This document shows, piece by piece, positions 1 to 64,000 of a stretch of DNA of 64,000 nucleotides; position 1 is the stretch's first letter; every line of letters starts with the position of its first letter. The translations under genes were made by a program, and so were the position numbers. Under the pieces are notes generated by a model. The model saw nothing but the letters and a program-made list of their open reading frames with translations. It had not been told where the DNA came from and ran no database searches. Source of the DNA: an uncultured bacterium (GTDB lineage: Bacteria; Actinomycetota; Actinomycetes; S36-B12; CAIYMF01); NCBI GenBank assembly GCA_903826575.1, contig CAIKEU010000058.1, forward strand, positions 52,900 through 116,899. Direction: 5' to 3'.

Positions 1-357
1 TAGGGCGTGGAAGGTGCCAACGTCGCGAACCGTGGTGAATCCGGCAGCAATGGTGTCGCGCGCATTTGCAACGCCGGCGAGTGCTTCGCGCGCCGCCGTC
101 GTCATGACCATGCCTGCGTAGCCGTGACCAGACTCGAGTTGGCCGATGACGTGGGCGTGGCAGTCGATCATGCCCGGTAGGACGACGTGTTCGGTGAGAT
201 CAACGGTGGGTACACCCTCGGGCACCCCGTGAGAGATAGGCGCAACAGCCACGATCCGGTCGTCGGAGATGTGTATCGCCTGCGCCGGGAGAACTCTTCC
301 GCCATCGACGTCAACGAGTTTGCCGGCGAGTACCACATGGGTCGTTGCTGAAGTCAT
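1..357 (-). CDS. Amidohydrolase family protein, N-terminal part (runs off window start)
   Basis: Reverse-strand translation MTSATTHVVLAGKLVDVDGGRVLPAQAIHISDDRIVAVAP...VVLPGMIDCHAHVIGQ...TTVRDVGT, typical amidohydrolase N-terminus with HxH metal motif (HAH). Confidence 0.8.
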   Translation of the reverse strand, partial: MTSATTHVVLAGKLVDVDGGRVLPAQAIHISDDRIVAVAPISHGVPEGVPTVDLTEHVVLPGMIDCHAHVIGQLESGHGYAGMVMTTAAREALAGVANARDTIAAGFTTVRDVGTFHAL

Positions 358-448
358 GGATCGACCCTAGCGATTTGGATGCTCGCTTGCGATGGGCTCG
401 CGGAATCAGACTTATTGCTCGTGGTGCCACAGCAATCCGCCCAATTGA

Positions 449-490
449 AAACGGCTCGTTGGTTCTCCCTATGAGACCAACGAGCCGTTT
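449..490. terminator. Hairpin downstream of msrA, 15-bp perfect stem, 12-nt loop
   Basis: aaacggctcgttggt / accaacgagccgttt inverted repeat immediately 3' of the minus-strand msrA ORF. Confidence 0.8.
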
Positions 491-499
491 CGGAGTTGT

Positions 500-1201
500 C
501 TAGAGGGCTGGGAGTTTCAGACCAGTCTCTGAGTGACAGTCATAGCCGTTTGGATGCGAGTACAGGTACTGCTGGTGGTACGGCTCGGCGAAGTAGAACG
601 GCAGCCCGTCGGCTGGTCCGACTTCGGTGGTGACCTCGCCATACTTGCGCTCGCGGATCAGCGCATCGAATGATGCCCGGGTCCGCTCGACGATGTCGGC
701 CTGCTCGTCGTTCGTCCAGAACACTGCCGAGCGGTACTGCGTACCCACGTCGTTGCCTTGACGGTAGCCCTGGGTCGGATCGTGGTTCTCCCAGAACACC
801 TTGAGCAGGTCGTAGGTAGACACGACGGAGGGGTCGTAGACAACCAGCACGTTCTCCGCGTGGCCGGTACGACCGGTGCAGACCTCCTCGTACGACGCGT
901 TCGGAGTGATTCCGCCCTGGTAGCCGACGGCCGTAGTGTAAACGCCGGGGATTCTCCAGAACTTCTTCTCCGCGCCCCAGAAGCAGCCCATGCCGAGGTA
1001 AAGGCTTTCGGTGCCCTTCGGGTAGGGGCCCTCTATCAACGTCCCGAGCACAAGATGCTCGGCGGGCAGTTCAAATTGGCGCTGGGGACGCCCAGGAAGG
1101 GCATCTTCCGGAGTCACCATGCGGGTCTTGGCAGCTGAGCCAAACAAGAACATGAACACCAACCTCTCAAAGGATGCGTTCACTGCGATCGCAGTTCGCA
1201 T
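500..1201 (-). CDS. msrA: Peptide-methionine (S)-S-oxide reductase MsrA
   Basis: [12 protein letters not shown]...[12 protein letters not shown]...[13 protein letters not shown]...[24 protein letters not shown]; start may be internal. Confidence 0.95.
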
Positions 1202-1300
1202 TTTCTACAACATCGGAATGGTCCAAATCCTTCCCTCAGTCACAAGAAAGTCTGGCGTACTGATGATGAATGTGCGCGCCCGGCCCCGTAGGGTTCTCAT

Positions 1301-2479
1301 ATGAGTAATCACCCGCTGTGGACCCACACTGAGACTGTCGCCCTGCATGCTGGCCAGGAGCCCGATGAACGAACCGGCGCTGTCGTGCCGCCGATCTATC
1401 AGGTTTCGACCTACGCCCAGGACGGTGTCGGTGGGCTGCGCAACGGCTACGAATACTCGCGGTCCGGAAACCCAACTCGCGATGCCCTTCAGGAGTGTCT
1501 TGCGGCATTGGAGGATCCGGTTGGTGCGGCGGCGGGAACGACTAAGGGCATGGCCTTTGCCTCCGGCCTCGCAGCTGAAGACACCCTGATGCGAACGGTG
1601 CTCTCACCTGGCGCACACGCGGTGATCCCGGACGATGCTTACGGCGGCACCTTCCGTCTTTTCTCGCGAGTCCTCGGACGGTGGGGAGTCGAATACACTC
1701 CGGCGCGGTTGACGGATCTTGCAGCAGTGGAAGCGGCAATTCAGCCTGGACGTACGTCGATGATCTGGATCGAGACGCCGACCAATCCGCTCCTTCGCGT
1801 GGCGGATATCGCGGCGATCGCTGAGTTGGCTCACGCCAACAACGCGATTCTCGTCGTCGACAATACCTTCGCCTCGCCGTACCTCCAGCAGCCGCTACTC
1901 CTCGGCGCAGACGTCGTCGTGCACTCAACGACGAAGTACCTCGGTGGTCACAGTGATGTAATCGGTGGCGCATTAATTGCACGTGATCCGGAACTGGCCG
2001 AACAACTTGCTTATCACCAAAACGCAATGGGTGCTGTGGCTGCGCCGCTCGATTCGTGGTTGGTATTGCGTGGTGCGAAGACGCTGGCGGTACGCATGGA
2101 TCGTCACTGCGCCAACGCCAAGGTGATCGTCGACATGCTCAGTAGCCACTCTGCCGTTTCTGAGGTGCTGTACCCAGGGCTCGAAGGTCACGATGGCCAT
2201 CATGTGGCCGTCAAGCAGATGCGCGATTTCGGCGGAATGATCAGCTTCCGGGTCAATGGAAGTGAGCAGAAAGCGCTCGACGTCTGCGCGGCCACGCAAC
2301 TGTTCACGCTTGGTGAGTCACTCGGTGGTGTCGAGTCGCTGATCGAGCACCCGGCGCGAATGACGCACGCCTCGGTTGCGGGCTCGGCACTGGAAGTTCC
2401 TTCCGACCTGATCCGCCTTTCTGTTGGTATCGAGCATGTTGACGATCTTGTCGCGGATCTTCAGCAGGCGCTGGGGTGA
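1301..2479 (+). CDS. metB: Cystathionine gamma-synthase/lyase family PLP enzyme
   Basis: [45 protein letters not shown]-lysine motif, [19 protein letters not shown]. Confidence 0.92.
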
Positions 2480-3846
2480 GTTCGCCGTACATCGTCTGCG
2501 TCGACACCGGGTCTACGTTTACGAAGGCTGCCGCCGTCTCGGTGGGTGACGACGCCGGCGCATTGCTAGCGACGGCGGCCGTACCGACCACGGTTGGCGC
2601 CGGTCAAGACGTGCTAACGGGTCTGGACGCGGCGGTTGCAGAGGTCGTTGCGACCGCTGGCGGTTCACCGATTGAGATTCGCGCTTGCTCATCGGCTGGC
2701 GGTGGTCTGCGGCTTGCGGTCGTCGGCTACGAGCGTGTGGTGACGGCGGAAGCCGGTGCACGAGTTGGACTTTCGGCCGGTGCCAAGGTGGTGCATGTGT
2801 CCAGCGGCGCGCTGGATCGTTCGGGCATCGACGCGCTCAAGGCGGATCGCCCTGACGTGGTGCTGCTTGTCGGCGGTACCGACGGTGGTGATGTTGAAGT
2901 TTTGCTTCACAACGCAGGAATGCTGGCCGACGCGGGGCCCAAAGTGCCCTACGTCGTGGCTGGCAATGTCGACGCTCAGGCTGATGCCGTCGCGACTTTC
3001 GTCAAGCGCAAACGCACCGTAGTGGCTTGCGATAACGTCCTGCCGAAGATTGGCGTGCTCAATCCACTGCCGGCCCGTGCCGCCATTCGTGGCGTGTTCA
3101 TTCACCACGTCATTGGTGGCAAGGGATTCACGAAAGGTCCACGCTTCGCCAGCCTCGTCCGTGGTGCCACACCGGACCTTGTGCTTGCCGGTGTCGAGCT
3201 ACTCGCGGACTCCGGGCTTGGGGACGTACTTTTGGTTGACGTTGGTGGTGCGACGACGGATGTGTACTCCGCGCTCATTCCTGACGCAGAAGAACATCCT
3301 GCACATCGCGAGGTCGTCGAGGTGATGTGGCGAGGAAGAACTGTAGAGGGTGATCTCGGAATGCGCTGGAGTGCAACGGGTGTCGTTGATGCAGCGGTTA
3401 GTGAACGGTTGATTGATGTGAGTGAATCAACCAATCTTTTGGTTGTCGTGGCTCATGACCGCCATGACGATCCCTCGTGGCTTCCCCGAGACGAGGCTGA
3501 TCACGATGTCGATGCGGACATTGCCCGCCTTGCATTGACGATCGCGCTACGTCGCCACGCGCGTGCGTCGGAGTCGATCGAGGGACGCACACCCGGCCGC
3601 AACCTCAGTGACATTCGCCTCGTGATTCTGAGCGGGGGAGTGTTTCGTCATGCGGGCGATGCTCGGTTGGCGACGATGGTCGCGCCCGTAACATCTGATT
3701 TCGCTGGCGGCTGGCGAGTTCCTACGTCTCCACGCATAACAGTGGACCGTCAGTATGTGATGGCTGCTGCAGGGCTACTGAGCGAGGACTATCCCAAGGC
3801 GGCACAGAACCTCATCAGCGCGGCGCTGGTTTCCGTCGAATCGTGA
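2476..3846 (+). CDS. GlmL/MutL-type (glutamate mutase L) actin-fold protein
   Basis: N-term CVDTGSTFTKAAAV phosphate motif, ARVGLSAGAKVVHVSSG, VLLVGGTDGGD, LLVDVGGATTDVYS; 4-bp overlap with metB-like gene. Confidence 0.75.
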   Translation: MSSPYIVCVDTGSTFTKAAAVSVGDDAGALLATAAVPTTVGAGQDVLTGLDAAVAEVVATAGGSPIEIRACSSAGGGLRLAVVGYERVVTAEAGARVGLSAGAKVVHVSSGALDRSGIDALKADRPDVVLLVGGTDGGDVEVLLHNAGMLADAGPKVPYVVAGNVDAQADAVATFVKRKRTVVACDNVLPKIGVLNPLPARAAIRGVFIHHVIGGKGFTKGPRFASLVRGATPDLVLAGVELLADSGLGDVLLVDVGGATTDVYSALIPDAEEHPAHREVVEVMWRGRTVEGDLGMRWSATGVVDAAVSERLIDVSESTNLLVVVAHDRHDDPSWLPRDEADHDVDADIARLALTIALRRHARASESIEGRTPGRNLSDIRLVILSGGVFRHAGDARLATMVAPVTSDFAGGWRVPTSPRITVDRQYVMAAAGLLSEDYPKAAQNLISAALVSVES

Positions 3847-3854
3847 GCTGTCGC

Positions 3855-4538
3855 CTAGGGCAACGCCCAATCAATAGGCGCTGCTCCGAGCGAGGTCAGA
3901 TGTTTATTCACACGACTAAACGGCTTCGAACCGAAGAACCCACCATGTGCCGATAGTGGACTTGGGTGCACGCTTGCCACGATCGGCGTGCTCTCGAGTA
4001 ACGGAGTGAGGGTCTGAGCGTCGCGACCCCACAGGACCGCAACGAGTGGCTGATCGCGCTGAACCAAAGCTGAAATCGCGTGTGCGGTGACCTGTTCCCA
4101 ACCCTTGCCGCGATGTGAACCGGGTTTACCGGGCGAGACGGTGAGTACCCGATTGAGAAGTAGGACGCCGCGGTCGGCCCATGGACTTAGATCACCGGAT
4201 GTGGGTGTCGGAACAACAACATCATCAACGAGTTCTCGATAGATGTTGGCCAGCGACCGCGGCAGAGGTCGAACGGCCTGGTCGACTGAAAACGATAAAC
4301 CCACCGGATGGCCAGGTGTTGGATACGGATCCTGACCAACGATCAAAACGCGAACGTGATCGATCGGTTGACGAAATGCGCGCAACACGTTGTCGCCTGA
4401 TGGCAGATAGCCGCGACCCGCGCCAACCTCGTCGCGAAGAAACGTCCCAATTGCGGTGATGGTGTCACTAACCGGTTCAAGGACCTCAGCCCAGCCTGGT
4501 CCGACCAATTCATTGAGCGGCCGCGCCACGATCTTCAC
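3855..4538 (-). CDS. ung: Uracil-DNA glycosylase (family 1)
   Basis: [75 protein letters not shown]; start trimmed to [13 protein letters not shown]. Confidence 0.95.
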
Positions 4539-5425
4539 ACCTTGGTGGCGATCAGGCTGAACGCGACGGGAAGCCCCTCGGGCTGATCTGCGGGGGTCAT
4601 GCCACGGCCAACGAGGAGTCTCCACTTTCCGTCGCCACCCTGCTGAAGGAGATCGTCCCCGCGAGGATCGAAGGCAAGCTCGACGAACTCGTCGAGGCGG
4701 TCGATCCGCATCCCCGCGCAGACGGCCGAAGTAACGACATTCGCAATGGAGTGGGCGAAATTCGTTGTGGTGGAGGTGATTGCGCTGGAGGGATCGGCGT
4801 AGCTGCCGGAGCCGGATTCGGTGAAATGGCCACCGTCACCGTAGGGGAAATCCAGAACCAACTCAGGCGTTCGCTTGCTGAACACCTGATACACGGGATG
4901 AATTTCAAACATGACCAGCGTGCCACCTGGGCGTAACGCACGAGCGACCTGAGACATCCACAGGTCTAGATCGTCGATCCAACAGATCGCGCCGATGGTC
5001 ACGTAAACCATGTCGAATCGAGCATGAAGCAATTCGGGCAAGTTACGTGAATCGGTTTCAACGGTGTCGATCGAAACGCCTATCGTCGAAGCAAGGTCAC
5101 GGGCACGTTGCAGCGCAACGGCCGAGAAATCCGCACATGTGACATTCGCACCTGCCCGAGCCAGCACCACACCATCGACCCCGATGTGACTCTGCAAGTA
5201 GAGGATGTCGAGCCCGGCGACCTGTGAGAGCGGTTGATCAAGAGGGGCAGCAGTTGCTCGCGCGATCGCGTTCTCTTCGATGGACGTCATCAACGTGCCG
5301 CCGGCTATTACTCGATCAAGTTGGTAGTAGCGATCCTCCGCCGTCGTGCCGTGGACGCCGGCCGCTTGTTCCCAGAAGTTATGATTGCCGGCGATCAGGT
5401 CGTCCAGATTTTCTAAATCACTCAT
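4535..5425 (-). CDS. Class I SAM-dependent methyltransferase
   Basis: [55 protein letters not shown]. Confidence 0.85.
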
Positions 5426-6744
5426 GGAACGTGAACCGGATTCTCATCTGGATCGATTCCCGGTCCATCGACGGCGTGCACCCATTCCGTTTCGTTAGTC
5501 ACGGGTTGATTCTGCTTCAGCGTCTCGGGAATTATCAACGACAGTACGAAGCCGATCCCGAGAATGGCTGCCCCTACGAGGAATCCAACGGAGAACGATC
5601 CCGTGGTGTCAACGATCTTCCCGGCGATAAGAGGGGCGGCGACGGCGCCGACGTCGCTCATCATCTGGTACGTCGAAACGATCGGGCCACCGCGTTTGCC
5701 CCCCGTCATGTCGCCAACGACGGCAGCTGGTGCTGAGGCCAAGAAGGCGGCACCAAAGCCCAGGATGGCCATCGTGACGAGGAATAGTGCCAGCGAATTT
5801 GTGAGAGCCAAAACAACAAAGCCCGCGGTGGTGGCTGCCGTCCCAATGATCAGGGCTGGCTTACGTCCAAGCGTATCTGCCATTCGTCCCGCCGGCAGCA
5901 GCAGGAGGCCTTGGACGATTGCTGAGACCAAAAGCCCGTAGCCTGTCCACTGCCTGCCCAGGGCGAGCGCTTCAACGACGAAAAGTGGGATCAGGGCCGA
6001 ACGTAATCCGAACGATGCGAACCCATTTCCCAGGTTGATCACCAGTGCCGTTAAGTAAGCCCGGTTGCCCAGTGCTCTACGAAGTGAACCCACTTCGTCC
6101 GCCGGTGTTGCGCTACTGCCGTCTGCGTTTGGAAGGTCGCGCAACTTTGTCTTCGCCAACATGGTGATCGTGACGATCGTCGCGGCAGTCAAAGTGGCCG
6201 AGTAGACGAAGAAGGGCGCCCGGATTGAGATGCCGAGGACGAGTCCGCCGACGGCTGGCCCAGCGATACCACCGAGAAGAAAGCCACCCTGGTACGCGGC
6301 CGATGCTCGCCCCCGTTGCTCTGGCTCAACGGCGTGAAGTAACAACGCCATGGCCGACACGGTGAACATCGCCGAGCCGAGCCCACCGATCCCGCGTAGG
6401 ACAATTAGGTGGACGTAATCGCTAGCCAAGCCTGCGAGCCCAGAAGATACGGCCACGATGGCAAGGCCGGTTGCCAAGACGATTCGTTCGCCGAATCGGT
6501 TGATCAAAAGGCCCGCCGGTGTCGCACTAATCAAGCGGAAGAAGGCGAACACGCTGATGACGGCGCTGGCCTGAAAGACACTGACACCAAAGGATTTTGC
6601 AAAGATCGGAATCGCAGGGGCAACGATCCCGAAGCCAAGGGCGACGAAGAATGCCACGGTTGACAGAACGGCAACCTCTCGGGGAAGGCCGTTGAGCATT
6701 GAGGTTCGCTGCAGACGCGCACCGATGGCACTGGCGAGGTCCAC
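5422..6744 (-). CDS. MFS transporter
   Basis: 12-TM-like hydrophobic profile; RFGERIVLATGLAIVA, GRMADTLGRKPALIIG loop motifs. Confidence 0.9.
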   Translation of the reverse strand: MDLASAIGARLQRTSMLNGLPREVAVLSTVAFFVALGFGIVAPAIPIFAKSFGVSVFQASAVISVFAFFRLISATPAGLLINRFGERIVLATGLAIVAVSSGLAGLASDYVHLIVLRGIGGLGSAMFTVSAMALLLHAVEPEQRGRASAAYQGGFLLGGIAGPAVGGLVLGISIRAPFFVYSATLTAATIVTITMLAKTKLRDLPNADGSSATPADEVGSLRRALGNRAYLTALVINLGNGFASFGLRSALIPLFVVEALALGRQWTGYGLLVSAIVQGLLLLPAGRMADTLGRKPALIIGTAATTAGFVVLALTNSLALFLVTMAILGFGAAFLASAPAAVVGDMTGGKRGGPIVSTYQMMSDVGAVAAPLIAGKIVDTTGSFSVGFLVGAAILGIGFVLSLIIPETLKQNQPVTNETEWVHAVDGPGIDPDENPVHVP

Positions 6745-6833
6745 GATGAAACCTTTCCCTTGATGTTGATCACCATCATGTCAGGCAGTGATTTATTCGG
6801 CTGGCTGACATGCCTTGATCGGTCTAGCGAAGA

Positions 6834-8792
6834 TCAGGCTGATCTAGAACGACCCGCTCTGCGCTTAAGATAATCGCTGACGACGTAATCGCCGAGCCGG
6901 TCGCCCTCGGGTGCCAAGACTCGTCCACCGTTGCGCCGGGCCATCTCGTCAAGGAACTGGGCAAGGCGAGGCTCGTCGCCTAGTCGGAAGAACGTGAGTG
7001 GAACTCCACGCTTGGTCATCGCGTCAACCTGAGCGACTGTCAGGTTGATGGTTTCCGGCTCAGGCGGCCACGAAAACCACCAGTCACCATTGCGGTCAAG
7101 GTGTGCGGTTGGTTCCCCATCGGTGATCACCATGACGACAGGCTCGGCATCGGGATGCTTGTCGAGGAATCGGCCCGCAAGCATGAGCGCATGTTGAAGA
7201 TTTGTGCCCTGAATTTCGTTGGCGTCTAGGTCAGGCAATTCATGCGGTGCGATCCGTCGAGCGAGGTTCGCGAAGGCAATGATCTCCATCGCGTCAAGTG
7301 GGAATTGCGTGCTTGCCAAGGAATGTAGGGCCATAGCCGTGGTCTTCGCAGTGCGCCAGGTGTCGTTCATAACCATGGAGAACGACTGGTCGACGAGCAG
7401 AACTACCGCCGCTCGAGTGCGTCGCTCGGTTTCCCGAATCTCGAAGTCATCTGAGCTCAGCATCGGCGAGTTCGGATTGATCATGCGTCGTCGAACTGAG
7501 TTAGAAACGGTGCGCACGACGTCGATCGGCTGCTCGTCGCCAAACTGCCAGCCGCGCGTGGTGCCCGTGAGCTCACCTGCGGCACCGGCGTTGTGAACGT
7601 CATGATCGCCGCGTCGGCCGCCCTCGAGAGAGGCAAAAACCTTGCGCAGGGCGGACTGTCCGATACGACGGATCGCCTTGGCCGTGAGCTCGATATCGCC
7701 ACCCTTGTTCGTCAAATATCCTTGCCGTTCGAGTTCACGTTCGAGTTCTTGAAGACGACGCAGGTCGTCAACCGCTTGACGTCCAAGGGCGCGAGCGACT
7801 GCTTCTTCGTCGACATCGTCAAGGCTCGCGCCGGCGTAGTCTTGGCCGAGCGATTCGGATAACGCATCGAGGTCGGCGAGGTCGGCGAGGGCTTGCGTTG
7901 CATCGCCAAGACTGAGCGGCTCATCGCCGCGCATTCGTTGACGTCCGGACCAGGGTAGGTCAGGACGTAAAGCCCGCAGAGAATCACCGAGGCGGCCCAT
8001 CTCCGATGCAAGATCAAGATCATTCATGGCCTGCGCCATGAGCTCACCAAGTTCTTGTCGCTGCTCAGGGGACAGCGAATCCATCATCCGCTGCATCGCG
8101 GCAGCCTGACGGGCGAGTTGATCGAGCAGTTGTTCCATGGACTCAGGTGTGTCGGGGAAGAACTCGCCATGTTTGTCCATGAAGTCGGTGAAGTCCTGAT
8201 CGGTGTCCTCGCCGCGAGCATGCTTGTCGATCATGTTGTTTAGATCGCCCAGCATGTCTTTGAGAGCCTGTCGGTTCTGCGAATCTGCGGGGCTCTCCAG
8301 CGCCTGCTTCATCCCACGGAACTGCTGATCGAGAACCTCACGTTGAAGCATGTCGCGCAATTCTTGGAAGGTCTCGCGGGCCTCCGGCGACTGCCAGTCG
8401 TAATCTGATAACTCTCGCACGGCCGCCGAGGTGCTATTCGGTAGTGCGTCGAGTTGAGTTTCGCGAAAGCGCGCGTCATCGGAAGGATCGGGAAAGAGAG
8501 CGTGTTGCTCGTGTGAAACTGCTTTATCGAGAAGCTCTTTCGCCCGCTCGAGAGTGCCGTCCATTCGTCCGGATCGCTCAAGCGAACGTCGTCGCTGCTG
8601 GACCTGACGCATCAGGTCGTTGAGTCCGCGCAAGCCATCAGCACCGCCCTGCAACAATTCACGGACTGCGTCACGGACCCGCGATCCGTCGAGAATTCGT
8701 TCGCCCAGTTCGTCAATCGCCTGTCCGGCGTCGTAGGGAGGCGCAAGCGGGTCCGGTCCGTCGTCAAAGCGTCCATATCGGTAACCACTCAT
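6834..8792 (-). CDS. VWA domain protein (chelatase D-like partner of MoxR/ChlI ATPase)
   Basis: VVLLVDQSFSM...DSWR-like MIDAS DxSxS, GTNLQHALMLAGRFL, VVMVITDGEPTAH; paired with the ATPase at 9346-10770. Confidence 0.85.
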   Translation of the reverse strand: MSGYRYGRFDDGPDPLAPPYDAGQAIDELGERILDGSRVRDAVRELLQGGADGLRGLNDLMRQVQQRRRSLERSGRMDGTLERAKELLDKAVSHEQHALFPDPSDDARFRETQLDALPNSTSAAVRELSDYDWQSPEARETFQELRDMLQREVLDQQFRGMKQALESPADSQNRQALKDMLGDLNNMIDKHARGEDTDQDFTDFMDKHGEFFPDTPESMEQLLDQLARQAAAMQRMMDSLSPEQRQELGELMAQAMNDLDLASEMGRLGDSLRALRPDLPWSGRQRMRGDEPLSLGDATQALADLADLDALSESLGQDYAGASLDDVDEEAVARALGRQAVDDLRRLQELERELERQGYLTNKGGDIELTAKAIRRIGQSALRKVFASLEGGRRGDHDVHNAGAAGELTGTTRGWQFGDEQPIDVVRTVSNSVRRRMINPNSPMLSSDDFEIRETERRTRAAVVLLVDQSFSMVMNDTWRTAKTTAMALHSLASTQFPLDAMEIIAFANLARRIAPHELPDLDANEIQGTNLQHALMLAGRFLDKHPDAEPVVMVITDGEPTAHLDRNGDWWFSWPPEPETINLTVAQVDAMTKRGVPLTFFRLGDEPRLAQFLDEMARRNGGRVLAPEGDRLGDYVVSDYLKRRAGRSRSA

Positions 8793-8821
8793 CGCGCATC
8801 ACCGCGACGTACGATTGAGTC

Positions 8822-9322
8822 ATGACTCAAAACACGGGGAGCAACCCGACTCCGGGTTGGTATGCGAATCCAGAGAACAGCACGCAATTGCGTTGGTGGG
8901 ACGGTCAGGGGTGGACTGACCAAGTGCAAGCCACCATCTCTGAGCAAGCGCCTGGTGAACTCGGTGGCGTTCCGGCGATTTACGTTGGGCCGCCGATCAT
9001 CGTGGTGACTACTCCGGATTTGCCCGGCTACCGCGTGCTGGATGTTCACGGTGAAGTTTTCGGTATCACGGTTCGAGCGCGTAATGCCTTCTCGAATGCA
9101 GGTGCAAGTTTCCGTACCCTGTTCGGTGGTGAGGTCAAGGGTTACACCAAACTCCTGTCGGACAGCCGCCTCGAAGCCGTTGAGCGACTTCGCTTTTCGG
9201 CTCATCAGGTTGGTGGAAACGCGGTACTTGCGATGCGGTTTGATACCGGTCAGATCGCGGATCTCATGAACGAGGTTGCTGCGTACGGCACGGCTGTCAC
9301 GGTCGAACGGATCGATCCCTGA
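8822..9322 (+). CDS. DUF2510 + YbjQ-like domain protein
   Basis: PGWYANPENSTQLRWWDGQGWTDQ (DUF2510); PGYRVLDVHGEVFGITVRARNAF...AHQVGGNAVLAMRFDT (YbjQ/DUF74-like). Confidence 0.75.
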   Translation: MTQNTGSNPTPGWYANPENSTQLRWWDGQGWTDQVQATISEQAPGELGGVPAIYVGPPIIVVTTPDLPGYRVLDVHGEVFGITVRARNAFSNAGASFRTLFGGEVKGYTKLLSDSRLEAVERLRFSAHQVGGNAVLAMRFDTGQIADLMNEVAAYGTAVTVERIDP

Positions 9323-9345
9323 CTCAGCCGGCTTGTGCATCGCAA

Positions 9346-10770
9346 TCACGCCCCGCCGTAAACCGCGCGGCCCCCGCCGGGCACCTCGTCCTTGGAGATG
9401 CGGCGGGTGAGGTAGAGCCCTTCGAGCGCCGTTTCAAGTGCGGATGCAACGAGCCCAGGAGATTCTGATGACGATTCGCCTTCAAGCGCAGTGACGATGC
9501 GTCCCAAGCCGTCGACAGGGCCGAGTTGGTTGAGCATTGATTCGGCCGTAACTAGATCTCCGACCTCGATCGTGTCCCCTTCGTCGATACGGGCAATCAA
9601 GGCGCTGAGATCGACACCGCCCAGATGAGCGCGGAAGGTCTCGGCCACTGCTCGTCGCTGAAGGTGAATGAGGATCTCCTCTTCGCGTCCCTCTTCACTA
9701 ACTTCGAATTCGACCTTGCCGCGAAGGGTTGGAACGACACCGGGCAGATCGCCGACGCGGGCGACGGCAGCGGTTTCGCCGGTGATCGCGGCCCGACGTA
9801 GGGCGGACGCAGCCAACGATTCGGCGGCCGCTACGGCGAATCGTGCAGAAACTCCGGAGCGGGCGTCGACAGCTGTCGACTCGCGCACGAGACGGGTGAA
9901 GCGAGCCACGACCTCCAGCAAGTGCGCTGGCACGAGTGCGCGCACGGCTGCTTCTTGGCGAATAAGTGCAACCTCGTCGGCCAATCGCAACGGGTAGTGG
10001 GTGCGGATCTCAGCGCCGAAACGATCCTTCAAAGGCGTAATGATGCGGCCACGGTTGGTGTAATCCTCTGGATTTGCACTCGCGACCAGCATGAGATCGA
10101 GTGGAAGTCGCAGGGCGTATCCACGCACCTGAATATCGCGCTCCTCAAGTACGTTGAGTAACGAGACCTGAATACGTTCAGCTAAGTCGGGAAGTTCGTT
10201 GATCGCGAAGATGCCGCGATTCGTGCGCGGTACCAAGCCGTAGTGAACGGTTTCCGGATCTCCCAAAGTGCGACCCTCAGCCACCTTCACCGGATCAACG
10301 TCACCGATCAGATCGCCAACACTGGTATCGGGGGTGGCGAGTTTTTCGTTGTAACGCTGGCTGCGATGAAGCCAACTGACGGGTGTTTCGTCACCGAGTT
10401 CAGCAACGCGTCGTTTAGCCCACACGCTGATCGGTTCATAAGGGTGCTCATTGAGTTCACTGCCCTCGATAACCGGTGTCCACTCGTCGAGCAGCCCGAT
10501 CATGGTGCGCAGGAGCCTGGTCTTACCCTGACCGCGCTCGCCGAGCAGGACAAGGTCATGACCGGCAAGAATTGCCCTCTCAAGTTGTGGACGCACGGTG
10601 TCCTCAATGCCAACCACTCCCGGGAAAGGATCGTCTCCACGACGCAAAACCTCGACGAGGTTTTCGCGCAATTCGTCTTTGACGTTGCGATGCTCGTGGC
10701 CGGAGGTGCGCAGCGCGCCCAAGGTCGTCGGGAGGTCGCGCGGGATGAGTGGCGTTTGGTGATCGGTCAC
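9346..10770 (-). CDS. Magnesium chelatase ChlI-like / MoxR-type AAA ATPase
   Basis: LVLLGERGQGKTRLLRTMIG Walker A, RGIFAINELPDLAERIQVSLLNVLEERDIQVRGY, LVASANPEDYTNRGRIITPLKDRFGAEIRTHYP; start trimmed to VTDHQTPLIPRDLPTTLG. Confidence 0.88.
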   Translation of the reverse strand: MTDHQTPLIPRDLPTTLGALRTSGHEHRNVKDELRENLVEVLRRGDDPFPGVVGIEDTVRPQLERAILAGHDLVLLGERGQGKTRLLRTMIGLLDEWTPVIEGSELNEHPYEPISVWAKRRVAELGDETPVSWLHRSQRYNEKLATPDTSVGDLIGDVDPVKVAEGRTLGDPETVHYGLVPRTNRGIFAINELPDLAERIQVSLLNVLEERDIQVRGYALRLPLDLMLVASANPEDYTNRGRIITPLKDRFGAEIRTHYPLRLADEVALIRQEAAVRALVPAHLLEVVARFTRLVRESTAVDARSGVSARFAVAAAESLAASALRRAAITGETAAVARVGDLPGVVPTLRGKVEFEVSEEGREEEILIHLQRRAVAETFRAHLGGVDLSALIARIDEGDTIEVGDLVTAESMLNQLGPVDGLGRIVTALEGESSSESPGLVASALETALEGLYLTRRISKDEVPGGGRAVYGGA

Positions 10771-10900
10771 CCTCTGACCGTAAGCCTGTTTAGGCAAACA
10801 CGCGAAATATTTGGCGAAATTGGCAAAGACCACCCGTTTGCCGACACCCATTCGGCTGGAACGACTGTTACCGGCGCGCGCGAGTCGGGACACTGGAGAC

Positions 10901-12070
10901 ATGCGTAAGACCTTGATCGGTGATGGCCTCGCAGAGGCCGACATGCTGGACGACGCTGCCCTTGTGGCGGCTCAGTCCGCCCTGAGTCGCCTCGGCGGTG
11001 AAGTTCCGGACCTCGCCTTTGTGTTTGTTTCCGGTGGAACCCCCGATGAGGCGGCTTCAGCATTGCTGGCAGCGCGCGAACACCTAGGCGCGCGCACCGT
11101 CATTGGGTGCTCGGCAGACGGTGTGATGGGTCGTGGTCGCGGCGTCGAAGGCCGGGCCTGCGTGAGCGTGTGGGCCGCGGTTTTACCGGAGGTGACGGTC
11201 CGCTCATTTCACCTCGAAGTCATGCGTGATGCTGAAACCACGGCGGTCATGGGTACGCCGTCCGCACGGTCAACCGATGTCGTTGGGGTGCTACTCGGCG
11301 ACCCCTGGTCGTTCCCGGCCGAAGGATTTCTTCAGGGCCTTCCTAACGTCCTGCATGGCTTGCCCCTCGCCGGCGGCATGGCCAGCGGGTCGACGTATCG
11401 CGGCGATACCCGGTTGCTGCTCAACGAGCACATCTACGACCGCGGTGCCGTGGGCATTGTGCTCGGTGGCGCTGTGAGCGCGCAGGTTGTCGTGTCACAG
11501 GGATGCCGACCGGTCGGTCAACCGATGGCGGTGACGGCGGTCGACGGTTTGCGGATCCGAGGTCTTGCGAGCCGGTCCGCTCTCGACCAGGCAATCGACG
11601 TGGTGGATTCACTCGATGATGAGGATCGTGCGATGGCCATCGCGGGATTGCAGCTCGGGATCGCGCTTGATGAGTATTCAGAGGAGCACGAGCACGGAGA
11701 TTTCCTCGTCCGATCGATCCTGGGGGCAGATCGAGCTGACGGCTCGATCGCGCTAGGTCAGGCTGTTCCCGTCGGCAGCACGGTGCAATTCCAACTTCGA
11801 GATGAGGCCGCCGCTCATACTGATTTATCCCAGACACTGTCCTCACTGCGCGATGGTGGAATGTTCGAACAGTGTGCAGGCGCGCTACTTATCGCCAGCA
11901 ACGGGCGCGGGCAAGGACTCTTTGCTTCGGCCGATCACGACATTGAAGTTGTTCGTCTTGGATTAGGAACCGATCGGGTCGCTGGCTTCTTTGCTGACGG
12001 TGAAATTGGTCCGGCCGGCGGACGCAATCATCTTCATGGCAACTCCGCAACCGTCTTAGCGTTCGGCTAA
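10901..12070 (+). CDS. FIST N/C-domain sensory protein
   Basis: FVFVSGGTPDEAASALLAAREHLGARTVIGCSADGVMGRGRGVEG..., C-term GALLIASNGRGQGLFASADHDIEVVR...VAGFFADGEIGPAGGRNHLHGNSATVLAF. Confidence 0.85.
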   Translation: MRKTLIGDGLAEADMLDDAALVAAQSALSRLGGEVPDLAFVFVSGGTPDEAASALLAAREHLGARTVIGCSADGVMGRGRGVEGRACVSVWAAVLPEVTVRSFHLEVMRDAETTAVMGTPSARSTDVVGVLLGDPWSFPAEGFLQGLPNVLHGLPLAGGMASGSTYRGDTRLLLNEHIYDRGAVGIVLGGAVSAQVVVSQGCRPVGQPMAVTAVDGLRIRGLASRSALDQAIDVVDSLDDEDRAMAIAGLQLGIALDEYSEEHEHGDFLVRSILGADRADGSIALGQAVPVGSTVQFQLRDEAAAHTDLSQTLSSLRDGGMFEQCAGALLIASNGRGQGLFASADHDIEVVRLGLGTDRVAGFFADGEIGPAGGRNHLHGNSATVLAFG

Positions 12071-12118
12071 TCAAGCAATCAAGGCCGCGCCATCGAGCGG
12101 TCATGATCTGATAGTCCT

Positions 12119-13045
12119 GTGAGCGTGATCCTTGGCCTTGACGTTGGCGGTACGAAACTTGCTGCCGGCCTTGTCCGCGCGGACGGTTCTCTCATCGCGC
12201 ATGAGATGAGGCCGACTATCGCGAACGGAACGGCCGAAGCACTGTGGGAAGACGTCGAGGATTTGATCGACACCGTGCTGAGATCGACAGATCATGATTA
12301 CGACGCGGTTGGAATCGGCTGTGGTGGTCCGATGGTGTGGCCTAATGGACGAGTGTCGCCGGTAAACATTCCAGCTTGGCGCGATTACCCGCTCAAAGAG
12401 CAGATGCGCCAACGGTTTGCTGGCGATCGACCCATTGCGATTCATAACGATGCGGTTGCCCTCGCCTTGGCCGAGCACCGTTGGGGTGCCGGACGTGGCA
12501 CCGAGAACATGCTCGGCATGGTCGTGTCTACGGGTGTTGGAGGCGGACTCATTCTCAATGGTCGACGTATTGACGGACATTCTGGCAATGCTGGTCACGT
12601 GGGACATATCGTGGCCGAACATGACGGCCCGGTTTGCAACTGCGGTGGACGTGGTTGCGTCGAGAGAATCGCGCGGGGGCCGTCGATCGTTGCTCATGCC
12701 GTCGAACTTGGCTGGTCCGGCGAGCAGACGGGTCGGGCAGTAGCTGAAGGTGCGCGGGCAGGGGACGACGCTGCGGTGCGTGCCTTCGCTCGGGCCGGCC
12801 GCGCGGTTGGCATTGCGATCGCGTCGATCGCTGCCGCTCTGGATCTGGAGCTGGTCGTGATTGGTGGCGGGATTGCTCAAAGTGGCGAGGTGTTCTTCGC
12901 GCCTTTGCTTGAGGCGTTCGACGAATATGCCGGAATGGCTTTCGTTCGTCAGTGCCAGATAATCCCAGCGCAACTTGGATACCTGGCGGGCATCTCGGGT
13001 GCGGCGGCGGTCGTCCTAGACGAACGTGAACGAGGCGCTATCTAG
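12119..13045 (+). CDS. ROK family sugar kinase (glucokinase-like)
   Basis: LGLDVGGTKLAAGLV, GHSGNAGHVGHIVAEHDGPVCNCGGRGCVE ROK zinc motif. Confidence 0.92.
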   Translation: MSVILGLDVGGTKLAAGLVRADGSLIAHEMRPTIANGTAEALWEDVEDLIDTVLRSTDHDYDAVGIGCGGPMVWPNGRVSPVNIPAWRDYPLKEQMRQRFAGDRPIAIHNDAVALALAEHRWGAGRGTENMLGMVVSTGVGGGLILNGRRIDGHSGNAGHVGHIVAEHDGPVCNCGGRGCVERIARGPSIVAHAVELGWSGEQTGRAVAEGARAGDDAAVRAFARAGRAVGIAIASIAAALDLELVVIGGGIAQSGEVFFAPLLEAFDEYAGMAFVRQCQIIPAQLGYLAGISGAAAVVLDERERGAI

Positions 13046-14541
13046 TCTGCGTCCAGGTGCCGCCGACGGATCGTCATCGGGAGCCCGTTGCGTGGACGTA
13101 AGGTCACCGCGGCCTGAGTCTCGACGGCAGTGCCGGGGACTAACTCCGGACGCCACGTTGACCCGATGGTCGCCAGAAGTAATGCGGCCTCCGTCCAGGC
13201 AAATTGTTCGCCGATACACCGGCGATTTCCAAAGCCAAATGCAATCCATGCGCCACGCGGAACACCAGGTGCGGATTCGTCGAACTGTCCTTCGGAATTG
13301 AGCCAACGATCCGGTCGGAATGACGTCGCGCTATCCCAGAGAGCAGGATCCCGGTGCAAGATCCATGGGGAGCCCAAAATGATTGACCCACTTGGGATTT
13401 GCCAGCCCCCGATCGTCATGTCTACGAGGGTTCGTCGGCCCATAATCCATGCCGGCGGGTAGAGACGAATGGTTTCGGCCACGACTGCCCGCGTCAGATT
13501 GAGTTGTGCGATGTCGTCGAAGGTCGGGACGCGTGGTGACGTGCCAAGAACCGACTGCCACTCGGCGGCTAACCGTTGATCGATCCCCGGTTCAACCGAA
13601 AGTGAGTACCACATCCACGACAGAGCCATCGCCGTCGTTTCGTGACCAGCAAGAACCATTGTCATGACTTCGTCGCGCAGCTGATCATCGGTCATCGTTG
13701 CTCCGAAGCGATCAGCAGACTGATCGTCGTGTGCTTGAATCATCCACGTCAGCAGATCGGGACGCCCATGACCGTTGGCGATATCGGACCGATGGTCATC
13801 AATGATGCGTTGCACGACCTGGTCGAGATCTTCAACCTTTGCCAAGAGCCGACGGCCCTGTGGGAGCGCGCGCACAAGGCGCTCGTTGCCAAGTGCCGAC
13901 AGCTGGCCGAAGCCTGAGATGAGTTCGGCCAATGTCTCGCCGAACATTTTCGCGTCACCCGTGAGGTCGCTGCCGAACAGTGTTTGGCCGACAATGGCCA
14001 ATGTGAGGCTTGTCATGTGCTCGACCATGTCCACCCGGTCACCGTCACGCCACGGGGAAACATGTCGCACCGTTTCGGTCACCATTTGCTCGGCGTACTG
14101 AGCAATGCGTTGCTTGTGAAAAGCAGGTTGCGCTAAACGCCGCTGACGAAGATGGAAGTCGCCCTCGCTCGTCAGCAGCCCGTTGCCCAACAGTGAGCGG
14201 GCGGCCTGGAGACCCCGTCCCTTCATCACGTCGCGAGCGTTGTCGAGGAACACTTCATTGACTAAAGCCGGGTCGCTCAGAATGTAGACGTGATCCCCGG
14301 CCATACGCAGATGGGCAACTGGCGCATTTTCGCGCGCGGCAGCCTCGAATAGGTAATTGGGCTGACTTCGCCCGGTTACCAGAGAGGCGATGATTCCCAG
14401 TCCTAGCGGTCCGTTGGGACGTTCGACTTTGCCGAATGATGAGGGTGCAGGCGTCGGAAGATCGACGGGCGCGGTGCGACGTGCGGCCGCTCGGGAAGCC
14501 GCCGCGCGCGTGTCGGCTCGATCATTCGAACGCATACTCAT
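13042..14541 (-). CDS. Cytochrome P450
   Basis: VLAGHETTAMALSW I-helix, ETIRLYPP ExxR, FGFGNRRCIGEQFAWTEA heme-binding loop. Confidence 0.96.
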   Translation of the reverse strand: MSMRSNDRADTRAAASRAAARRTAPVDLPTPAPSSFGKVERPNGPLGLGIIASLVTGRSQPNYLFEAAARENAPVAHLRMAGDHVYILSDPALVNEVFLDNARDVMKGRGLQAARSLLGNGLLTSEGDFHLRQRRLAQPAFHKQRIAQYAEQMVTETVRHVSPWRDGDRVDMVEHMTSLTLAIVGQTLFGSDLTGDAKMFGETLAELISGFGQLSALGNERLVRALPQGRRLLAKVEDLDQVVQRIIDDHRSDIANGHGRPDLLTWMIQAHDDQSADRFGATMTDDQLRDEVMTMVLAGHETTAMALSWMWYSLSVEPGIDQRLAAEWQSVLGTSPRVPTFDDIAQLNLTRAVVAETIRLYPPAWIMGRRTLVDMTIGGWQIPSGSIILGSPWILHRDPALWDSATSFRPDRWLNSEGQFDESAPGVPRGAWIAFGFGNRRCIGEQFAWTEAALLLATIGSTWRPELVPGTAVETQAAVTLRPRNGLPMTIRRRHLDAD

Positions 14542-14660
14542 AAGACCGTTCTACGCCCACGTGTCAAGGGGCGCAGCATGGGGTCAGCCAATCTGGATCT
14601 GGGAGCCGGATTTTCGTGCCTAAGGCGCGCTAGGGCGCCGGAGTACGGCAGACTCGGCGG

Positions 14661-15872
14661 GTGCCTAACTCTGTGACTGTTGATGATGTCCTTGCCGCAC
14701 GTGAGCTCCTGCGCGGTGTAATCAGGGAGACGCCGTTGCGGCCCGCGCGATGGCTCGCTGAGAAGGTTGGCGGCCCCGTTGATCTGAAGTGTGAAAACCT
14801 TCAGCGCGCCGGTTCCTTCAAGATTCGTGGCGCCTACACGCGCATCTCGCGGTTGTCTGAGGAAGAGCGAGCCAGAGGTGTCGTCGCGGCGAGTGCGGGA
14901 AACCACGCGCAGGGTGTTGCGCTCGCGGCGAAGATCCTCGGAATCAAGTCCACGGTCTTCATGCCCGTCGGTGCTCCCCTTCCCAAGGTGTCAGCGACGC
15001 GTGGTTACGGAGCGGAAATTATTTTCACCGGCAGCACAATCGACGATTGCCTAGTTGCTGCCCGAGCGTATGAAGCTGAAACCGGAGCGGTACTAATCCA
15101 TCCCTTTGATCACCCCGACATCGTCGCGGGCCAGGGTACGTGTGGCCTTGAAATTCTCGAGCAGCGCCCCGACGTAAAAACGGTCGTGGTCTGTACCGGT
15201 GGTGGTGGGTTGCTCGCCGGCATGGCTATTGCCATCAAGGCTCTACGTCCAGACGTTCGCGTCGTCGGAGTACAGGCGGCAGGGGCGGCTGCGTACCCGC
15301 TGTCGTTGGCCGAGGGTCACCCCGTCCAGTTGACATCCATGACCACGATGGCTGATGGCATCGCGGTTGGTCGTCCCGGTGACGTTCCGTTCGCCGTCGT
15401 GCAGGACATCGTCGATGAGATTGTCGTCGTAGATGACGAAGCGATTGCTCGAGCCCTGGTTCTGTGCGCTGAGCGCAGCAATCTTGTTGCCGAGCCTGCT
15501 GGCGCCGCGGCCATGGCTGCGATCCTCGATCATCCGGAGGCGTTTGAAGCGCCGGTGGTTGCGGTGGTGTCGGGGGGCAATATTGATCCGCTGCTGTTGC
15601 TCCGAGTGATTCGTCACGGCCTTACTGCAGGTGGTCGTTACACAACGCTTCGCATCACCATGCCAGATCGACCCGGCTCGCTCGCTGGCCTGTTGCAGGC
15701 CCTAGCTGACTGCGATGCAAATGTCGTCGAAGTTGGTCACGTCCGCACGAATCCGCAATTGGGCCTGCACGATGTTGAAATCGAAGTCGAGGTAGAAACT
15801 CGCGGTCCAAATCATCGCGACAGTCTGTTGCAGACGTTGGCTGATGGTGGCTATCACGTGGAGGTTGGATAA
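14661..15872 (+). CDS. ilvA: Threonine ammonia-lyase with C-terminal ACT-like domain
   Basis: GSFKIRGAYTRIS PLP lysine motif, SAGNHAQGVA, CTGGGGLLAG, C-term TLRITMPDRPGSLAGLLQALAD. Confidence 0.92.
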   Translation: MPNSVTVDDVLAARELLRGVIRETPLRPARWLAEKVGGPVDLKCENLQRAGSFKIRGAYTRISRLSEEERARGVVAASAGNHAQGVALAAKILGIKSTVFMPVGAPLPKVSATRGYGAEIIFTGSTIDDCLVAARAYEAETGAVLIHPFDHPDIVAGQGTCGLEILEQRPDVKTVVVCTGGGGLLAGMAIAIKALRPDVRVVGVQAAGAAAYPLSLAEGHPVQLTSMTTMADGIAVGRPGDVPFAVVQDIVDEIVVVDDEAIARALVLCAERSNLVAEPAGAAAMAAILDHPEAFEAPVVAVVSGGNIDPLLLLRVIRHGLTAGGRYTTLRITMPDRPGSLAGLLQALADCDANVVEVGHVRTNPQLGLHDVEIEVEVETRGPNHRDSLLQTLADGGYHVEVG

Positions 15873-15876
15873 CAAG

Positions 15877-16899
15877 ATGAACACACCCAACCCCGCGGGT
15901 AATGCGATTGTTGCTGAGCAACTCGTCAAGCACTTCGGTGATGTGAAAGCTGTTGACGGTCTAGATCTGACCGTCCCATTTGGCACGGTGTTCGGACTCC
16001 TTGGACCGAATGGAGCGGGTAAGACCACGACGGTTCGAATCCTCACGACGTTGCTGCGTCCTGATTCGGGTCGAGCGACCGTCGCGGGTATTGACGTGGT
16101 GAAGCATCCGGACGAGGTTCGTCGCGTCATGGGGCTGACCGGTCAGTACTCGGCCATTGACGAGTACCTCACAGGGCTAGAGAACCTTTCGATGGTTGGC
16201 CGGCTTTACCACCTGCCACATGGCTATGTGAAGGAGCGCTCGGCTGAACTACTTGAGCGCTTCTCCCTTGCTGATGCTGCAGATCGACCGGTACGGACGT
16301 ACTCAGGCGGTATGCGACGACGCCTTGACCTATCAGCGAGTTTGATTGGTCGACCGTCGATTCTTTTCCTAGACGAGCCGACGACCGGGCTCGATCCGCG
16401 ATCGCGTCAACAAATGTGGGAAGTAATTTCGGATCTGGTTGCTGACGGCACAACCGTGTTGCTGACGACGCAGTATCTCGAGGAAGCCGATCAGCTGGCC
16501 GAGAAGATCGTTGTCATCGATCGCGGCCACGTGATCGCACAGGGTACGAGCGATGAATTGAAGACCCAAGTTGGCGGTGATCGACTAGAGGTTGTGATTC
16601 ATTCTGGTTCCAACTTGGACGATGCCTCAACCGCACTGCGCGCTTTGGCCGATGGCGACGTGTCGTTGGACGCAGTGACTCGTCGCATTACAGCGCCGGT
16701 CTCGGGTGGCTCCACGATTTTAGTCGAAGCCGTTCGAGCTTTGGACGTGGCGGGAGTAAGCCTCGACGACATTTCGCTACGTCGGCCCACTCTCGACGAC
16801 GTGTTCCTGTCACTGACTGGTCATGCGGCAGAAGAAGTTGCGGCGGATAGCGCAAAACCGACTCGCGGCCGTGGTCGCGCTCGTAAGGGAGCTGAGTAA
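15877..16899 (+). CDS. DrrA-like ABC transporter ATP-binding protein
   Basis: GLLGPNGAGKTTTVRIL, YSGGMRRRLDLSASLI, LFLDEPTTGLDPRSR. Confidence 0.93.
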   Translation: MNTPNPAGNAIVAEQLVKHFGDVKAVDGLDLTVPFGTVFGLLGPNGAGKTTTVRILTTLLRPDSGRATVAGIDVVKHPDEVRRVMGLTGQYSAIDEYLTGLENLSMVGRLYHLPHGYVKERSAELLERFSLADAADRPVRTYSGGMRRRLDLSASLIGRPSILFLDEPTTGLDPRSRQQMWEVISDLVADGTTVLLTTQYLEEADQLAEKIVVIDRGHVIAQGTSDELKTQVGGDRLEVVIHSGSNLDDASTALRALADGDVSLDAVTRRITAPVSGGSTILVEAVRALDVAGVSLDDISLRRPTLDDVFLSLTGHAAEEVAADSAKPTRGRGRARKGAE

Positions 16900-17744
16900 T
16901 GGCTACGACACCCGCGCCTGAGCAAATGAAGCGGCCGATGTTCGGCTGGCTGTTACATGACGGATTTGTTGTTACCCAGCGCAATCTGATCGCGACGACT
17001 CGTGTGCCGGAAGTACTGTTTTTCTCACTGGTGCAGCCCGTCATTTTTGTGCTGCTCTTCGCCTACGTGTTCGGGGGAGCGATCCCGATCCCGGGTGCAG
17101 ATCCGGCCGCTGGTGCTGCGGCGTATCGAGAGTATTTGATGCCCGGAATCTTCGGTCAGACCGTAGCTTTTGCTTCGGCCGCATCGACCGTTGGTCTGGC
17201 TGAGGATATGCAAAAGGGCATCATCGATCGGTTTCGTTCACTGCCGATGGCGGCCTCGGCGGTTCTGTTCGGTCGAACCGCGTCCGATGTCTTGCGTCAG
17301 GTTCTTGTGCTCGCGGTGTTGTCGGTTACCGGACTGATTGTCGGATGGCGAATCCACAACGGATTTATCGATGCCGTTTGCGCCTACCTACTGTTGTTGC
17401 TCTTTGCCTACGCGGTCTCGTGGATTGGTTGCTGGATCGGTTTGCATATGCCGAACACCGAGACAGCAAATACCGCTGGTCTCGTGTGGCTGTTTCCTTT
17501 GACGTTCCTGTCGAATGCCTTCGTGCCTCTCACCGGAATGCCACCTGTGGTGCAGACGATCGCTGAATGGAATCCCGTCTCGGCTGTGGTCTTGGCCTGT
17601 CGTGAGCTGTTCGGAAATCCAACCGGATACATCAGCGATGCATGGCCGCAACAGCACCCGATCGCGTACACCGTCGGATCGTGTGGCTTGTTGATTCTGA
17701 TCTTCGCGACACTTGCCGTGAGGAAGTACCGTCAGTCGGCGTAA
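16899..17744 (+). CDS. DrrB-like ABC-2 transporter permease
   Basis: TM-rich; LMPGIFGQTVAFASAASTVGLAEDMQKGIIDRFRSLPM. Confidence 0.92.
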   Translation: MATTPAPEQMKRPMFGWLLHDGFVVTQRNLIATTRVPEVLFFSLVQPVIFVLLFAYVFGGAIPIPGADPAAGAAAYREYLMPGIFGQTVAFASAASTVGLAEDMQKGIIDRFRSLPMAASAVLFGRTASDVLRQVLVLAVLSVTGLIVGWRIHNGFIDAVCAYLLLLLFAYAVSWIGCWIGLHMPNTETANTAGLVWLFPLTFLSNAFVPLTGMPPVVQTIAEWNPVSAVVLACRELFGNPTGYISDAWPQQHPIAYTVGSCGLLILIFATLAVRKYRQSA

Positions 17745-17763
17745 GTACGCCGTGCCGCCCTCA

Positions 17764-18261
17764 TTAGCCGGTGTAGACCTCGGACGACAGAATCTCCACG
17801 GCCAGTACCTTGCCGTTAGGGGTGGTGTACTCGACGGTTTCGCCAACGTTGCGCCCGAGAACCGCCGCACCGAGAGGTGAGGTGGGGGAGTAGACGTCGA
17901 TTGTCGCTGTTGCTGCCTCTTCGCGGCTACCGAGCAGGAATGTCTCGGTATCGTCGAACGCGGGGAACCGCACTTTGACGACCTGACCCTGCGCGACCTT
18001 GCCCTCTTCTGCCGGCGGTGCACCGATCTTCGCGTTCTCAAGCATGTGACGCAGTACGCGCACGCGCGCCTCGTTCTTGCCCTGCTCTTCCTTGGCCGCG
18101 TGATAACCGCCGTTTTCCTTGAGGTCGCCTTCTTCGCGCGCCGCTTCAATGCGTTTGACGATTTGCTCGCGCAAGGGCCCAGATCGGTCGCCTAACTCTT
18201 CGGTCAAACGGTCGAAAGCTTCCTGGGTCAACCAGATTTCTTGAGTCTTGGCGTCGCTCAC
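17764..18261 (-). CDS. greA: Transcription elongation factor GreA
   Basis: WLTQEAFDRLTEEL...IVKRIEAAREEGDLKENGGYHAAKEEQGKNEARV; C-term FKBP-like PTSPLGAAVLGRNVGETVEYTTPNG. Confidence 0.94.
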   Translation of the reverse strand: MSDAKTQEIWLTQEAFDRLTEELGDRSGPLREQIVKRIEAAREEGDLKENGGYHAAKEEQGKNEARVRVLRHMLENAKIGAPPAEEGKVAQGQVVKVRFPAFDDTETFLLGSREEAATATIDVYSPTSPLGAAVLGRNVGETVEYTTPNGKVLAVEILSSEVYTG

Positions 18262-18423
18262 GATGACCTTCACGAACTCGGGGACGACGTAACGTCCGGT
18301 GGGGCGTGCGATCCGCTAACGATGGATCGTCCTGTACTGCGAACAGTAAGAGTACGACGAAAGCGTGATCTACGGGAATCTCAGGCGGATCTGCTAACCC
18401 GGCGATAGTCCGGTGATGGCCGA

Positions 18424-18900
18424 TTAGCCGCCGTTCACCGTCGGCTGCTGAGGTGGATTCACCGTTCCCGGTGCGAAAGCTGGGGCATCGACGCGCGGTG
18501 CGGATTGGTCCGCGCAGCCAAGAACCTCCGCTGACGTGGCTTTAGCCAACGTTGCCAGTGGATACGTCACCCTGAGGGCTGCGCGCCCGGGCGTGATCGC
18601 GAACGTTGCGTACCCAACGTCAACATGGTGAACATCGCGCGCTCTCAGCGCGCACGTCGTCGTGGCACTGCCGTCGCGCTGAAGATCGAAGGTGACGTTG
18701 ACGACATTGTCAGAGTCCACCGTGAAGCGGACAAGTTGTGTCTGCACTGAAGGTTTGGCCAACTGCCAGGTGATGGCGCCAATGAGGCCAAGGAAGGCCA
18801 CGGTCAGGACGGCGATTGCTGCAATAGTCCACGGTGAGGTGGGCCGAATTCCATACCGTTCACGCATGGCTGGTGATAACTCAGCTGCATCGGTCTTCAT
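18424..18900 (-). CDS. DUF4307-like single-TM protein
   Basis: MRERYGIRP...single N-terminal TM then VRFTVDSDNVVNVTFDLQRDGSATTTCALRARDV. Confidence 0.7.
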   Translation of the reverse strand: MKTDAAELSPAMRERYGIRPTSPWTIAAIAVLTVAFLGLIGAITWQLAKPSVQTQLVRFTVDSDNVVNVTFDLQRDGSATTTCALRARDVHHVDVGYATFAITPGRAALRVTYPLATLAKATSAEVLGCADQSAPRVDAPAFAPGTVNPPQQPTVNGG

Positions 18901-19026
18901 ATGTCCACCTCCACAGGTTCGTCGCGGGCTGAAACTACCCACTGGACGAGCGTCTCACAGCGGGTCTGGGAGACTAGTTCTAAGTCTTTGTCTCGATTAT
19001 CTCGCATCTGATGTGGGGGAGGTTAC

Positions 19027-19983
19027 GTGTCCGATCAACGACAGGTCGACGTCGTGCTGCCAGAACTAGGTGAACCGCTTCGCCTAATGGCCGTGCACGC
19101 ACACCCGGACGACGAGTCCAGTAAGGGTGCTGCATCAACTGCAATGTATGTGGCTCAGGGTGTCGAGGTGTTGGTTGTGACTTGTACTGGCGGCGAGCGC
19201 GGCGACATCTTGAACAAGGCGTTGCATGACGATCCCGCCGTGGTAGCTGATCTGGCTGGGGTTCGTCGTCGAGAGATGGAGCAGGCGGCGCAGATTCTCG
19301 GCGTTCAACACACGTGGCTCGGCTTCATGGACTCGGGGCTTCCTGAGCCGGACGAAAATGGCGTAACCCCTGACCTGCCGCAGGACTGCTTTGCTGTTGT
19401 TCCCGTTGAAGTTTCGGGTGAACCCCTCGTCGCACTCATTCGTGAATTCCGGCCGCATGTGGTGACGACGTACGACGAAAATGGCGGCTACCCACACCCT
19501 GATCACATTCAGACGCATGTCATCACGATGTATGCGGTGGACGCTGCTGCTAACCCGAATGTCTCGCCGAACGTTGGAGCGCCGTGGCAAACGGCAAAGG
19601 TCTATTACCAGCTCGGCTTTCACAAGCAACGGCTTATCGCATTACACGAGGCCGCACTTGAAGAGACGGGGACGTCGCCCTTCGCCGAGTGGCTCGAAGA
19701 GTGGGAGGACCGTCCTGAAGATCAAGGACGTCTAACGACTCAGATCGAGTGTTCTGAGTGGTTTGACGTGCGCGACCGGGCGTTGAAAGCCCATGCAACG
19801 CAAGTCGATCCAGAGGGTGACTGGTTTGGTATCTCGCAGGAGACGCAGCGGCGAGTGTGGCCAACTGAGGATTTCCAGTTGGCACGCAATCGCGTTGAAA
19901 TCGTTGTCGACGAGCGGGGGATCGAACGGGATCTGTTCACCGGCCTACGTGTTGATGCTGGCGATATGAGCGAGTCCGCGTGA
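19027..19983 (+). CDS. mca: Mycothiol S-conjugate amidase
   Basis: LMAVHAHPDDESSKGAASTAMY, VVTTYDENGGYPHPDHIQTH, deacetylase (LmbE/PIG-L) fold motifs. Confidence 0.94.
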   Translation: MSDQRQVDVVLPELGEPLRLMAVHAHPDDESSKGAASTAMYVAQGVEVLVVTCTGGERGDILNKALHDDPAVVADLAGVRRREMEQAAQILGVQHTWLGFMDSGLPEPDENGVTPDLPQDCFAVVPVEVSGEPLVALIREFRPHVVTTYDENGGYPHPDHIQTHVITMYAVDAAANPNVSPNVGAPWQTAKVYYQLGFHKQRLIALHEAALEETGTSPFAEWLEEWEDRPEDQGRLTTQIECSEWFDVRDRALKAHATQVDPEGDWFGISQETQRRVWPTEDFQLARNRVEIVVDERGIERDLFTGLRVDAGDMSESA

Positions 19984-20327
19984 CGTTCTTCAATGGTTGG
20001 TTCCTCGTGCTGCTTGGTGATGCAACTCCATCACCGTCACCGTCGAGCAATGAGCCAGACGCGTCTTTGGTGTCGCCCGGCTGGCTCGGCTTCGTATCGC
20101 TGGTGTTTCTATCCGTCACGGTCTTTGTGATTTGGAAGAGCATGAATCGTCAGTTCAAGAAGATCGACTTTGACGAGGCCGCGACGGAGCGGCCGAGAAA
20201 GTCGTCCGCTGCCTCGGCGGACAAAGCCTCAGATGCAGTGGCCCTGACTGAGGAGACACCGGCTGAACATGCCCAAGGACCGGTGACCGACACCATCGTC
20301 GATGACGGATCCGAACCCACCTCGTAA
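19980..20327 (+). CDS. Small single-TM hypothetical protein
   Basis: 4-bp overlap with mca; WLGFVSLVFLSVTVFVIWKSMNRQFKKIDFDEAATERP. Confidence 0.6.
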   Translation: MTFFNGWFLVLLGDATPSPSPSSNEPDASLVSPGWLGFVSLVFLSVTVFVIWKSMNRQFKKIDFDEAATERPRKSSAASADKASDAVALTEETPAEHAQGPVTDTIVDDGSEPTS

Positions 20328-20400
20328 CCGTGGGTCGCGGTGAAGGCACTCGGGGGCGCCTGCCGAGTAGGAGTTCAAGGTTCGACTCGCGTCGCCGTGG

Positions 20401-20556
20401 TCACTCGATCAACTGTGCGGTTAAAAGATGCGATCCGGGAGACGCCCGTCGACTCGGAACACCCACCTCATCTCCTTCGAAAAGTCCAAGGGCGTACCTG
20501 ACCGACTTAGGAACCGTGACTTGGCCCTTCGACGTCATCCGTGCCGCAACATCCAT
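20401..20556 (-). pseudogene. SpoVT/AbrB (MazE-like) antitoxin remnant with apparent +1 frameshift
   Basis: Reverse strand: MDVAARMTSKGQVTVPKSVRYALGLFEGDEV then, in the other frame after one extra G, VFRVDGRLPDRIF*; in the original frame it runs out as GVPSRRASPGSHLLTAQLIE*. Confidence 0.65.
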
Positions 20557-20564
20557 GGTGATTA

Positions 20565-20586
20565 CTTACTTAGGAGAAGAAGTAAG
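20565..20586. promoter_or_regulatory. Inverted repeat immediately upstream of the AbrB-like remnant (possible autoregulatory operator)
   Basis: cttactt-aggagaag-aagtaag, 7-bp perfect arms, 8-nt spacer. Confidence 0.35.
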
Positions 20587-20640
20587 GAGATCAAACGACC
20601 GTGACATCTGGTTGTCGATATCCACAGGTCAGGTTGGTGC

Positions 20641-21066
20641 TTAGTCTTCGGTAGATCGTCGTTGACGTTTGATCTCGCCGCGACGTTTCTTTTCGTCGAT
20701 TCGACGTTGCTTCGACCCAGCGGTGGGCTTAGTTGCCACCCGAGCCCGGGGTGGGGGTGCAGTCGCGGTTTTGAGGATCTCGACTAGGCGGCGTTCGGCG
20801 GCCATCCTGTTTTGATATTGGCTTCGCTGCTCGGAAGCCGTCACCGACAGAACGCCGCCGACGAGCCGATCGGCAAGCCGGTCGAGGGCGCGCTCGCGGT
20901 ACACCCCGCGCAGGATCGCACTGCCCTCAACATCAAAAAGGAGTTCAACGCGAGAGTCCGTCGTATTTACACCCTGACCGCCCGGCCCGCCTGATCGAGA
21001 GAATCTCCATTTGAGTTCGGATTCGGGGATCACCAGTGATCCGCGGATAGGAAGGTCACCAGGCAT
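20641..21066 (-). CDS. arfB: Alternative ribosome-rescue factor ArfB-like peptidyl-tRNA hydrolase
   Basis: FSRSGGPGGQGVNTTDSRVEL (GGQ domain) with basic C-terminal tail KPTAGSKQRRIDEKKRRGEIKRQRR; ORF trimmed to MPGDLPIRG. Confidence 0.9.
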   Translation of the reverse strand: MPGDLPIRGSLVIPESELKWRFSRSGGPGGQGVNTTDSRVELLFDVEGSAILRGVYRERALDRLADRLVGGVLSVTASEQRSQYQNRMAAERRLVEILKTATAPPPRARVATKPTAGSKQRRIDEKKRRGEIKRQRRSTED

Positions 21067-21119
21067 AGGACGAGCATGCCGGACATGTCGATTTTTCTCA
21101 CGCGAGTTACGGTGGTGCC

Positions 21120-21923
21120 GTGCTGACAATGTTGCGGACCCGTAAGTGGGTGGCCCTGACATGTTTGGCCCTGCTCGCCCTAGCCGGTTTCGCAGCCCTG
21201 TCGGTGTGGCAGTGGGAGCGAGCTCAGCGCGACATGATCGTGAGTCAGCCCATTGTCCCGATCGACCAAATAGTGCCTGGCTCTGGATCTGTGGCTCCGG
21301 ATAATTACGGCAAGCGAGTCGAGGTGACGGGAACGTACGACCGCACGCATCAAGTGCTGGTTCGACGTGATGCGTCAACCTACGTCGTTGTGACACCGCT
21401 CATTCGACCGTCGGCGCTCGCGATCGCCATCGCCCGCGGCACTGTTGCGTCGCCTAGTGACCCCGCGATTGATGCTGTCCCCGGCGGTCAAGTAACCGTT
21501 ACTGGCACGACCCAGCCATTCGATGGTGATCCGGGTGGCGCGACTACCCTGCCTGTGGGGCAGGTCAGTCAACTAACGGCTGCGGCAGTTGGCGTGACTC
21601 CAATCCTCGGTGCGTGGGTTGCGCAGACCCCCGCCGAGTCGGGGTTAGCTGAGACGACGGTTGCATATGGCCCGTCGGCTGGCACCGGACTGCGCGCTCA
21701 AAACGTTACGTATGCAATTCAGTGGATCCTTTTCGCCGGCTGCGTCGTGTACTTCTGGTGGCGGATCCTGCGCGACGACGTCAACGAGGAGATCAGACGC
21801 AAAGGTGAGGTGAATGCGTCCGTCGGCGGGCGCATCGCCGCTGACGATTCATCCGCGACAGCAGCTGCGTCAAACAAGGTGACACAATCGAAGCCTGATC
21901 CCACCCGAAAGAAGGTTTACTGA
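21120..21923 (+). CDS. SURF1 family cytochrome oxidase assembly protein
   Basis: N-term TM LALAGFAALSVWQWERAQRD, GKRVEVTGTYDRTHQVLVRR, C-term TM YAIQWILFAGCVVYFWWR. Confidence 0.88.
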   Translation: MLTMLRTRKWVALTCLALLALAGFAALSVWQWERAQRDMIVSQPIVPIDQIVPGSGSVAPDNYGKRVEVTGTYDRTHQVLVRRDASTYVVVTPLIRPSALAIAIARGTVASPSDPAIDAVPGGQVTVTGTTQPFDGDPGGATTLPVGQVSQLTAAAVGVTPILGAWVAQTPAESGLAETTVAYGPSAGTGLRAQNVTYAIQWILFAGCVVYFWWRILRDDVNEEIRRKGEVNASVGGRIAADDSSATAAASNKVTQSKPDPTRKKVY

Positions 21924-21924
21924 C

Positions 21925-22281
21925 GTGGCTGGTCCAACCGCCGAAAGTATTGCTGGTTCATTGAAGCGCTATCGCGTGATGGCCTACATCGTTGGCGTGG
22001 TGTTGATCATTTTTGTGGCGGCCATCATCGCCAAGAATGTTTTCCACGTTATTGATAGCGATACCTACCTGGCCATCGCACACGGATGGCTGTTCATGAT
22101 CTATCTGCTGTGCGCCTTGGATCTGAGCTTGCGCATGCGCTGGTCACTGCCGCGAATCCTTTTCGTGGGTGTCGCCGGCACTATTCCGTTTCTGTCGTTC
22201 GTTGCGGAAAACCGCGTCATGTCGTGGGTGCACGCCGAGCTCGGATCTATAGACACAAACAGCGGCACCCGCCCAATGTGA
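21925..22281 (+). CDS. DUF3817 family membrane protein
   Basis: LKRYRVMAYIVGVVLIIFV...IAHGWLFMIYLLCALDLSLRMRW. Confidence 0.8.
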   Translation: MAGPTAESIAGSLKRYRVMAYIVGVVLIIFVAAIIAKNVFHVIDSDTYLAIAHGWLFMIYLLCALDLSLRMRWSLPRILFVGVAGTIPFLSFVAENRVMSWVHAELGSIDTNSGTRPM

Positions 22282-22291
22282 GCGGGTGCCG
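22263..22291. terminator. 10-bp GC-rich hairpin between DUF3817 and CopC-like genes
   Basis: cggcacccgc-ccaatgtga-gcgggtgccg. Confidence 0.7.
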
Positions 22292-22324
22292 TTCAATGTG
22301 TAAGTGGCGTTAGCGTCCTGCGGA

Positions 22325-22987
22325 CTACAGCGTGCTCGTTGGTCCACCGTCTGCGGGACCGTTGTCCGGTGTGTAGACCGGAACCTCGCTCGGTGGTGAC
22401 GCGTCGGAGACTGACGGTGCTGCCGGTGTTGGCGCGGCAGGGGCGGCGTGCCGTCCGCCACCTGTCGTGGGTGCGCTAGATCCCGCTGCGCGTGATCGCA
22501 ACCATGCTGCCACACCAACACCCGCGGCAAGCAGAGCGAGTGCGCCTAGCCCGATCATTGCCCACGGGGTACTGCCGCTATCGCTACCCGGTGGCGGCGG
22601 GGGAGTGCCAGGCGATGCGGTCGCATAGGTGAAAAGCATTAAACCTTCCACTGAGTGACCGTCCTGAGAGTTCATGAGATAGCCCAAGCGGTAGAGGGCG
22701 CCCTTTTGGCCACCGGGCCAGGACGCGGTGACGGTGTTCCCTGAAACAACTGGGGTTCCGAGTTGCACCTCCGTCCCGTCATCGCTTGTTGCGCGGAGGG
22801 TTTGTACTGTCACCGGCTGATCGAAGGTCAGCACAACCTGAGTTGGGCCCTGCGGCAGTGATTGACCGTTGCTCGGTGAAGACGAGATCAAGCGGGCATG
22901 TGCTGATGCAGGTGCAATGCCGGCGCAGAGCAGAAGACCGACTGTAGCGGAGATGGTCAGTGCGAAAATGCGAATGAGTCGTGACAC
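22325..22987 (-). CDS. CopC-like secreted/anchored copper protein
   Basis: SAHARLISSSPSNGQSLPQGPTQVVLTFDQPV after signal peptide; NSQDGHSVEGLMLFTY; C-terminal TM. Confidence 0.88.
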   Translation of the reverse strand: MSRLIRIFALTISATVGLLLCAGIAPASAHARLISSSPSNGQSLPQGPTQVVLTFDQPVTVQTLRATSDDGTEVQLGTPVVSGNTVTASWPGGQKGALYRLGYLMNSQDGHSVEGLMLFTYATASPGTPPPPPGSDSGSTPWAMIGLGALALLAAGVGVAAWLRSRAAGSSAPTTGGGRHAAPAAPTPAAPSVSDASPPSEVPVYTPDNGPADGGPTSTL

Positions 22988-23055
22988 GGATCCTCCAAGA
23001 TCAACGTGGACATGCGGGCAGCGAACGTGCGGACTGTTGGTCGAAGCGCCGTGCC

Positions 23056-23745
23056 TTATGAGACCGAGGCGATGAGACCGCGGCGAGCGGCGACGAGCAC
23101 AGCTTCGAGCTGCGAATGTGCTTCGAGTTTGACGAGCAGCGTCTTTACATAGCCGCGGGTGGTATGAACTGAAAGTCCGAGCCGACGTGAGATCTGCTGG
23201 ACGGAGAAGCCTTCGGCTAGCAATGTCAGCACTTCGAGCTCACGCTTCGTTAAGCCGGAGTCGTTTCCTGTGGACGCGGCAGCGGCTTGGGTCTGACCGA
23301 GTGTCTGCAGCAGTTCTGTCGGTGCCCACATGGATCCGCGTCGGCTGAAACGCACAGCGTCAAGAATGTCCTCGAGGGCTGACTCTTTGGGGATGAATGC
23401 AGCAGCACCGGCAGCGGTGGCCCGCGCGAAGATCTCTGGCGTTGCGTGCGAGGTCATGATGACCACTCGCATGTGGGGATTTGACTCGCTGAGTGCCGAG
23501 GCAAGTGCCAGGCCGTCGCGTCCTGGCATATCCACATCGACAATTGCTACGTCTGGGGGGAGCTCGGCGCTGTTGACATAAGCCTCGGCGTCATCGGCTG
23601 AGTAAACGTTCGCCACACAGTCCAGATCTGGCTGCGAGCGAATCATGGCTCCGAGAAGTTCCGCGATGGTCCGGTGATCGTCTACGACTAAAACCCGAAC
23701 CACGTCGGCCAGACGTCCGGGGGCTAACTCGTTGCTGGCTGCCAT
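23056..23745 (-). CDS. NarL/LuxR-family response regulator
   Basis: VRVLVVDDHRTIAEL, VAIVDVDMPGRDG, VIMTSH, FIPKES; HTH LTKRELEVLTLLAEGFSVQQISRRLGLSVHTTRGYVKTLLVKL. Confidence 0.93.
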   Translation of the reverse strand: MAASNELAPGRLADVVRVLVVDDHRTIAELLGAMIRSQPDLDCVANVYSADDAEAYVNSAELPPDVAIVDVDMPGRDGLALASALSESNPHMRVVIMTSHATPEIFARATAAGAAAFIPKESALEDILDAVRFSRRGSMWAPTELLQTLGQTQAAAASTGNDSGLTKRELEVLTLLAEGFSVQQISRRLGLSVHTTRGYVKTLLVKLEAHSQLEAVLVAARRGLIASVS

Positions 23746-23873
23746 GTCGCCTCCTTGATCAACTCCGACGGTAAAGATTTATCCAGTTTTCGCCCAGTTT
23801 GTTGCTAAAACATCCGTTCTACGGTGGATGTCCGCCTGGCCGAACGTAGGATCCCGTCGTGTGGCCCCACCTC

Positions 23874-24209
23874 TTTGGTGTAACCAATGTACGTATCGTC
23901 CGAACCCCCGTCTAAGTGACTGGGCCAAACGGGTGATGCCCCGACATACCCTCGTTGGGGGGGTATTTGGGACTCCGTTCACTCGAATGGAGTAGGCCCC
24001 GGAGTCGTGGCCTGCGAAAAACTGTGGCAGATCATTTTTGGTCACCTAACGTGCATCCTCCGAACCCCTCAAATGAGGGGACTCCCGTCAACTGCGTGGC
24101 CTCCTTTTAGGGATGTTGGACAACCCACGCTCACTGGTTATCTCGACATGTTCATTCGGAGCCCGCATGCCCGCGGGTTCGGTTCTGACACTGAAAAACG
24201 CTATTTCAG
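23874..24209 (+). promoter_or_regulatory. Structured leader/promoter region with several hairpins and an imperfect direct repeat
   Basis: Hairpins at 23946-23966, 23972-23993, 24065-24080, 24162-24177, 24191-24209; imperfect repeat 23874-23908 / 24037-24068 ending TCCGAACCCC. Confidence 0.4.
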
Positions 24210-24231
24210 ACTCGAGTTATTAGGAGCGCGC

Positions 24232-25881
24232 GTGGGTCTCACACCCGAAGGCGACGGTACGGCTAGCGTCGTTACCGACAGGCGTTCGCGCGTCATTCCG
24301 ATGCCCAGAAACACCATGCAGGACAACGACAATGAGCGTTCTAGTGCAGCTTCGCTAGTCGATCTGATCGTTACCACTACCGGTGTTGAGCGACGGATTG
24401 CTGACGCTGCTTTCATCGAGCACGAGATGACCGGCGAGGCCTTCCTCGACGTACTAAGTCGATGGAGCGCAATCTCTCCCGGCCAGGTGCTTGCTGCACT
24501 TGCCCTTCACCACAAGTTGAATGTGGTTGACCTCCGAACGGGGCCACCACTACGCCCCGCAGGAACCGAATTGAGCGCCGACGACTGTCGGCGCCTTTCG
24601 TGCGTTCCGCTCAATGTTGATGGCGACGTCCTGCATGTTGCCACCGCGCTGCCCACCGCGGAGCTGTCTGCTGAGCTTCGTGCTCTGACCGGCTACCAAA
24701 TCAAACTTCACGTTGCCTCCGAAGCCGAAGTGGCTGCGTCCATTCGCTCTCGGGACATCACCGAAATTGCGTTCAACGGTTCAGCGATTGATCCAACGGG
24801 CGCGATCGTTCGTGTTGGTCGGTTCCTCAGTGCGTCTACCGCTCGATTCGAGTTGAGCAACGCGGCTACGACGTCGCTGCGGATGCGCGTCGACGGTGTG
24901 TGGCGGGTCGTGTGCATGCTGAATGCTGATTTCACCGCCGCTCTCAAGCGCACTTTCCACTCGCAGAATGCCGCACATCCGGATGGGGACTTCGCCGTCT
25001 CGACGGTGACGACGGCGTCAGGCGAGTCCGTGTCAGCTTCGGTCTCGTCACGTGGTTGGGCGCAAACAGTCGTCATCGAAATTCCACAGGTGGGGATCCG
25101 TTCACTTGACGAACTTGGATTCTCCGCATCGATCGTTAACGAGATCCGCGATCACATCGACCGCTACAACGGTTTGATTTTGGTCGCTGGTCCGATCGAT
25201 TCCGGTGTGCCGACGACTGTCCGCGCAATTGTTGATGAGATCGATTCTGACGAACGTCTCGTATCGGTGATCTCTTCAGACCACAGCACCCAGGCCGCTG
25301 GTCTCTTGCGGATCCACGCTGGAGCAGAACACGACGTGCACGCCGGTCTATCGCATGTGCGAATGGCACAGGCCGATGTCGTTGCCCTCACAGATGTCGT
25401 CTCAACTTCGGTTGCGACGTCAGTACGACAGCTGAGTAATGAAGGTCGTTTGGTGATCGCGGGCATGCGTATCGCCGCTGACGACGCCATCTCAGCAGCA
25501 CTAACCCGTTTCAACCTCACCCGCGATGATCTCGCGAGTGAGGCCGTTCTGATTGTTGGCCAGCGCCTCGTACGACGTGTATGTGGTGCCTGCTCAACGA
25601 CGTTCCACCCGTCAGACGCTGAGCGTATGGCGTGGACGGAGCTCGGTGGATCACCATCCACCACGTTTATCCACGGGGTCGGTTGCAATGTCTGTGCCGA
25701 CACCGGATTCGACGGTCGTATCCCGATCGTCGAACTCGCGTCCCCTTCCGGACACCCCGGACACGGAACACGTACCGCACCCCTGGTGAGTTCGGCTGTG
25801 GCTCTCGTTGAGCAACGGCAGACCACATTGTCCGAACTGCTCCGCAGTTTCACCCTACGCACGTCAACGATCGCGTCATGA
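24232..25881 (+). CDS. GspE/PilB-like (T2SSE) protein, apparently catalytically degenerate
   Basis: T2SSE N-domain-like ISPGQVLAALALHHKLNVVDL...CVPLNVDGDVLHVATA; GLILVAGPIDSGVPTTVRAIVDEI in Walker A position; VGQRLVRRVCGAC...CNVCADTGFDGRIPIVEL zinc region. GTG start after taggagcg RBS. Confidence 0.75.
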   Translation: MGLTPEGDGTASVVTDRRSRVIPMPRNTMQDNDNERSSAASLVDLIVTTTGVERRIADAAFIEHEMTGEAFLDVLSRWSAISPGQVLAALALHHKLNVVDLRTGPPLRPAGTELSADDCRRLSCVPLNVDGDVLHVATALPTAELSAELRALTGYQIKLHVASEAEVAASIRSRDITEIAFNGSAIDPTGAIVRVGRFLSASTARFELSNAATTSLRMRVDGVWRVVCMLNADFTAALKRTFHSQNAAHPDGDFAVSTVTTASGESVSASVSSRGWAQTVVIEIPQVGIRSLDELGFSASIVNEIRDHIDRYNGLILVAGPIDSGVPTTVRAIVDEIDSDERLVSVISSDHSTQAAGLLRIHAGAEHDVHAGLSHVRMAQADVVALTDVVSTSVATSVRQLSNEGRLVIAGMRIAADDAISAALTRFNLTRDDLASEAVLIVGQRLVRRVCGACSTTFHPSDAERMAWTELGGSPSTTFIHGVGCNVCADTGFDGRIPIVELASPSGHPGHGTRTAPLVSSAVALVEQRQTTLSELLRSFTLRTSTIAS

Positions 25882-25907
25882 ACCGTCCTACTACATGGGA
25901 GAGCCCT

Positions 25908-28900
25908 ATGTCCTCCAAGTCCATGAAGGCCGCAGTCGGCGTTCGCGGGCGATTCGCGAGCTCCGGCCGCCGAATCACCGCAAGCATCGCCGCTGCGGCA
26001 CTTGCCGTCGGCACGATGGCCGCTGCGGGAGCAATCGCTGCCCCAGCCGCTAACGCTGCTACGACAACAACCAACAACCTGACGGCTGGTACCGGCACAA
26101 CTGCCGATGCCGGTGCGGTGAACGTGGTGTTCAACATCAGTCAGAACACCGGCCCAGGCTTCATTCATGCCAATGATGCGGCCACGCACTACAGCTACTT
26201 GATCCAGAAGGTCAATATCGGTAACCCGTACCAGACCACGTACACGTACCCAACGGATCAGGCTGATCCGAACTACGTGGCGCAGTACGCGGGCCAGACC
26301 TTCCAGGCCTGTAAGCCAAACTCAAACGACACAGACACCGTGAAGTACGACCCAATGTTCCCGAATCACTGTGAATGGGGCGGTACGCGCGATTCAAACA
26401 CCGCGGACCCGATCGTTACTCAAGGTGAGCAGGGTGTCGACAAGAACGGTGTCTCGCATAACGACATCAACACCGTCACAAATCTTCCCGATGGCAACTA
26501 CATCATCTCGGTTAAGGCTGATCTAGCCAATGTCGGCGGAACGGTCGTGGACTCAAACGCAGAAATCGGTGGCGCTCGCTTCACCGTGCCGATGGCCAAG
26601 CCGATCAACGTTCGCGTCAACGAGGGTCCGCTGCCGACAGGCACGCTGCGCATCCGCGTCTTCGAAGACGCAGCCCCAGTTGACGGTACCTACGAGATCG
26701 ACGCCGAGGCTGGCCTTCAGGGCTTCCGCGCCTACCTCACCGACCAGCTTGGTGATGTCAGCAACGACGTCTTCGGCAACCCGCTGTGTACGGTCTACGA
26801 GCACACCAGCTCAGATCCGAAATCACCGGACTACGATCCGGCGCACCCGAACGGTGCGGTGAAGATGGACGCCACTGGTGCTCCCGTCATCGCGGCTCCC
26901 GTAGTGAACACCGCTGTCGCTCAGGCTGCCGTTGGCACCTCTGGCGCGGCGTCTTCATTCCGCATCGCACTTCCAGCCGGTACCACCGCACCATTCGTTG
27001 GCGCTGAGGTAACCGGTACCGGTATCGGCACCAATGCCTACGTCAACGCGGTTAACAACATTGCAGCGCGTGGCACCACTCCTGCCTACACTCGCGTAAC
27101 TGTGTCCGAGCGAAATGCCACCGCAATCGCCGCTGGCACCGTCATCACTTTCTCTTCGGTAAACGGTAAGTGCATCTCCGACGAGAACGGTGACATTGTC
27201 ATTCCGAACCTGTTCCCAAGCCGCTACGGCACCACCGTTCGTCAGCCAGATGGCAAGAAGGACTGGCTGCAGACCACCACCCTTGAGGGTGGACCTGACC
27301 ACGACTGGTGGGTTATGGCCGGTGACACCGGTTACGGTGCCGAGACCACCTACGGTGCAGAGCTTGTGCCGGAAATGCAGTTCGGTTTCATCCCGCAGAA
27401 GACGACCGCTGACGCGGTCGACAACGCATGTCTCGGCGTTGCCGGTGACCCAACCTGCCTTCCGAGTCGTGGTCAGACCTTGCCGTCAGCTGCTGGTACG
27501 GCCTCGATCTCGGGCAACCTGCACTCAGGTTGTAAGTACATCGGCTCAGGCGGCGCGGCTCAGTCCAGCGTTGTCCTAGCTGACATGCCGTCCAGCACGG
27601 AAATGAAGGACTGCGGTCCGTTCACCGTTGAGCATGGCCTCGTGGCAGTCAGCGCGATGGACATTGGCGATGCTGAGGTTGCGACCGCCAAGGTCAACCC
27701 GGATGGCTCGTACATCGTTCCGAACCTCAAGTCAGGTAACTACATGGTTACCTACTGGGATGACGCCATGGATCACATTCTTGATACCGCGAATGTAACC
27801 ATCCCAACGGATTCCAACGGTGCAGCTCAGAGCTTGAACCTCGGAACTGCGTACATTCAGTTCTGGTTCGCCTCGGTGCACGGTTACGTGTTCCAGGACC
27901 TCAACGGAAACGGCAAGAAGGATCCGGGCGAGCCTGGTGTTCCGAAGAATAAAATCACGCTTCGTGAGCGCGACAACACCCCGGTCGACCAGATGACCAA
28001 TGGTGTCGAGACCGACGCCAAGGGCTACTACAACGTCCTTCAGACGTACCCGATGGCACGTAACCTTGTGCTTGAGAACATTGATCCCCGCTACAAGCCA
28101 ACGGCAATGACGATTACTCCTTGTAACGTCAAGCATGGTCACACGTACTTCGGTTCCGCCGTGGACGTTTCGATCCTCCCGATTCTCGGCCAGTGTGGCG
28201 AGATCGATTGGGCTGTAAAGCCGATCCCAACCGGCCACACCGGTGGTATCGCTGGAACGATCACGTACGGTGCAACCCGTAACGAACTCGATGCCTCACA
28301 GGCAGCAACCGAGAACTGGCAGTCAGGTATCCCGAACATTCCGGTCAACCTGAACGCGGCCGTCGTCTGTGACGCGGTTGGCACCGGTGTCACGGTTACG
28401 TACGCGGGTGTTGGCTACACGGGTAACTGTGCAGCTGTTGGCGACGACATGATGGCAGCCGATGGCTCAGCCGTTCATGGTCCTCAATTGGCTGACACCT
28501 ACACCTCGGAGACGTACCACAGCCCGACGGGTTGTGTGCCTCGCGACAAGAACGGTGACATCCTCACCGGTAACACTGCGATGCCAGCGCCGATCCACTG
28601 GGCCAATGGTGTTGTCACCGGCGATCCAGCGATCCGCTGTGTTGAGTCGAATCTTCAGGGCTGGAATGCCGCACCTGGTGATGCAAGCATGATCGTGTAC
28701 CAGAACACCGATGCGAATGCACCCAACTACACGACGGATGCTACTCAGGTTGGTCTTCCGGTTCCTGATCAGTATGGCAACGCGCAGTACAACAATGATG
28801 GCCAGACCGTGAACGGCAACTACGGTTTCAGTTCATCCAAGCTGAACCTGTTCGACGGTGCAGCGCTGAACGCAGATGGTTCACAGAAGTACCCTGCATG

Positions 28901-31900
28901 TTCAGCAGCAGTCTCGGCTCAAATCGCCTCGACGGGTACGTACCCGGACCCGGCAGATCCGAACTCCATCAACGGTGGCCAGGACTGTATCCCGCTTGAT
29001 GACTCGGGTAACCCGCTCGAACTGTATGCACCCCTCGATGGTTCGACCATTGGTCAGAGCTACAAGTACCCCGAGCAAGAGCTTGAGGCAGAGCACTACA
29101 TCGTCTCCGTTGACATCCCCAACGATGCTTACGGTAAGCCGCTGTACCAGATCACCAAGGAAGAAGACGTCAACATCTTCTCTGGTGAGCCGTTCTTGCC
29201 ACAGGAGAACTTCCCGGTAACGGATCCCAATGCCGTTCCGGACATGCCTGCCGCAACACCAGGCCATCCAATCACGACTGGTCTTGGCGAGCACAACTCA
29301 TGCGTTGGCCCGATGCACACCGTGCATGTCACCAATCCAGACTTCATCAACGGTGGTGGAAGCCCATTCGAAGGTCAGCAGATGCCACTGTGCACGAGTC
29401 AAATCGTGAACGTTGGAGATGCGTCCACTGGTGGAACGAACTTCGAAATGTTCACCCCCGTCCCGCTGGCAACTCACATGTGGGGTCTGCTGTTGAACGA
29501 CCTTGGTATCACCTCTGATCCAAGCTCGATCAACTACGCCGAGGCCGAAGGTCTCCAGCACAACCCAACCGGATTCCGTGACTGGACCGGTCAGGTTTTG
29601 GACACCGCAATCTCCGATCCCAATGGGTTCTATGAGAGCGTCCTTCCGTCGTCAGACCGTGCAAACGTTCCGTCGCCGACCGGATACTCACCGAATATGT
29701 ACCTGTTGACTGGTAATGATCCGGGCTCACCAGGTCATCTCAACCCTCAATATGACTCTCGCTACGGCACCATCTCTACGCCGTTCCAGTCGTGGCCAGG
29801 TTTGTGGACGGTTACTGATACCGCTCCCGTTGCTGCAGGTGCGAGCACCTTCGACGGTTCCCTGGTGAACGTGAAGTGCATGCAGCCTGCGGGTGAGCCG
29901 GAGATCTTCGCGGTCGACAACCCGGTTTCACAGGGTGGCTCTGTACTGACCATCACCGGAAAGAACTTCGGTGACGGAACCAAGTACAGCAACGTGCTGA
30001 TCGGTGCTGCGAACGACCCGAACGCGGACCCATCAAAGGGCACCTCGCTCACGGTCAACTCGTGGACTGACACGCAGATCACGGTGCAGATCCCTGCGGC
30101 ATCGACGGGCTTCGCAGCCGGTCCTCGCTCACTGGTTGTGCAGAACGCTGCTGGTCAGTACTCGACCGCCGGTATGACCATCCACGTGATCGGTGCTGGT
30201 TACCAGCCGAAGATCTTCACCGTGGGTGCTGGCAAGCAGTTCAACACCGATACGTGGCCGACTCCGTACCCGTTGCAGGATGCCATCGAGGCAGCTGCGA
30301 AAGAGGGTCCGAAGGCGAACACGCTCGTTATTGCCTACCCACGCACCCCAGATGCCGTCTGGCCGAAGGGTGAATACCCCGAGAGCGTCGTGCTGCACAG
30401 CGGTGTGAAGCTGCAGGGTATTGGTACCGGCGGCTTCGAGGCTGACGGCACGTACGTCCCAGGCTCGATCATCAACGGCACATCCTTCTCTGAAGGTGAT
30501 CCCAACGGTGTGGCCTGGATGGATCTCGTTGCTGGCCTTGTTGGTGACCCAACTGGTGCCAACGGCAATCCGACTCCGGGTACTGTGATCGGTTCTGACA
30601 TTCCGGTTCCGGATGCTGCTGACGTCACAGTGTTGACACCAATTGGTGGCACCACCGGTACGATCAACAACGGCCAAGTCACGATGACCGGTGCTGCCGG
30701 CCAGACGACGTTGACCCGTAGTGGCTTTGGCAACACCAACAACGTAAACGTCGGCATGGTCGCCAGCGGCACCGGTATCGCACCGGGAGCTGTTGTCACT
30801 GCCAAGACGAACACCACGGTGACGTTGTCCATCGCCAACACGGCGGCGGTCACCGGCACGATCACCTTCACCTCGAACGCGAAGCCAGCAGTTGACGGCT
30901 TCATGCTCACCGGTGGTCACGAGGCGACCGTCCCGACCAACGTCAACCTGTTGACGCAGGGACAGCAGACGCCATACGGCGCCGCTGGCCAGGCGATCAC
31001 CCAGGGTGGTGGCGTTTACATCCACGATGGTTCGAACGGCATGGCCGTGACGAACAACCGCATCGACGGTAACTCCGGTGCTTACGCCGGTGCCGTCCGC
31101 GTGGGTACGACGTACGCGAACGGAAACATCGGTGCCAATGACACTGGTGCGAACCCGCTCACGAACTACCCACAGATCAACCAGAACGTGTCAATTGCTC
31201 ACAACTACGTCTACAACAACGGTGGTAAGAACGTTGCCGGTGGTATCGGTATCTTCTCCGGAACCCCTGGCTACCGGATTGCCTACAACGACATCTGTGG
31301 CAACTACAGTGCCGAATACGGTGGCGCGATCTCGCACTACGGCTTCAGCCGCAAGGGCAGCATCGATCACAACCGCATCTGGTACAACGAGTCATACGAC
31401 CACGGTGGTGCCATCCTGCTCGGTGGTGAACTGACCCCAAGCCCGCTTGAACTTACTGGCGGAACCGGCGAAGTTTCGATCTCGGCAAATAAGATCGACT
31501 CAAACAACTCCAATGATGATGGTGGCGGTATCTCCACCCTCAACGCTGGCACCTGGTCGATCAAGGTTGAGAACAACGAGATCACCAACAACCTCAGTAC
31601 CCATGAGGGTGGCGGTATCGCGCTGAACAACACCACTGGTCTGGTCTTGGACAACAACACCATCGCCGGCAACGTCACCTCGGCGACGGCTGCTACCAGT
31701 AACGGAATGCCTGCAGCTGCTGGTCTTGCTACCTCAGCCCTCGATCAGGTCTTCCAGGCCAGCCTGCCCGCCGGCTCGCCAACCTTCACCCGCCCCGTTG
31801 CGTTCAACAACGTCTTCTGGGACAACCGGGCCGGTTGGTTCGACGGTGCAAGCGTCCATGGCATCGGTCTTGCCGGTGACCCAGCCCCGATCAACAACTG

Positions 31901-33917
31901 GGATGTTGGCTCACAGGACAACTCCGGTAACGTGCCCGTCAGCAACTCCATCCTCCAGTCATGTGTGGGCACCACGCTCAACCAGGACTGCAGTGGAAGC
32001 CTCGGCACCAACGTGAACAGCAACCCGCAGTTCACCAAGCCGTACACCACGTCGGTTGTTGTTGACACTCGTCGCTCGTTCTTCGCCTTCCGTCAGACGT
32101 TGATCTCGTACGAAACCGCTACCCCATGGGACAACGCGGACTACTCGATCTCGCAGACGTCACCGGCGCGCGACATCGGTGCGGTTACCTACACCGATGG
32201 TGGAACGACCTACACCGCTCCTACCGCGGACGTGAACGGAACGCCGGTTTACGGTGGCACCGACGCAGGTTCGTACCAGTGGGCACCGCCACCCACGGTT
32301 CCCGACGCACCTACCGGTGTTGTCGTGACTCGTGGAGATCGCCAGCTCACGGTCTCGTGGACTGCTCCGGCCAATAGCGGTGGTCTGCCACTGCGCTCGT
32401 ACAAGGCCACTGCATACAACGCCCTCACCGGTGGAACAGCAGTCGCTACCTGCACGATCGGTGGAGCAACCACCTGTGTAATCACCGGACTGACCAACGG
32501 CACCACGTACTTCGTGGATGTCCAGGCCAGTAACCTGCTCGGCTACGGTGCAGCCTCTGCGCCACGCGTTGCAGGTACCCCGGCGACCGTCCCAGGCGCA
32601 CCTACTGGAGTTGTTACGACGCCTCGCTCGTACAGCCTCGGCGTTGCGTGGACCGCACCGGCAAGTGACGGTGGATCAGCCATCACCGGTTACACCGCGA
32701 CTGCTTACACAAGCCAGTTGACCGTGTGTGCCGGTGGAGCTACCAACTACCCCACATGTACGCTCCTCGGATTCATTCCTGTTGGAACGGTGCCGAACCC
32801 AGCACTCAACACCCCGCTGGGAACGCCATGTACCACCACGACACTGACCTGTAACATCACCGGCCTCACCGCCGGCACGACGTACCTGGTCGATGTCAAG
32901 GCAACCAACGCAGTCGGAACCGGCTTGGCGTCCACGCCACGCGTATCGGGCACACCATTCGGTGTTGTTCCGACGGCACCGCAGACGGTTTCGGTCACAG
33001 CAGCTCCTGCCGCTGCGGTCGTCGCCTGGACTGCACCAGCTAGCAACGGCGGAACTCCTGTGACCGGCTACACCGCAACCGCCTACACCGCGGCCACTGG
33101 TGGAACCGTTGCCGGATCCTGCACGACGACGACCCTTACGTGTCGCATCAGCCCGCTAACGGCTGGGACGACGTACTACGTCGAGGTCTACGCCACCAAC
33201 GCAGCTGGTAACTCGCCGGCAGCACCGTCACCACGGGCAACCGTTGTTCCGTTGGTCCTGTCGGCGCCAAATGCCCCGACTGGTGTCACCGGAGTGCGTG
33301 GAAATGGCAACGTCGCCATCTCCTGGACTGCAGCAGTGGCCAATGGTGACCCTGTCACCGGATACACCGCAACGGTCTACAACGCCCTCACCGGTGGAGC
33401 CGCAATTGGAACCTGTACCACGACGACAGCACTTACCTGCACCGTCGCTGGTCTGACCAACGGCACTAACTACTGGGTCGCTGTTAACGCCACCAACACG
33501 ATCGGTACATCTGCGGACTCGGCACCTCGAGTTGCGGCAGCGTGGACCAGCTCGCTGGTGACCAACGTGGCTGTGAACGCAGTCAACGGAACCTTGACCA
33601 ACCCGGTCAACCGTCGCCTGTACTTCACCTGGAACGCATTCGCTCCAGCAGCGATCACCGACACGATGATCGTCGTTACGAATGCGGGCACGGGTGCCAC
33701 GGTGGCTACGTACCACACAGGCACGTTCTTGGGTAACTTGCTGACGGCAACCTCAGCAGCTACGGCTTACGCCAGTCTCGCTGCGCCGGTGCCAGCAGCA
33801 GGAACGCGTCTATACAACGCCGGAACCACGTACAACGTGACGGTTTCTGTATCGACAACGGCACGCTTCGGCACGCCGACCTACGGACCGGCAACCACGG
33901 TCGCGTTCACCGCATAA
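25908..33917 (+). CDS. Giant (~2.67 kaa) secreted modular protein: SdrD-B-like, IPT/TIG-like, parallel beta-helix and four Fn3-like domains
   Basis: Signal peptide RRITASIAAAALAVGTMAAAGAIAAPAANA; YVFQDLNGNGKKDPGEPGVP; PEIFAVDNPVSQGGSVLTITGKNFGDG; repeated NNxIxxNxxxxxGGGI turns; four Fn3-like units. Confidence 0.85.
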   Translation: MSSKSMKAAVGVRGRFASSGRRITASIAAAALAVGTMAAAGAIAAPAANAATTTTNNLTAGTGTTADAGAVNVVFNISQNTGPGFIHANDAATHYSYLIQKVNIGNPYQTTYTYPTDQADPNYVAQYAGQTFQACKPNSNDTDTVKYDPMFPNHCEWGGTRDSNTADPIVTQGEQGVDKNGVSHNDINTVTNLPDGNYIISVKADLANVGGTVVDSNAEIGGARFTVPMAKPINVRVNEGPLPTGTLRIRVFEDAAPVDGTYEIDAEAGLQGFRAYLTDQLGDVSNDVFGNPLCTVYEHTSSDPKSPDYDPAHPNGAVKMDATGAPVIAAPVVNTAVAQAAVGTSGAASSFRIALPAGTTAPFVGAEVTGTGIGTNAYVNAVNNIAARGTTPAYTRVTVSERNATAIAAGTVITFSSVNGKCISDENGDIVIPNLFPSRYGTTVRQPDGKKDWLQTTTLEGGPDHDWWVMAGDTGYGAETTYGAELVPEMQFGFIPQKTTADAVDNACLGVAGDPTCLPSRGQTLPSAAGTASISGNLHSGCKYIGSGGAAQSSVVLADMPSSTEMKDCGPFTVEHGLVAVSAMDIGDAEVATAKVNPDGSYIVPNLKSGNYMVTYWDDAMDHILDTANVTIPTDSNGAAQSLNLGTAYIQFWFASVHGYVFQDLNGNGKKDPGEPGVPKNKITLRERDNTPVDQMTNGVETDAKGYYNVLQTYPMARNLVLENIDPRYKPTAMTITPCNVKHGHTYFGSAVDVSILPILGQCGEIDWAVKPIPTGHTGGIAGTITYGATRNELDASQAATENWQSGIPNIPVNLNAAVVCDAVGTGVTVTYAGVGYTGNCAAVGDDMMAADGSAVHGPQLADTYTSETYHSPTGCVPRDKNGDILTGNTAMPAPIHWANGVVTGDPAIRCVESNLQGWNAAPGDASMIVYQNTDANAPNYTTDATQVGLPVPDQYGNAQYNNDGQTVNGNYGFSSSKLNLFDGAALNADGSQKYPACSAAVSAQIASTGTYPDPADPNSINGGQDCIPLDDSGNPLELYAPLDGSTIGQSYKYPEQELEAEHYIVSVDIPNDAYGKPLYQITKEEDVNIFSGEPFLPQENFPVTDPNAVPDMPAATPGHPITTGLGEHNSCVGPMHTVHVTNPDFINGGGSPFEGQQMPLCTSQIVNVGDASTGGTNFEMFTPVPLATHMWGLLLNDLGITSDPSSINYAEAEGLQHNPTGFRDWTGQVLDTAISDPNGFYESVLPSSDRANVPSPTGYSPNMYLLTGNDPGSPGHLNPQYDSRYGTISTPFQSWPGLWTVTDTAPVAAGASTFDGSLVNVKCMQPAGEPEIFAVDNPVSQGGSVLTITGKNFGDGTKYSNVLIGAANDPNADPSKGTSLTVNSWTDTQITVQIPAASTGFAAGPRSLVVQNAAGQYSTAGMTIHVIGAGYQPKIFTVGAGKQFNTDTWPTPYPLQDAIEAAAKEGPKANTLVIAYPRTPDAVWPKGEYPESVVLHSGVKLQGIGTGGFEADGTYVPGSIINGTSFSEGDPNGVAWMDLVAGLVGDPTGANGNPTPGTVIGSDIPVPDAADVTVLTPIGGTTGTINNGQVTMTGAAGQTTLTRSGFGNTNNVNVGMVASGTGIAPGAVVTAKTNTTVTLSIANTAAVTGTITFTSNAKPAVDGFMLTGGHEATVPTNVNLLTQGQQTPYGAAGQAITQGGGVYIHDGSNGMAVTNNRIDGNSGAYAGAVRVGTTYANGNIGANDTGANPLTNYPQINQNVSIAHNYVYNNGGKNVAGGIGIFSGTPGYRIAYNDICGNYSAEYGGAISHYGFSRKGSIDHNRIWYNESYDHGGAILLGGELTPSPLELTGGTGEVSISANKIDSNNSNDDGGGISTLNAGTWSIKVENNEITNNLSTHEGGGIALNNTTGLVLDNNTIAGNVTSATAATSNGMPAAAGLATSALDQVFQASLPAGSPTFTRPVAFNNVFWDNRAGWFDGASVHGIGLAGDPAPINNWDVGSQDNSGNVPVSNSILQSCVGTTLNQDCSGSLGTNVNSNPQFTKPYTTSVVVDTRRSFFAFRQTLISYETATPWDNADYSISQTSPARDIGAVTYTDGGTTYTAPTADVNGTPVYGGTDAGSYQWAPPPTVPDAPTGVVVTRGDRQLTVSWTAPANSGGLPLRSYKATAYNALTGGTAVATCTIGGATTCVITGLTNGTTYFVDVQASNLLGYGAASAPRVAGTPATVPGAPTGVVTTPRSYSLGVAWTAPASDGGSAITGYTATAYTSQLTVCAGGATNYPTCTLLGFIPVGTVPNPALNTPLGTPCTTTTLTCNITGLTAGTTYLVDVKATNAVGTGLASTPRVSGTPFGVVPTAPQTVSVTAAPAAAVVAWTAPASNGGTPVTGYTATAYTAATGGTVAGSCTTTTLTCRISPLTAGTTYYVEVYATNAAGNSPAAPSPRATVVPLVLSAPNAPTGVTGVRGNGNVAISWTAAVANGDPVTGYTATVYNALTGGAAIGTCTTTTALTCTVAGLTNGTNYWVAVNATNTIGTSADSAPRVAAAWTSSLVTNVAVNAVNGTLTNPVNRRLYFTWNAFAPAAITDTMIVVTNAGTGATVATYHTGTFLGNLLTATSAATAYASLAAPVPAAGTRLYNAGTTYNVTVSVSTTARFGTPTYGPATTVAFTA
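32298..33546 (+). repeat. Four tandem Fn3-like units encoded at the 3' end of the giant gene
   Basis: Units start approx. 32298, 32587, 32962, 33253; recurring SWTAPASxGGxPVTGYTATAYxAxTGG...C-x(5-8)-C...LTxGTTYxVxVxATN. Confidence 0.85.
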
Positions 33918-33924
33918 GGCAACC

Positions 33925-33964
33925 GCTCCTCCCCCCTCTGGCTTAACCCAGATGGGGGAGGAGC
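33925..33964 (+). terminator. Strong intercistronic hairpin without clear U-tract (possible attenuator or mRNA-stability element)
   Basis: gctcctccccccTctgg-cttaac-ccagatgggggaggagc, ~17 bp with one mismatch, 8 nt after giant-gene stop. Confidence 0.6.
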
Positions 33965-34060
33965 ACCCCCCACAGGCAGTACGACAACTAGGGATTTCAA
34001 ACCCCCCGGCAGATCCGATGTTCTTAGACCATCAGGCCGGGAATTACCAGAGGAGTCATC

Positions 34061-35368
34061 GTGACCGACGACATCACAAGCGGGATCAATCCGCTGCTGT
34101 CGCGACGCAATTTCCTGCGGGCGGGCGTGTTGGGTGCAGCTGGAGCAGGCGTAGCAGTTTACGCCGGCCACCAAGCACCCACCGCAGTTGCCGCCCCAGG
34201 CTTTACACCAACCAAGACCGTCAATGTGCATCTCGCCGCCACCGATGGTTGGGTCTCCATGCCCGACTCGGCGCCGGCGATGCCGCCCTACTGGCCAGAC
34301 AACGATGCTCCCGCGCCGTACAACATGTACGTGTTTGGGTTCCGCAACGTCACTGGCTTGAGCGACGCTCAGGTCATTACCCAAAAGGGTCGGGCGCAGA
34401 TTTCTGCTCCTGTACTCGCATTCGACGAGGGTTCGGAAGTCAAGGTTTCGCTCACCAACCTTGGTATGGCCCAGCGCCCAGACCTCGTTGATGGCCACAC
34501 CATGCACTGGCACGGCTTCAACAATGCGCTCCCCATCTTCGATGGCGTGCCCGAGATGTCGGCCTCCGTGCCGATCGGTAAGACGATGGTCTACTACTAC
34601 CGTCCGACCGATCCGGGTACGTACATGTACCACTGTCACTTCGAAGACGTTGAACACGTTCAGATGGGTATGACCGGCCTGGTCTACGTCCGTCCGAAGT
34701 TGAACAATGGAACGAACAAGTACGTGTTCAACGATCCTGCAACCCGCTACGACCGTGAGTTCCCCGTCTTCTTGACGGAGAGCCAGCCAGAGGGTCACTA
34801 CCGCGACGCTCATATTCAGATCACCGACTGGGCTGCTTACAACTCAGGCTTCGGTTTGATGAATGGTCGCGCTTGGCCGGACACGATCGTTAAGAACACG
34901 CAGACGTCAGACACCAACCTTGGGCCGAACTTCGATCCGTTGGCGACGTACCCTGCTGGCTCAGATGGTGAGCGCCTGCAGTTCCAGCCGCAGACCTCAC
35001 TTATCGAGGCAAATGCCGGTGAGACTGTTCTACTCCGCATGGCAAACCTTGGCTCGTTGCGTCACACGTTGACGATGGACGGCGTTCCGATGAAGGTCAT
35101 CGGCGCTGACGCTGACCAACTCAAGGGTGCCGATGGCAACGACAACTCGTACGTCAGCAACTCGATCGATATCGGTCCTGGTGAATCACGCGATGTGCTC
35201 TTCACTGCGCCAGAACCCGGCACGTACAAGCTTTACGACCGGGACTTCTCCAACCTGTCCAATCAGGGGGGCGGCGGTTACGGCGGCATGATGACCAACA
35301 TTGTGGTCTCAGCTCCCAATACCCTGCCTGCTCAGCCGGTCCAGCCATTCACTCCGGGCGTGAGGTAA
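34061..35368 (+). CDS. Multicopper oxidase-like protein (Tat-type signal), two cupredoxin domains; called MCO1 here
   Basis: SRRNFLRAGVLGAAGAGVAVYAG; HTMHWHGFNN (34496-34516); YMYHCHFEDVEHVQMGMTG (HCH at 34631-34639). Confidence 0.9.
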   Translation: MTDDITSGINPLLSRRNFLRAGVLGAAGAGVAVYAGHQAPTAVAAPGFTPTKTVNVHLAATDGWVSMPDSAPAMPPYWPDNDAPAPYNMYVFGFRNVTGLSDAQVITQKGRAQISAPVLAFDEGSEVKVSLTNLGMAQRPDLVDGHTMHWHGFNNALPIFDGVPEMSASVPIGKTMVYYYRPTDPGTYMYHCHFEDVEHVQMGMTGLVYVRPKLNNGTNKYVFNDPATRYDREFPVFLTESQPEGHYRDAHIQITDWAAYNSGFGLMNGRAWPDTIVKNTQTSDTNLGPNFDPLATYPAGSDGERLQFQPQTSLIEANAGETVLLRMANLGSLRHTLTMDGVPMKVIGADADQLKGADGNDNSYVSNSIDIGPGESRDVLFTAPEPGTYKLYDRDFSNLSNQGGGGYGGMMTNIVVSAPNTLPAQPVQPFTPGVR

Positions 35369-35373
35369 TCACA

Positions 35374-36663
35374 ATGAACCTTCGACGACTTCTCGCAGGC
35401 GGACTTAGCCTGACGGTGCTCACGGGTGCGCTGTTCGCAGCTGCAGCCGCTCCGAGCTCCGGTGCAACCGCGACCCCGGGTGAAGGCATCCTGTGTGAGC
35501 CCGGAAACGGCGTTTACACGATGTCTGCCACCACCGGATTCGAGACGATGCCTGACGGCAACTCGGTCTTCACGTGGGGTTACCACACGCCAACGCATGC
35601 CTTCCAGAACACCGCTCCGGTGATCTGCGCAACTGCCGGCGATACCATCCGCATCACCCTGACGAACAACCTGGCCGAGGACACCTCATTTGTGTTCCCG
35701 GGTATGAGCAATGTTCAGGCTGACGGCGTTGACGCAGTACCGCAGTCAGATGCAACGGGCCGCGTAACCTCGCTGGCTCCAGTTGCTCCGGCCAAGGGTG
35801 GTCAGACCACGTACACGTTCACGGCTGATAAGCCAGGAACGTACATGTACGAGAGTGGTACGGACTCACGTAAGCAGGTCGAGATGGGCCTGTGGGGTGC
35901 AATCGTTGTCTACCCGGCATGTCACGCGACTGGTTGTAACCAGGCGTACGACGATCCGCGTACGACTTTCGAGGCAACCCGCGAATACATCCACATGTTC
36001 TCCTCCGTTGACCCAGACATTCACTCGGCCATCCAGCTTGGACAGCCGGTCGACTGGAGCACCTACTCGGCCAAGTACTACTTGATCAACGGCCGATCAG
36101 CTCCCGACAGCCTGTCGCCGAACAATGCAGCGTGGCTTCCCTTCGCGCCGTACGGCTCGATGGTCCGCGTTCGTCCGCAGGATCCCAATGGTGGAGACAC
36201 CTTGCCGGCCCTCGTCCGCTACGTGAACGCCATGGACAAGGACGTTGCCTTCCACCCGCACGGTAATACCGAGCGCGTGATCGGTGAAGATGGCCAGCCG
36301 CTGGACACCATCGGTAAGCCTGACAACAGCTACGGATCGTTCCTTGTGGACATCGGCTCCAACCGCACGGCGGAGTCGATGTTCACCTGGACCGACCAGT
36401 GGCACTACGACCCGACGACCAACCCGATTCCGGTTCCGTTGAGTCCTTACAACGACCTGATCATCAAGGGAACGTGGTACGCCATGAGCCCCTACCTCGG
36501 TAGCCAAGGTGCACTTCCGCCTGGTGTTACTCAGTTCAACCAGTGTGGTGAGTACTACCACATGGCTCACAACCACGCGCTGTACGCGGCAACCAACTAC
36601 GGTGCCACGTTCGGTGGTCAGATGACCCTTATCCGCATCGATCCGCTGGGCGGGTGTGCCTGA
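35374..36663 (+). CDS. Multicopper oxidase-like protein with copper motifs only in the C-terminal domain; called MCO2
   Basis: Sec-like signal RRLLAGGLSLTVLTGALFAAAAA; FHPHGN (36250-36267); CGEYYHMAHNHALYAATNYGATFGG (from 36544); GTYMYESGTDSRKQVEMGLWG where ligands are missing. Confidence 0.82.
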   Translation: MNLRRLLAGGLSLTVLTGALFAAAAAPSSGATATPGEGILCEPGNGVYTMSATTGFETMPDGNSVFTWGYHTPTHAFQNTAPVICATAGDTIRITLTNNLAEDTSFVFPGMSNVQADGVDAVPQSDATGRVTSLAPVAPAKGGQTTYTFTADKPGTYMYESGTDSRKQVEMGLWGAIVVYPACHATGCNQAYDDPRTTFEATREYIHMFSSVDPDIHSAIQLGQPVDWSTYSAKYYLINGRSAPDSLSPNNAAWLPFAPYGSMVRVRPQDPNGGDTLPALVRYVNAMDKDVAFHPHGNTERVIGEDGQPLDTIGKPDNSYGSFLVDIGSNRTAESMFTWTDQWHYDPTTNPIPVPLSPYNDLIIKGTWYAMSPYLGSQGALPPGVTQFNQCGEYYHMAHNHALYAATNYGATFGGQMTLIRIDPLGGCA

Positions 36664-36664
36664 T

Positions 36665-39600
36665 ATGAGGAACAACATGAAAACCTCTAGTGCACGTACT
36701 GCGCGTGCAAGTATCGCCATCGGCGCATCACTTGCTGTAGCAGCTTCGGGCCTCACCGCACTTGCTGCTCCGGCAGCAAACGCCTCGGGTGCTCACATCA
36801 AGGCAGCCGCTGCCGGGGTGCATACGTCTGGACTTCGTTCAGCCGCAGCACCTGCCGGTTCCGTCGGTCAAGGCCCGCTCACGTCGAGCTGCACCGTTGT
36901 CGGTGGCCGCACGTCGTGTGACATCTGGGCCAAGATCGGTGCCGTAACGGTTCACGACACGGCGTCCACCACCAAGAGCATCCCGGTGTGGAACTTCGTG
37001 CCAACGACCAGCGCGACCGCGACCGGTGCTTCGGCACTGCTCATTGGTCAGGTCGGTGTACCGATGGACATCACCCTGCACAACTCCCTGCCAACAAACG
37101 TCGGTCTGGGTATCCCGCAGGCTGACGGCTTCTACGGTGACACCACGGGTATCGCCCAGGGTGCGTCGAAGACATACACCATCACGCCTCAGCGCGCTGG
37201 TACGTATGTCTACCAAGCGGCATTGACTCCAAATGGCGATCGTCAGGTTGCCATGGGTCTTGCGGGCGCACTGGTTGTTCGTCCGGCAGATGCCTCGACG
37301 ACCGCATACGACACGTTGCAGGCCGGCTACGACGACGAGGCAATGTTGGTGTACTCCGACGTTGACGAGAACCTCGCAGCCGACCCGCTTGGGTTTAACA
37401 TGCGCGATTACATGCCGCAATACCACCTGATCAACGGAGTCTCGTACCCTGATGGCTCACCGATCCTGACCGATGCTGGCCGCACCGTCATGTTGCACAT
37501 GGCCAACATCTCGCAGTTGGACAAGAGCCCGACCATTCTCGGGAACCGCATGTCGGTCTTCGCCAAGGGCGCGCGTCCGATCCCCACAGTCATGAACGTG
37601 ACCGGTCGTGTGCTCGTCGCCGGTGACACGATGGACGCATCTGTGCTCATGCCTGCGGGCCAGCACCGTTACGCCATCTACTCAACGTGGGCAACGCTGA
37701 ATAATGGAACCAACTGGATTGATGGGGTGAACTCACCTGCTCTCGGCGGTGGAATCGCTTTCATTCAGTCCGGCGGTACCGGCACCGTAGCTCCGACTGG
37801 CCCTGCTATCTCCAAGATGGCCGCAGCCGGTCAGCCTGGTGGAGTTGGTCGTCCGCTCACCCTGACGATGACACTGGACACCGCTAACCGCGGTGGTGGC
37901 GACATTCAGCAGGCTGAGTACTGGATCGACACCCTTCCGGGTGCGCCTGGTTCGGGAACGCAGGTTGCAGTAGCTGGAACGTCAGCTCTGGCCGCCTCGT
38001 TGCCAATCGACGTCAGCGCGCTGTCCACGGGTATCCACAACATCTACGTCCGCGCTCAGGACACCTTCGGCGCATGGGGACCCACGGGTACCCTTGGCGT
38101 GCGAGTTGACGCAACTGGTCCGGTTGTCTCTAACCCAATGCTAGATGGCGGCAACATCTCGACCAACGGTGTGACGCCTCTGGCGATTGCAGCCACAGTG
38201 AGCGATGCGGACAACGGTGGCAGCAACGTCATCGCAACCCGCTACTGGATTGACGGATCGGCGACACCGCCCGTCGCGCCAGTAATGCTCACCACCAACG
38301 GCCCGCGCGTCACTGCGTCGGCAAGCGGTTCGATCCCGACCAGCGCACTAACTGGTCTGGCTGAAGGTGCTCACACCATCTACGCCCAAGGTGAGGATTC
38401 ACTTGGTCAGTGGGGTGCGGTCCTGCCGATCCCATTCATTGTTGACCGCACCGCACCGACTACGACTAACGTCGTCGTCTCACCGGGTGTCACCAACGGT
38501 GTGACCACTAACCCGGCCATCCCTGGTTCGTTCGGCATTACTGCCGATGTAGTTGATCCGACGGTGGCTGGGGTGAACAGCTCTCTGACGAACGTCGAGG
38601 CTTTCATCTGTGCACCGGATATCTACTACTCAACGACGCCTAATGGCACTGCTTGTGCACCAGGTCCTCAGGGCACCACAAACGCCCTTGACCTGCTCGC
38701 AGGTGGTCCGGGTGCTGCGCCCGGCTCAACCCACTACGTGGGCAACATGCCACTGGCATGGGTCGGCGGCTACATCGCCAAGGGTGGAGACATCCCGATC
38801 TGGGTCATCGGTGTGGATGCCGCGGGTAACCGCGTCGTCACCACTGGCCTAGCGCGTAACTCGCACCTGTTGATCGACACGATCAAGCCAACCGCCTCAG
38901 GCACCCTTACTCAGGGCACGTGGACGTTGGAGCAGAACTACACGACTGATGCATCTGCCACCCTCGCGGTGACGGCTGCTGACGCAGCTCCATCGGGTGG
39001 CGTGGCCAGCGCTGAGTACTTCATCGGTGCTGATCCTGGCTACGGCAACGGAACCCCGATCACGCTCGTGGCCGGTGCAGGAACAGCAACGCTGAACCTC
39101 AACACCATCGGCGCAGCGGATGCCACCTGGCTCAAGGGCGGCAGCCACACGGTTAACGTCCGGGCACTTGACGTCGCAGGTAACTGGGGCCCAACAACCG
39201 CCGTTACCGCAACGCTGAAGCCGGTTACCGTCTTCGCAAGTGGCTGGGAAACCCCAACAACCGGATTCTTCGGTTGGACGGCCACTTCGGGCACCGGTGT
39301 TACCAGCTCGACAACGGCTCCGATCGCTGGAACTCGTAGCTTGCAGGTTGTCACCACGACGACCAGCACCGGCTACCAGAGCCGTACGGTTCCGACAGCG
39401 GGTACGCCAGCCATCGGAACGCAGTTCTCGGCTCACGTCACCTTCCAGCCAGGTACGACCGCTACAGCGGGTCTCACGGTTGCGGCCTTGACCTCGCCGA
39501 ACGGAGCTAACTTCGCTCAGGTTCAGTACCGTCGAGTCGGAACGCAGTCCGCAGTACGTATCGGTGTGGCGGCTGGAAACCTTTCAGCCAACCCAACGAT

Positions 39601-39847
39601 CAACTGGGGTACATGGACGAACGTCACCACGGCTACCAACTACGCACTGGTTGTGAACTACACCCAGGGTGCAGCTGGAACAGCCACCGTAACTGTCAAC
39701 GGCGGTGTCGCTATCAACACTGGCGTCGCCACCCGCAACACCAACGCCTACGCCGTCGCCTCCGTCAAGGTCGGTGCGGTCACTAGCCCAGGTGCTGTGA
39801 TGACAATCAAGTTCGATTCCTTCTCATCCGCTCGCGCACCCTTCTAA
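36665..39847 (+). CDS. Cupredoxin/MCO-like domains lacking visible Cu ligands + Ig-like repeats + C-terminal LamG-like domain; called MCO3
   Basis: GTYVYQAALTPNGDRQVAMGLAGALVV aligns with MCO1/MCO2; Ig-like repeats AEYWIDTLPGAPGSGTQVAV..., TRYWIDGSATPPVAP..., AEYFIGADPGYGNGTPITL; C-term jelly-roll-like WETPTTGFFGWTATSGTGVTSST. Confidence 0.75.
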   Translation: MRNNMKTSSARTARASIAIGASLAVAASGLTALAAPAANASGAHIKAAAAGVHTSGLRSAAAPAGSVGQGPLTSSCTVVGGRTSCDIWAKIGAVTVHDTASTTKSIPVWNFVPTTSATATGASALLIGQVGVPMDITLHNSLPTNVGLGIPQADGFYGDTTGIAQGASKTYTITPQRAGTYVYQAALTPNGDRQVAMGLAGALVVRPADASTTAYDTLQAGYDDEAMLVYSDVDENLAADPLGFNMRDYMPQYHLINGVSYPDGSPILTDAGRTVMLHMANISQLDKSPTILGNRMSVFAKGARPIPTVMNVTGRVLVAGDTMDASVLMPAGQHRYAIYSTWATLNNGTNWIDGVNSPALGGGIAFIQSGGTGTVAPTGPAISKMAAAGQPGGVGRPLTLTMTLDTANRGGGDIQQAEYWIDTLPGAPGSGTQVAVAGTSALAASLPIDVSALSTGIHNIYVRAQDTFGAWGPTGTLGVRVDATGPVVSNPMLDGGNISTNGVTPLAIAATVSDADNGGSNVIATRYWIDGSATPPVAPVMLTTNGPRVTASASGSIPTSALTGLAEGAHTIYAQGEDSLGQWGAVLPIPFIVDRTAPTTTNVVVSPGVTNGVTTNPAIPGSFGITADVVDPTVAGVNSSLTNVEAFICAPDIYYSTTPNGTACAPGPQGTTNALDLLAGGPGAAPGSTHYVGNMPLAWVGGYIAKGGDIPIWVIGVDAAGNRVVTTGLARNSHLLIDTIKPTASGTLTQGTWTLEQNYTTDASATLAVTAADAAPSGGVASAEYFIGADPGYGNGTPITLVAGAGTATLNLNTIGAADATWLKGGSHTVNVRALDVAGNWGPTTAVTATLKPVTVFASGWETPTTGFFGWTATSGTGVTSSTTAPIAGTRSLQVVTTTTSTGYQSRTVPTAGTPAIGTQFSAHVTFQPGTTATAGLTVAALTSPNGANFAQVQYRRVGTQSAVRIGVAAGNLSANPTINWGTWTNVTTATNYALVVNYTQGAAGTATVTVNGGVAINTGVATRNTNAYAVASVKVGAVTSPGAVMTIKFDSFSSARAPF

Positions 39848-39866
39848 GAAATAGGAGATACAAGAG

Positions 39867-40334
39867 ATGACAAGCTCATTCACCATCTCGCCGCGAGCGG
39901 CGGTCGTGGGGGCGACGGTGGCATTAGCCACCGGCGCACTCCTCGCCGGCTCGGTTGCGATGAACAACGCATCAGAAGCGGCAACCAGCAAGACCAAGGT
40001 TCCGCAGAGCCGTCAGATCGAGGCAAAGTCGGGCATCCGAATCGTCAGCGCCCACGCGGTTGCTGACGGAGGCATCATCGATGTTCGCTATCAGGTCCTT
40101 GATCCGCTGAAGGCAGACATCATCGAAGGTGATCCCACCAAGACACCCCATCTGCAAGACGTGCGTAACGGGGGTGTTTTGACCGATACTGCTGCTATGA
40201 GGCATGGTCACGCACAGCGTCCCGCAGGTACGTACTTCCTGCTCTACTACAACAAGAGTGGTGTGGTGAAGTCTGGCGACTTCATCAACGTCACGATTGA
40301 TGGATTGACGCTGAACAACGTACCCGTTACGTGA
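39867..40334 (+). CDS. Small secreted hypothetical protein
   Basis: Signal/TM AAVVGATVALATGALLAGSVAMNNASEA; SGIRIVSAHAVADGGIIDVRYQVLDPLKA...AMRHGHAQRPAGTYFLLYYNKSGVVKSGD. Confidence 0.75.
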   Translation: MTSSFTISPRAAVVGATVALATGALLAGSVAMNNASEAATSKTKVPQSRQIEAKSGIRIVSAHAVADGGIIDVRYQVLDPLKADIIEGDPTKTPHLQDVRNGGVLTDTAAMRHGHAQRPAGTYFLLYYNKSGVVKSGDFINVTIDGLTLNNVPVT

Positions 40335-42046
40335 CGTCACTAGCCCGCTTGGTCGCGGCCGTTCTGAGTGGAATGCTACTTACGTTGGCATTCGTACTCG
40401 GGGCGGCCGCGCCCGCGTCTGCGCACTCGCAAGTAATTTCCAGTTCACCAGCCGATGGTCAACGGGTGGAAACGTCGCCCAAGCAACTCACGTTCGTCTT
40501 TTCTGAACCCTCGGATGTTAGTTCCGTCGTGGTGTCGCTGACGGGCCCGTCTGGGCCTCTAAACGTTCTCGGCACACCCGTTGAGCAGGGGGTCAACGAT
40601 CTTGGCCATCAAACAATCGTTGTTCCGGTAACCGCCGAACTACCAGCGGGCCTGTACCGCGAGACGGTGAGCGCCACCTCGCGTATCGATGGTCATACCG
40701 CGGGCAGTGAATTGATCTTTGGTGTTCGCACCGACGTCGCGGCGCCCGCCGGTGACTCGGGCAATACGACATCACCTGTGGACCGAGTTCGATCGATTCT
40801 GCAGGGCATCATGTTGATCGCCGCGGGAATCGCATTTGGTCTGATTGCGCTAGCCGGGCCTGCTCGCGGGCGAGGACTACCTGCAGCTCGGATTGCCGCG
40901 GGGATTGCTGGGCTGGCCGCTATCGGATCAGGTGCAATCTGGCACATTGGCAATGGATTGATCGTCGCTGCCTGTGGCCTGATCGGATCGGTCGTCCTGT
41001 TTGCGGCAGCGTTCACGCCCACGTTGACGGACCGAATTCGGCTGTGGCTCGCTGCCCTCGGACTCGCCGTCGCCGTTGTTCCGCTATCTCTGGTAGGGCA
41101 CGCGGCTGCTCAAGGAACTCTGATGGCCGTCTTTGACGGCCTGCACATCATCACCACGGCGACGTGGGCCGGAGTTGTGATCGCAGCGGCCTTCCTACTT
41201 CCCAAGGCCAGTCGAGGTGATCGGTTGCCGATCCTGCGTCGCACCTCGGTTTTGGCCAGCGTGACGTTCTTAATCTCGCTCATCACCGGTCTGCTGATGG
41301 CCAATGGTTTGGTACCGTCCGTCGGCGGATTGTTCGGATCGCTATATGGCATGGGATTGGTCGCCAAATCCGTCCTGGTGATTCCTGTGTTGTTACTTGC
41401 GATCTGGGCGCGCTGGCGCATGAACAATGGGAAGTCGAGTTCGCTAGTCGTCGAAGCGGGCTTGCTCTTTGTGATTCTGAGTCTCGGTGTCCTGGTTGCG
41501 TCGCAACCACCACCTGCCTCGCAGAAATTCCTGCCAACACCAAGCTGGCAGGCGGATTCTGCGGCCGCATCTCTGGACGCTGACGATTTGCTGGTAAGTG
41601 TTCAGATCGCACCGAACACTCCCGGAACCCGGTTCTTGGTTGTGCGCGTGGATAACACCCGTCGCCCTGCGCCGGGTCCGATTCAGGCCGTGAAGGCGCG
41701 ATTTGGTTCCTCCGGTCTGTTGGACCTTAAGCAGGGCACCGATGGATTGTGGACGACAAATGTCGACGTCACTGAGCCCGGTCCGACTGCGATTCACGTT
41801 GAGGTGACCCGCCCATTACTTCCTCTGGCCGTTGCGAATAACACGTGGACAGTTGGGCCTACTCCAGGCACGTACGAAGGCGGCAGTTCGCTGACCGGCT
41901 ACGTCGGTGCTGCCATCGGCGGACTCATTGGTCTGACGCTGATCGGGATTCTTGTAGAGGGTGTTTCCCGAGGTCGTCGCAGGGACGACGATGAGCCCGG
42001 TGCAACGAAACCAGACTCGGGTGCACATTCCGCGGTATCGGTCTAA
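40331..42046 (+). CDS. CopC-CopD fusion protein (copper binding/transport-like)
   Basis: SAHSQVISSSPADGQRVETSPKQLTFVFSEP (CopC) followed by multi-TM CopD-like region; overlaps previous gene by 4 bp. Confidence 0.88.
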   Translation: MTSLARLVAAVLSGMLLTLAFVLGAAAPASAHSQVISSSPADGQRVETSPKQLTFVFSEPSDVSSVVVSLTGPSGPLNVLGTPVEQGVNDLGHQTIVVPVTAELPAGLYRETVSATSRIDGHTAGSELIFGVRTDVAAPAGDSGNTTSPVDRVRSILQGIMLIAAGIAFGLIALAGPARGRGLPAARIAAGIAGLAAIGSGAIWHIGNGLIVAACGLIGSVVLFAAAFTPTLTDRIRLWLAALGLAVAVVPLSLVGHAAAQGTLMAVFDGLHIITTATWAGVVIAAAFLLPKASRGDRLPILRRTSVLASVTFLISLITGLLMANGLVPSVGGLFGSLYGMGLVAKSVLVIPVLLLAIWARWRMNNGKSSSLVVEAGLLFVILSLGVLVASQPPPASQKFLPTPSWQADSAAASLDADDLLVSVQIAPNTPGTRFLVVRVDNTRRPAPGPIQAVKARFGSSGLLDLKQGTDGLWTTNVDVTEPGPTAIHVEVTRPLLPLAVANNTWTVGPTPGTYEGGSSLTGYVGAAIGGLIGLTLIGILVEGVSRGRRRDDDEPGATKPDSGAHSAVSV

Positions 42047-42064
42047 GTATCGGTTTTTGTGTAG

Positions 42065-42982
42065 GTGCCCGCTTCACATCTGAACGCCTCGGTTCGCACG
42101 GGCCTAGCCTGGGCGTTCCTCGGTGTTCTGCTCTTCTCGTTTTCGGTGCCGATGACCAAGGTTGCTGTCGGGGGATTCAACCCGTTCTTCACCGCGATGG
42201 GGCGAGCGGTGATCGCGGGGGTTCTAGCGGCGGTCCTACTCTCGATTCGTCGAGTGCCGTTCCCTGACCGGCAATACCTACGCCCGCTGTTTTTCACGAT
42301 GTTCGGGGCCGTATTCGGATGGCCCATCCTGATCGCATTAGCGCTCGAGCGGACGACGTCCGCACACGTCGCAGTCATCGCTGCCTTCATGCCGCTGACA
42401 ACCGCGCTGTTCGCAGTGCTGCGCACCCATGAGCGGGTTGCTCCCTCGTTTTGGTGGGCAGCAATTACCGGAACCGTTGCGCTCATCGTCTTTGCGCTGA
42501 GTCGTGGCGGAGCCCAAGGCGGTGAACTTGTCGCCGATGTGATGATCGTTGGTGCCGTGTTGTCGTCATCGCTGTGTTACGTCGAGGGTGCTGCGGTCAG
42601 CCGAGTAATGCCCGGATGGCAAGTGATTTCGTGGGTTGTGGTGATGGCTTTGCCGATCACTGTGCCAGCCTCGCTGTGGCTCTGGCATGCAACAAGTGCC
42701 AATTACGAGACCACCGCGATTCAGTGGGCGTCACTGATCGGGCTAGGCGTCTCGTCGATGTACTTAGGCTTCTTCGCGTGGTACCGCGGACTTGCTCTTG
42801 CGGGCACCGCCTACGGGGGCCAGGTTCAGCAGATCCAGCCGCTGCTTACACTGCTGTGGTCCGCGTTGCTTCTCGGCGAAGTGGTGACGGCTCCAACGAT
42901 TGCTGCAGCCCTCGTTGTCATTGCCTGCGTGGTGTGGGCTCAGCGCAGTCGGGTGGCCACAGTGGTGGCACCCGAGGAGTAG
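42065..42982 (+). CDS. EamA/DMT family transporter
   Basis: 10-TM-like; ALERTTSAHVAVIAAFMPLTTALFAVL, YGGQVQQIQPLLTLLWSALLLGEVV. Confidence 0.88.
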   Translation: MPASHLNASVRTGLAWAFLGVLLFSFSVPMTKVAVGGFNPFFTAMGRAVIAGVLAAVLLSIRRVPFPDRQYLRPLFFTMFGAVFGWPILIALALERTTSAHVAVIAAFMPLTTALFAVLRTHERVAPSFWWAAITGTVALIVFALSRGGAQGGELVADVMIVGAVLSSSLCYVEGAAVSRVMPGWQVISWVVVMALPITVPASLWLWHATSANYETTAIQWASLIGLGVSSMYLGFFAWYRGLALAGTAYGGQVQQIQPLLTLLWSALLLGEVVTAPTIAAALVVIACVVWAQRSRVATVVAPEE

Positions 42983-43025
42983 TCGTTCAATCCTTCCCCA
43001 GGTGCCACGACGTGCGACGCGACGA

Positions 43026-43505
43026 CTAGTTCAGGATCGCCGTCAACTTGTCCATGAACGTGCGCTCACCCTCGCTGACCTTGTCGCCGCCGAATCCCAT
43101 CGGACCACTTCCAGTGGCTTCCACGGCGGCCGTTGCTGCTGCCAACAGAACCTCGCGAATCTGCGCGAACTCTTCGGGGGTGGCCTTCTCGCGCACCAAG
43201 GCGACGGTGTCGCCGATTTGCTTGGTTACGAGTTCGACGGCCTCGGCGACGTTTCGGGGGCTTGGCGAATTCTCGTCAGTGCTGGACACCGTTGGCTTTT
43301 GATCGACGGACGAGAATGAGGCAATCAAAGTATTGTCGGGGTACTTCGCCGCCGTCGCTTTGAAAGCTTCGCTACCGGCGAGCACCTCGCGAATTGTAGT
43401 GACGAGTTTGCGTCCGTCCGATAGTGCTGCACCGCCCATGACCATTGCGGGCAGGGCGTTGACGGTAGTCCATTCGGCTTCGGTGAAGGATTCTTTGCTG
43501 ATCAT
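43026..43505 (-). CDS. Hypothetical 159-aa soluble protein
   Basis: MISKESFTEAEWTTVNALPAMVMGGAALSDGRKL...; upstream part of the 432-aa ORF lies antisense to the lipoprotein gene and is not believed. Confidence 0.65.
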   Translation of the reverse strand: MISKESFTEAEWTTVNALPAMVMGGAALSDGRKLVTTIREVLAGSEAFKATAAKYPDNTLIASFSSVDQKPTVSSTDENSPSPRNVAEAVELVTKQIGDTVALVREKATPEEFAQIREVLLAAATAAVEATGSGPMGFGGDKVSEGERTFMDKLTAILN

Positions 43506-43755
43506 GATGACGGCTCCTGTGCGGTTTGCAGGTGTTGGCGGACGTGGGCGTAGCGAAAGTAGGCAGAAGGGTCGTAGTGGCAAGATCGTACTGAATGTCG
43601 AACACACCACGCCCGTGCCGTGCGTGGCGCGGGCAGGGGGAGTGCTGCGCCTGGCTGGTCTGGCTTGGTCAAATCGCGGGTTAGGGTTGGTGGAAGCTGC
43701 CGGGTTGATCGCGACCGGGTGATTCATTGTTTTACGGCGAGGGGACTCGAACATC

Positions 43756-44445
43756 ATGGACATGTCACCGACCAACCAGGGCTTAAAGATGGGTGCGGCG
43801 CGCCGCCGCGGTGAGCTTCGGTGGGGCGTGGTCGTCGCTGCAGCAATGCTGCCGCTGGCTCTTGCTGCGTGTTCGAGCAGTCCGACGCCCACACCGACGA
43901 ACACCGTGAGCCCAACGCAGACGCAGTCTCCGAGTGCGACCGATACGCCCACGCCGACACAGAGTGAGAGCCCGACCCCAACTGACACCCCAACAGATAG
44001 TCCGTCTCCGTCGGATAGCCCGACAGCCACCGATACGCCATCGCCCACAGGCTCGTCGACCAGCTCGCCGAGCCCCACTGGTAGTGCGAGCGCGTCCCCA
44101 AGTGGATCGGTTTCACCCTCTCCCTCCGGCTCGGTCCTCGGCATTGGTGTCGTGTTCACCCCGACGACGGCCAAGGCGTGGGAGCAGATCAATATTGTCG
44201 GAACGACTGATCCCTCCTTGGCTGGTAAGCGTGCATACATCCTGAAGATCAACCACGGCGTAAACGATGTTCTTGATACCGGTTCACCCATCACCGCAGC
44301 TGGCATCATTCGAACGTGGGCCAAGCTTGGCCGCGACGGCGAACTGCGGTTGATCGTGCCAGCGGTGCCAGTGGTTGCAGGGCCGCTACCCGTTGGAACT
44401 GCGCTGCTTGCTCAGTCAGGCGTCTTCATGGTCAAGGTTGGCTAG
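43756..44445 (+). CDS. Lipoprotein with long P/T/S-rich linker
   Basis: AAAMLPLALAACSSSPTPTPT lipobox then low-complexity PTS stretch and a small C-terminal domain IGVVFTPTTAKAWEQINIVG. Confidence 0.75.
   Translation: MDMSPTNQGLKMGAARRRGELRWGVVVAAAMLPLALAACSSSPTPTPTNTVSPTQTQSPSATDTPTPTQSESPTPTDTPTDSPSPSDSPTATDTPSPTGSSTSSPSPTGSASASPSGSVSPSPSGSVLGIGVVFTPTTAKAWEQINIVGTTDPSLAGKRAYILKINHGVNDVLDTGSPITAAGIIRTWAKLGRDGELRLIVPAVPVVAGPLPVGTALLAQSGVFMVKVG
43882..44140 (+). repeat. Low-complexity P/T/S-coding microrepeat region
   Basis: SPTPTPTNTVSPTQTQSPSATDTPTPTQSESPTPTDTPTDSPSPSDSP... Confidence 0.8.
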
Positions 44446-45612
44446 CTCAGCCGTTCCTTCATCCGCGGGTTCGCGCGGGTGCTCGGGATCGCGTCCGGTC
44501 GCATATTTCACGATGCCGTAGAAACCGCCAGCAAGAGGCACAGCGACGAGTGCGCCGAGGATGCCAAGGGTGATTCCGCCGGCAGCGATTGCGATGACGA
44601 TGGCCAATGGATGAAGGTTGACGGCCTTGCCCATCACCAAAGGCTGCAGAACATCGCCGTCAAAGGAGCCAACGACGATTGTGAGCACGATGACCAAAAG
44701 AGCGGTCGTCGGGCCGCATTCGGCAAGTGCTACGACGGCCGCGAAAAAGGTCGCGAACGGAGCGCCAATAACCGGGATGAATGCTCCGAGAAACACTACG
44801 GCTGCGAGCGCCGGGGCCAGAGGTACACGCAGTACGAGTAGGCCGAGATACACCAAGACTGCGTCGAGAAGTGCAACGATCACGATTCCCCGGGTGTAGC
44901 CGGCGACTGATTCCCAGAAGATTCGGCCAGAGGTGTCAACGAAGTTTCGTGATCGCTGTGGAAACCAACTCAGCAGCCAGTCCCAGATTTTCTCTGGTGT
45001 CATCAGGAAGAAGATCACTGCAAACAGGAAGACCGAACTTGCGATGATCAGCGTGCCAAGGGAACTGACTGCGCCAAAGAGATTACCCGCCAGATCTTTG
45101 GCGATCGTTTGGCCGAGCGCTTTAGCCTGATCGATCAGGTTCTGGAACTGATCGTTCGAAAGTTTAAGGGGACCGGTTGTGAGCCAGGTTCGTATCTGGT
45201 CGAACCCCTGCGTGATCGCCGACGCGAGATTCGCACCTTCATTGATGGATGCTCGAATCACGACGGTCAAAATGCCGATAACGCCTGCAGTGATGACTAT
45301 GAGCGCCAACACCATAGACACGACTTTGGGAAGGGCGCGCTGGAACAAGCGCATGACTGGGCCCGTCCACGCAGTTACGAGTAGCGCGAAAAACAGGGCC
45401 GCCGCAACCGGAAATAGTGTGTTGAGGCCGGAGAAGATCACTGCTAAACCGGCGAGGACGATCAGGAGTCGCCAGGTGTAGCCAGCGGCCGTTCGCAGCC
45501 CAGTAGGGATGCTTTCGGAGATCTGCTCTGACGTGGGTGCAATAACCCGATCCTGAGGCAGAGGCGTGTCCATCTGTCCATCGTGCACTGCGATGGCGGT
45601 CACGTTGCTCAA
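44416..45612 (-). CDS. AI-2E family transporter
   Basis: TM-rich; LGAFIPVIGAPFATFFAAVVAL, VGSFDGDVLQPLVMGKAVNLHPLAIVIAIAAGGITLGILGALVAVPL. Confidence 0.92.
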   Translation of the reverse strand: MSNVTAIAVHDGQMDTPLPQDRVIAPTSEQISESIPTGLRTAAGYTWRLLIVLAGLAVIFSGLNTLFPVAAALFFALLVTAWTGPVMRLFQRALPKVVSMVLALIVITAGVIGILTVVIRASINEGANLASAITQGFDQIRTWLTTGPLKLSNDQFQNLIDQAKALGQTIAKDLAGNLFGAVSSLGTLIIASSVFLFAVIFFLMTPEKIWDWLLSWFPQRSRNFVDTSGRIFWESVAGYTRGIVIVALLDAVLVYLGLLVLRVPLAPALAAVVFLGAFIPVIGAPFATFFAAVVALAECGPTTALLVIVLTIVVGSFDGDVLQPLVMGKAVNLHPLAIVIAIAAGGITLGILGALVAVPLAGGFYGIVKYATGRDPEHPREPADEGTAELANLDHEDA

Positions 45613-45670
45613 GCGGGGCTAACCCGATGTGGTGTCGTGCGTTAGCGGCGTTGTGCGACAAGATGGAGTC

Positions 45671-47689
45671 GTGGTTAATCGCCTTACGTCTGCTACCTCA
45701 CCGTATCTGCTTCAGCATGCTGACAATCCCGTGGATTGGTGGGAGTGGGGTAGTGCGGCGTTCGAGGAAGCTCGACGCCGAGATGTACCGCTTTTCATCT
45801 CCATCGGTTACGCCGCGTGTCACTGGTGTCATGTGATGGCGCATGAATCTTTTGAGGATGAACAGATTGCTACGTATCTGAATGAAAATTTTGTCTCGGT
45901 CAAGGTAGATCGTGAAGAGCGGCCGGATGTTGATGCGGTCTACATGACGGCAACCCAGGCATTGACAGGACATGGTGGATGGCCCATGACTGTTTTCGTC
46001 ACGCCCGACGGTGAGCCCTTTTACGCCGGGACGTACTTCCCGCCAACCCCACACCATCGTCTGCCGTCTTTTGGGCAACTACTTGAGGCGATTTCAACGA
46101 GCTGGCAAAACGAGCGGGACAGACTTGAAAGTGCGGCTGCGCGGATTACTAAGACGCTCGCCGAGCGTTCCGCAGTGTCTGGTGCTGACCCCCACGATAA
46201 GCCTGCCGTTCAAAGCGCGGTTGAAGCTGGTGTCGATGAGTTAGCTCGTATCTATGACAGTGCAGCCGGTGGATTCGGCGGGGCGCCGAAGTTTCCGCCG
46301 TCGATGGTCCTTGAGTTTCTGCTGCGCTACGGCGTTCTCAATGACGATCCGCGTGTGGGTGTCATGATTGATGGAACCTGCCAAGCCATGGCCCGGGGTG
46401 GAATGTACGACCAACTAGCGGGTGGTTTCGCTCGCTATTCGGTTGATGCGCAGTGGGTGATCCCTCACTTCGAGAAGATGCTCTACGACAATGCCTTACT
46501 GCTGCGCGTTTACCTGCACTGGTGGCGTGAATCGCGTAATCCGTTGGCGCTTAAGGTTGTTCGGGAGACAGCGTCGTTCTTGCTCAACGATTTACGTTCA
46601 GCGCAAGGCGGCTTCATTTCGTCACTTGATGCAGATACCGAGGGGCATGAAGGCCTGACATACGTGTGGACGCCGGCTCAGCTAAACGACGTCCTTGGCG
46701 AGCAGGACGGCGCTTGGGCTGCTGAGCTGTTCACTGTCACCGCGTCTGGAACTTTTGAAGATGGGGCGTCGGTACTTCAACTACTTCGTGATCCTGATGA
46801 CGTCGATCGATTTTCTCGTGTTGTCTTGTTGTTACGTGACGCACGCGCAGATCGCGCCCAGCCGGGGCGAGACGACAAGATCGTCGCGGCGTGGAACGGT
46901 TTAGCGATTTCGGCATTGGTTGAGGCAGGTGAGCTATGTGACGAACCGTCGTGGACTGCGGCGGCCTGCGAGGCGGCGCAACTATTGATCGACGTACACC
47001 TCGTGGATGGCACGTTGAGCCGCACGTCGAAAGATGGGGTGCGCGGTAACAATCTCGGGGTCCTCGAGGACTATGCGTGTGTTGCCGAGGCGTTCCTTGT
47101 CATTCATCAGCTCTGCGGTGGTGCGAACTGGCTCGATCAGGCGCGAGTACTAATCGACGTAATTATCGACGAGTTCGGTGACCCTGCGACAGGTGGGTTC
47201 TTTGACACAGCGGCGTCCGCCGAGGCGTTGGTTCTACGGCCACAGGATCCGACGGACAATGCGACACCGTCTGGTTGGGCGGCTGCGTGCGGGGTGCTGC
47301 TGAGCTACTCCGCTCTGACGAATTCGGCGGACTACCGCCAGAGGGCGCAAGCGGCGTTGGCGCCTCTCGTCGCTCTAGGTGCCGAGCATCCCCGATTCGC
47401 TGGCTGGGGGCTCGCGGTTCTCACCGCCTGGCTTGATGGCCCGCTCGAGATTGCGGTTGTGGCTGCTCAGGATGACTTGCGGTTGGCTGATTTATGGGAT
47501 GCCGCTCGCAGGACTGCTCGACCGGGCGCGGTGTTTGTGAAAGGCGAGCCGGGGGATCAGCACCCGTTATTGCGTGGGCGGGAACCACAAGGTGGCGTGC
47601 CCACGGCCTATGTATGCCGACAATTCCTGTGCAATGCGCCGACCACGTCAGCCGATGCGCTTATCGAACAACTTGCGATGGTTGACTGA
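45671..47689 (+). CDS. Thioredoxin-domain (DUF255/YyaL-like) protein
   Basis: [57 protein letters not shown]. Confidence 0.95.
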
Positions 47690-47856
47690 GATTGAGGCAA
47701 GACACAGGTGCGTCTGATCGCACTGGCGTCCTATGAGGTTGCTGAGGTTGAGGACATCTAGCCTCGACGCCGGGTAGTCTCGCAGATGTCGTCGTAGGTG
47801 TTAGCTGAACGAATGTGCAGTGGGTGCTGCAACGTAGACAGGAGGGTGACGTACTC

Positions 47857-48618
47857 ATGGGCGTCAGAGACCTCGTCTACGGGGTATACGAACGCCAACT
47901 GATGTCGTCCCTTAACCGCGATCGAACACCTCGTCATGTTGGCGTGATTCTGGATGGGAACCGACGCTGGGCAGCAGTCCAAGGCAGTTCAACTGCTCAC
48001 GGACACAAGGCCGGTGCTGATAAGATCACCGAGTTTCTCACCTGGTGTGAAGAGGTCGATGTCGAAGTAGTCACGTTATGGCTGCTATCGACCGATAACC
48101 TCACTCGCGCGCAGGGTGAACTTGAGCCACTGCTGGCGATCATCGAGCAGACTGTTACGGATCTGGCCGGTACCGGTCGATGGAAAATTCATCCCGTGGG
48201 CGCACTGGACCTGCTTCCAACGCATACCGCCGCAGCCCTCAAGAAAGCGCAGAGCGATACCCAAAACGCTGAAGGCCTGATGGTGAACATCGCCGTTGGC
48301 TACGGCGGACGGCGTGAGGTCGTTGACGCAGTGCGCTCGCTGCTTGCCGATCATGCAAGTAAAGGTACGACTCTTGATGATTTAGCGGCCGTACTCGACG
48401 TCGATCACATTGCCGAACATCTCTATACCGCAGGTCAGCCAGACCCTGACTTGTTGATTCGCACGTCTGGTGAGCAGCGACTATCGGGCTTCCTGCTTTG
48501 GCAGAGCGCCCACTCAGAATTTTACTTCTGTGAGGCGTATTGGCCGGACTTCCGCAAGGTGGACTTCCTACGCGCACTGCGCAGTTACGACGCGCGCGGG
48601 CGACGTTTCGGGTCCTGA
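47857..48618 (+). CDS. uppS: Isoprenyl transferase (undecaprenyl diphosphate synthase family)
   Basis: HVGVILDGNRRWA, HGHKAGADKI, PDLLIRTSGEQRLSGFLLWQSAHSEFYF. Confidence 0.95.
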   Translation: MGVRDLVYGVYERQLMSSLNRDRTPRHVGVILDGNRRWAAVQGSSTAHGHKAGADKITEFLTWCEEVDVEVVTLWLLSTDNLTRAQGELEPLLAIIEQTVTDLAGTGRWKIHPVGALDLLPTHTAAALKKAQSDTQNAEGLMVNIAVGYGGRREVVDAVRSLLADHASKGTTLDDLAAVLDVDHIAEHLYTAGQPDPDLLIRTSGEQRLSGFLLWQSAHSEFYFCEAYWPDFRKVDFLRALRSYDARGRRFGS

Positions 48619-48772
48619 TTTCTATGTGGGCCGGCAAGACAATCTGCGCTAGAAGTTCACCTCTACGTCACCCTTTTGTCTCGGCGTGGCGTCGCAGAAC
48701 CCATGGGGGAACGGGCATAGCGTCCTAGGTATTCGGGCGGCGCCCGGCCGGCCCGAGCATCAGGGAGGCATT

Positions 48773-50086
48773 GTGCCCAGCCGACGTTCTGCTGCCGACG
48801 TACGCACGTATGTGCTTGATACCTCGGTTCTGCTTTCTGATCCCCACGCGGTACTTCGGTTTGACGAACATGAGGTCGTCATTCCGGTGGTGGTTATCGT
48901 TGAACTCGAAGCCAAACGCTCGCATCCGGAGCTTGGGTACTTCGCGAGGCAAGCACTGAGATTCCTAGATGACATGCGGGTATCTCATGGCCGGCTTGAT
49001 CAACCGATGGCGGTCGGTTCGTCGGGCGGAACGCTGCGAGTTGAACTGAACCATACCGACGCGTCGATTCTTCCCAGTGGATTCCAGCTCGGTGATAACG
49101 ACACTAGGATCCTCGCGGTAGCCCGTAACCTCGCGGCGGAAGGTTGCGATGTTGTCTTGGTGTCGAAGGATCTTCCGATGCGCGTCAAGGCATCATCGGT
49201 GGGGCTCACCGCACAGGAGTACCGCGCCGAACTCGTCGTCGAAACGGGCTACACCGGCATGGTGGAACTCGATGTCGCTGGCGCCGATGTTGATCGTCTG
49301 TACGAGCAGGATCGGATCGATCTCGACGAGGCGCGTGATTTGCCATGTCACACAGGCGTTGTGCTGGTTTCGGAACGTGGCAGTGCGCTCGCCAGAGTGA
49401 CGCCGGATAAGCAGATCCGACTGGTGCGTGGTGACCGTGAGGCATTTGGATTGCACGGACGTAGTGCCGAACAGCGGGTGGCGCTTGATCTCCTGCTCGA
49501 TAACGAGGTTGGGATCGTGTCACTCGGCGGTCGGGCCGGAACGGGTAAGTCGGCCCTTGCACTGTGCGCCGGTCTTGAAGCTGTCTTAGAGCGTCGTCAG
49601 CACCGCAAGGTGATGGTCTTCAGGCCTCTGTACGCCGTGGGTGGTCAAGAACTTGGCTACCTGCCCGGCAGCGAGTCAGAGAAAATGTCGCCGTGGGGAC
49701 AGGCTGTGTTCGACACCCTGAGCGCATTGACTACGCAAGAGGTTGTTGAAGAGATTGTCGATCGTGGAATGCTTGAGGTGCTTCCACTGACACATATTCG
49801 CGGACGATCGCTGCACGATGCCTTCGTTATTGTCGATGAGGCTCAGTCACTTGAACGCAACGTTCTTTTGACGGTGCTGTCGCGCATTGGGCGGGACTCA
49901 CGAGTTGTGCTCACCCACGACGTTGCGCAGAGAGACAACCTTCGAGTTGGTCGTCACGATGGCGTGGTGGCGGTCGTGGAGAAACTGCGCGGCCACCCGT
50001 TGTTCGCCCACGTGACACTCACGCGCAGTGAGCGCAGCCCGATTGCTGCACTGGTAACGGAAATGCTTGAAGACCTGCCGGGATAA
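48773..50086 (+). CDS. PhoH-like ATPase with N-terminal PIN domain
   Basis: [19 protein letters not shown] (PIN), [20 protein letters not shown] Walker [22 protein letters not shown]. Confidence 0.94.
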
Positions 50087-50121
50087 ACGCGTGGCTAACC
50101 GAATCATCGGTCGGTCAAACG

Positions 50122-50167
50122 ACGAAAGCGTCGAACCACCTGGATTCAGGTAGTTCGACGCTTTCGT
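50122..50167. terminator. Long bidirectional terminator hairpin between convergent genes
   Basis: acgaaagcgtcgaac / gttcgacgctttcgt 15-bp stem with a smaller acct/aggt helix at the tip. Confidence 0.85.
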
Positions 50168-50184
50168 TTGGGGTACTCCGACGA

Positions 50185-50787
50185 CTACTTATCGTCGTTA
50201 AGGTGAAGGCGCTCTGAGGCTGCGTGTAGTCGATCTGAGAATGCGTCAAAGCGATCGAAGATGAGCACTCCGAGGACGAGAAGAGCGGTGAGGAACGTTG
50301 TCGTCGTGTTCTGGAATGCCGGATCAAGACCGTTCCACTTGCTGTTCAAGTACATGACGAACCAGTTGCCACCAACGGTGATGAATCCGAAGAAGAAGAC
50401 CAGCAAGCCCGTGGTTACGCCAAGCATGGTCAGGCGCTGTGCGTTGCCCCAGCCGGTGCGGTTCGTTGCGTTCTTGAGTCCAACGATGCCAGCCCACGTG
50501 AGCAGGATTCCGGTAAGGGATTCCATGGCGATCAGACCGACATAGGCCAAAACATGGAACCAGTTGGCGTTGATTGCGCGCCATTCGAAGCCACTGTTAT
50601 CAAAGACGCCATCGAGGGACAGAACTCCCTGGACGAAAACCCAGTTGCTTTGCGGGTTCGTGATGTTGTCAAAGGCTACGACGAGGAAGTATGCGGCTTG
50701 CATAAGCACGGCGCCACTGGCCACGCTGCGCAGGACTCGACCGAGATCCCAACTGTTCGCGCTATCAATACTGGTGGTGTTCGACAT
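50185..50787 (-). CDS. DUF2165-like small integral membrane protein
   Basis: 4-TM; FFFGFITVGGNWFVMYLNSKWNGLDPAFQN. Confidence 0.75.
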   Translation of the reverse strand: MSNTTSIDSANSWDLGRVLRSVASGAVLMQAAYFLVVAFDNITNPQSNWVFVQGVLSLDGVFDNSGFEWRAINANWFHVLAYVGLIAMESLTGILLTWAGIVGLKNATNRTGWGNAQRLTMLGVTTGLLVFFFGFITVGGNWFVMYLNSKWNGLDPAFQNTTTTFLTALLVLGVLIFDRFDAFSDRLHAASERLHLNDDK

Positions 50788-50913
50788 GGATTCTCCTTGG
50801 AAATGAAAGGCTGCCATGCCGACGGTAGAGGTAGTGAACGCTCTTGTCCTGCAACATTCACGCTATTCGCGAAAGAATTTCCCCATTGGAAATGCCTCGT
50901 TCGCTTTCCAGAA

Positions 50914-52578
50914 CTACTCCGCGGAGCGAACGCGAATTGTTGATGCGATTGGACGCAGGGTCTCGGCGAAGAAATCGTTGCCCTTGTCATCGACGACGAC
51001 GAACGCAGGGAAATCCTCAACTTCGATCTTCCAGACAGCTTCCATGCCGTTTTCCGGGAAGTCGATGACCTCGACGTGCTTGATGCAGTCCTGCGCCAAG
51101 CGCGCAGCCGGGCCGCCAATCGACCCCAGGTAGAAACCGCCATTGTCTTGGCACGCTTGGGTGACCGACTTGCTGCGGTTACCCTTCGCGAGCATCACCA
51201 TCGAACCGCCAGCCTTTTGGAACTGGTCTACGTACGAATCCATACGTCCGGCAGTCGTCGGCCCGAACGAGCCGGAGACCATACCTTCCGGGGTCTTAGC
51301 GGGGCCCGCATAGTAGACGGCATGATCACGCAAATACGACGGCATTGGCTCGCCGGCGTCAAGCATGTCCTTGATGCGCGCGTGGGCGATGTCGCGGGCG
51401 ACGACCAAAGGCCCGGAAAGTGACAGTCGTGTCTTGACGGGGTATCGCGATAGTTCCGCCCGGATCTCGTCCATTGGTCGGGACAGGTCAATGTGCACAA
51501 CATCGTCGTCAAGGTGGGCGTCGGTGACCTCTGGAAGAAAGCGCGCGGGGTCGGTTTCCAACTGCTCGAGGTAAACCCCTTCAGGGGTGATCTTTCCCAT
51601 CACTTGACGGTCAGCCGAGCAGCTGACGGCGATCGCGATAGGGCAGGAGGCACCGTGTCTTGGCAGGCGAACCACCCGTACGTCATGGCAGAAGTACTTA
51701 CCCCCAAACTGCGCGCCAATCCCGAAATCCCTTGTCATCTGAAGGACTTCGGATTCCATCTCGAGATCGCGGAAGGCGTGCCCGCTTGGTGATCCGGAGG
51801 TGGGTAGTGAGTCGAGATAGCGAGCGCTTGCGTACTTCGCCGTTTTGAGCGCGAACTCGGCGCTTGTTCCGCCGATGACGATCGCGAGGTGGTAGGGAGG
51901 GCAGGCTGAGGTGCCGATCGTTCGCAGGTTCTCGTCGAGGAATGCTCGCATCGCGGTGGGATTGAGGACCGCCTTTGTCTGTTGGTACAGCAAACTCTTG
52001 TTCGCTGAACCGCCACCTTTGGCCATGAAGAGGAACTTGTAGGAATTCTCGTGGCCAACTTCGGTGTCTGCGTATAACTCGATCTGTGCCGGCAGGTTGT
52101 TGCCAGTGTTGCGCTCTTCCCACATCGTGATTGGGGCGAGTTGCGAGTAGCGCAGGTTGAGGCGCGTGAACGCGTCGAACACGCCGCGGCTGATTGAACG
52201 CTCGTCGTCGCCGGGAGTGAGGACCTGCTGTCCGCGTTTACCCATCACAATGATGGTCCCGGTGTCTTGGCACATCGGAAGGACACCTCCTGCGGAGATG
52301 TTCACGTTGCGGAGTAAGTCCCGTGCGACGAAGCGGTCGTTGGGGGAGGCCTCGGGGTCGTCGATGATTGCCCTAAGTTGGGCAAGATGCCCTGGTCGCA
52401 GGAAGTGCTGCATATCGTGGACGGCGGTCTCGGTCAGCGCACGCAAAACCTCAGGCTGGACGGTGAGGAAGGTTCTTCCCGCGACCTCGATCGTGCCAAC
52501 TCCCTCGGTTGTTAGGAGCCGATACGGAGTTTGGTCTGGGCCGATGGGAAGCATCTCGGAATAGTCGAACTCAGGCAT
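50914..52578 (-). CDS. Class I (iron-sulfur) fumarate hydratase
   Basis: [72 protein letters not shown]. Confidence 0.94.
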
Positions 52579-52625
52579 GTCAACAGCGTAAGCCCTTCTC
52601 TCGGCCGCATGGTGAGTGGAACGGG

Positions 52626-53459
52626 CTAGTCGATCAATGTGCGACGAAGAGCACGTACAGATAGGGCGCACATGATTGCTGCAAAGATCGTCAGCGCGGC
52701 CACGTGACCAAGGTCCTTTTCTAACTGCCAGCCGAAAACTGCATCACGGACCAGATTGACGCAGTGATAAAGCGGGTTGGCTAGTGCAAGGCTCTGTACC
52801 CACTGGGGGAGGTTGCTCAGTGGGAAGTAGATGCCGGCCAGAAGGAATAGCGGAGTTACCAGCGCACTCTGAACGTAGGTGAACGCGTCCATGCTAGGAA
52901 CGATCCCACTGAACCATTGACCCATGAAAGCGAAACCGAGACCGGTCAGGAAACAGATGAACGGGATTGCGAGCATCCCCCATGACGGTGGCAAGCCAAA
53001 CAGCATCGCAATCAGAAGAGGTGCACAGCCGAAGACGCCAGCCTTGACAGCGATCCATGTGCCTTCAGCCATGAACAGTTCCGGCACATCCACCGGGGTA
53101 GCCAAGATGCCGTCGTACGTTTTCCAATAAAAACGTTTGACATATGTATCGTACATTCCGGCGAAGATGCTCGAGAAAAGAACAGCGGTCGCCACGGTTC
53201 CGGTGCCCACGAACTGGATGTACGGAATTCCCTGCACTGAGGCTACTAGTGCGCCAAGCCCGAATCCAAAGGCGATGAGATTGATGGTCGGCTCGACGAT
53301 CGAGCCGAATGTCGTCGCTGGCCAGGATCGACGAAACAAAGTAGCTTCGCGCTGGAAAACGCCTGAGAAAGCTGTGGTTTCGACGGCTCGAAGCGGCGGG
53401 GAATCGGCGGCGGTCGGAATGGGTGTCGATGCTGACGCAGGGCTTTCGTCGATGGTCAT
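52626..53459 (-). CDS. ABC-2 type transporter permease
   Basis: TM-rich; [33 protein letters not shown]. Confidence 0.9.
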
Positions 53460-53466
53460 GATGTTC

Positions 53467-54417
53467 TTAACCCTCCAGTCGCTCGCCCGTTAACCGGACA
53501 AAAACATCTTCAAGGTTTGCAGGACGACGAAGTGCCTCGCCGAACTGTTCGATTACGTGAAGGGGGATTGCTTCAGCGCGAAGTACAGACACAGTCGGCC
53601 CGGTGCGTCGACTCGGAAAACCAAGCTCATCACATCGACGCTCGATCATGGTGAGACGGTCAGGTGAGCCGAAACACTCGAGAGCCTCGACCCCGGCATA
53701 TTGCGCAACGAGAGCTGATGGGGCGCCTTGGGCAATCACCCGGCCGTGTGACACAACCGCTACGTCGTCGCAGAGACGCTCGGCTTCCTCGATGTAGTGA
53801 GTGGACATGAGGACCGTGACACCTGACGACCGTAGGCCGTCGATCAGAGTCCAGATGTCACCGCGGATCTGTGGGTCAAGGCCGACGGTTGGCTCATCGA
53901 GCAGTACCAGGCTCGGCTGATGCACAAGCGATCTAGCAATCAGAAGACGACGGCGCATGCCGCCGGAAAGGGTCGAGGCTTTTGCATCCGCTCGATCGGT
54001 CAATTGCGCTGCAGCTAGGACCCGATCGACAGCTTGTTCCCGATCGCGTCGATGCACTCGCAGTAGTGTTGCCCAGATCGAGACGTTTTGGCGGCAGGTC
54101 AGTTCTTCGTCGAGGTTTTCGCGCTGAGGCACCACGCCCATCCGAGCGCGAGCTTGCTTACTCTGTTTCGGAACGCTCAACCCAAGCACTCTGATATCGC
54201 CGCTATCAGGTAGTGCCTGACCGGTGAGCATGCGCATCGTTGTTGACTTACCGGCACCGTTTGGCCCGAGGAGGCCCATGCAAATCCCGCGTGGCACATC
54301 AAGTGTCAGTCCGTTAACTGCTCTGGTTTCGCCGAATGTCTTGACGACATTCGATAATGCAATTGCATGACCGTCAGACTGATCGTTAGCGGTGAGGTGT
54401 TCAAGCGAACTGGTCAC
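53467..54417 (-). CDS. ABC transporter ATP-binding protein (NodI/DrrA-like)
   Basis: GLLGPNGAGKSTTMRMLTG, LSGGMRRRLLIARSLV, VLLDEPTVGLDPQ. Confidence 0.93.
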   Translation of the reverse strand: MTSSLEHLTANDQSDGHAIALSNVVKTFGETRAVNGLTLDVPRGICMGLLGPNGAGKSTTMRMLTGQALPDSGDIRVLGLSVPKQSKQARARMGVVPQRENLDEELTCRQNVSIWATLLRVHRRDREQAVDRVLAAAQLTDRADAKASTLSGGMRRRLLIARSLVHQPSLVLLDEPTVGLDPQIRGDIWTLIDGLRSSGVTVLMSTHYIEEAERLCDDVAVVSHGRVIAQGAPSALVAQYAGVEALECFGSPDRLTMIERRCDELGFPSRRTGPTVSVLRAEAIPLHVIEQFGEALRRPANLEDVFVRLTGERLEG

Positions 54418-54455
54418 GAACGTGTCCTAGGTGAATGGCGAAAAGTGATGGGTAA

Positions 54456-55469
54456 CTAAATCGCGTTCTCGAAGTCGACAACCGCGTACTTGCTGAGTTT
54501 GGAAATCCAGTGCTCACTCTTGACTTCGCGGATTGTTCCGCTCTTGCCTCGCATCACGATTGAATGCGTTGTTGCCTTGCCGCCGACGTAGCGAACGCCC
54601 TCAAGAAGTTCACCGTCGGTCAGTCCGGTTGCAACAAAGAAGACGTTATCGCTGGTGACTAGGTCGTCGGTTGTGAGAACACGGGTGAGGTCGTGTCCGG
54701 CGTCAAGTGCGAGCTGACGTTCGGCTTCGTCGCGAGGCCACAACTTGCCTTGAATGACCCCACCCAGACATTTGATGGCGCATGCGGAAATGACGCCCTC
54801 GGGTGTCCCGCCAATCCCGAGAAGTAGATCGACGCCGGTGCCGTGACGGGTGGCCATGATCGCCCCTGCAACGTCGCCATCGGTGATGAACTTGATGCGT
54901 GCGCCCGCAGACCGAATTTCTTGAACCATTGCCTCGTGGCGTGGGCGGTCCAAGATGACAACCGTCAGGTCTTCGATTCGATCACCTTTTGCCTTGGCAA
55001 TCTTGGCAAGGTTATCTGCGACAGGTGCCTCGATGTCGACCACGCCAGCGGATTCGGGGCCGGTTACGAGCTTCTCCATGTAAAACACCGCGCTCGGGTC
55101 GTACATCGTGCCGCGCTCGCTCACGGCCAAAACCGACAGCGCGTTCGGCATTCCTTTGGCGCACAGTGTCGTTCCGTCGATGGGATCGACAGCGACGTCA
55201 ACTTCAGCGCCCGTCCCGTCACCAACCTGCTCGCCGTTGAACAACATTGGCGCGTCGTCCTTTTCGCCTTCGCCGATGACGACAATACCGTGCATGGATA
55301 CGGACTGAACCAACATGCGCATTGCGTTCACTGCTGCGCCATCAGCGCCGTTCTTATCGCCGCGACCTACCCAGCGCGCCGCTGCCATCGCAGCGGCCTC
55401 GGTTACTCGGACGAGTTCGAGAGCGAGATTGCGGTCAGGGGTCTCCGCGGTGTGTATCGGATCGGACAT
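54456..55469 (-). CDS. glpX: Class II fructose-1,6-bisphosphatase
   Basis: [59 protein letters not shown]. Confidence 0.95.
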
Positions 55470-55634
55470 GCAGGTGCTCCCTATCGGCCGGATTCAGCCA
55501 CAATGGCGTGCCCTCACTGTAGTAGACAGTTGCTATAGGGGTAGACAGTTGCGTTAGGCGGCGATCCTGCGGTTACGGGATGCGAGGCAGTGCCCGAGGA
55601 GGTGGAAAGCCGGGGTATCCCGCAGACTAGGGTC

Positions 55635-56222
55635 ATGGACCAAGGACCTGTGGGGCACCAACTCGCCGATGATCCGGAGGTGATTGCCGCTGATCGAGCC
55701 GAACGTAGCCGTAAGCGCGGTCGGCAGACAGTGCGCGACATGGTGCTGTCCATGCTGGTTGTCACGGGAGCCGTGGCGCTGCTGTTCCTGCCTTGGAATC
55801 ACCGAAATGTTGATCCGGTGAAGGTCGTGGACCCGGCCGCGACGGTGGCTAGGGCTAGGGCGTCGGTTTCGTGGCCAGTTCTAACACCTCACCTGCCGGC
55901 GACCTGGCGTTGTACAAGTGCGCGAATCGACACCGCCGGTGACGCACAGCCGATCGTACATCTGGGGTACTTAACTCCGGACACCCGCTACGTCGGAATC
56001 GAAGAATCAGCCACGAAGGAAACCTCGTTCGTTCACGACGCAGTTGTGGGTGGGCTTCCGGCAGGTACGTCCACAATCAACGGGGTTACTTGGACTCGCT
56101 ATGAGTCTGCAGATGGGGTTCAGAAGTCTTTGGTTCAGCAAGCGAATGCAGCTACGTACGTAGTGAACGCACAAGCCGACTGGTCTGATTTGGAGACTTT
56201 TGCCCGGTCGCTTGCTCGGTAA
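55635..56222 (+). CDS. DUF4245-like membrane-anchored protein
   Basis: Single TM MVLSMLVVTGAVALLFLPW then SWPVLTPHLPATWRCTSARI. Confidence 0.75.
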   Translation: MDQGPVGHQLADDPEVIAADRAERSRKRGRQTVRDMVLSMLVVTGAVALLFLPWNHRNVDPVKVVDPAATVARARASVSWPVLTPHLPATWRCTSARIDTAGDAQPIVHLGYLTPDTRYVGIEESATKETSFVHDAVVGGLPAGTSTINGVTWTRYESADGVQKSLVQQANAATYVVNAQADWSDLETFARSLAR

Positions 56223-56432
56223 CTACTCCGAGGTGGCTTCGGCAGGATTGCGTACGGAATCTAGCCGCGCCCGAGCTTGGTCTAGCCAGGTTTGGCAGAT
56301 GGCGGCTAGTTCCTCTCCGCGTTCCCAGAGGCTGAGCGACTCCTCAAGACTCGTGCCACCGGCTTCGAGTCGACGAACTACGTCCGTCAACTCGTCTCGA
56401 GCGGCTTCAAATCCTATGGGCTGATCGGTCAT
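56223..56432 (-). CDS. xseB: Exodeoxyribonuclease VII small subunit
   Basis: GFEAARDELTDVVRRLEAGGTSLEESLSLWERGEELAAICQTWLDQARARL. Confidence 0.93.
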   Translation of the reverse strand: MTDQPIGFEAARDELTDVVRRLEAGGTSLEESLSLWERGEELAAICQTWLDQARARLDSVRNPAEATSE

Positions 56433-56448
56433 GGGATCACAATACGGC

Positions 56449-57660
56449 TTACCCGCCGGTGCTGGTGGCGTGGAATTCGCCACTGGCTACATGAATTCTG
56501 AGGCGTGCGCCCACTTCAACGTCGTGTGCGTCGCGAACGACAGATCCCTTCGCGTCGCGCACGACTGCGTAGCCGCGATCCAATGTTGCCGCTGGTGACA
56601 GCGCTTTGACTTGTGCGCGGCCATACGTGATGTCGTCTTGCGCACGGTCAAGGGCGTGGGATAGGGACCGACGTGATCGGTCACGCAGTTGCTCTATGTT
56701 CCTGCGCGGCACGTCGAGTAAGACATGTGGGTCCGCCAAAACGGGCCGGGCGCGGACGGCATCAAGCCACGACAGGCTCTGATCAATTCGTTGACGTAAC
56801 GCCCGCTCGGCTCGGTTGCGTAAGTCGGAAACGATGTGGAGTTGCTCAGCCACGTCTGGAACGACTTTGCGAGCCGCGTCGGTTGGTGTCGACGCTCGTA
56901 CGTCGGCGACGAGATCGAGAAGCGGAGAGTCCTTTTCGTGACCGATCGCCGAAATGACGGGCGTTTTGGCCCTTGAAACGGCGCGTAATAATCCCTCGTC
57001 ACTGAACGGAAGTAAGTCCTCAACGGAACCACCGCCGCGGGTGATGATGATGACGTCTACGTCGTTCGAGGCGTCCAATTCAGTCAACGCTGCAGTCACC
57101 TCGGATACCGCTCGCACACCTTGGACGGCGACCTCACGGATCTCGAACATCGCGCCGGGCCATCTGCGATGGGCATTCTCAACCACATCTCGTTCGGCAT
57201 CGCTGTTGCGCCCGCAAATGAGGCCGATGATTCGTGGCACGAAAGGTAGCGGCCGCTTGCGCGAATCGTCGAACAGTCCCTCGGATGCGAGCAGGTTCTT
57301 GCGAGCTTCGAGTTGGGCGAGTAGTTCGCCGATGCCAACTGGACGAATCTCGGTCGCTCGAAAGGACAAATTGCCACGTTGAACGAAGTACTCGGCCTTG
57401 GCGTTCACAATGACGCGCTGACCCTCGGCGAGCGGGGGCGTGCTGCTATCCACGAGACGGGTTGGCGCCGTGACCGAGATAGACACGTCAGCCTCTGTGT
57501 CGCGAAGCGTCAAGAACACGGTGCTCATGCCCGGACGCCTGTTGAGTTGGGCGATTTGACCTTCAATCCAGACTGAGCCAAGTCGGGCCACCCACTCTTC
57601 GACCGCGCGCGCGATTGTTCGCACCGCTGCTGGTGCTTCGGGTGAGGTCGAAAGGGCCAT
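56449..57660 (-). CDS. xseA: Exodeoxyribonuclease VII large subunit
   Basis: VWIEGQIAQLNRRPGMSTVFLTLRD, VIIITRGGGSVEDLLPFSDE, PVISAIGHEKDSPLLDLVADVRASTPTDAA. Confidence 0.95.
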   Translation of the reverse strand: MALSTSPEAPAAVRTIARAVEEWVARLGSVWIEGQIAQLNRRPGMSTVFLTLRDTEADVSISVTAPTRLVDSSTPPLAEGQRVIVNAKAEYFVQRGNLSFRATEIRPVGIGELLAQLEARKNLLASEGLFDDSRKRPLPFVPRIIGLICGRNSDAERDVVENAHRRWPGAMFEIREVAVQGVRAVSEVTAALTELDASNDVDVIIITRGGGSVEDLLPFSDEGLLRAVSRAKTPVISAIGHEKDSPLLDLVADVRASTPTDAARKVVPDVAEQLHIVSDLRNRAERALRQRIDQSLSWLDAVRARPVLADPHVLLDVPRRNIEQLRDRSRRSLSHALDRAQDDITYGRAQVKALSPAATLDRGYAVVRDAKGSVVRDAHDVEVGARLRIHVASGEFHATSTGG

Positions 57661-57719
57661 AACTCCAGAGCCTAGGGTGCAAACGGGCCGATTGTCGGTG
57701 GGCGGCATACGATGGTGGT

Positions 57720-58715
57720 GTGGATCAACACAGTGTCGCCCCGAATTCGGCCCTAGAGGCTACTGCTAAGCGTGTGCTGCTCGCTGCCCCTCGGGGGTAC
57801 TGCGCTGGTGTCGACCGAGCAGTGGAAACCGTTGAGAAGGCCTTGGAAGTTCACGGTGCGCCGGTATATGTGCGTAAGGAGATCGTCCACAACAAGTACG
57901 TAGTTGAGACACTTGAGCAACGTGGGGCCATATTCGTAGACGAAACTGACGAGGTTCCCGAGGGTGCTCTCGTTGTCTTTAGCGCCCACGGAGTGGCTCC
58001 GTCCGTTCATGAGGAGGCGGCGGCCCGACATCTGCGGACGATCGATGCGACGTGCCCACTCGTGACCAAGGTCCACCAAGAGGCGCGGAGGTTCGCGGAC
58101 GAGGGGTACAAAATTCTCCTCATCGGCCACGAGGGCCACGAAGAAGTCGTCGGCACCATGGGTGAAGCCCCAGATGCGATGACCCTTGTTGATGGTCCGG
58201 CACATGCTGATGACGTCAATTTTGACGTCGGGGACAAGGTGATCTGGTTATCGCAGACCACCCTGTCTGTGGACGAGACCATCGAAACTGTCCACCGCCT
58301 TAAGGCGCGTTTGCCAATGCTGGAAGATCCGCCGAGCGATGACATTTGCTATGCCACTCAGAATCGTCAGGCAGCCGTAAAGAAAATCGCAGCGCAATGT
58401 GATGTGATGATTGTCGTTGGCAGTGGTAACTCATCGAACTCAGTTCGACTAGTCGAAGTAGCTCTCGACGCTGGGGCTGCGGCTTCGTACCGCGTTGACT
58501 ATGCAGCGGAGCTAGAAGAATCGTGGTTTGACGGGGCGGAAACGATTGGCGTGACGAGTGGTGCCTCTGTGCCAGAGATCCTCGTCGCTGCGGTGCTGGA
58601 CTGGCTGGCCGAACGCGGTTGGGCGGACGTCCAGGAAGTAACGGCAGCGGAGGAGCGGTTGACGTTCGCGTTGCCGCGCGAACTGCGCAAGGATCTGAAA
58701 GCTGCCCAATCCTAG
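57720..58715 (+). CDS. ispH: 4-hydroxy-3-methylbut-2-enyl diphosphate reductase
   Basis: [63 protein letters not shown]. Confidence 0.96.
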
Positions 58716-59788
58716 GCTTGGCGACGTCGCCAAAACGCAATAGCAGCGCAAATCGCTGTCGCGCCGATTATCCACAGCGCGTTGACGGCTAAGCTTCGGA
58801 AGATCATGTAGCCCTCGCGGACGAACCATGACCCACTCGATCCACGCGTAAGCTGCCCTGCCGTCAGTGTCGCGGCCATGAAGCCAAGCGGAGCCAAGAT
58901 TGCCGGCGCCCACACGTCGGTCACACGGACGTTGATCGCTGCGTAGATTGACGAGGCGACTAAGGCGATGCCGGTTAGCCAGCCCAGGCGATGGTTGAGC
59001 AGGGCATCGACAAAACCAACCAATACCGTGGCCGCGATGATGACAACTGCAGCGCCGTTATACGTGAGACCTGCTGGGTGAGCTGACGGACGCAGGGCTC
59101 GTCTTGGCGACGATGCCGAACTCTCGTCCGCGTTTGGTGAAGTCTCGGCTTCGGATGTGTTTTCACGTGCGTACGTGGCGGCTGCAGAACGATCTCGTGG
59201 ATCGGTGAGCGGTTCTGCGGGGCTGGATGTCGAGATTATTGGCTGACTGGTCCTAGCGTCCGGGGTGATTCGTATCGCGCCCGCGCTTGCCCCTGCCAAG
59301 GCTGGGATCGCCATCGCCGCGGCTGGTCCTTGTGCTCCAGCTGATCGATACAGACGACCAGACGAAACGCGGGATGTTGCAGAACCGGCCCCTGTGGCAA
59401 ATGCATCAAGTGGAGGTACAAATTCGGGTGCGTAGTCATTGTCTAATGGCAAGTTTTGGGCAATCTCTGCGTTAGCGCCTTCAGCTTCCAAAGGCTGGAC
59501 TGCGCCAATGACGTTGACGTTGCTCATGTGACGTTCAGAAACTGCCAACTCTGGTGCAGGGCGTGCGTCGGGCGATGAATCGACAGGTGTAACGAAGTCG
59601 GGAAGATCAAAATCGTCGGGCCAGACTGCACGTTCCTCGCTGCTGTCCCGATCGGTGGGCTGCGGCGTCGCGACCTCACTCGGCTGCGGGTGCGCTGGAA
59701 CGTCAGGATCTTCGAACAAGTCGTCGAAGGACGGCGCAATGCGGTCCTCATCGTTGCTCACTGCCCACACGTTACGTGATTGCGTCAT
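58712..59788 (-). CDS. DUF6542-like C-terminal 4-TM protein with long disordered N-terminus
   Basis: Acidic/S/P-rich N-term, C-term [58 protein letters not shown]. Confidence 0.65.
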
Positions 59789-59899
59789 TGGATTCGAGCG
59801 TAGGTCGCCTTTATGAACCTGAGTCTTCATGTGAATTTCAACCTTCACGTGCCGTCGAGTCCGTGTAGGTGACCCGAACGTTCGGCAAAAGTCTCGACT

Positions 59900-61027
59900 T
59901 CATGACGCTTCCACGTTGGGTGACGCCTCTGCGTGGGGAAATTCAGCGGCAGAGTCGGAGTTGTCGATTATGACTGGCCGGGTGGAGGTGTGAATAAGCC
60001 GAGGCTCGGGTAGTCCTGCATCGTCAGTTTCGTTCGACTCGACAGCTCCGAGGTTGGCAAGTCTGCGCGCTGACACGAGAACGCGTGACTCGTAGGAGCC
60101 GATTGAGCTGTTGTAGTGCCCAATCGCCGAGTCGAGGGCTGATCCAATTTTCGCTAGGTGAGTGCCGAAGGTGGCCAGTCGAGTGTGCAGGTCGCGCGCC
60201 AGCGATTGCACCTCGCGCACGTTGCGTACGGCCGCGTCCTGCCGCCAGGTGTAGGCCACGGTTCGGAGTAGTGCCAATAATGTTGTCGGGGTTGCTATCA
60301 CGATGTTGCGGGAAAACGCGTATTCCAGGAGATCTGGTTTCTGTTCCAGTGCATGCGAAAGGAATGCTTCCGCGGGTAGGAACAGGACGACGAATTCCGG
60401 CGAGTTGTAGCGCTGCCAGTACTCCTTTGCGGCGAGCCGGTCGACGTGACTTTGAACGTCATTAGCGTGCTTGTTCAAGTAGTAACCAGTCTGCTCATCA
60501 TCGTTGGCCTCCGCCGCGTCAATGAACGACGACAGTGGCACCTTGGAGTCGATAACGATGTTTCTCTCATCTGCAAGGTTCACGACGAGGTCTGGGCGTA
60601 ACAGTTCACCGGCGTCGTCCCGGGTGGATGACTGCTCGTCGAAATCAACGTGCGACATCATGCCCGCCGACTCGACCAGTCGTCGTAGTTGCACTTCACC
60701 CCATCTCCCTCTTACCTCTGAGCGCCTGAGCGCGTTGACGAGCTTGCCGGTTTCGAAACGGAGGTTGTCCGCGCCGAGGGCCGTTGCGCGAATTTGCTCA
60801 CGCAATTCGGCATGTGCGTACGCACGGTCGCGCTCGGTACGTGCCAAATCTGCAGCCACGCGTGCGAGGGTGTCGTTGACTGGTCGCACGAGGGCATCCA
60901 CAGCGGCGCGCTCGGCGGCCAATGACGAATCAGCCGGGGCCGAAAGTCGCAAACTGATCAGGACAACGCCTGCGCCGAGAGCCACGCCAATGACAAGTGC
61001 GATCAAAAGGGGAAGAAGTTCGCTCAT
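59900..61027 (-). CDS. rmuC: DNA recombination protein RmuC
   Basis: LVNALRRSEVRGRWGEVQLRRLVESAGM, NIVIDSKVPLSSFIDA, VVLFLPAEAFLSHAL; start trimmed to MSELLPLLIALV. Confidence 0.9.
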   Translation of the reverse strand: MSELLPLLIALVIGVALGAGVVLISLRLSAPADSSLAAERAAVDALVRPVNDTLARVAADLARTERDRAYAHAELREQIRATALGADNLRFETGKLVNALRRSEVRGRWGEVQLRRLVESAGMMSHVDFDEQSSTRDDAGELLRPDLVVNLADERNIVIDSKVPLSSFIDAAEANDDEQTGYYLNKHANDVQSHVDRLAAKEYWQRYNSPEFVVLFLPAEAFLSHALEQKPDLLEYAFSRNIVIATPTTLLALLRTVAYTWRQDAAVRNVREVQSLARDLHTRLATFGTHLAKIGSALDSAIGHYNSSIGSYESRVLVSARRLANLGAVESNETDDAGLPEPRLIHTSTRPVIIDNSDSAAEFPHAEASPNVEAS

Positions 61028-61083
61028 GCCACTATGTTGGCGGCAACCACTGACATCCAGCCCGGCCACAGCCGTCACCCGGT

Positions 61084-62505
61084 TTAGCCGGTGTCCGCCG
61101 GTATGGGCGGTCGAGGCGGGTGCACAACCCAGTACCCCGGCTGTTGCGGGGTCAGCGTGGGCCGCGGTGCCAGAGTCCACCCTCGGGTGTGGACGTCGCC
61201 ATGATGTCGGGCACACAAGAGCGCGAGATTGTCCAAATCCGTCGGCCCATTGGCACTCCAATGAAGTACGTGATGAGCCTCGGTGACCGATGGGGGTCGA
61301 GGGCAGCCGGGAAAGACACATCCCTGATCTCTTAATGCGAGTCGCCGTTTCAATCCTGACGGAACGATGCGCTGCGCGCGGCCATAATCAACCACTTCGG
61401 TGGGCGCCGCAAGCAGTCTGCCCACAACGGGGTCAAACTCGATTCCAGATTCAGGGTCTCGATGAACTCCTGTCGTCACCACCCGGCGAATCTGCGCGTC
61501 GCAACTGAGTCTGCGGACGGTATCTATGTCGATGGGTGACATTCGAAGGTATCGGGGTGATCCTGGGACTCCGAGTTCGCCGTAGCCAGACCCGGATGTG
61601 AGTTCGGCAAGGGTAACGCTCACTTCGAGGTGGGGGCGCTCAGCGTTGATCCGCCCGGCGCCGTCAGAACTCAATAGCTCATTGGCAATTTCGCCTAAAA
61701 CGCAGGCGTTTTCGTGACGCAACCTCTTGGTAGCCTGCTGATCGTCGAACGAATCGGCGATCTCGCTGGAGTTGAATTCCAGTCCCGCCGACGTCCCAGT
61801 GTGATGCCGACTATTGCGCCGCCCCTCCAGAACGGTGGCCAAAGCGGTGCCGGTGATGGTGTCGAACCAGCCCTTACACAACCAGCCGTCGCTGACGGGG
61901 GTGAGGCTGAACCACTGCTTGCCGTCAGCTTCGACGGCCGCGGCTTTGGCGCCATCAGGGTCAGCGGCCAATCGAATCCGAGTGACGGCATTGCGCGCCA
62001 CATCCGGCGAGTGATCCGCCGCAATGTCGAGCAACACTCGTTCGGCGTCGATTCGCGCGTGATCGCGAGTATCTTCGTCTAGTCCTTTGACGGCTGACTC
62101 AATCCCATTACCGATGACGTTCGCGTGCGCCCGCGTGATCACATGTCCCAGCCACGCCCTCTGGGTTGCTGGATACCACCGGCGTAGCAGGCGAGCGGTG
62201 CGGAGCGTCTGCCCGGTTTCGCGTTGCGAGTTGCGCAGGTGAATGTCCAGCCATGACCGTGTTGAAAGATATCCGGCAGCTCGCACGGCACCACTTTGAT
62301 CGAGCCGCGCGATGACCACCGAGTTTGCCGCGGCTGCCCTATCTTCGATTTCAGCGAGCCCGGTGACGAGTTCGGCCAACGATGAATCAGGACACAGATC
62401 GATCACGTCGGCAGCACACATATCGGCCACCTGACGAATCGCTGTGAGAGCTCGCTCGATCGCAGACTCAAACTGTGCGACATCTGTAGCGGGTTGCTCG
62501 AACAT
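61084..62505 (-). CDS. DUF222 domain HNH endonuclease (13E12-repeat-like)
   Basis: GYLSTRSWLDIHLRNSQRETGQTLRTARLL; CVFPGCPRPPSVTEAHHVLHWSANGPTDLDNLALLCARHHGDVH. Confidence 0.92.
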   Translation of the reverse strand: MFEQPATDVAQFESAIERALTAIRQVADMCAADVIDLCPDSSLAELVTGLAEIEDRAAAANSVVIARLDQSGAVRAAGYLSTRSWLDIHLRNSQRETGQTLRTARLLRRWYPATQRAWLGHVITRAHANVIGNGIESAVKGLDEDTRDHARIDAERVLLDIAADHSPDVARNAVTRIRLAADPDGAKAAAVEADGKQWFSLTPVSDGWLCKGWFDTITGTALATVLEGRRNSRHHTGTSAGLEFNSSEIADSFDDQQATKRLRHENACVLGEIANELLSSDGAGRINAERPHLEVSVTLAELTSGSGYGELGVPGSPRYLRMSPIDIDTVRRLSCDAQIRRVVTTGVHRDPESGIEFDPVVGRLLAAPTEVVDYGRAQRIVPSGLKRRLALRDQGCVFPGCPRPPSVTEAHHVLHWSANGPTDLDNLALLCARHHGDVHTRGWTLAPRPTLTPQQPGYWVVHPPRPPIPADTG

Positions 62506-62689
62506 GTGTTTTATTATTCGATGACGCGCTGACGGACCCGAACTGCTAATCGCTGTCCTGTGAACGACGCGCCGCCCCGTCGAAACTGGGGATAAGCAAT
62601 AATTTCCTGCGGCTCGCGATCGCGGTCGGCAGTCTTGGAGTTGGGCGACGTAACCCGGCACAAGAATCTTGTGAAAAGAGATGTGCGCA

Positions 62690-63763
62690 ATGGCATTGAC
62701 CATCGGAATCGTCGGTCTTCCGAACGTTGGTAAGTCCACGCTTTTTAACGCGTTGACGAAAAATGACGTTCTCGCGGCTAATTATCCGTTCGCGACGATA
62801 GAGCCCAATGTTGGTGTAGTCGGCGTGCCTGACCCGCGTTTGTCGGTTCTGGCCGGCATCTTCTCCTCTGAACGGCAACTCCCAGCCACGGTTTCGTTCG
62901 TCGATATTGCCGGCATCGTCAAGGGTGCGAGCGAAGGCGCGGGCCTTGGCAACAAGTTCCTGGCTAACATCCGCGAGAGTGACGCGATCTGTCAGGTTAT
63001 CCGCGTTTTCACCGATCCTGACGTCGTGCACGTCGAGGGCAAGGTGGATCCGAAGGACGACATGGAGACGATCGACACTGAGCTGATCCTCGCGGACATG
63101 CAAACCCTTGAAAAGGCGATTCCCCGCTTGCAGAAGGAAGCCCGTCTCAACAAGGATCGAGCCGATGCGCTAGCTGCAGCCGAACAGGCGCAGACGGTGC
63201 TGAATGAGGGACGAACGATCTTTGCCGCGAGCCTCGATCCAGTCCCGCTGCGCGAACTGTTCTTGCTTACCGCCAAGCCGTTCCTCTACGCCTTCAACGT
63301 CGATTCCGACGAACTGGGTAACGAGGAACTCAAAGCTGAACTCCGAGGCCTTGTAGCCCCCGCCGAAGCGGTGTTCCTGGACGCAAAGACCGAATCCGAG
63401 CTGATCGAACTCGATGACGAAGAAGCGCTCGAACTCCTGCAGTCCATCGGGATGGAAGAGTCCGGCCTCGCAACGCTTGCGCGGGTAGCCTTCGACACCC
63501 TCGGTCTTCAGACGTACCTGACTGCCGGCCCGAAGGAGTCGCGAGCATGGACGATACGCAAGGGTGCGACTGCGCCCGAAGCCGCGGGCGTCATCCACAC
63601 CGACTTCCAAAAGGGTTTTATCAAAGCGGAAGTCATTTCCTTCGAGGATCTCGTTGCAACCGGATCGGTCGCCGAGGCAAGGTCTAAAGGCAAGGCGCGC
63701 ATGGAAGGTAAGGACTACGTCATGGCCGATGGCGATGTTGTGGAGTTCCGCTTCAACGTCTGA
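62690..63763 (+). CDS. ychF: Redox-regulated/ribosome-associated ATPase YchF
   Basis: [39 protein letters not shown]...[25 protein letters not shown]. Confidence 0.96.
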
Positions 63764-64000
63764 TGTGCGTGTCGCACGGCCTCTGACCTGCGGTGATGCT
63801 GCGGTCATGATCGTTTAGTCCGCATCTGGTCCGCACGCGGCACGGTGGTCGGGCCGTTCTCGCGTTGGTCATGTAGGGGTCAGCGTCCACCAGTTCAATA
63901 CTTGGGGCAGAGGTGACCTTGACGCGGAAAGTTCCACCCTGAGCGGTCTTGAGGTGCGCACCATTGGCCTTCAGCGCCTGTGCTGACGTGATCGTCGCAC
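63753..64000 (-). CDS. Possible C-terminal end of an unidentified ORF (partial)
   Basis: Open frame TITSAQALKANGAHLKTAQGGTFRVKVTSAPSIELVDADPYMTNAR...; overlaps ychF 3' end, no family recognised. Confidence 0.25.
   Translation of the reverse strand, partial: ATITSAQALKANGAHLKTAQGGTFRVKVTSAPSIELVDADPYMTNARTARPPCRVRTRCGLNDHDRSITAGQRPCDTHIRR

Follow-up and report, generated by a model that had tools for sequence, protein, structure and literature searches.

Two adjacent multicopper oxidase-like genes, MCO1 and MCO2, in the window (the whole 64,000-nt stretch of DNA analysed, from an uncultured actinobacterium) encode complementary halves of the ligands of one trinuclear copper site: the full set of the superfamily, four HxH motifs plus the type-1 His/Cys/His/Met, is obtained only from MCO1 and MCO2 together. 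Sequence and model evidence make it very likely that the two proteins share one such site. Equally favoured is a fuller reading, in which they belong to a three-subunit extracellular oxidase derived from a homotrimeric ancestor of the type-C two-domain class, with one site between the first domain of MCO1 (MCO1-D1) and the second domain of MCO2 (MCO2-D2). The enzyme is probably an obligate hetero-oligomer, specifically a heterotrimer, that originated by duplication and complementary ligand loss, not from a split gene; that MCO3, the third gene of the set, supplies the remaining subunit is a reasonable expectation, held with somewhat less confidence.

Division of copper ligands between MCO1 and MCO2

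MCO1 (34061-35368, forward strand; 435 aa, Tat signal), MCO2 (35374-36663, forward strand; 429 aa, Sec-type N-terminus) and MCO3 (36656-39847, forward strand; a third, MCO2-related paralogue with an Ig-like tail) each encode two cupredoxin domains per chain. The N-domain of MCO1 carries a complete type-1 Cu set and two HxH motifs, contained in HTMHWHG (H146, a type-1 ligand, with H149 and H151; 34496-34513, forward strand; spacing H146-x2-H149-W-H151-G) and in HCHFEDVEHVQMGM (H191-C192-H193, H199 and M204; 34631-34672, forward strand; spacing H191-C192-H193-x5-H199-x4-M204), and its C-domain is ligand-free. In MCO2 it is the C-domain that carries two HxH motifs, without Cys, at HPHG (H294 and H296; 36253-36261, forward strand) and HNH (H399 and H401; 36568-36576, forward strand); the N-domain has no ligands, and in its loop homologous to that of MCO1, ESGTDSRKQVEMGLWG, each ligand position is replaced. 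Both cupredoxin domains of MCO3 (about 36869-37819, forward strand) are ligand-free, and the type-1 set, restricted to the N-terminal domain of MCO1, is absent from MCO2 and MCO3. Trinuclear His number four in MCO1, four in MCO2 and none in MCO3, never eight in one chain. The original prediction had placed two HxH motifs and a type-1 site in the N-domain of MCO1 and two HxH motifs in the C-domain of MCO2, and had noted the loss of all ligands from the MCO2 N-domain loop; these assignments, the open reading frames and their coordinates were all correct. Its two-protein picture holds for the division between MCO1 and MCO2, but overlooked MCO3 as the third member of the set.

Scanning about 85,000 species genomes for matches to an MCO2 alignment yielded 317 confirmed relatives, and the best 80 of these 317 loci were studied. 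In the resulting alignment, 75-77 of 79 rows keep the H/H/H/H/C/H/H positions of MCO1 and 81-82 of 82 keep the four His of MCO2, a retention of about 95-100% across the roughly 80 sequences of MCO1 and of MCO2, drawn from about ten phyla. Among the 75 of these best 80 loci in which both proteins are fully covered, 74 retain every one of the eight trinuclear His together with the type-1 set, and neither an HCH nor an HxHG motif occurs in any of 79 MCO3 sequences. The exception, a Chloroflexi locus (L062), has lost ligands both in MCO1 (LxxQxR, HCR, Y) and in MCO2 (HTD); this joint loss, a single case, is as expected if the ligands of the two proteins serve one site. The locus is possibly a degenerate or repurposed copy.

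A further His lies in the inter-domain linker of MCO1 (H246; 34796-34798, forward strand; kept in 76/79) and of MCO2 (H217; 36022-36024, forward strand; kept in 80/82), and could mark a subunit meeting point or a metal-binding site. The equivalent MCO3 position is His or Asn in 70/79, and His is also present in the stand-alone relative L150 described below.

Distribution, gene pairing and descent

In the genus of the window, MCO1 and MCO2 are found in five of 11 genomes (the window's own counted), always paired. More widely, the best 80 of the 317 loci represent about ten phyla or groups: Actinomycetota, Chloroflexota, Bacillota (Moorella, Thermincola), Myxococcota and Acidobacteriota, together with Pseudomonadota, Nitrospirota, Planctomycetota, Desulfobulbaceae and Hydrogenedentes. 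All ~75 of these with enough flank have three separate ORFs on a single strand, in the order MCO1-MCO2-MCO3, with no fused MCO1-MCO2 among them. A stop codon divides MCO1 from MCO2 in all of the best 80 loci and, in the window, the two ORFs are intact and in different frames, which together argue that their separation is no sequencing error.

Since these loci had been found through MCO2, MCO1 was also used as bait, in 797 genomes of three phyla (251 + 299 + 247). All 23 MCO1-class matches (239 bits or more), 19 of them in new genomes, have MCO2 immediately downstream; in 45 known genomes MCO1-class matches score >250 bits, versus at most 123 bits for cross-matches to MCO2 or MCO3. The co-occurrence of MCO1 and MCO2, proposed as a check in the original prediction, is thus seen from either gene. 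Three Chloroflexi genomes (G505, G508 and G785, the last with locus L174) contain two or three MCO1 copies, and both L174 copies are complete trios.

The same bait matched (157 bits) a stand-alone 368 aa protein, L150, in genome G783. Its D1 contains HTIHLHG and HCHEEAPEHIQMGM and its D2 HSH and HDH, making it a complete two-domain oxidase, and its scores against the three subunit profiles are nearly the same (215.7, 215.6 and 219.9 bits). In the alignment MCO1 alone shares its D1 ligands and MCO2 alone its D2 ligands, with the last HxH slightly shifted, while MCO2 and MCO3 have common D1 replacements (Pro, Ser or Ala with Gly, Gln, Leu). A phylogeny of 70 sequences gives one clade per subunit (support 100/100, 100/99 and 98/90), with similar branching inside the subunit clades, long MCO3 branches and L150 beside MCO1. 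L150 was considered as an unpaired MCO1 and rejected, given its complete site and its position outside the MCO1 clade. It is the sole stand-alone relative with a complete site, and in the genomes searched no MCO1 orthologue was found without its partner.

Pairwise distances are correlated between MCO1 and MCO2 (r 0.90), MCO1 and MCO3 (0.82) and MCO2 and MCO3 (0.89) across 64 loci, and 0 of 2000 permutations gave values as high. This shows joint inheritance, a correlation that by itself does not prove physical contact. The simplest history would begin with a type-C two-domain oxidase that formed a homotrimer, each pair of neighbours enclosing one of three identical trinuclear sites. Following duplication, the lineage leading to MCO2 and MCO3 would have lost its D1 ligands and MCO1 its D2 ligands; at a later stage MCO3 would have lost its D2 ligands too, leaving MCO1 with the N-domain half (type-1 Cu and two HxH), MCO2 with the C-domain half (two HxH) and MCO3 with neither.

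Structure models and the proposed enzyme

In Nocardioides sp. CER19 (L036), MCO1 and MCO2 are in one frame with one TGA between them. An MCO1-MCO2 read-through of this locus was modelled as a single chain with AlphaFold (23 equally paired rows, stops as Gly); the read-through is a modelling device that carries no claim of natural read-through, and the protein is a relative, not that of the window. The tandem model has a mean pLDDT of 77.8 and a pTM of 0.80, with a disordered or flexible linker (374-418); a much lower pTM would be expected had the two subunits been independently placed. Foldseek comparison with the PDB aligned the tandem model with Thermus laccase (2xu9/6w2k) at TMt 0.70-0.71 over 816-819 columns, against TMt 0.48-0.49 for entries of the same laccase aligned over 593-594 columns. 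An alignment of 816-819 columns must reach MCO2-D2 and, as TMt is higher, MCO2-D2 adds roughly one domain at the place of laccase D3. The tandem model therefore matches a three-domain laccase, with MCO2-D2 apparently in the D3 place, a domain-level reading drawn indirectly from the scores. The interface of D1 and D3 is where the trinuclear site of laccases is located. Superposition on ceruloplasmin, which was sequential and covered about one subunit (TMq about 0.3), argues against an alternative packing of MCO1-D2 with MCO2-D1. A triple-tandem model, for L073 with only five rows, reached pLDDT 49.5 and pTM 0.36, too low to be used, and a mixed alignment of single, double and triple chains intended for such a model was mis-registered between paralogues and was dropped. 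The original prediction that a functional trinuclear site could form only between MCO1 and MCO2 fits both the constant co-occurrence and this modelled D1/D3-like arrangement which, at the domain level, gives no sign of motifs on distant surfaces.

As subunits of one extracellular multicopper oxidase, MCO1, MCO2 and MCO3 would assemble their six cupredoxin domains into a ring that holds a single trinuclear Cu site where MCO1-D1 meets MCO2-D2. This shared site would receive electrons from the type-1 Cu of MCO1 by way of the HCH bridge and use them to reduce O2. MCO3 would close the ring and probably tether the oxidase to a giant surface protein, and the likely substrate would be a metal on the cell surface, Fe(II) or some other. 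The data show the division of ligands, the obligate pairing of the genes, their common descent and the geometry of the model at the level of domains; the ring with MCO3, the loading of the site with Cu, oxidase activity and substrate are what we infer from them. In the window, the Tat signal of MCO1 and the Sec-type N-terminus of MCO2 appear to direct the two proteins to different export routes, so that they must meet outside the membrane. Inspected by eye, the MCO1 N-terminus is Tat-type in Actinobacteria and Chloroflexi and Sec-type in the Proteobacteria looked at, and MCO1 of Firmicutes (L065, L067, L072 and L073; Moorella, Thermincola and a relative) has no visible signal peptide. Spore-coat oxidases also lack one. 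Anaerobes are among these Firmicutes hosts, a poor match for an enzyme that reduces O2.

The candidate partner at the surface is encoded directly upstream of MCO1 by a gene for a 2679 aa secreted protein (25878-33917, forward strand; Pfam SdrD_B, TIG and fn3; beta-helix/NosD-like in relatives). A giant ORF occupies this position in 56 of the 63 loci with >3.5 kb of flank, with SdrD_B, TIG or beta-helix domains in the relatives scanned. It is fused to the N-terminus of MCO1 in two loci (L077, L101) and to the C-terminus of MCO3 in three (L081, C. metallidurans L112 and Paraburkholderia L113), fusions that suggest contact with the oxidase. A GspE/PilB-like ATPase gene (24007-25881) runs 4 bases into the giant gene, and L026 has a similar-looking ORF at that position. 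Behind MCO3, a gene for a small secreted protein (39867-40334, forward strand; 155 aa, no Pfam family) recurs, as one of about 150-190 aa, also with no Pfam family, in the distant loci read. A SURF1-like gene (21120-21920) and a CopC gene (22325-22987) also lie near the cassette, suggesting a wider copper or oxidase region.

It is possible, without being the expectation, that the shared site serves another substrate, either Cu(I), oxidized for copper tolerance, or phenols, as in laccases, which are found among the related two-domain enzymes. The genes beyond the small protein are relevant here: in the window this is a CopC-CopD fusion (40331-42046, forward strand; assigned by Pfam, probable copper delivery or import), and CopC/CopD follow the cassette in the Chloroflexi loci scanned too, but in the proteobacterial loci scanned CopC/CopD is not a neighbour and subtilase or unrelated genes stand there instead. 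Neither this, nor the giant adhesin-like protein in most loci, nor the increase of the Sideroxydans trio on magnetite (PMC12016527) is decisive against Cu(I) or phenols.

MCO3 might instead lie outside the ring, as a surface anchor or chaperone, with the shared site formed in an MCO1-MCO2 heterodimer or an MCO1/MCO2 hexamer. This arrangement would suit a subunit that is ligand-free, the fastest diverging of the three (long branches) and equipped with long adhesive tails, and a confident model was obtained from the MCO1-MCO2 pair alone. We consider it unlikely: MCO3 comes next in every locus with sufficient flank, its two-domain core is kept, its distances track those of both MCO1 and MCO2, and two-domain oxidases are trimers (PMC13151041).

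Quite improbable is the absence of any trinuclear site, in which case MCO1 would carry electrons as a blue-copper protein and MCO2 would bind copper on its own, the two being co-transcribed by chance. Copper-handling genes (CopC/CopD) are among the neighbours of the cassette; however, H149/H151 and H191/H193 are fixed in MCO1, though needless for a mere blue-copper protein, and MCO2 retains exactly the four His missing from MCO1. The pairing of the two genes is also universal in the genomes searched, and the L062 ligands were lost together. A single-chain oxidase broken by frameshift, assembly error or recent gene split can be dismissed as exceedingly improbable, since the adjacent ORFs resemble halves in their complementary motifs but are separated identically in about 75 loci (of the best 80 of 317) from about ten phyla, each has a separate start and, as a rule, a signal peptide of its own, no fusion was found there and MCO1 and MCO2 are paralogous along their whole length. 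The description of the oxidase as 'split' in the original prediction was accordingly abandoned in favour of two-domain oxidase paralogues with complementary ligand loss.

Comparison with known multicopper oxidases

The best PDB sequence matches of MCO1 are type-C two-domain oxidases (Nitrosomonas BCO, 3g5w; a metagenome laccase, 2zwn), and the trio resembles these and L150 in having two cupredoxin domains per subunit and an N-domain type-1 Cu. Two-domain oxidases, divided into classes A, B and C by the place of the type-1 Cu, have an inter-protomer trinuclear site (PMC13151041); in type C it is formed by D1 together with the D2 of the neighbouring protomer, and the trio is predicted by the model to be alike at the domain level. 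Of the 'in trans' site originally proposed, what is new is that it would join different subunits, the inter-protomer location itself being already known (PMC13151041). Type-C enzymes are homotrimers with three complete sites, whereas the trio consists of three gene products whose ligands allow one.

Three tandem multicopper oxidase genes were recorded in Sideroxydans lithotrophicus ES-1 in 2017, without functional clues (PMC5566968). A 2025 study describes Slit_1812-1818 as including three cupredoxin proteins, of which two have canonical motifs and the third, a large one, has none; its proteomics found the cluster at higher levels on magnetite than on Fe(II)-citrate, and it mentions Paraburkholderia and others as having similar clusters (PMC12016527). 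Three tandem cupredoxin genes plus small proteins are also the arrangement here, and the Sideroxydans cluster (trio Slit_1816-1818) is probably the same system, L112 and L113 being matched to it by architecture and description only. In the relevant passages of these two papers, the division of one copper site between two proteins is not stated for Sideroxydans (PMC5566968, PMC12016527); on that basis the gene trio had been noticed earlier, the shared site not. In open-licence literature no paper was found by the exact phrase for split or heteromeric multicopper oxidases, and an account of Mtr clusters (PMC8805035) does not mention multicopper oxidases. If the proposal is true, the uncharacterised Sideroxydans cupredoxin cluster linked to mineral iron oxidation gains a concrete hypothesis, and motif-based annotation miscounts each trio as two oxidases and a cupredoxin. 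The chances seem about even that the trios represent an ancient, widespread class of obligate heterotrimers, with one site from two genes, a ligand-free third subunit that closes the ring and anchors it on the giant surface protein, and a role in oxidizing solid metals outside the cell.

Large extracellular or surface oxidases with a proposed role in Mn oxidation or action on Fe include the Mnx complex (MnxG with MnxE/F) and MofA/OmpB; in six-domain enzymes of the MnxG type the whole trinuclear site is in one chain, between domains 2 and 3 (PMC3600357). Like ceruloplasmin and other six-domain oxidases, the trio would have six cupredoxin domains with most interfaces stripped of ligands and one site left. 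Ceruloplasmin is a single chain, however, and the trio is three separate genes, fused in none of the best 80 of 317 loci; its gene order would also differ from the ring order needed by the site, unlike that of a ceruloplasmin-type chain. Models of multicopper oxidase evolution start with two-domain homotrimers and end with single-chain six-domain enzymes such as ceruloplasmin. The trio, if correctly interpreted, would provide, with its genes still separate, a living counterpart of the transition between homotrimer and ceruloplasmin-type ring, and a family of this kind, in which duties are divided yet the genes remain separate, would open that evolutionary step to bench tests.
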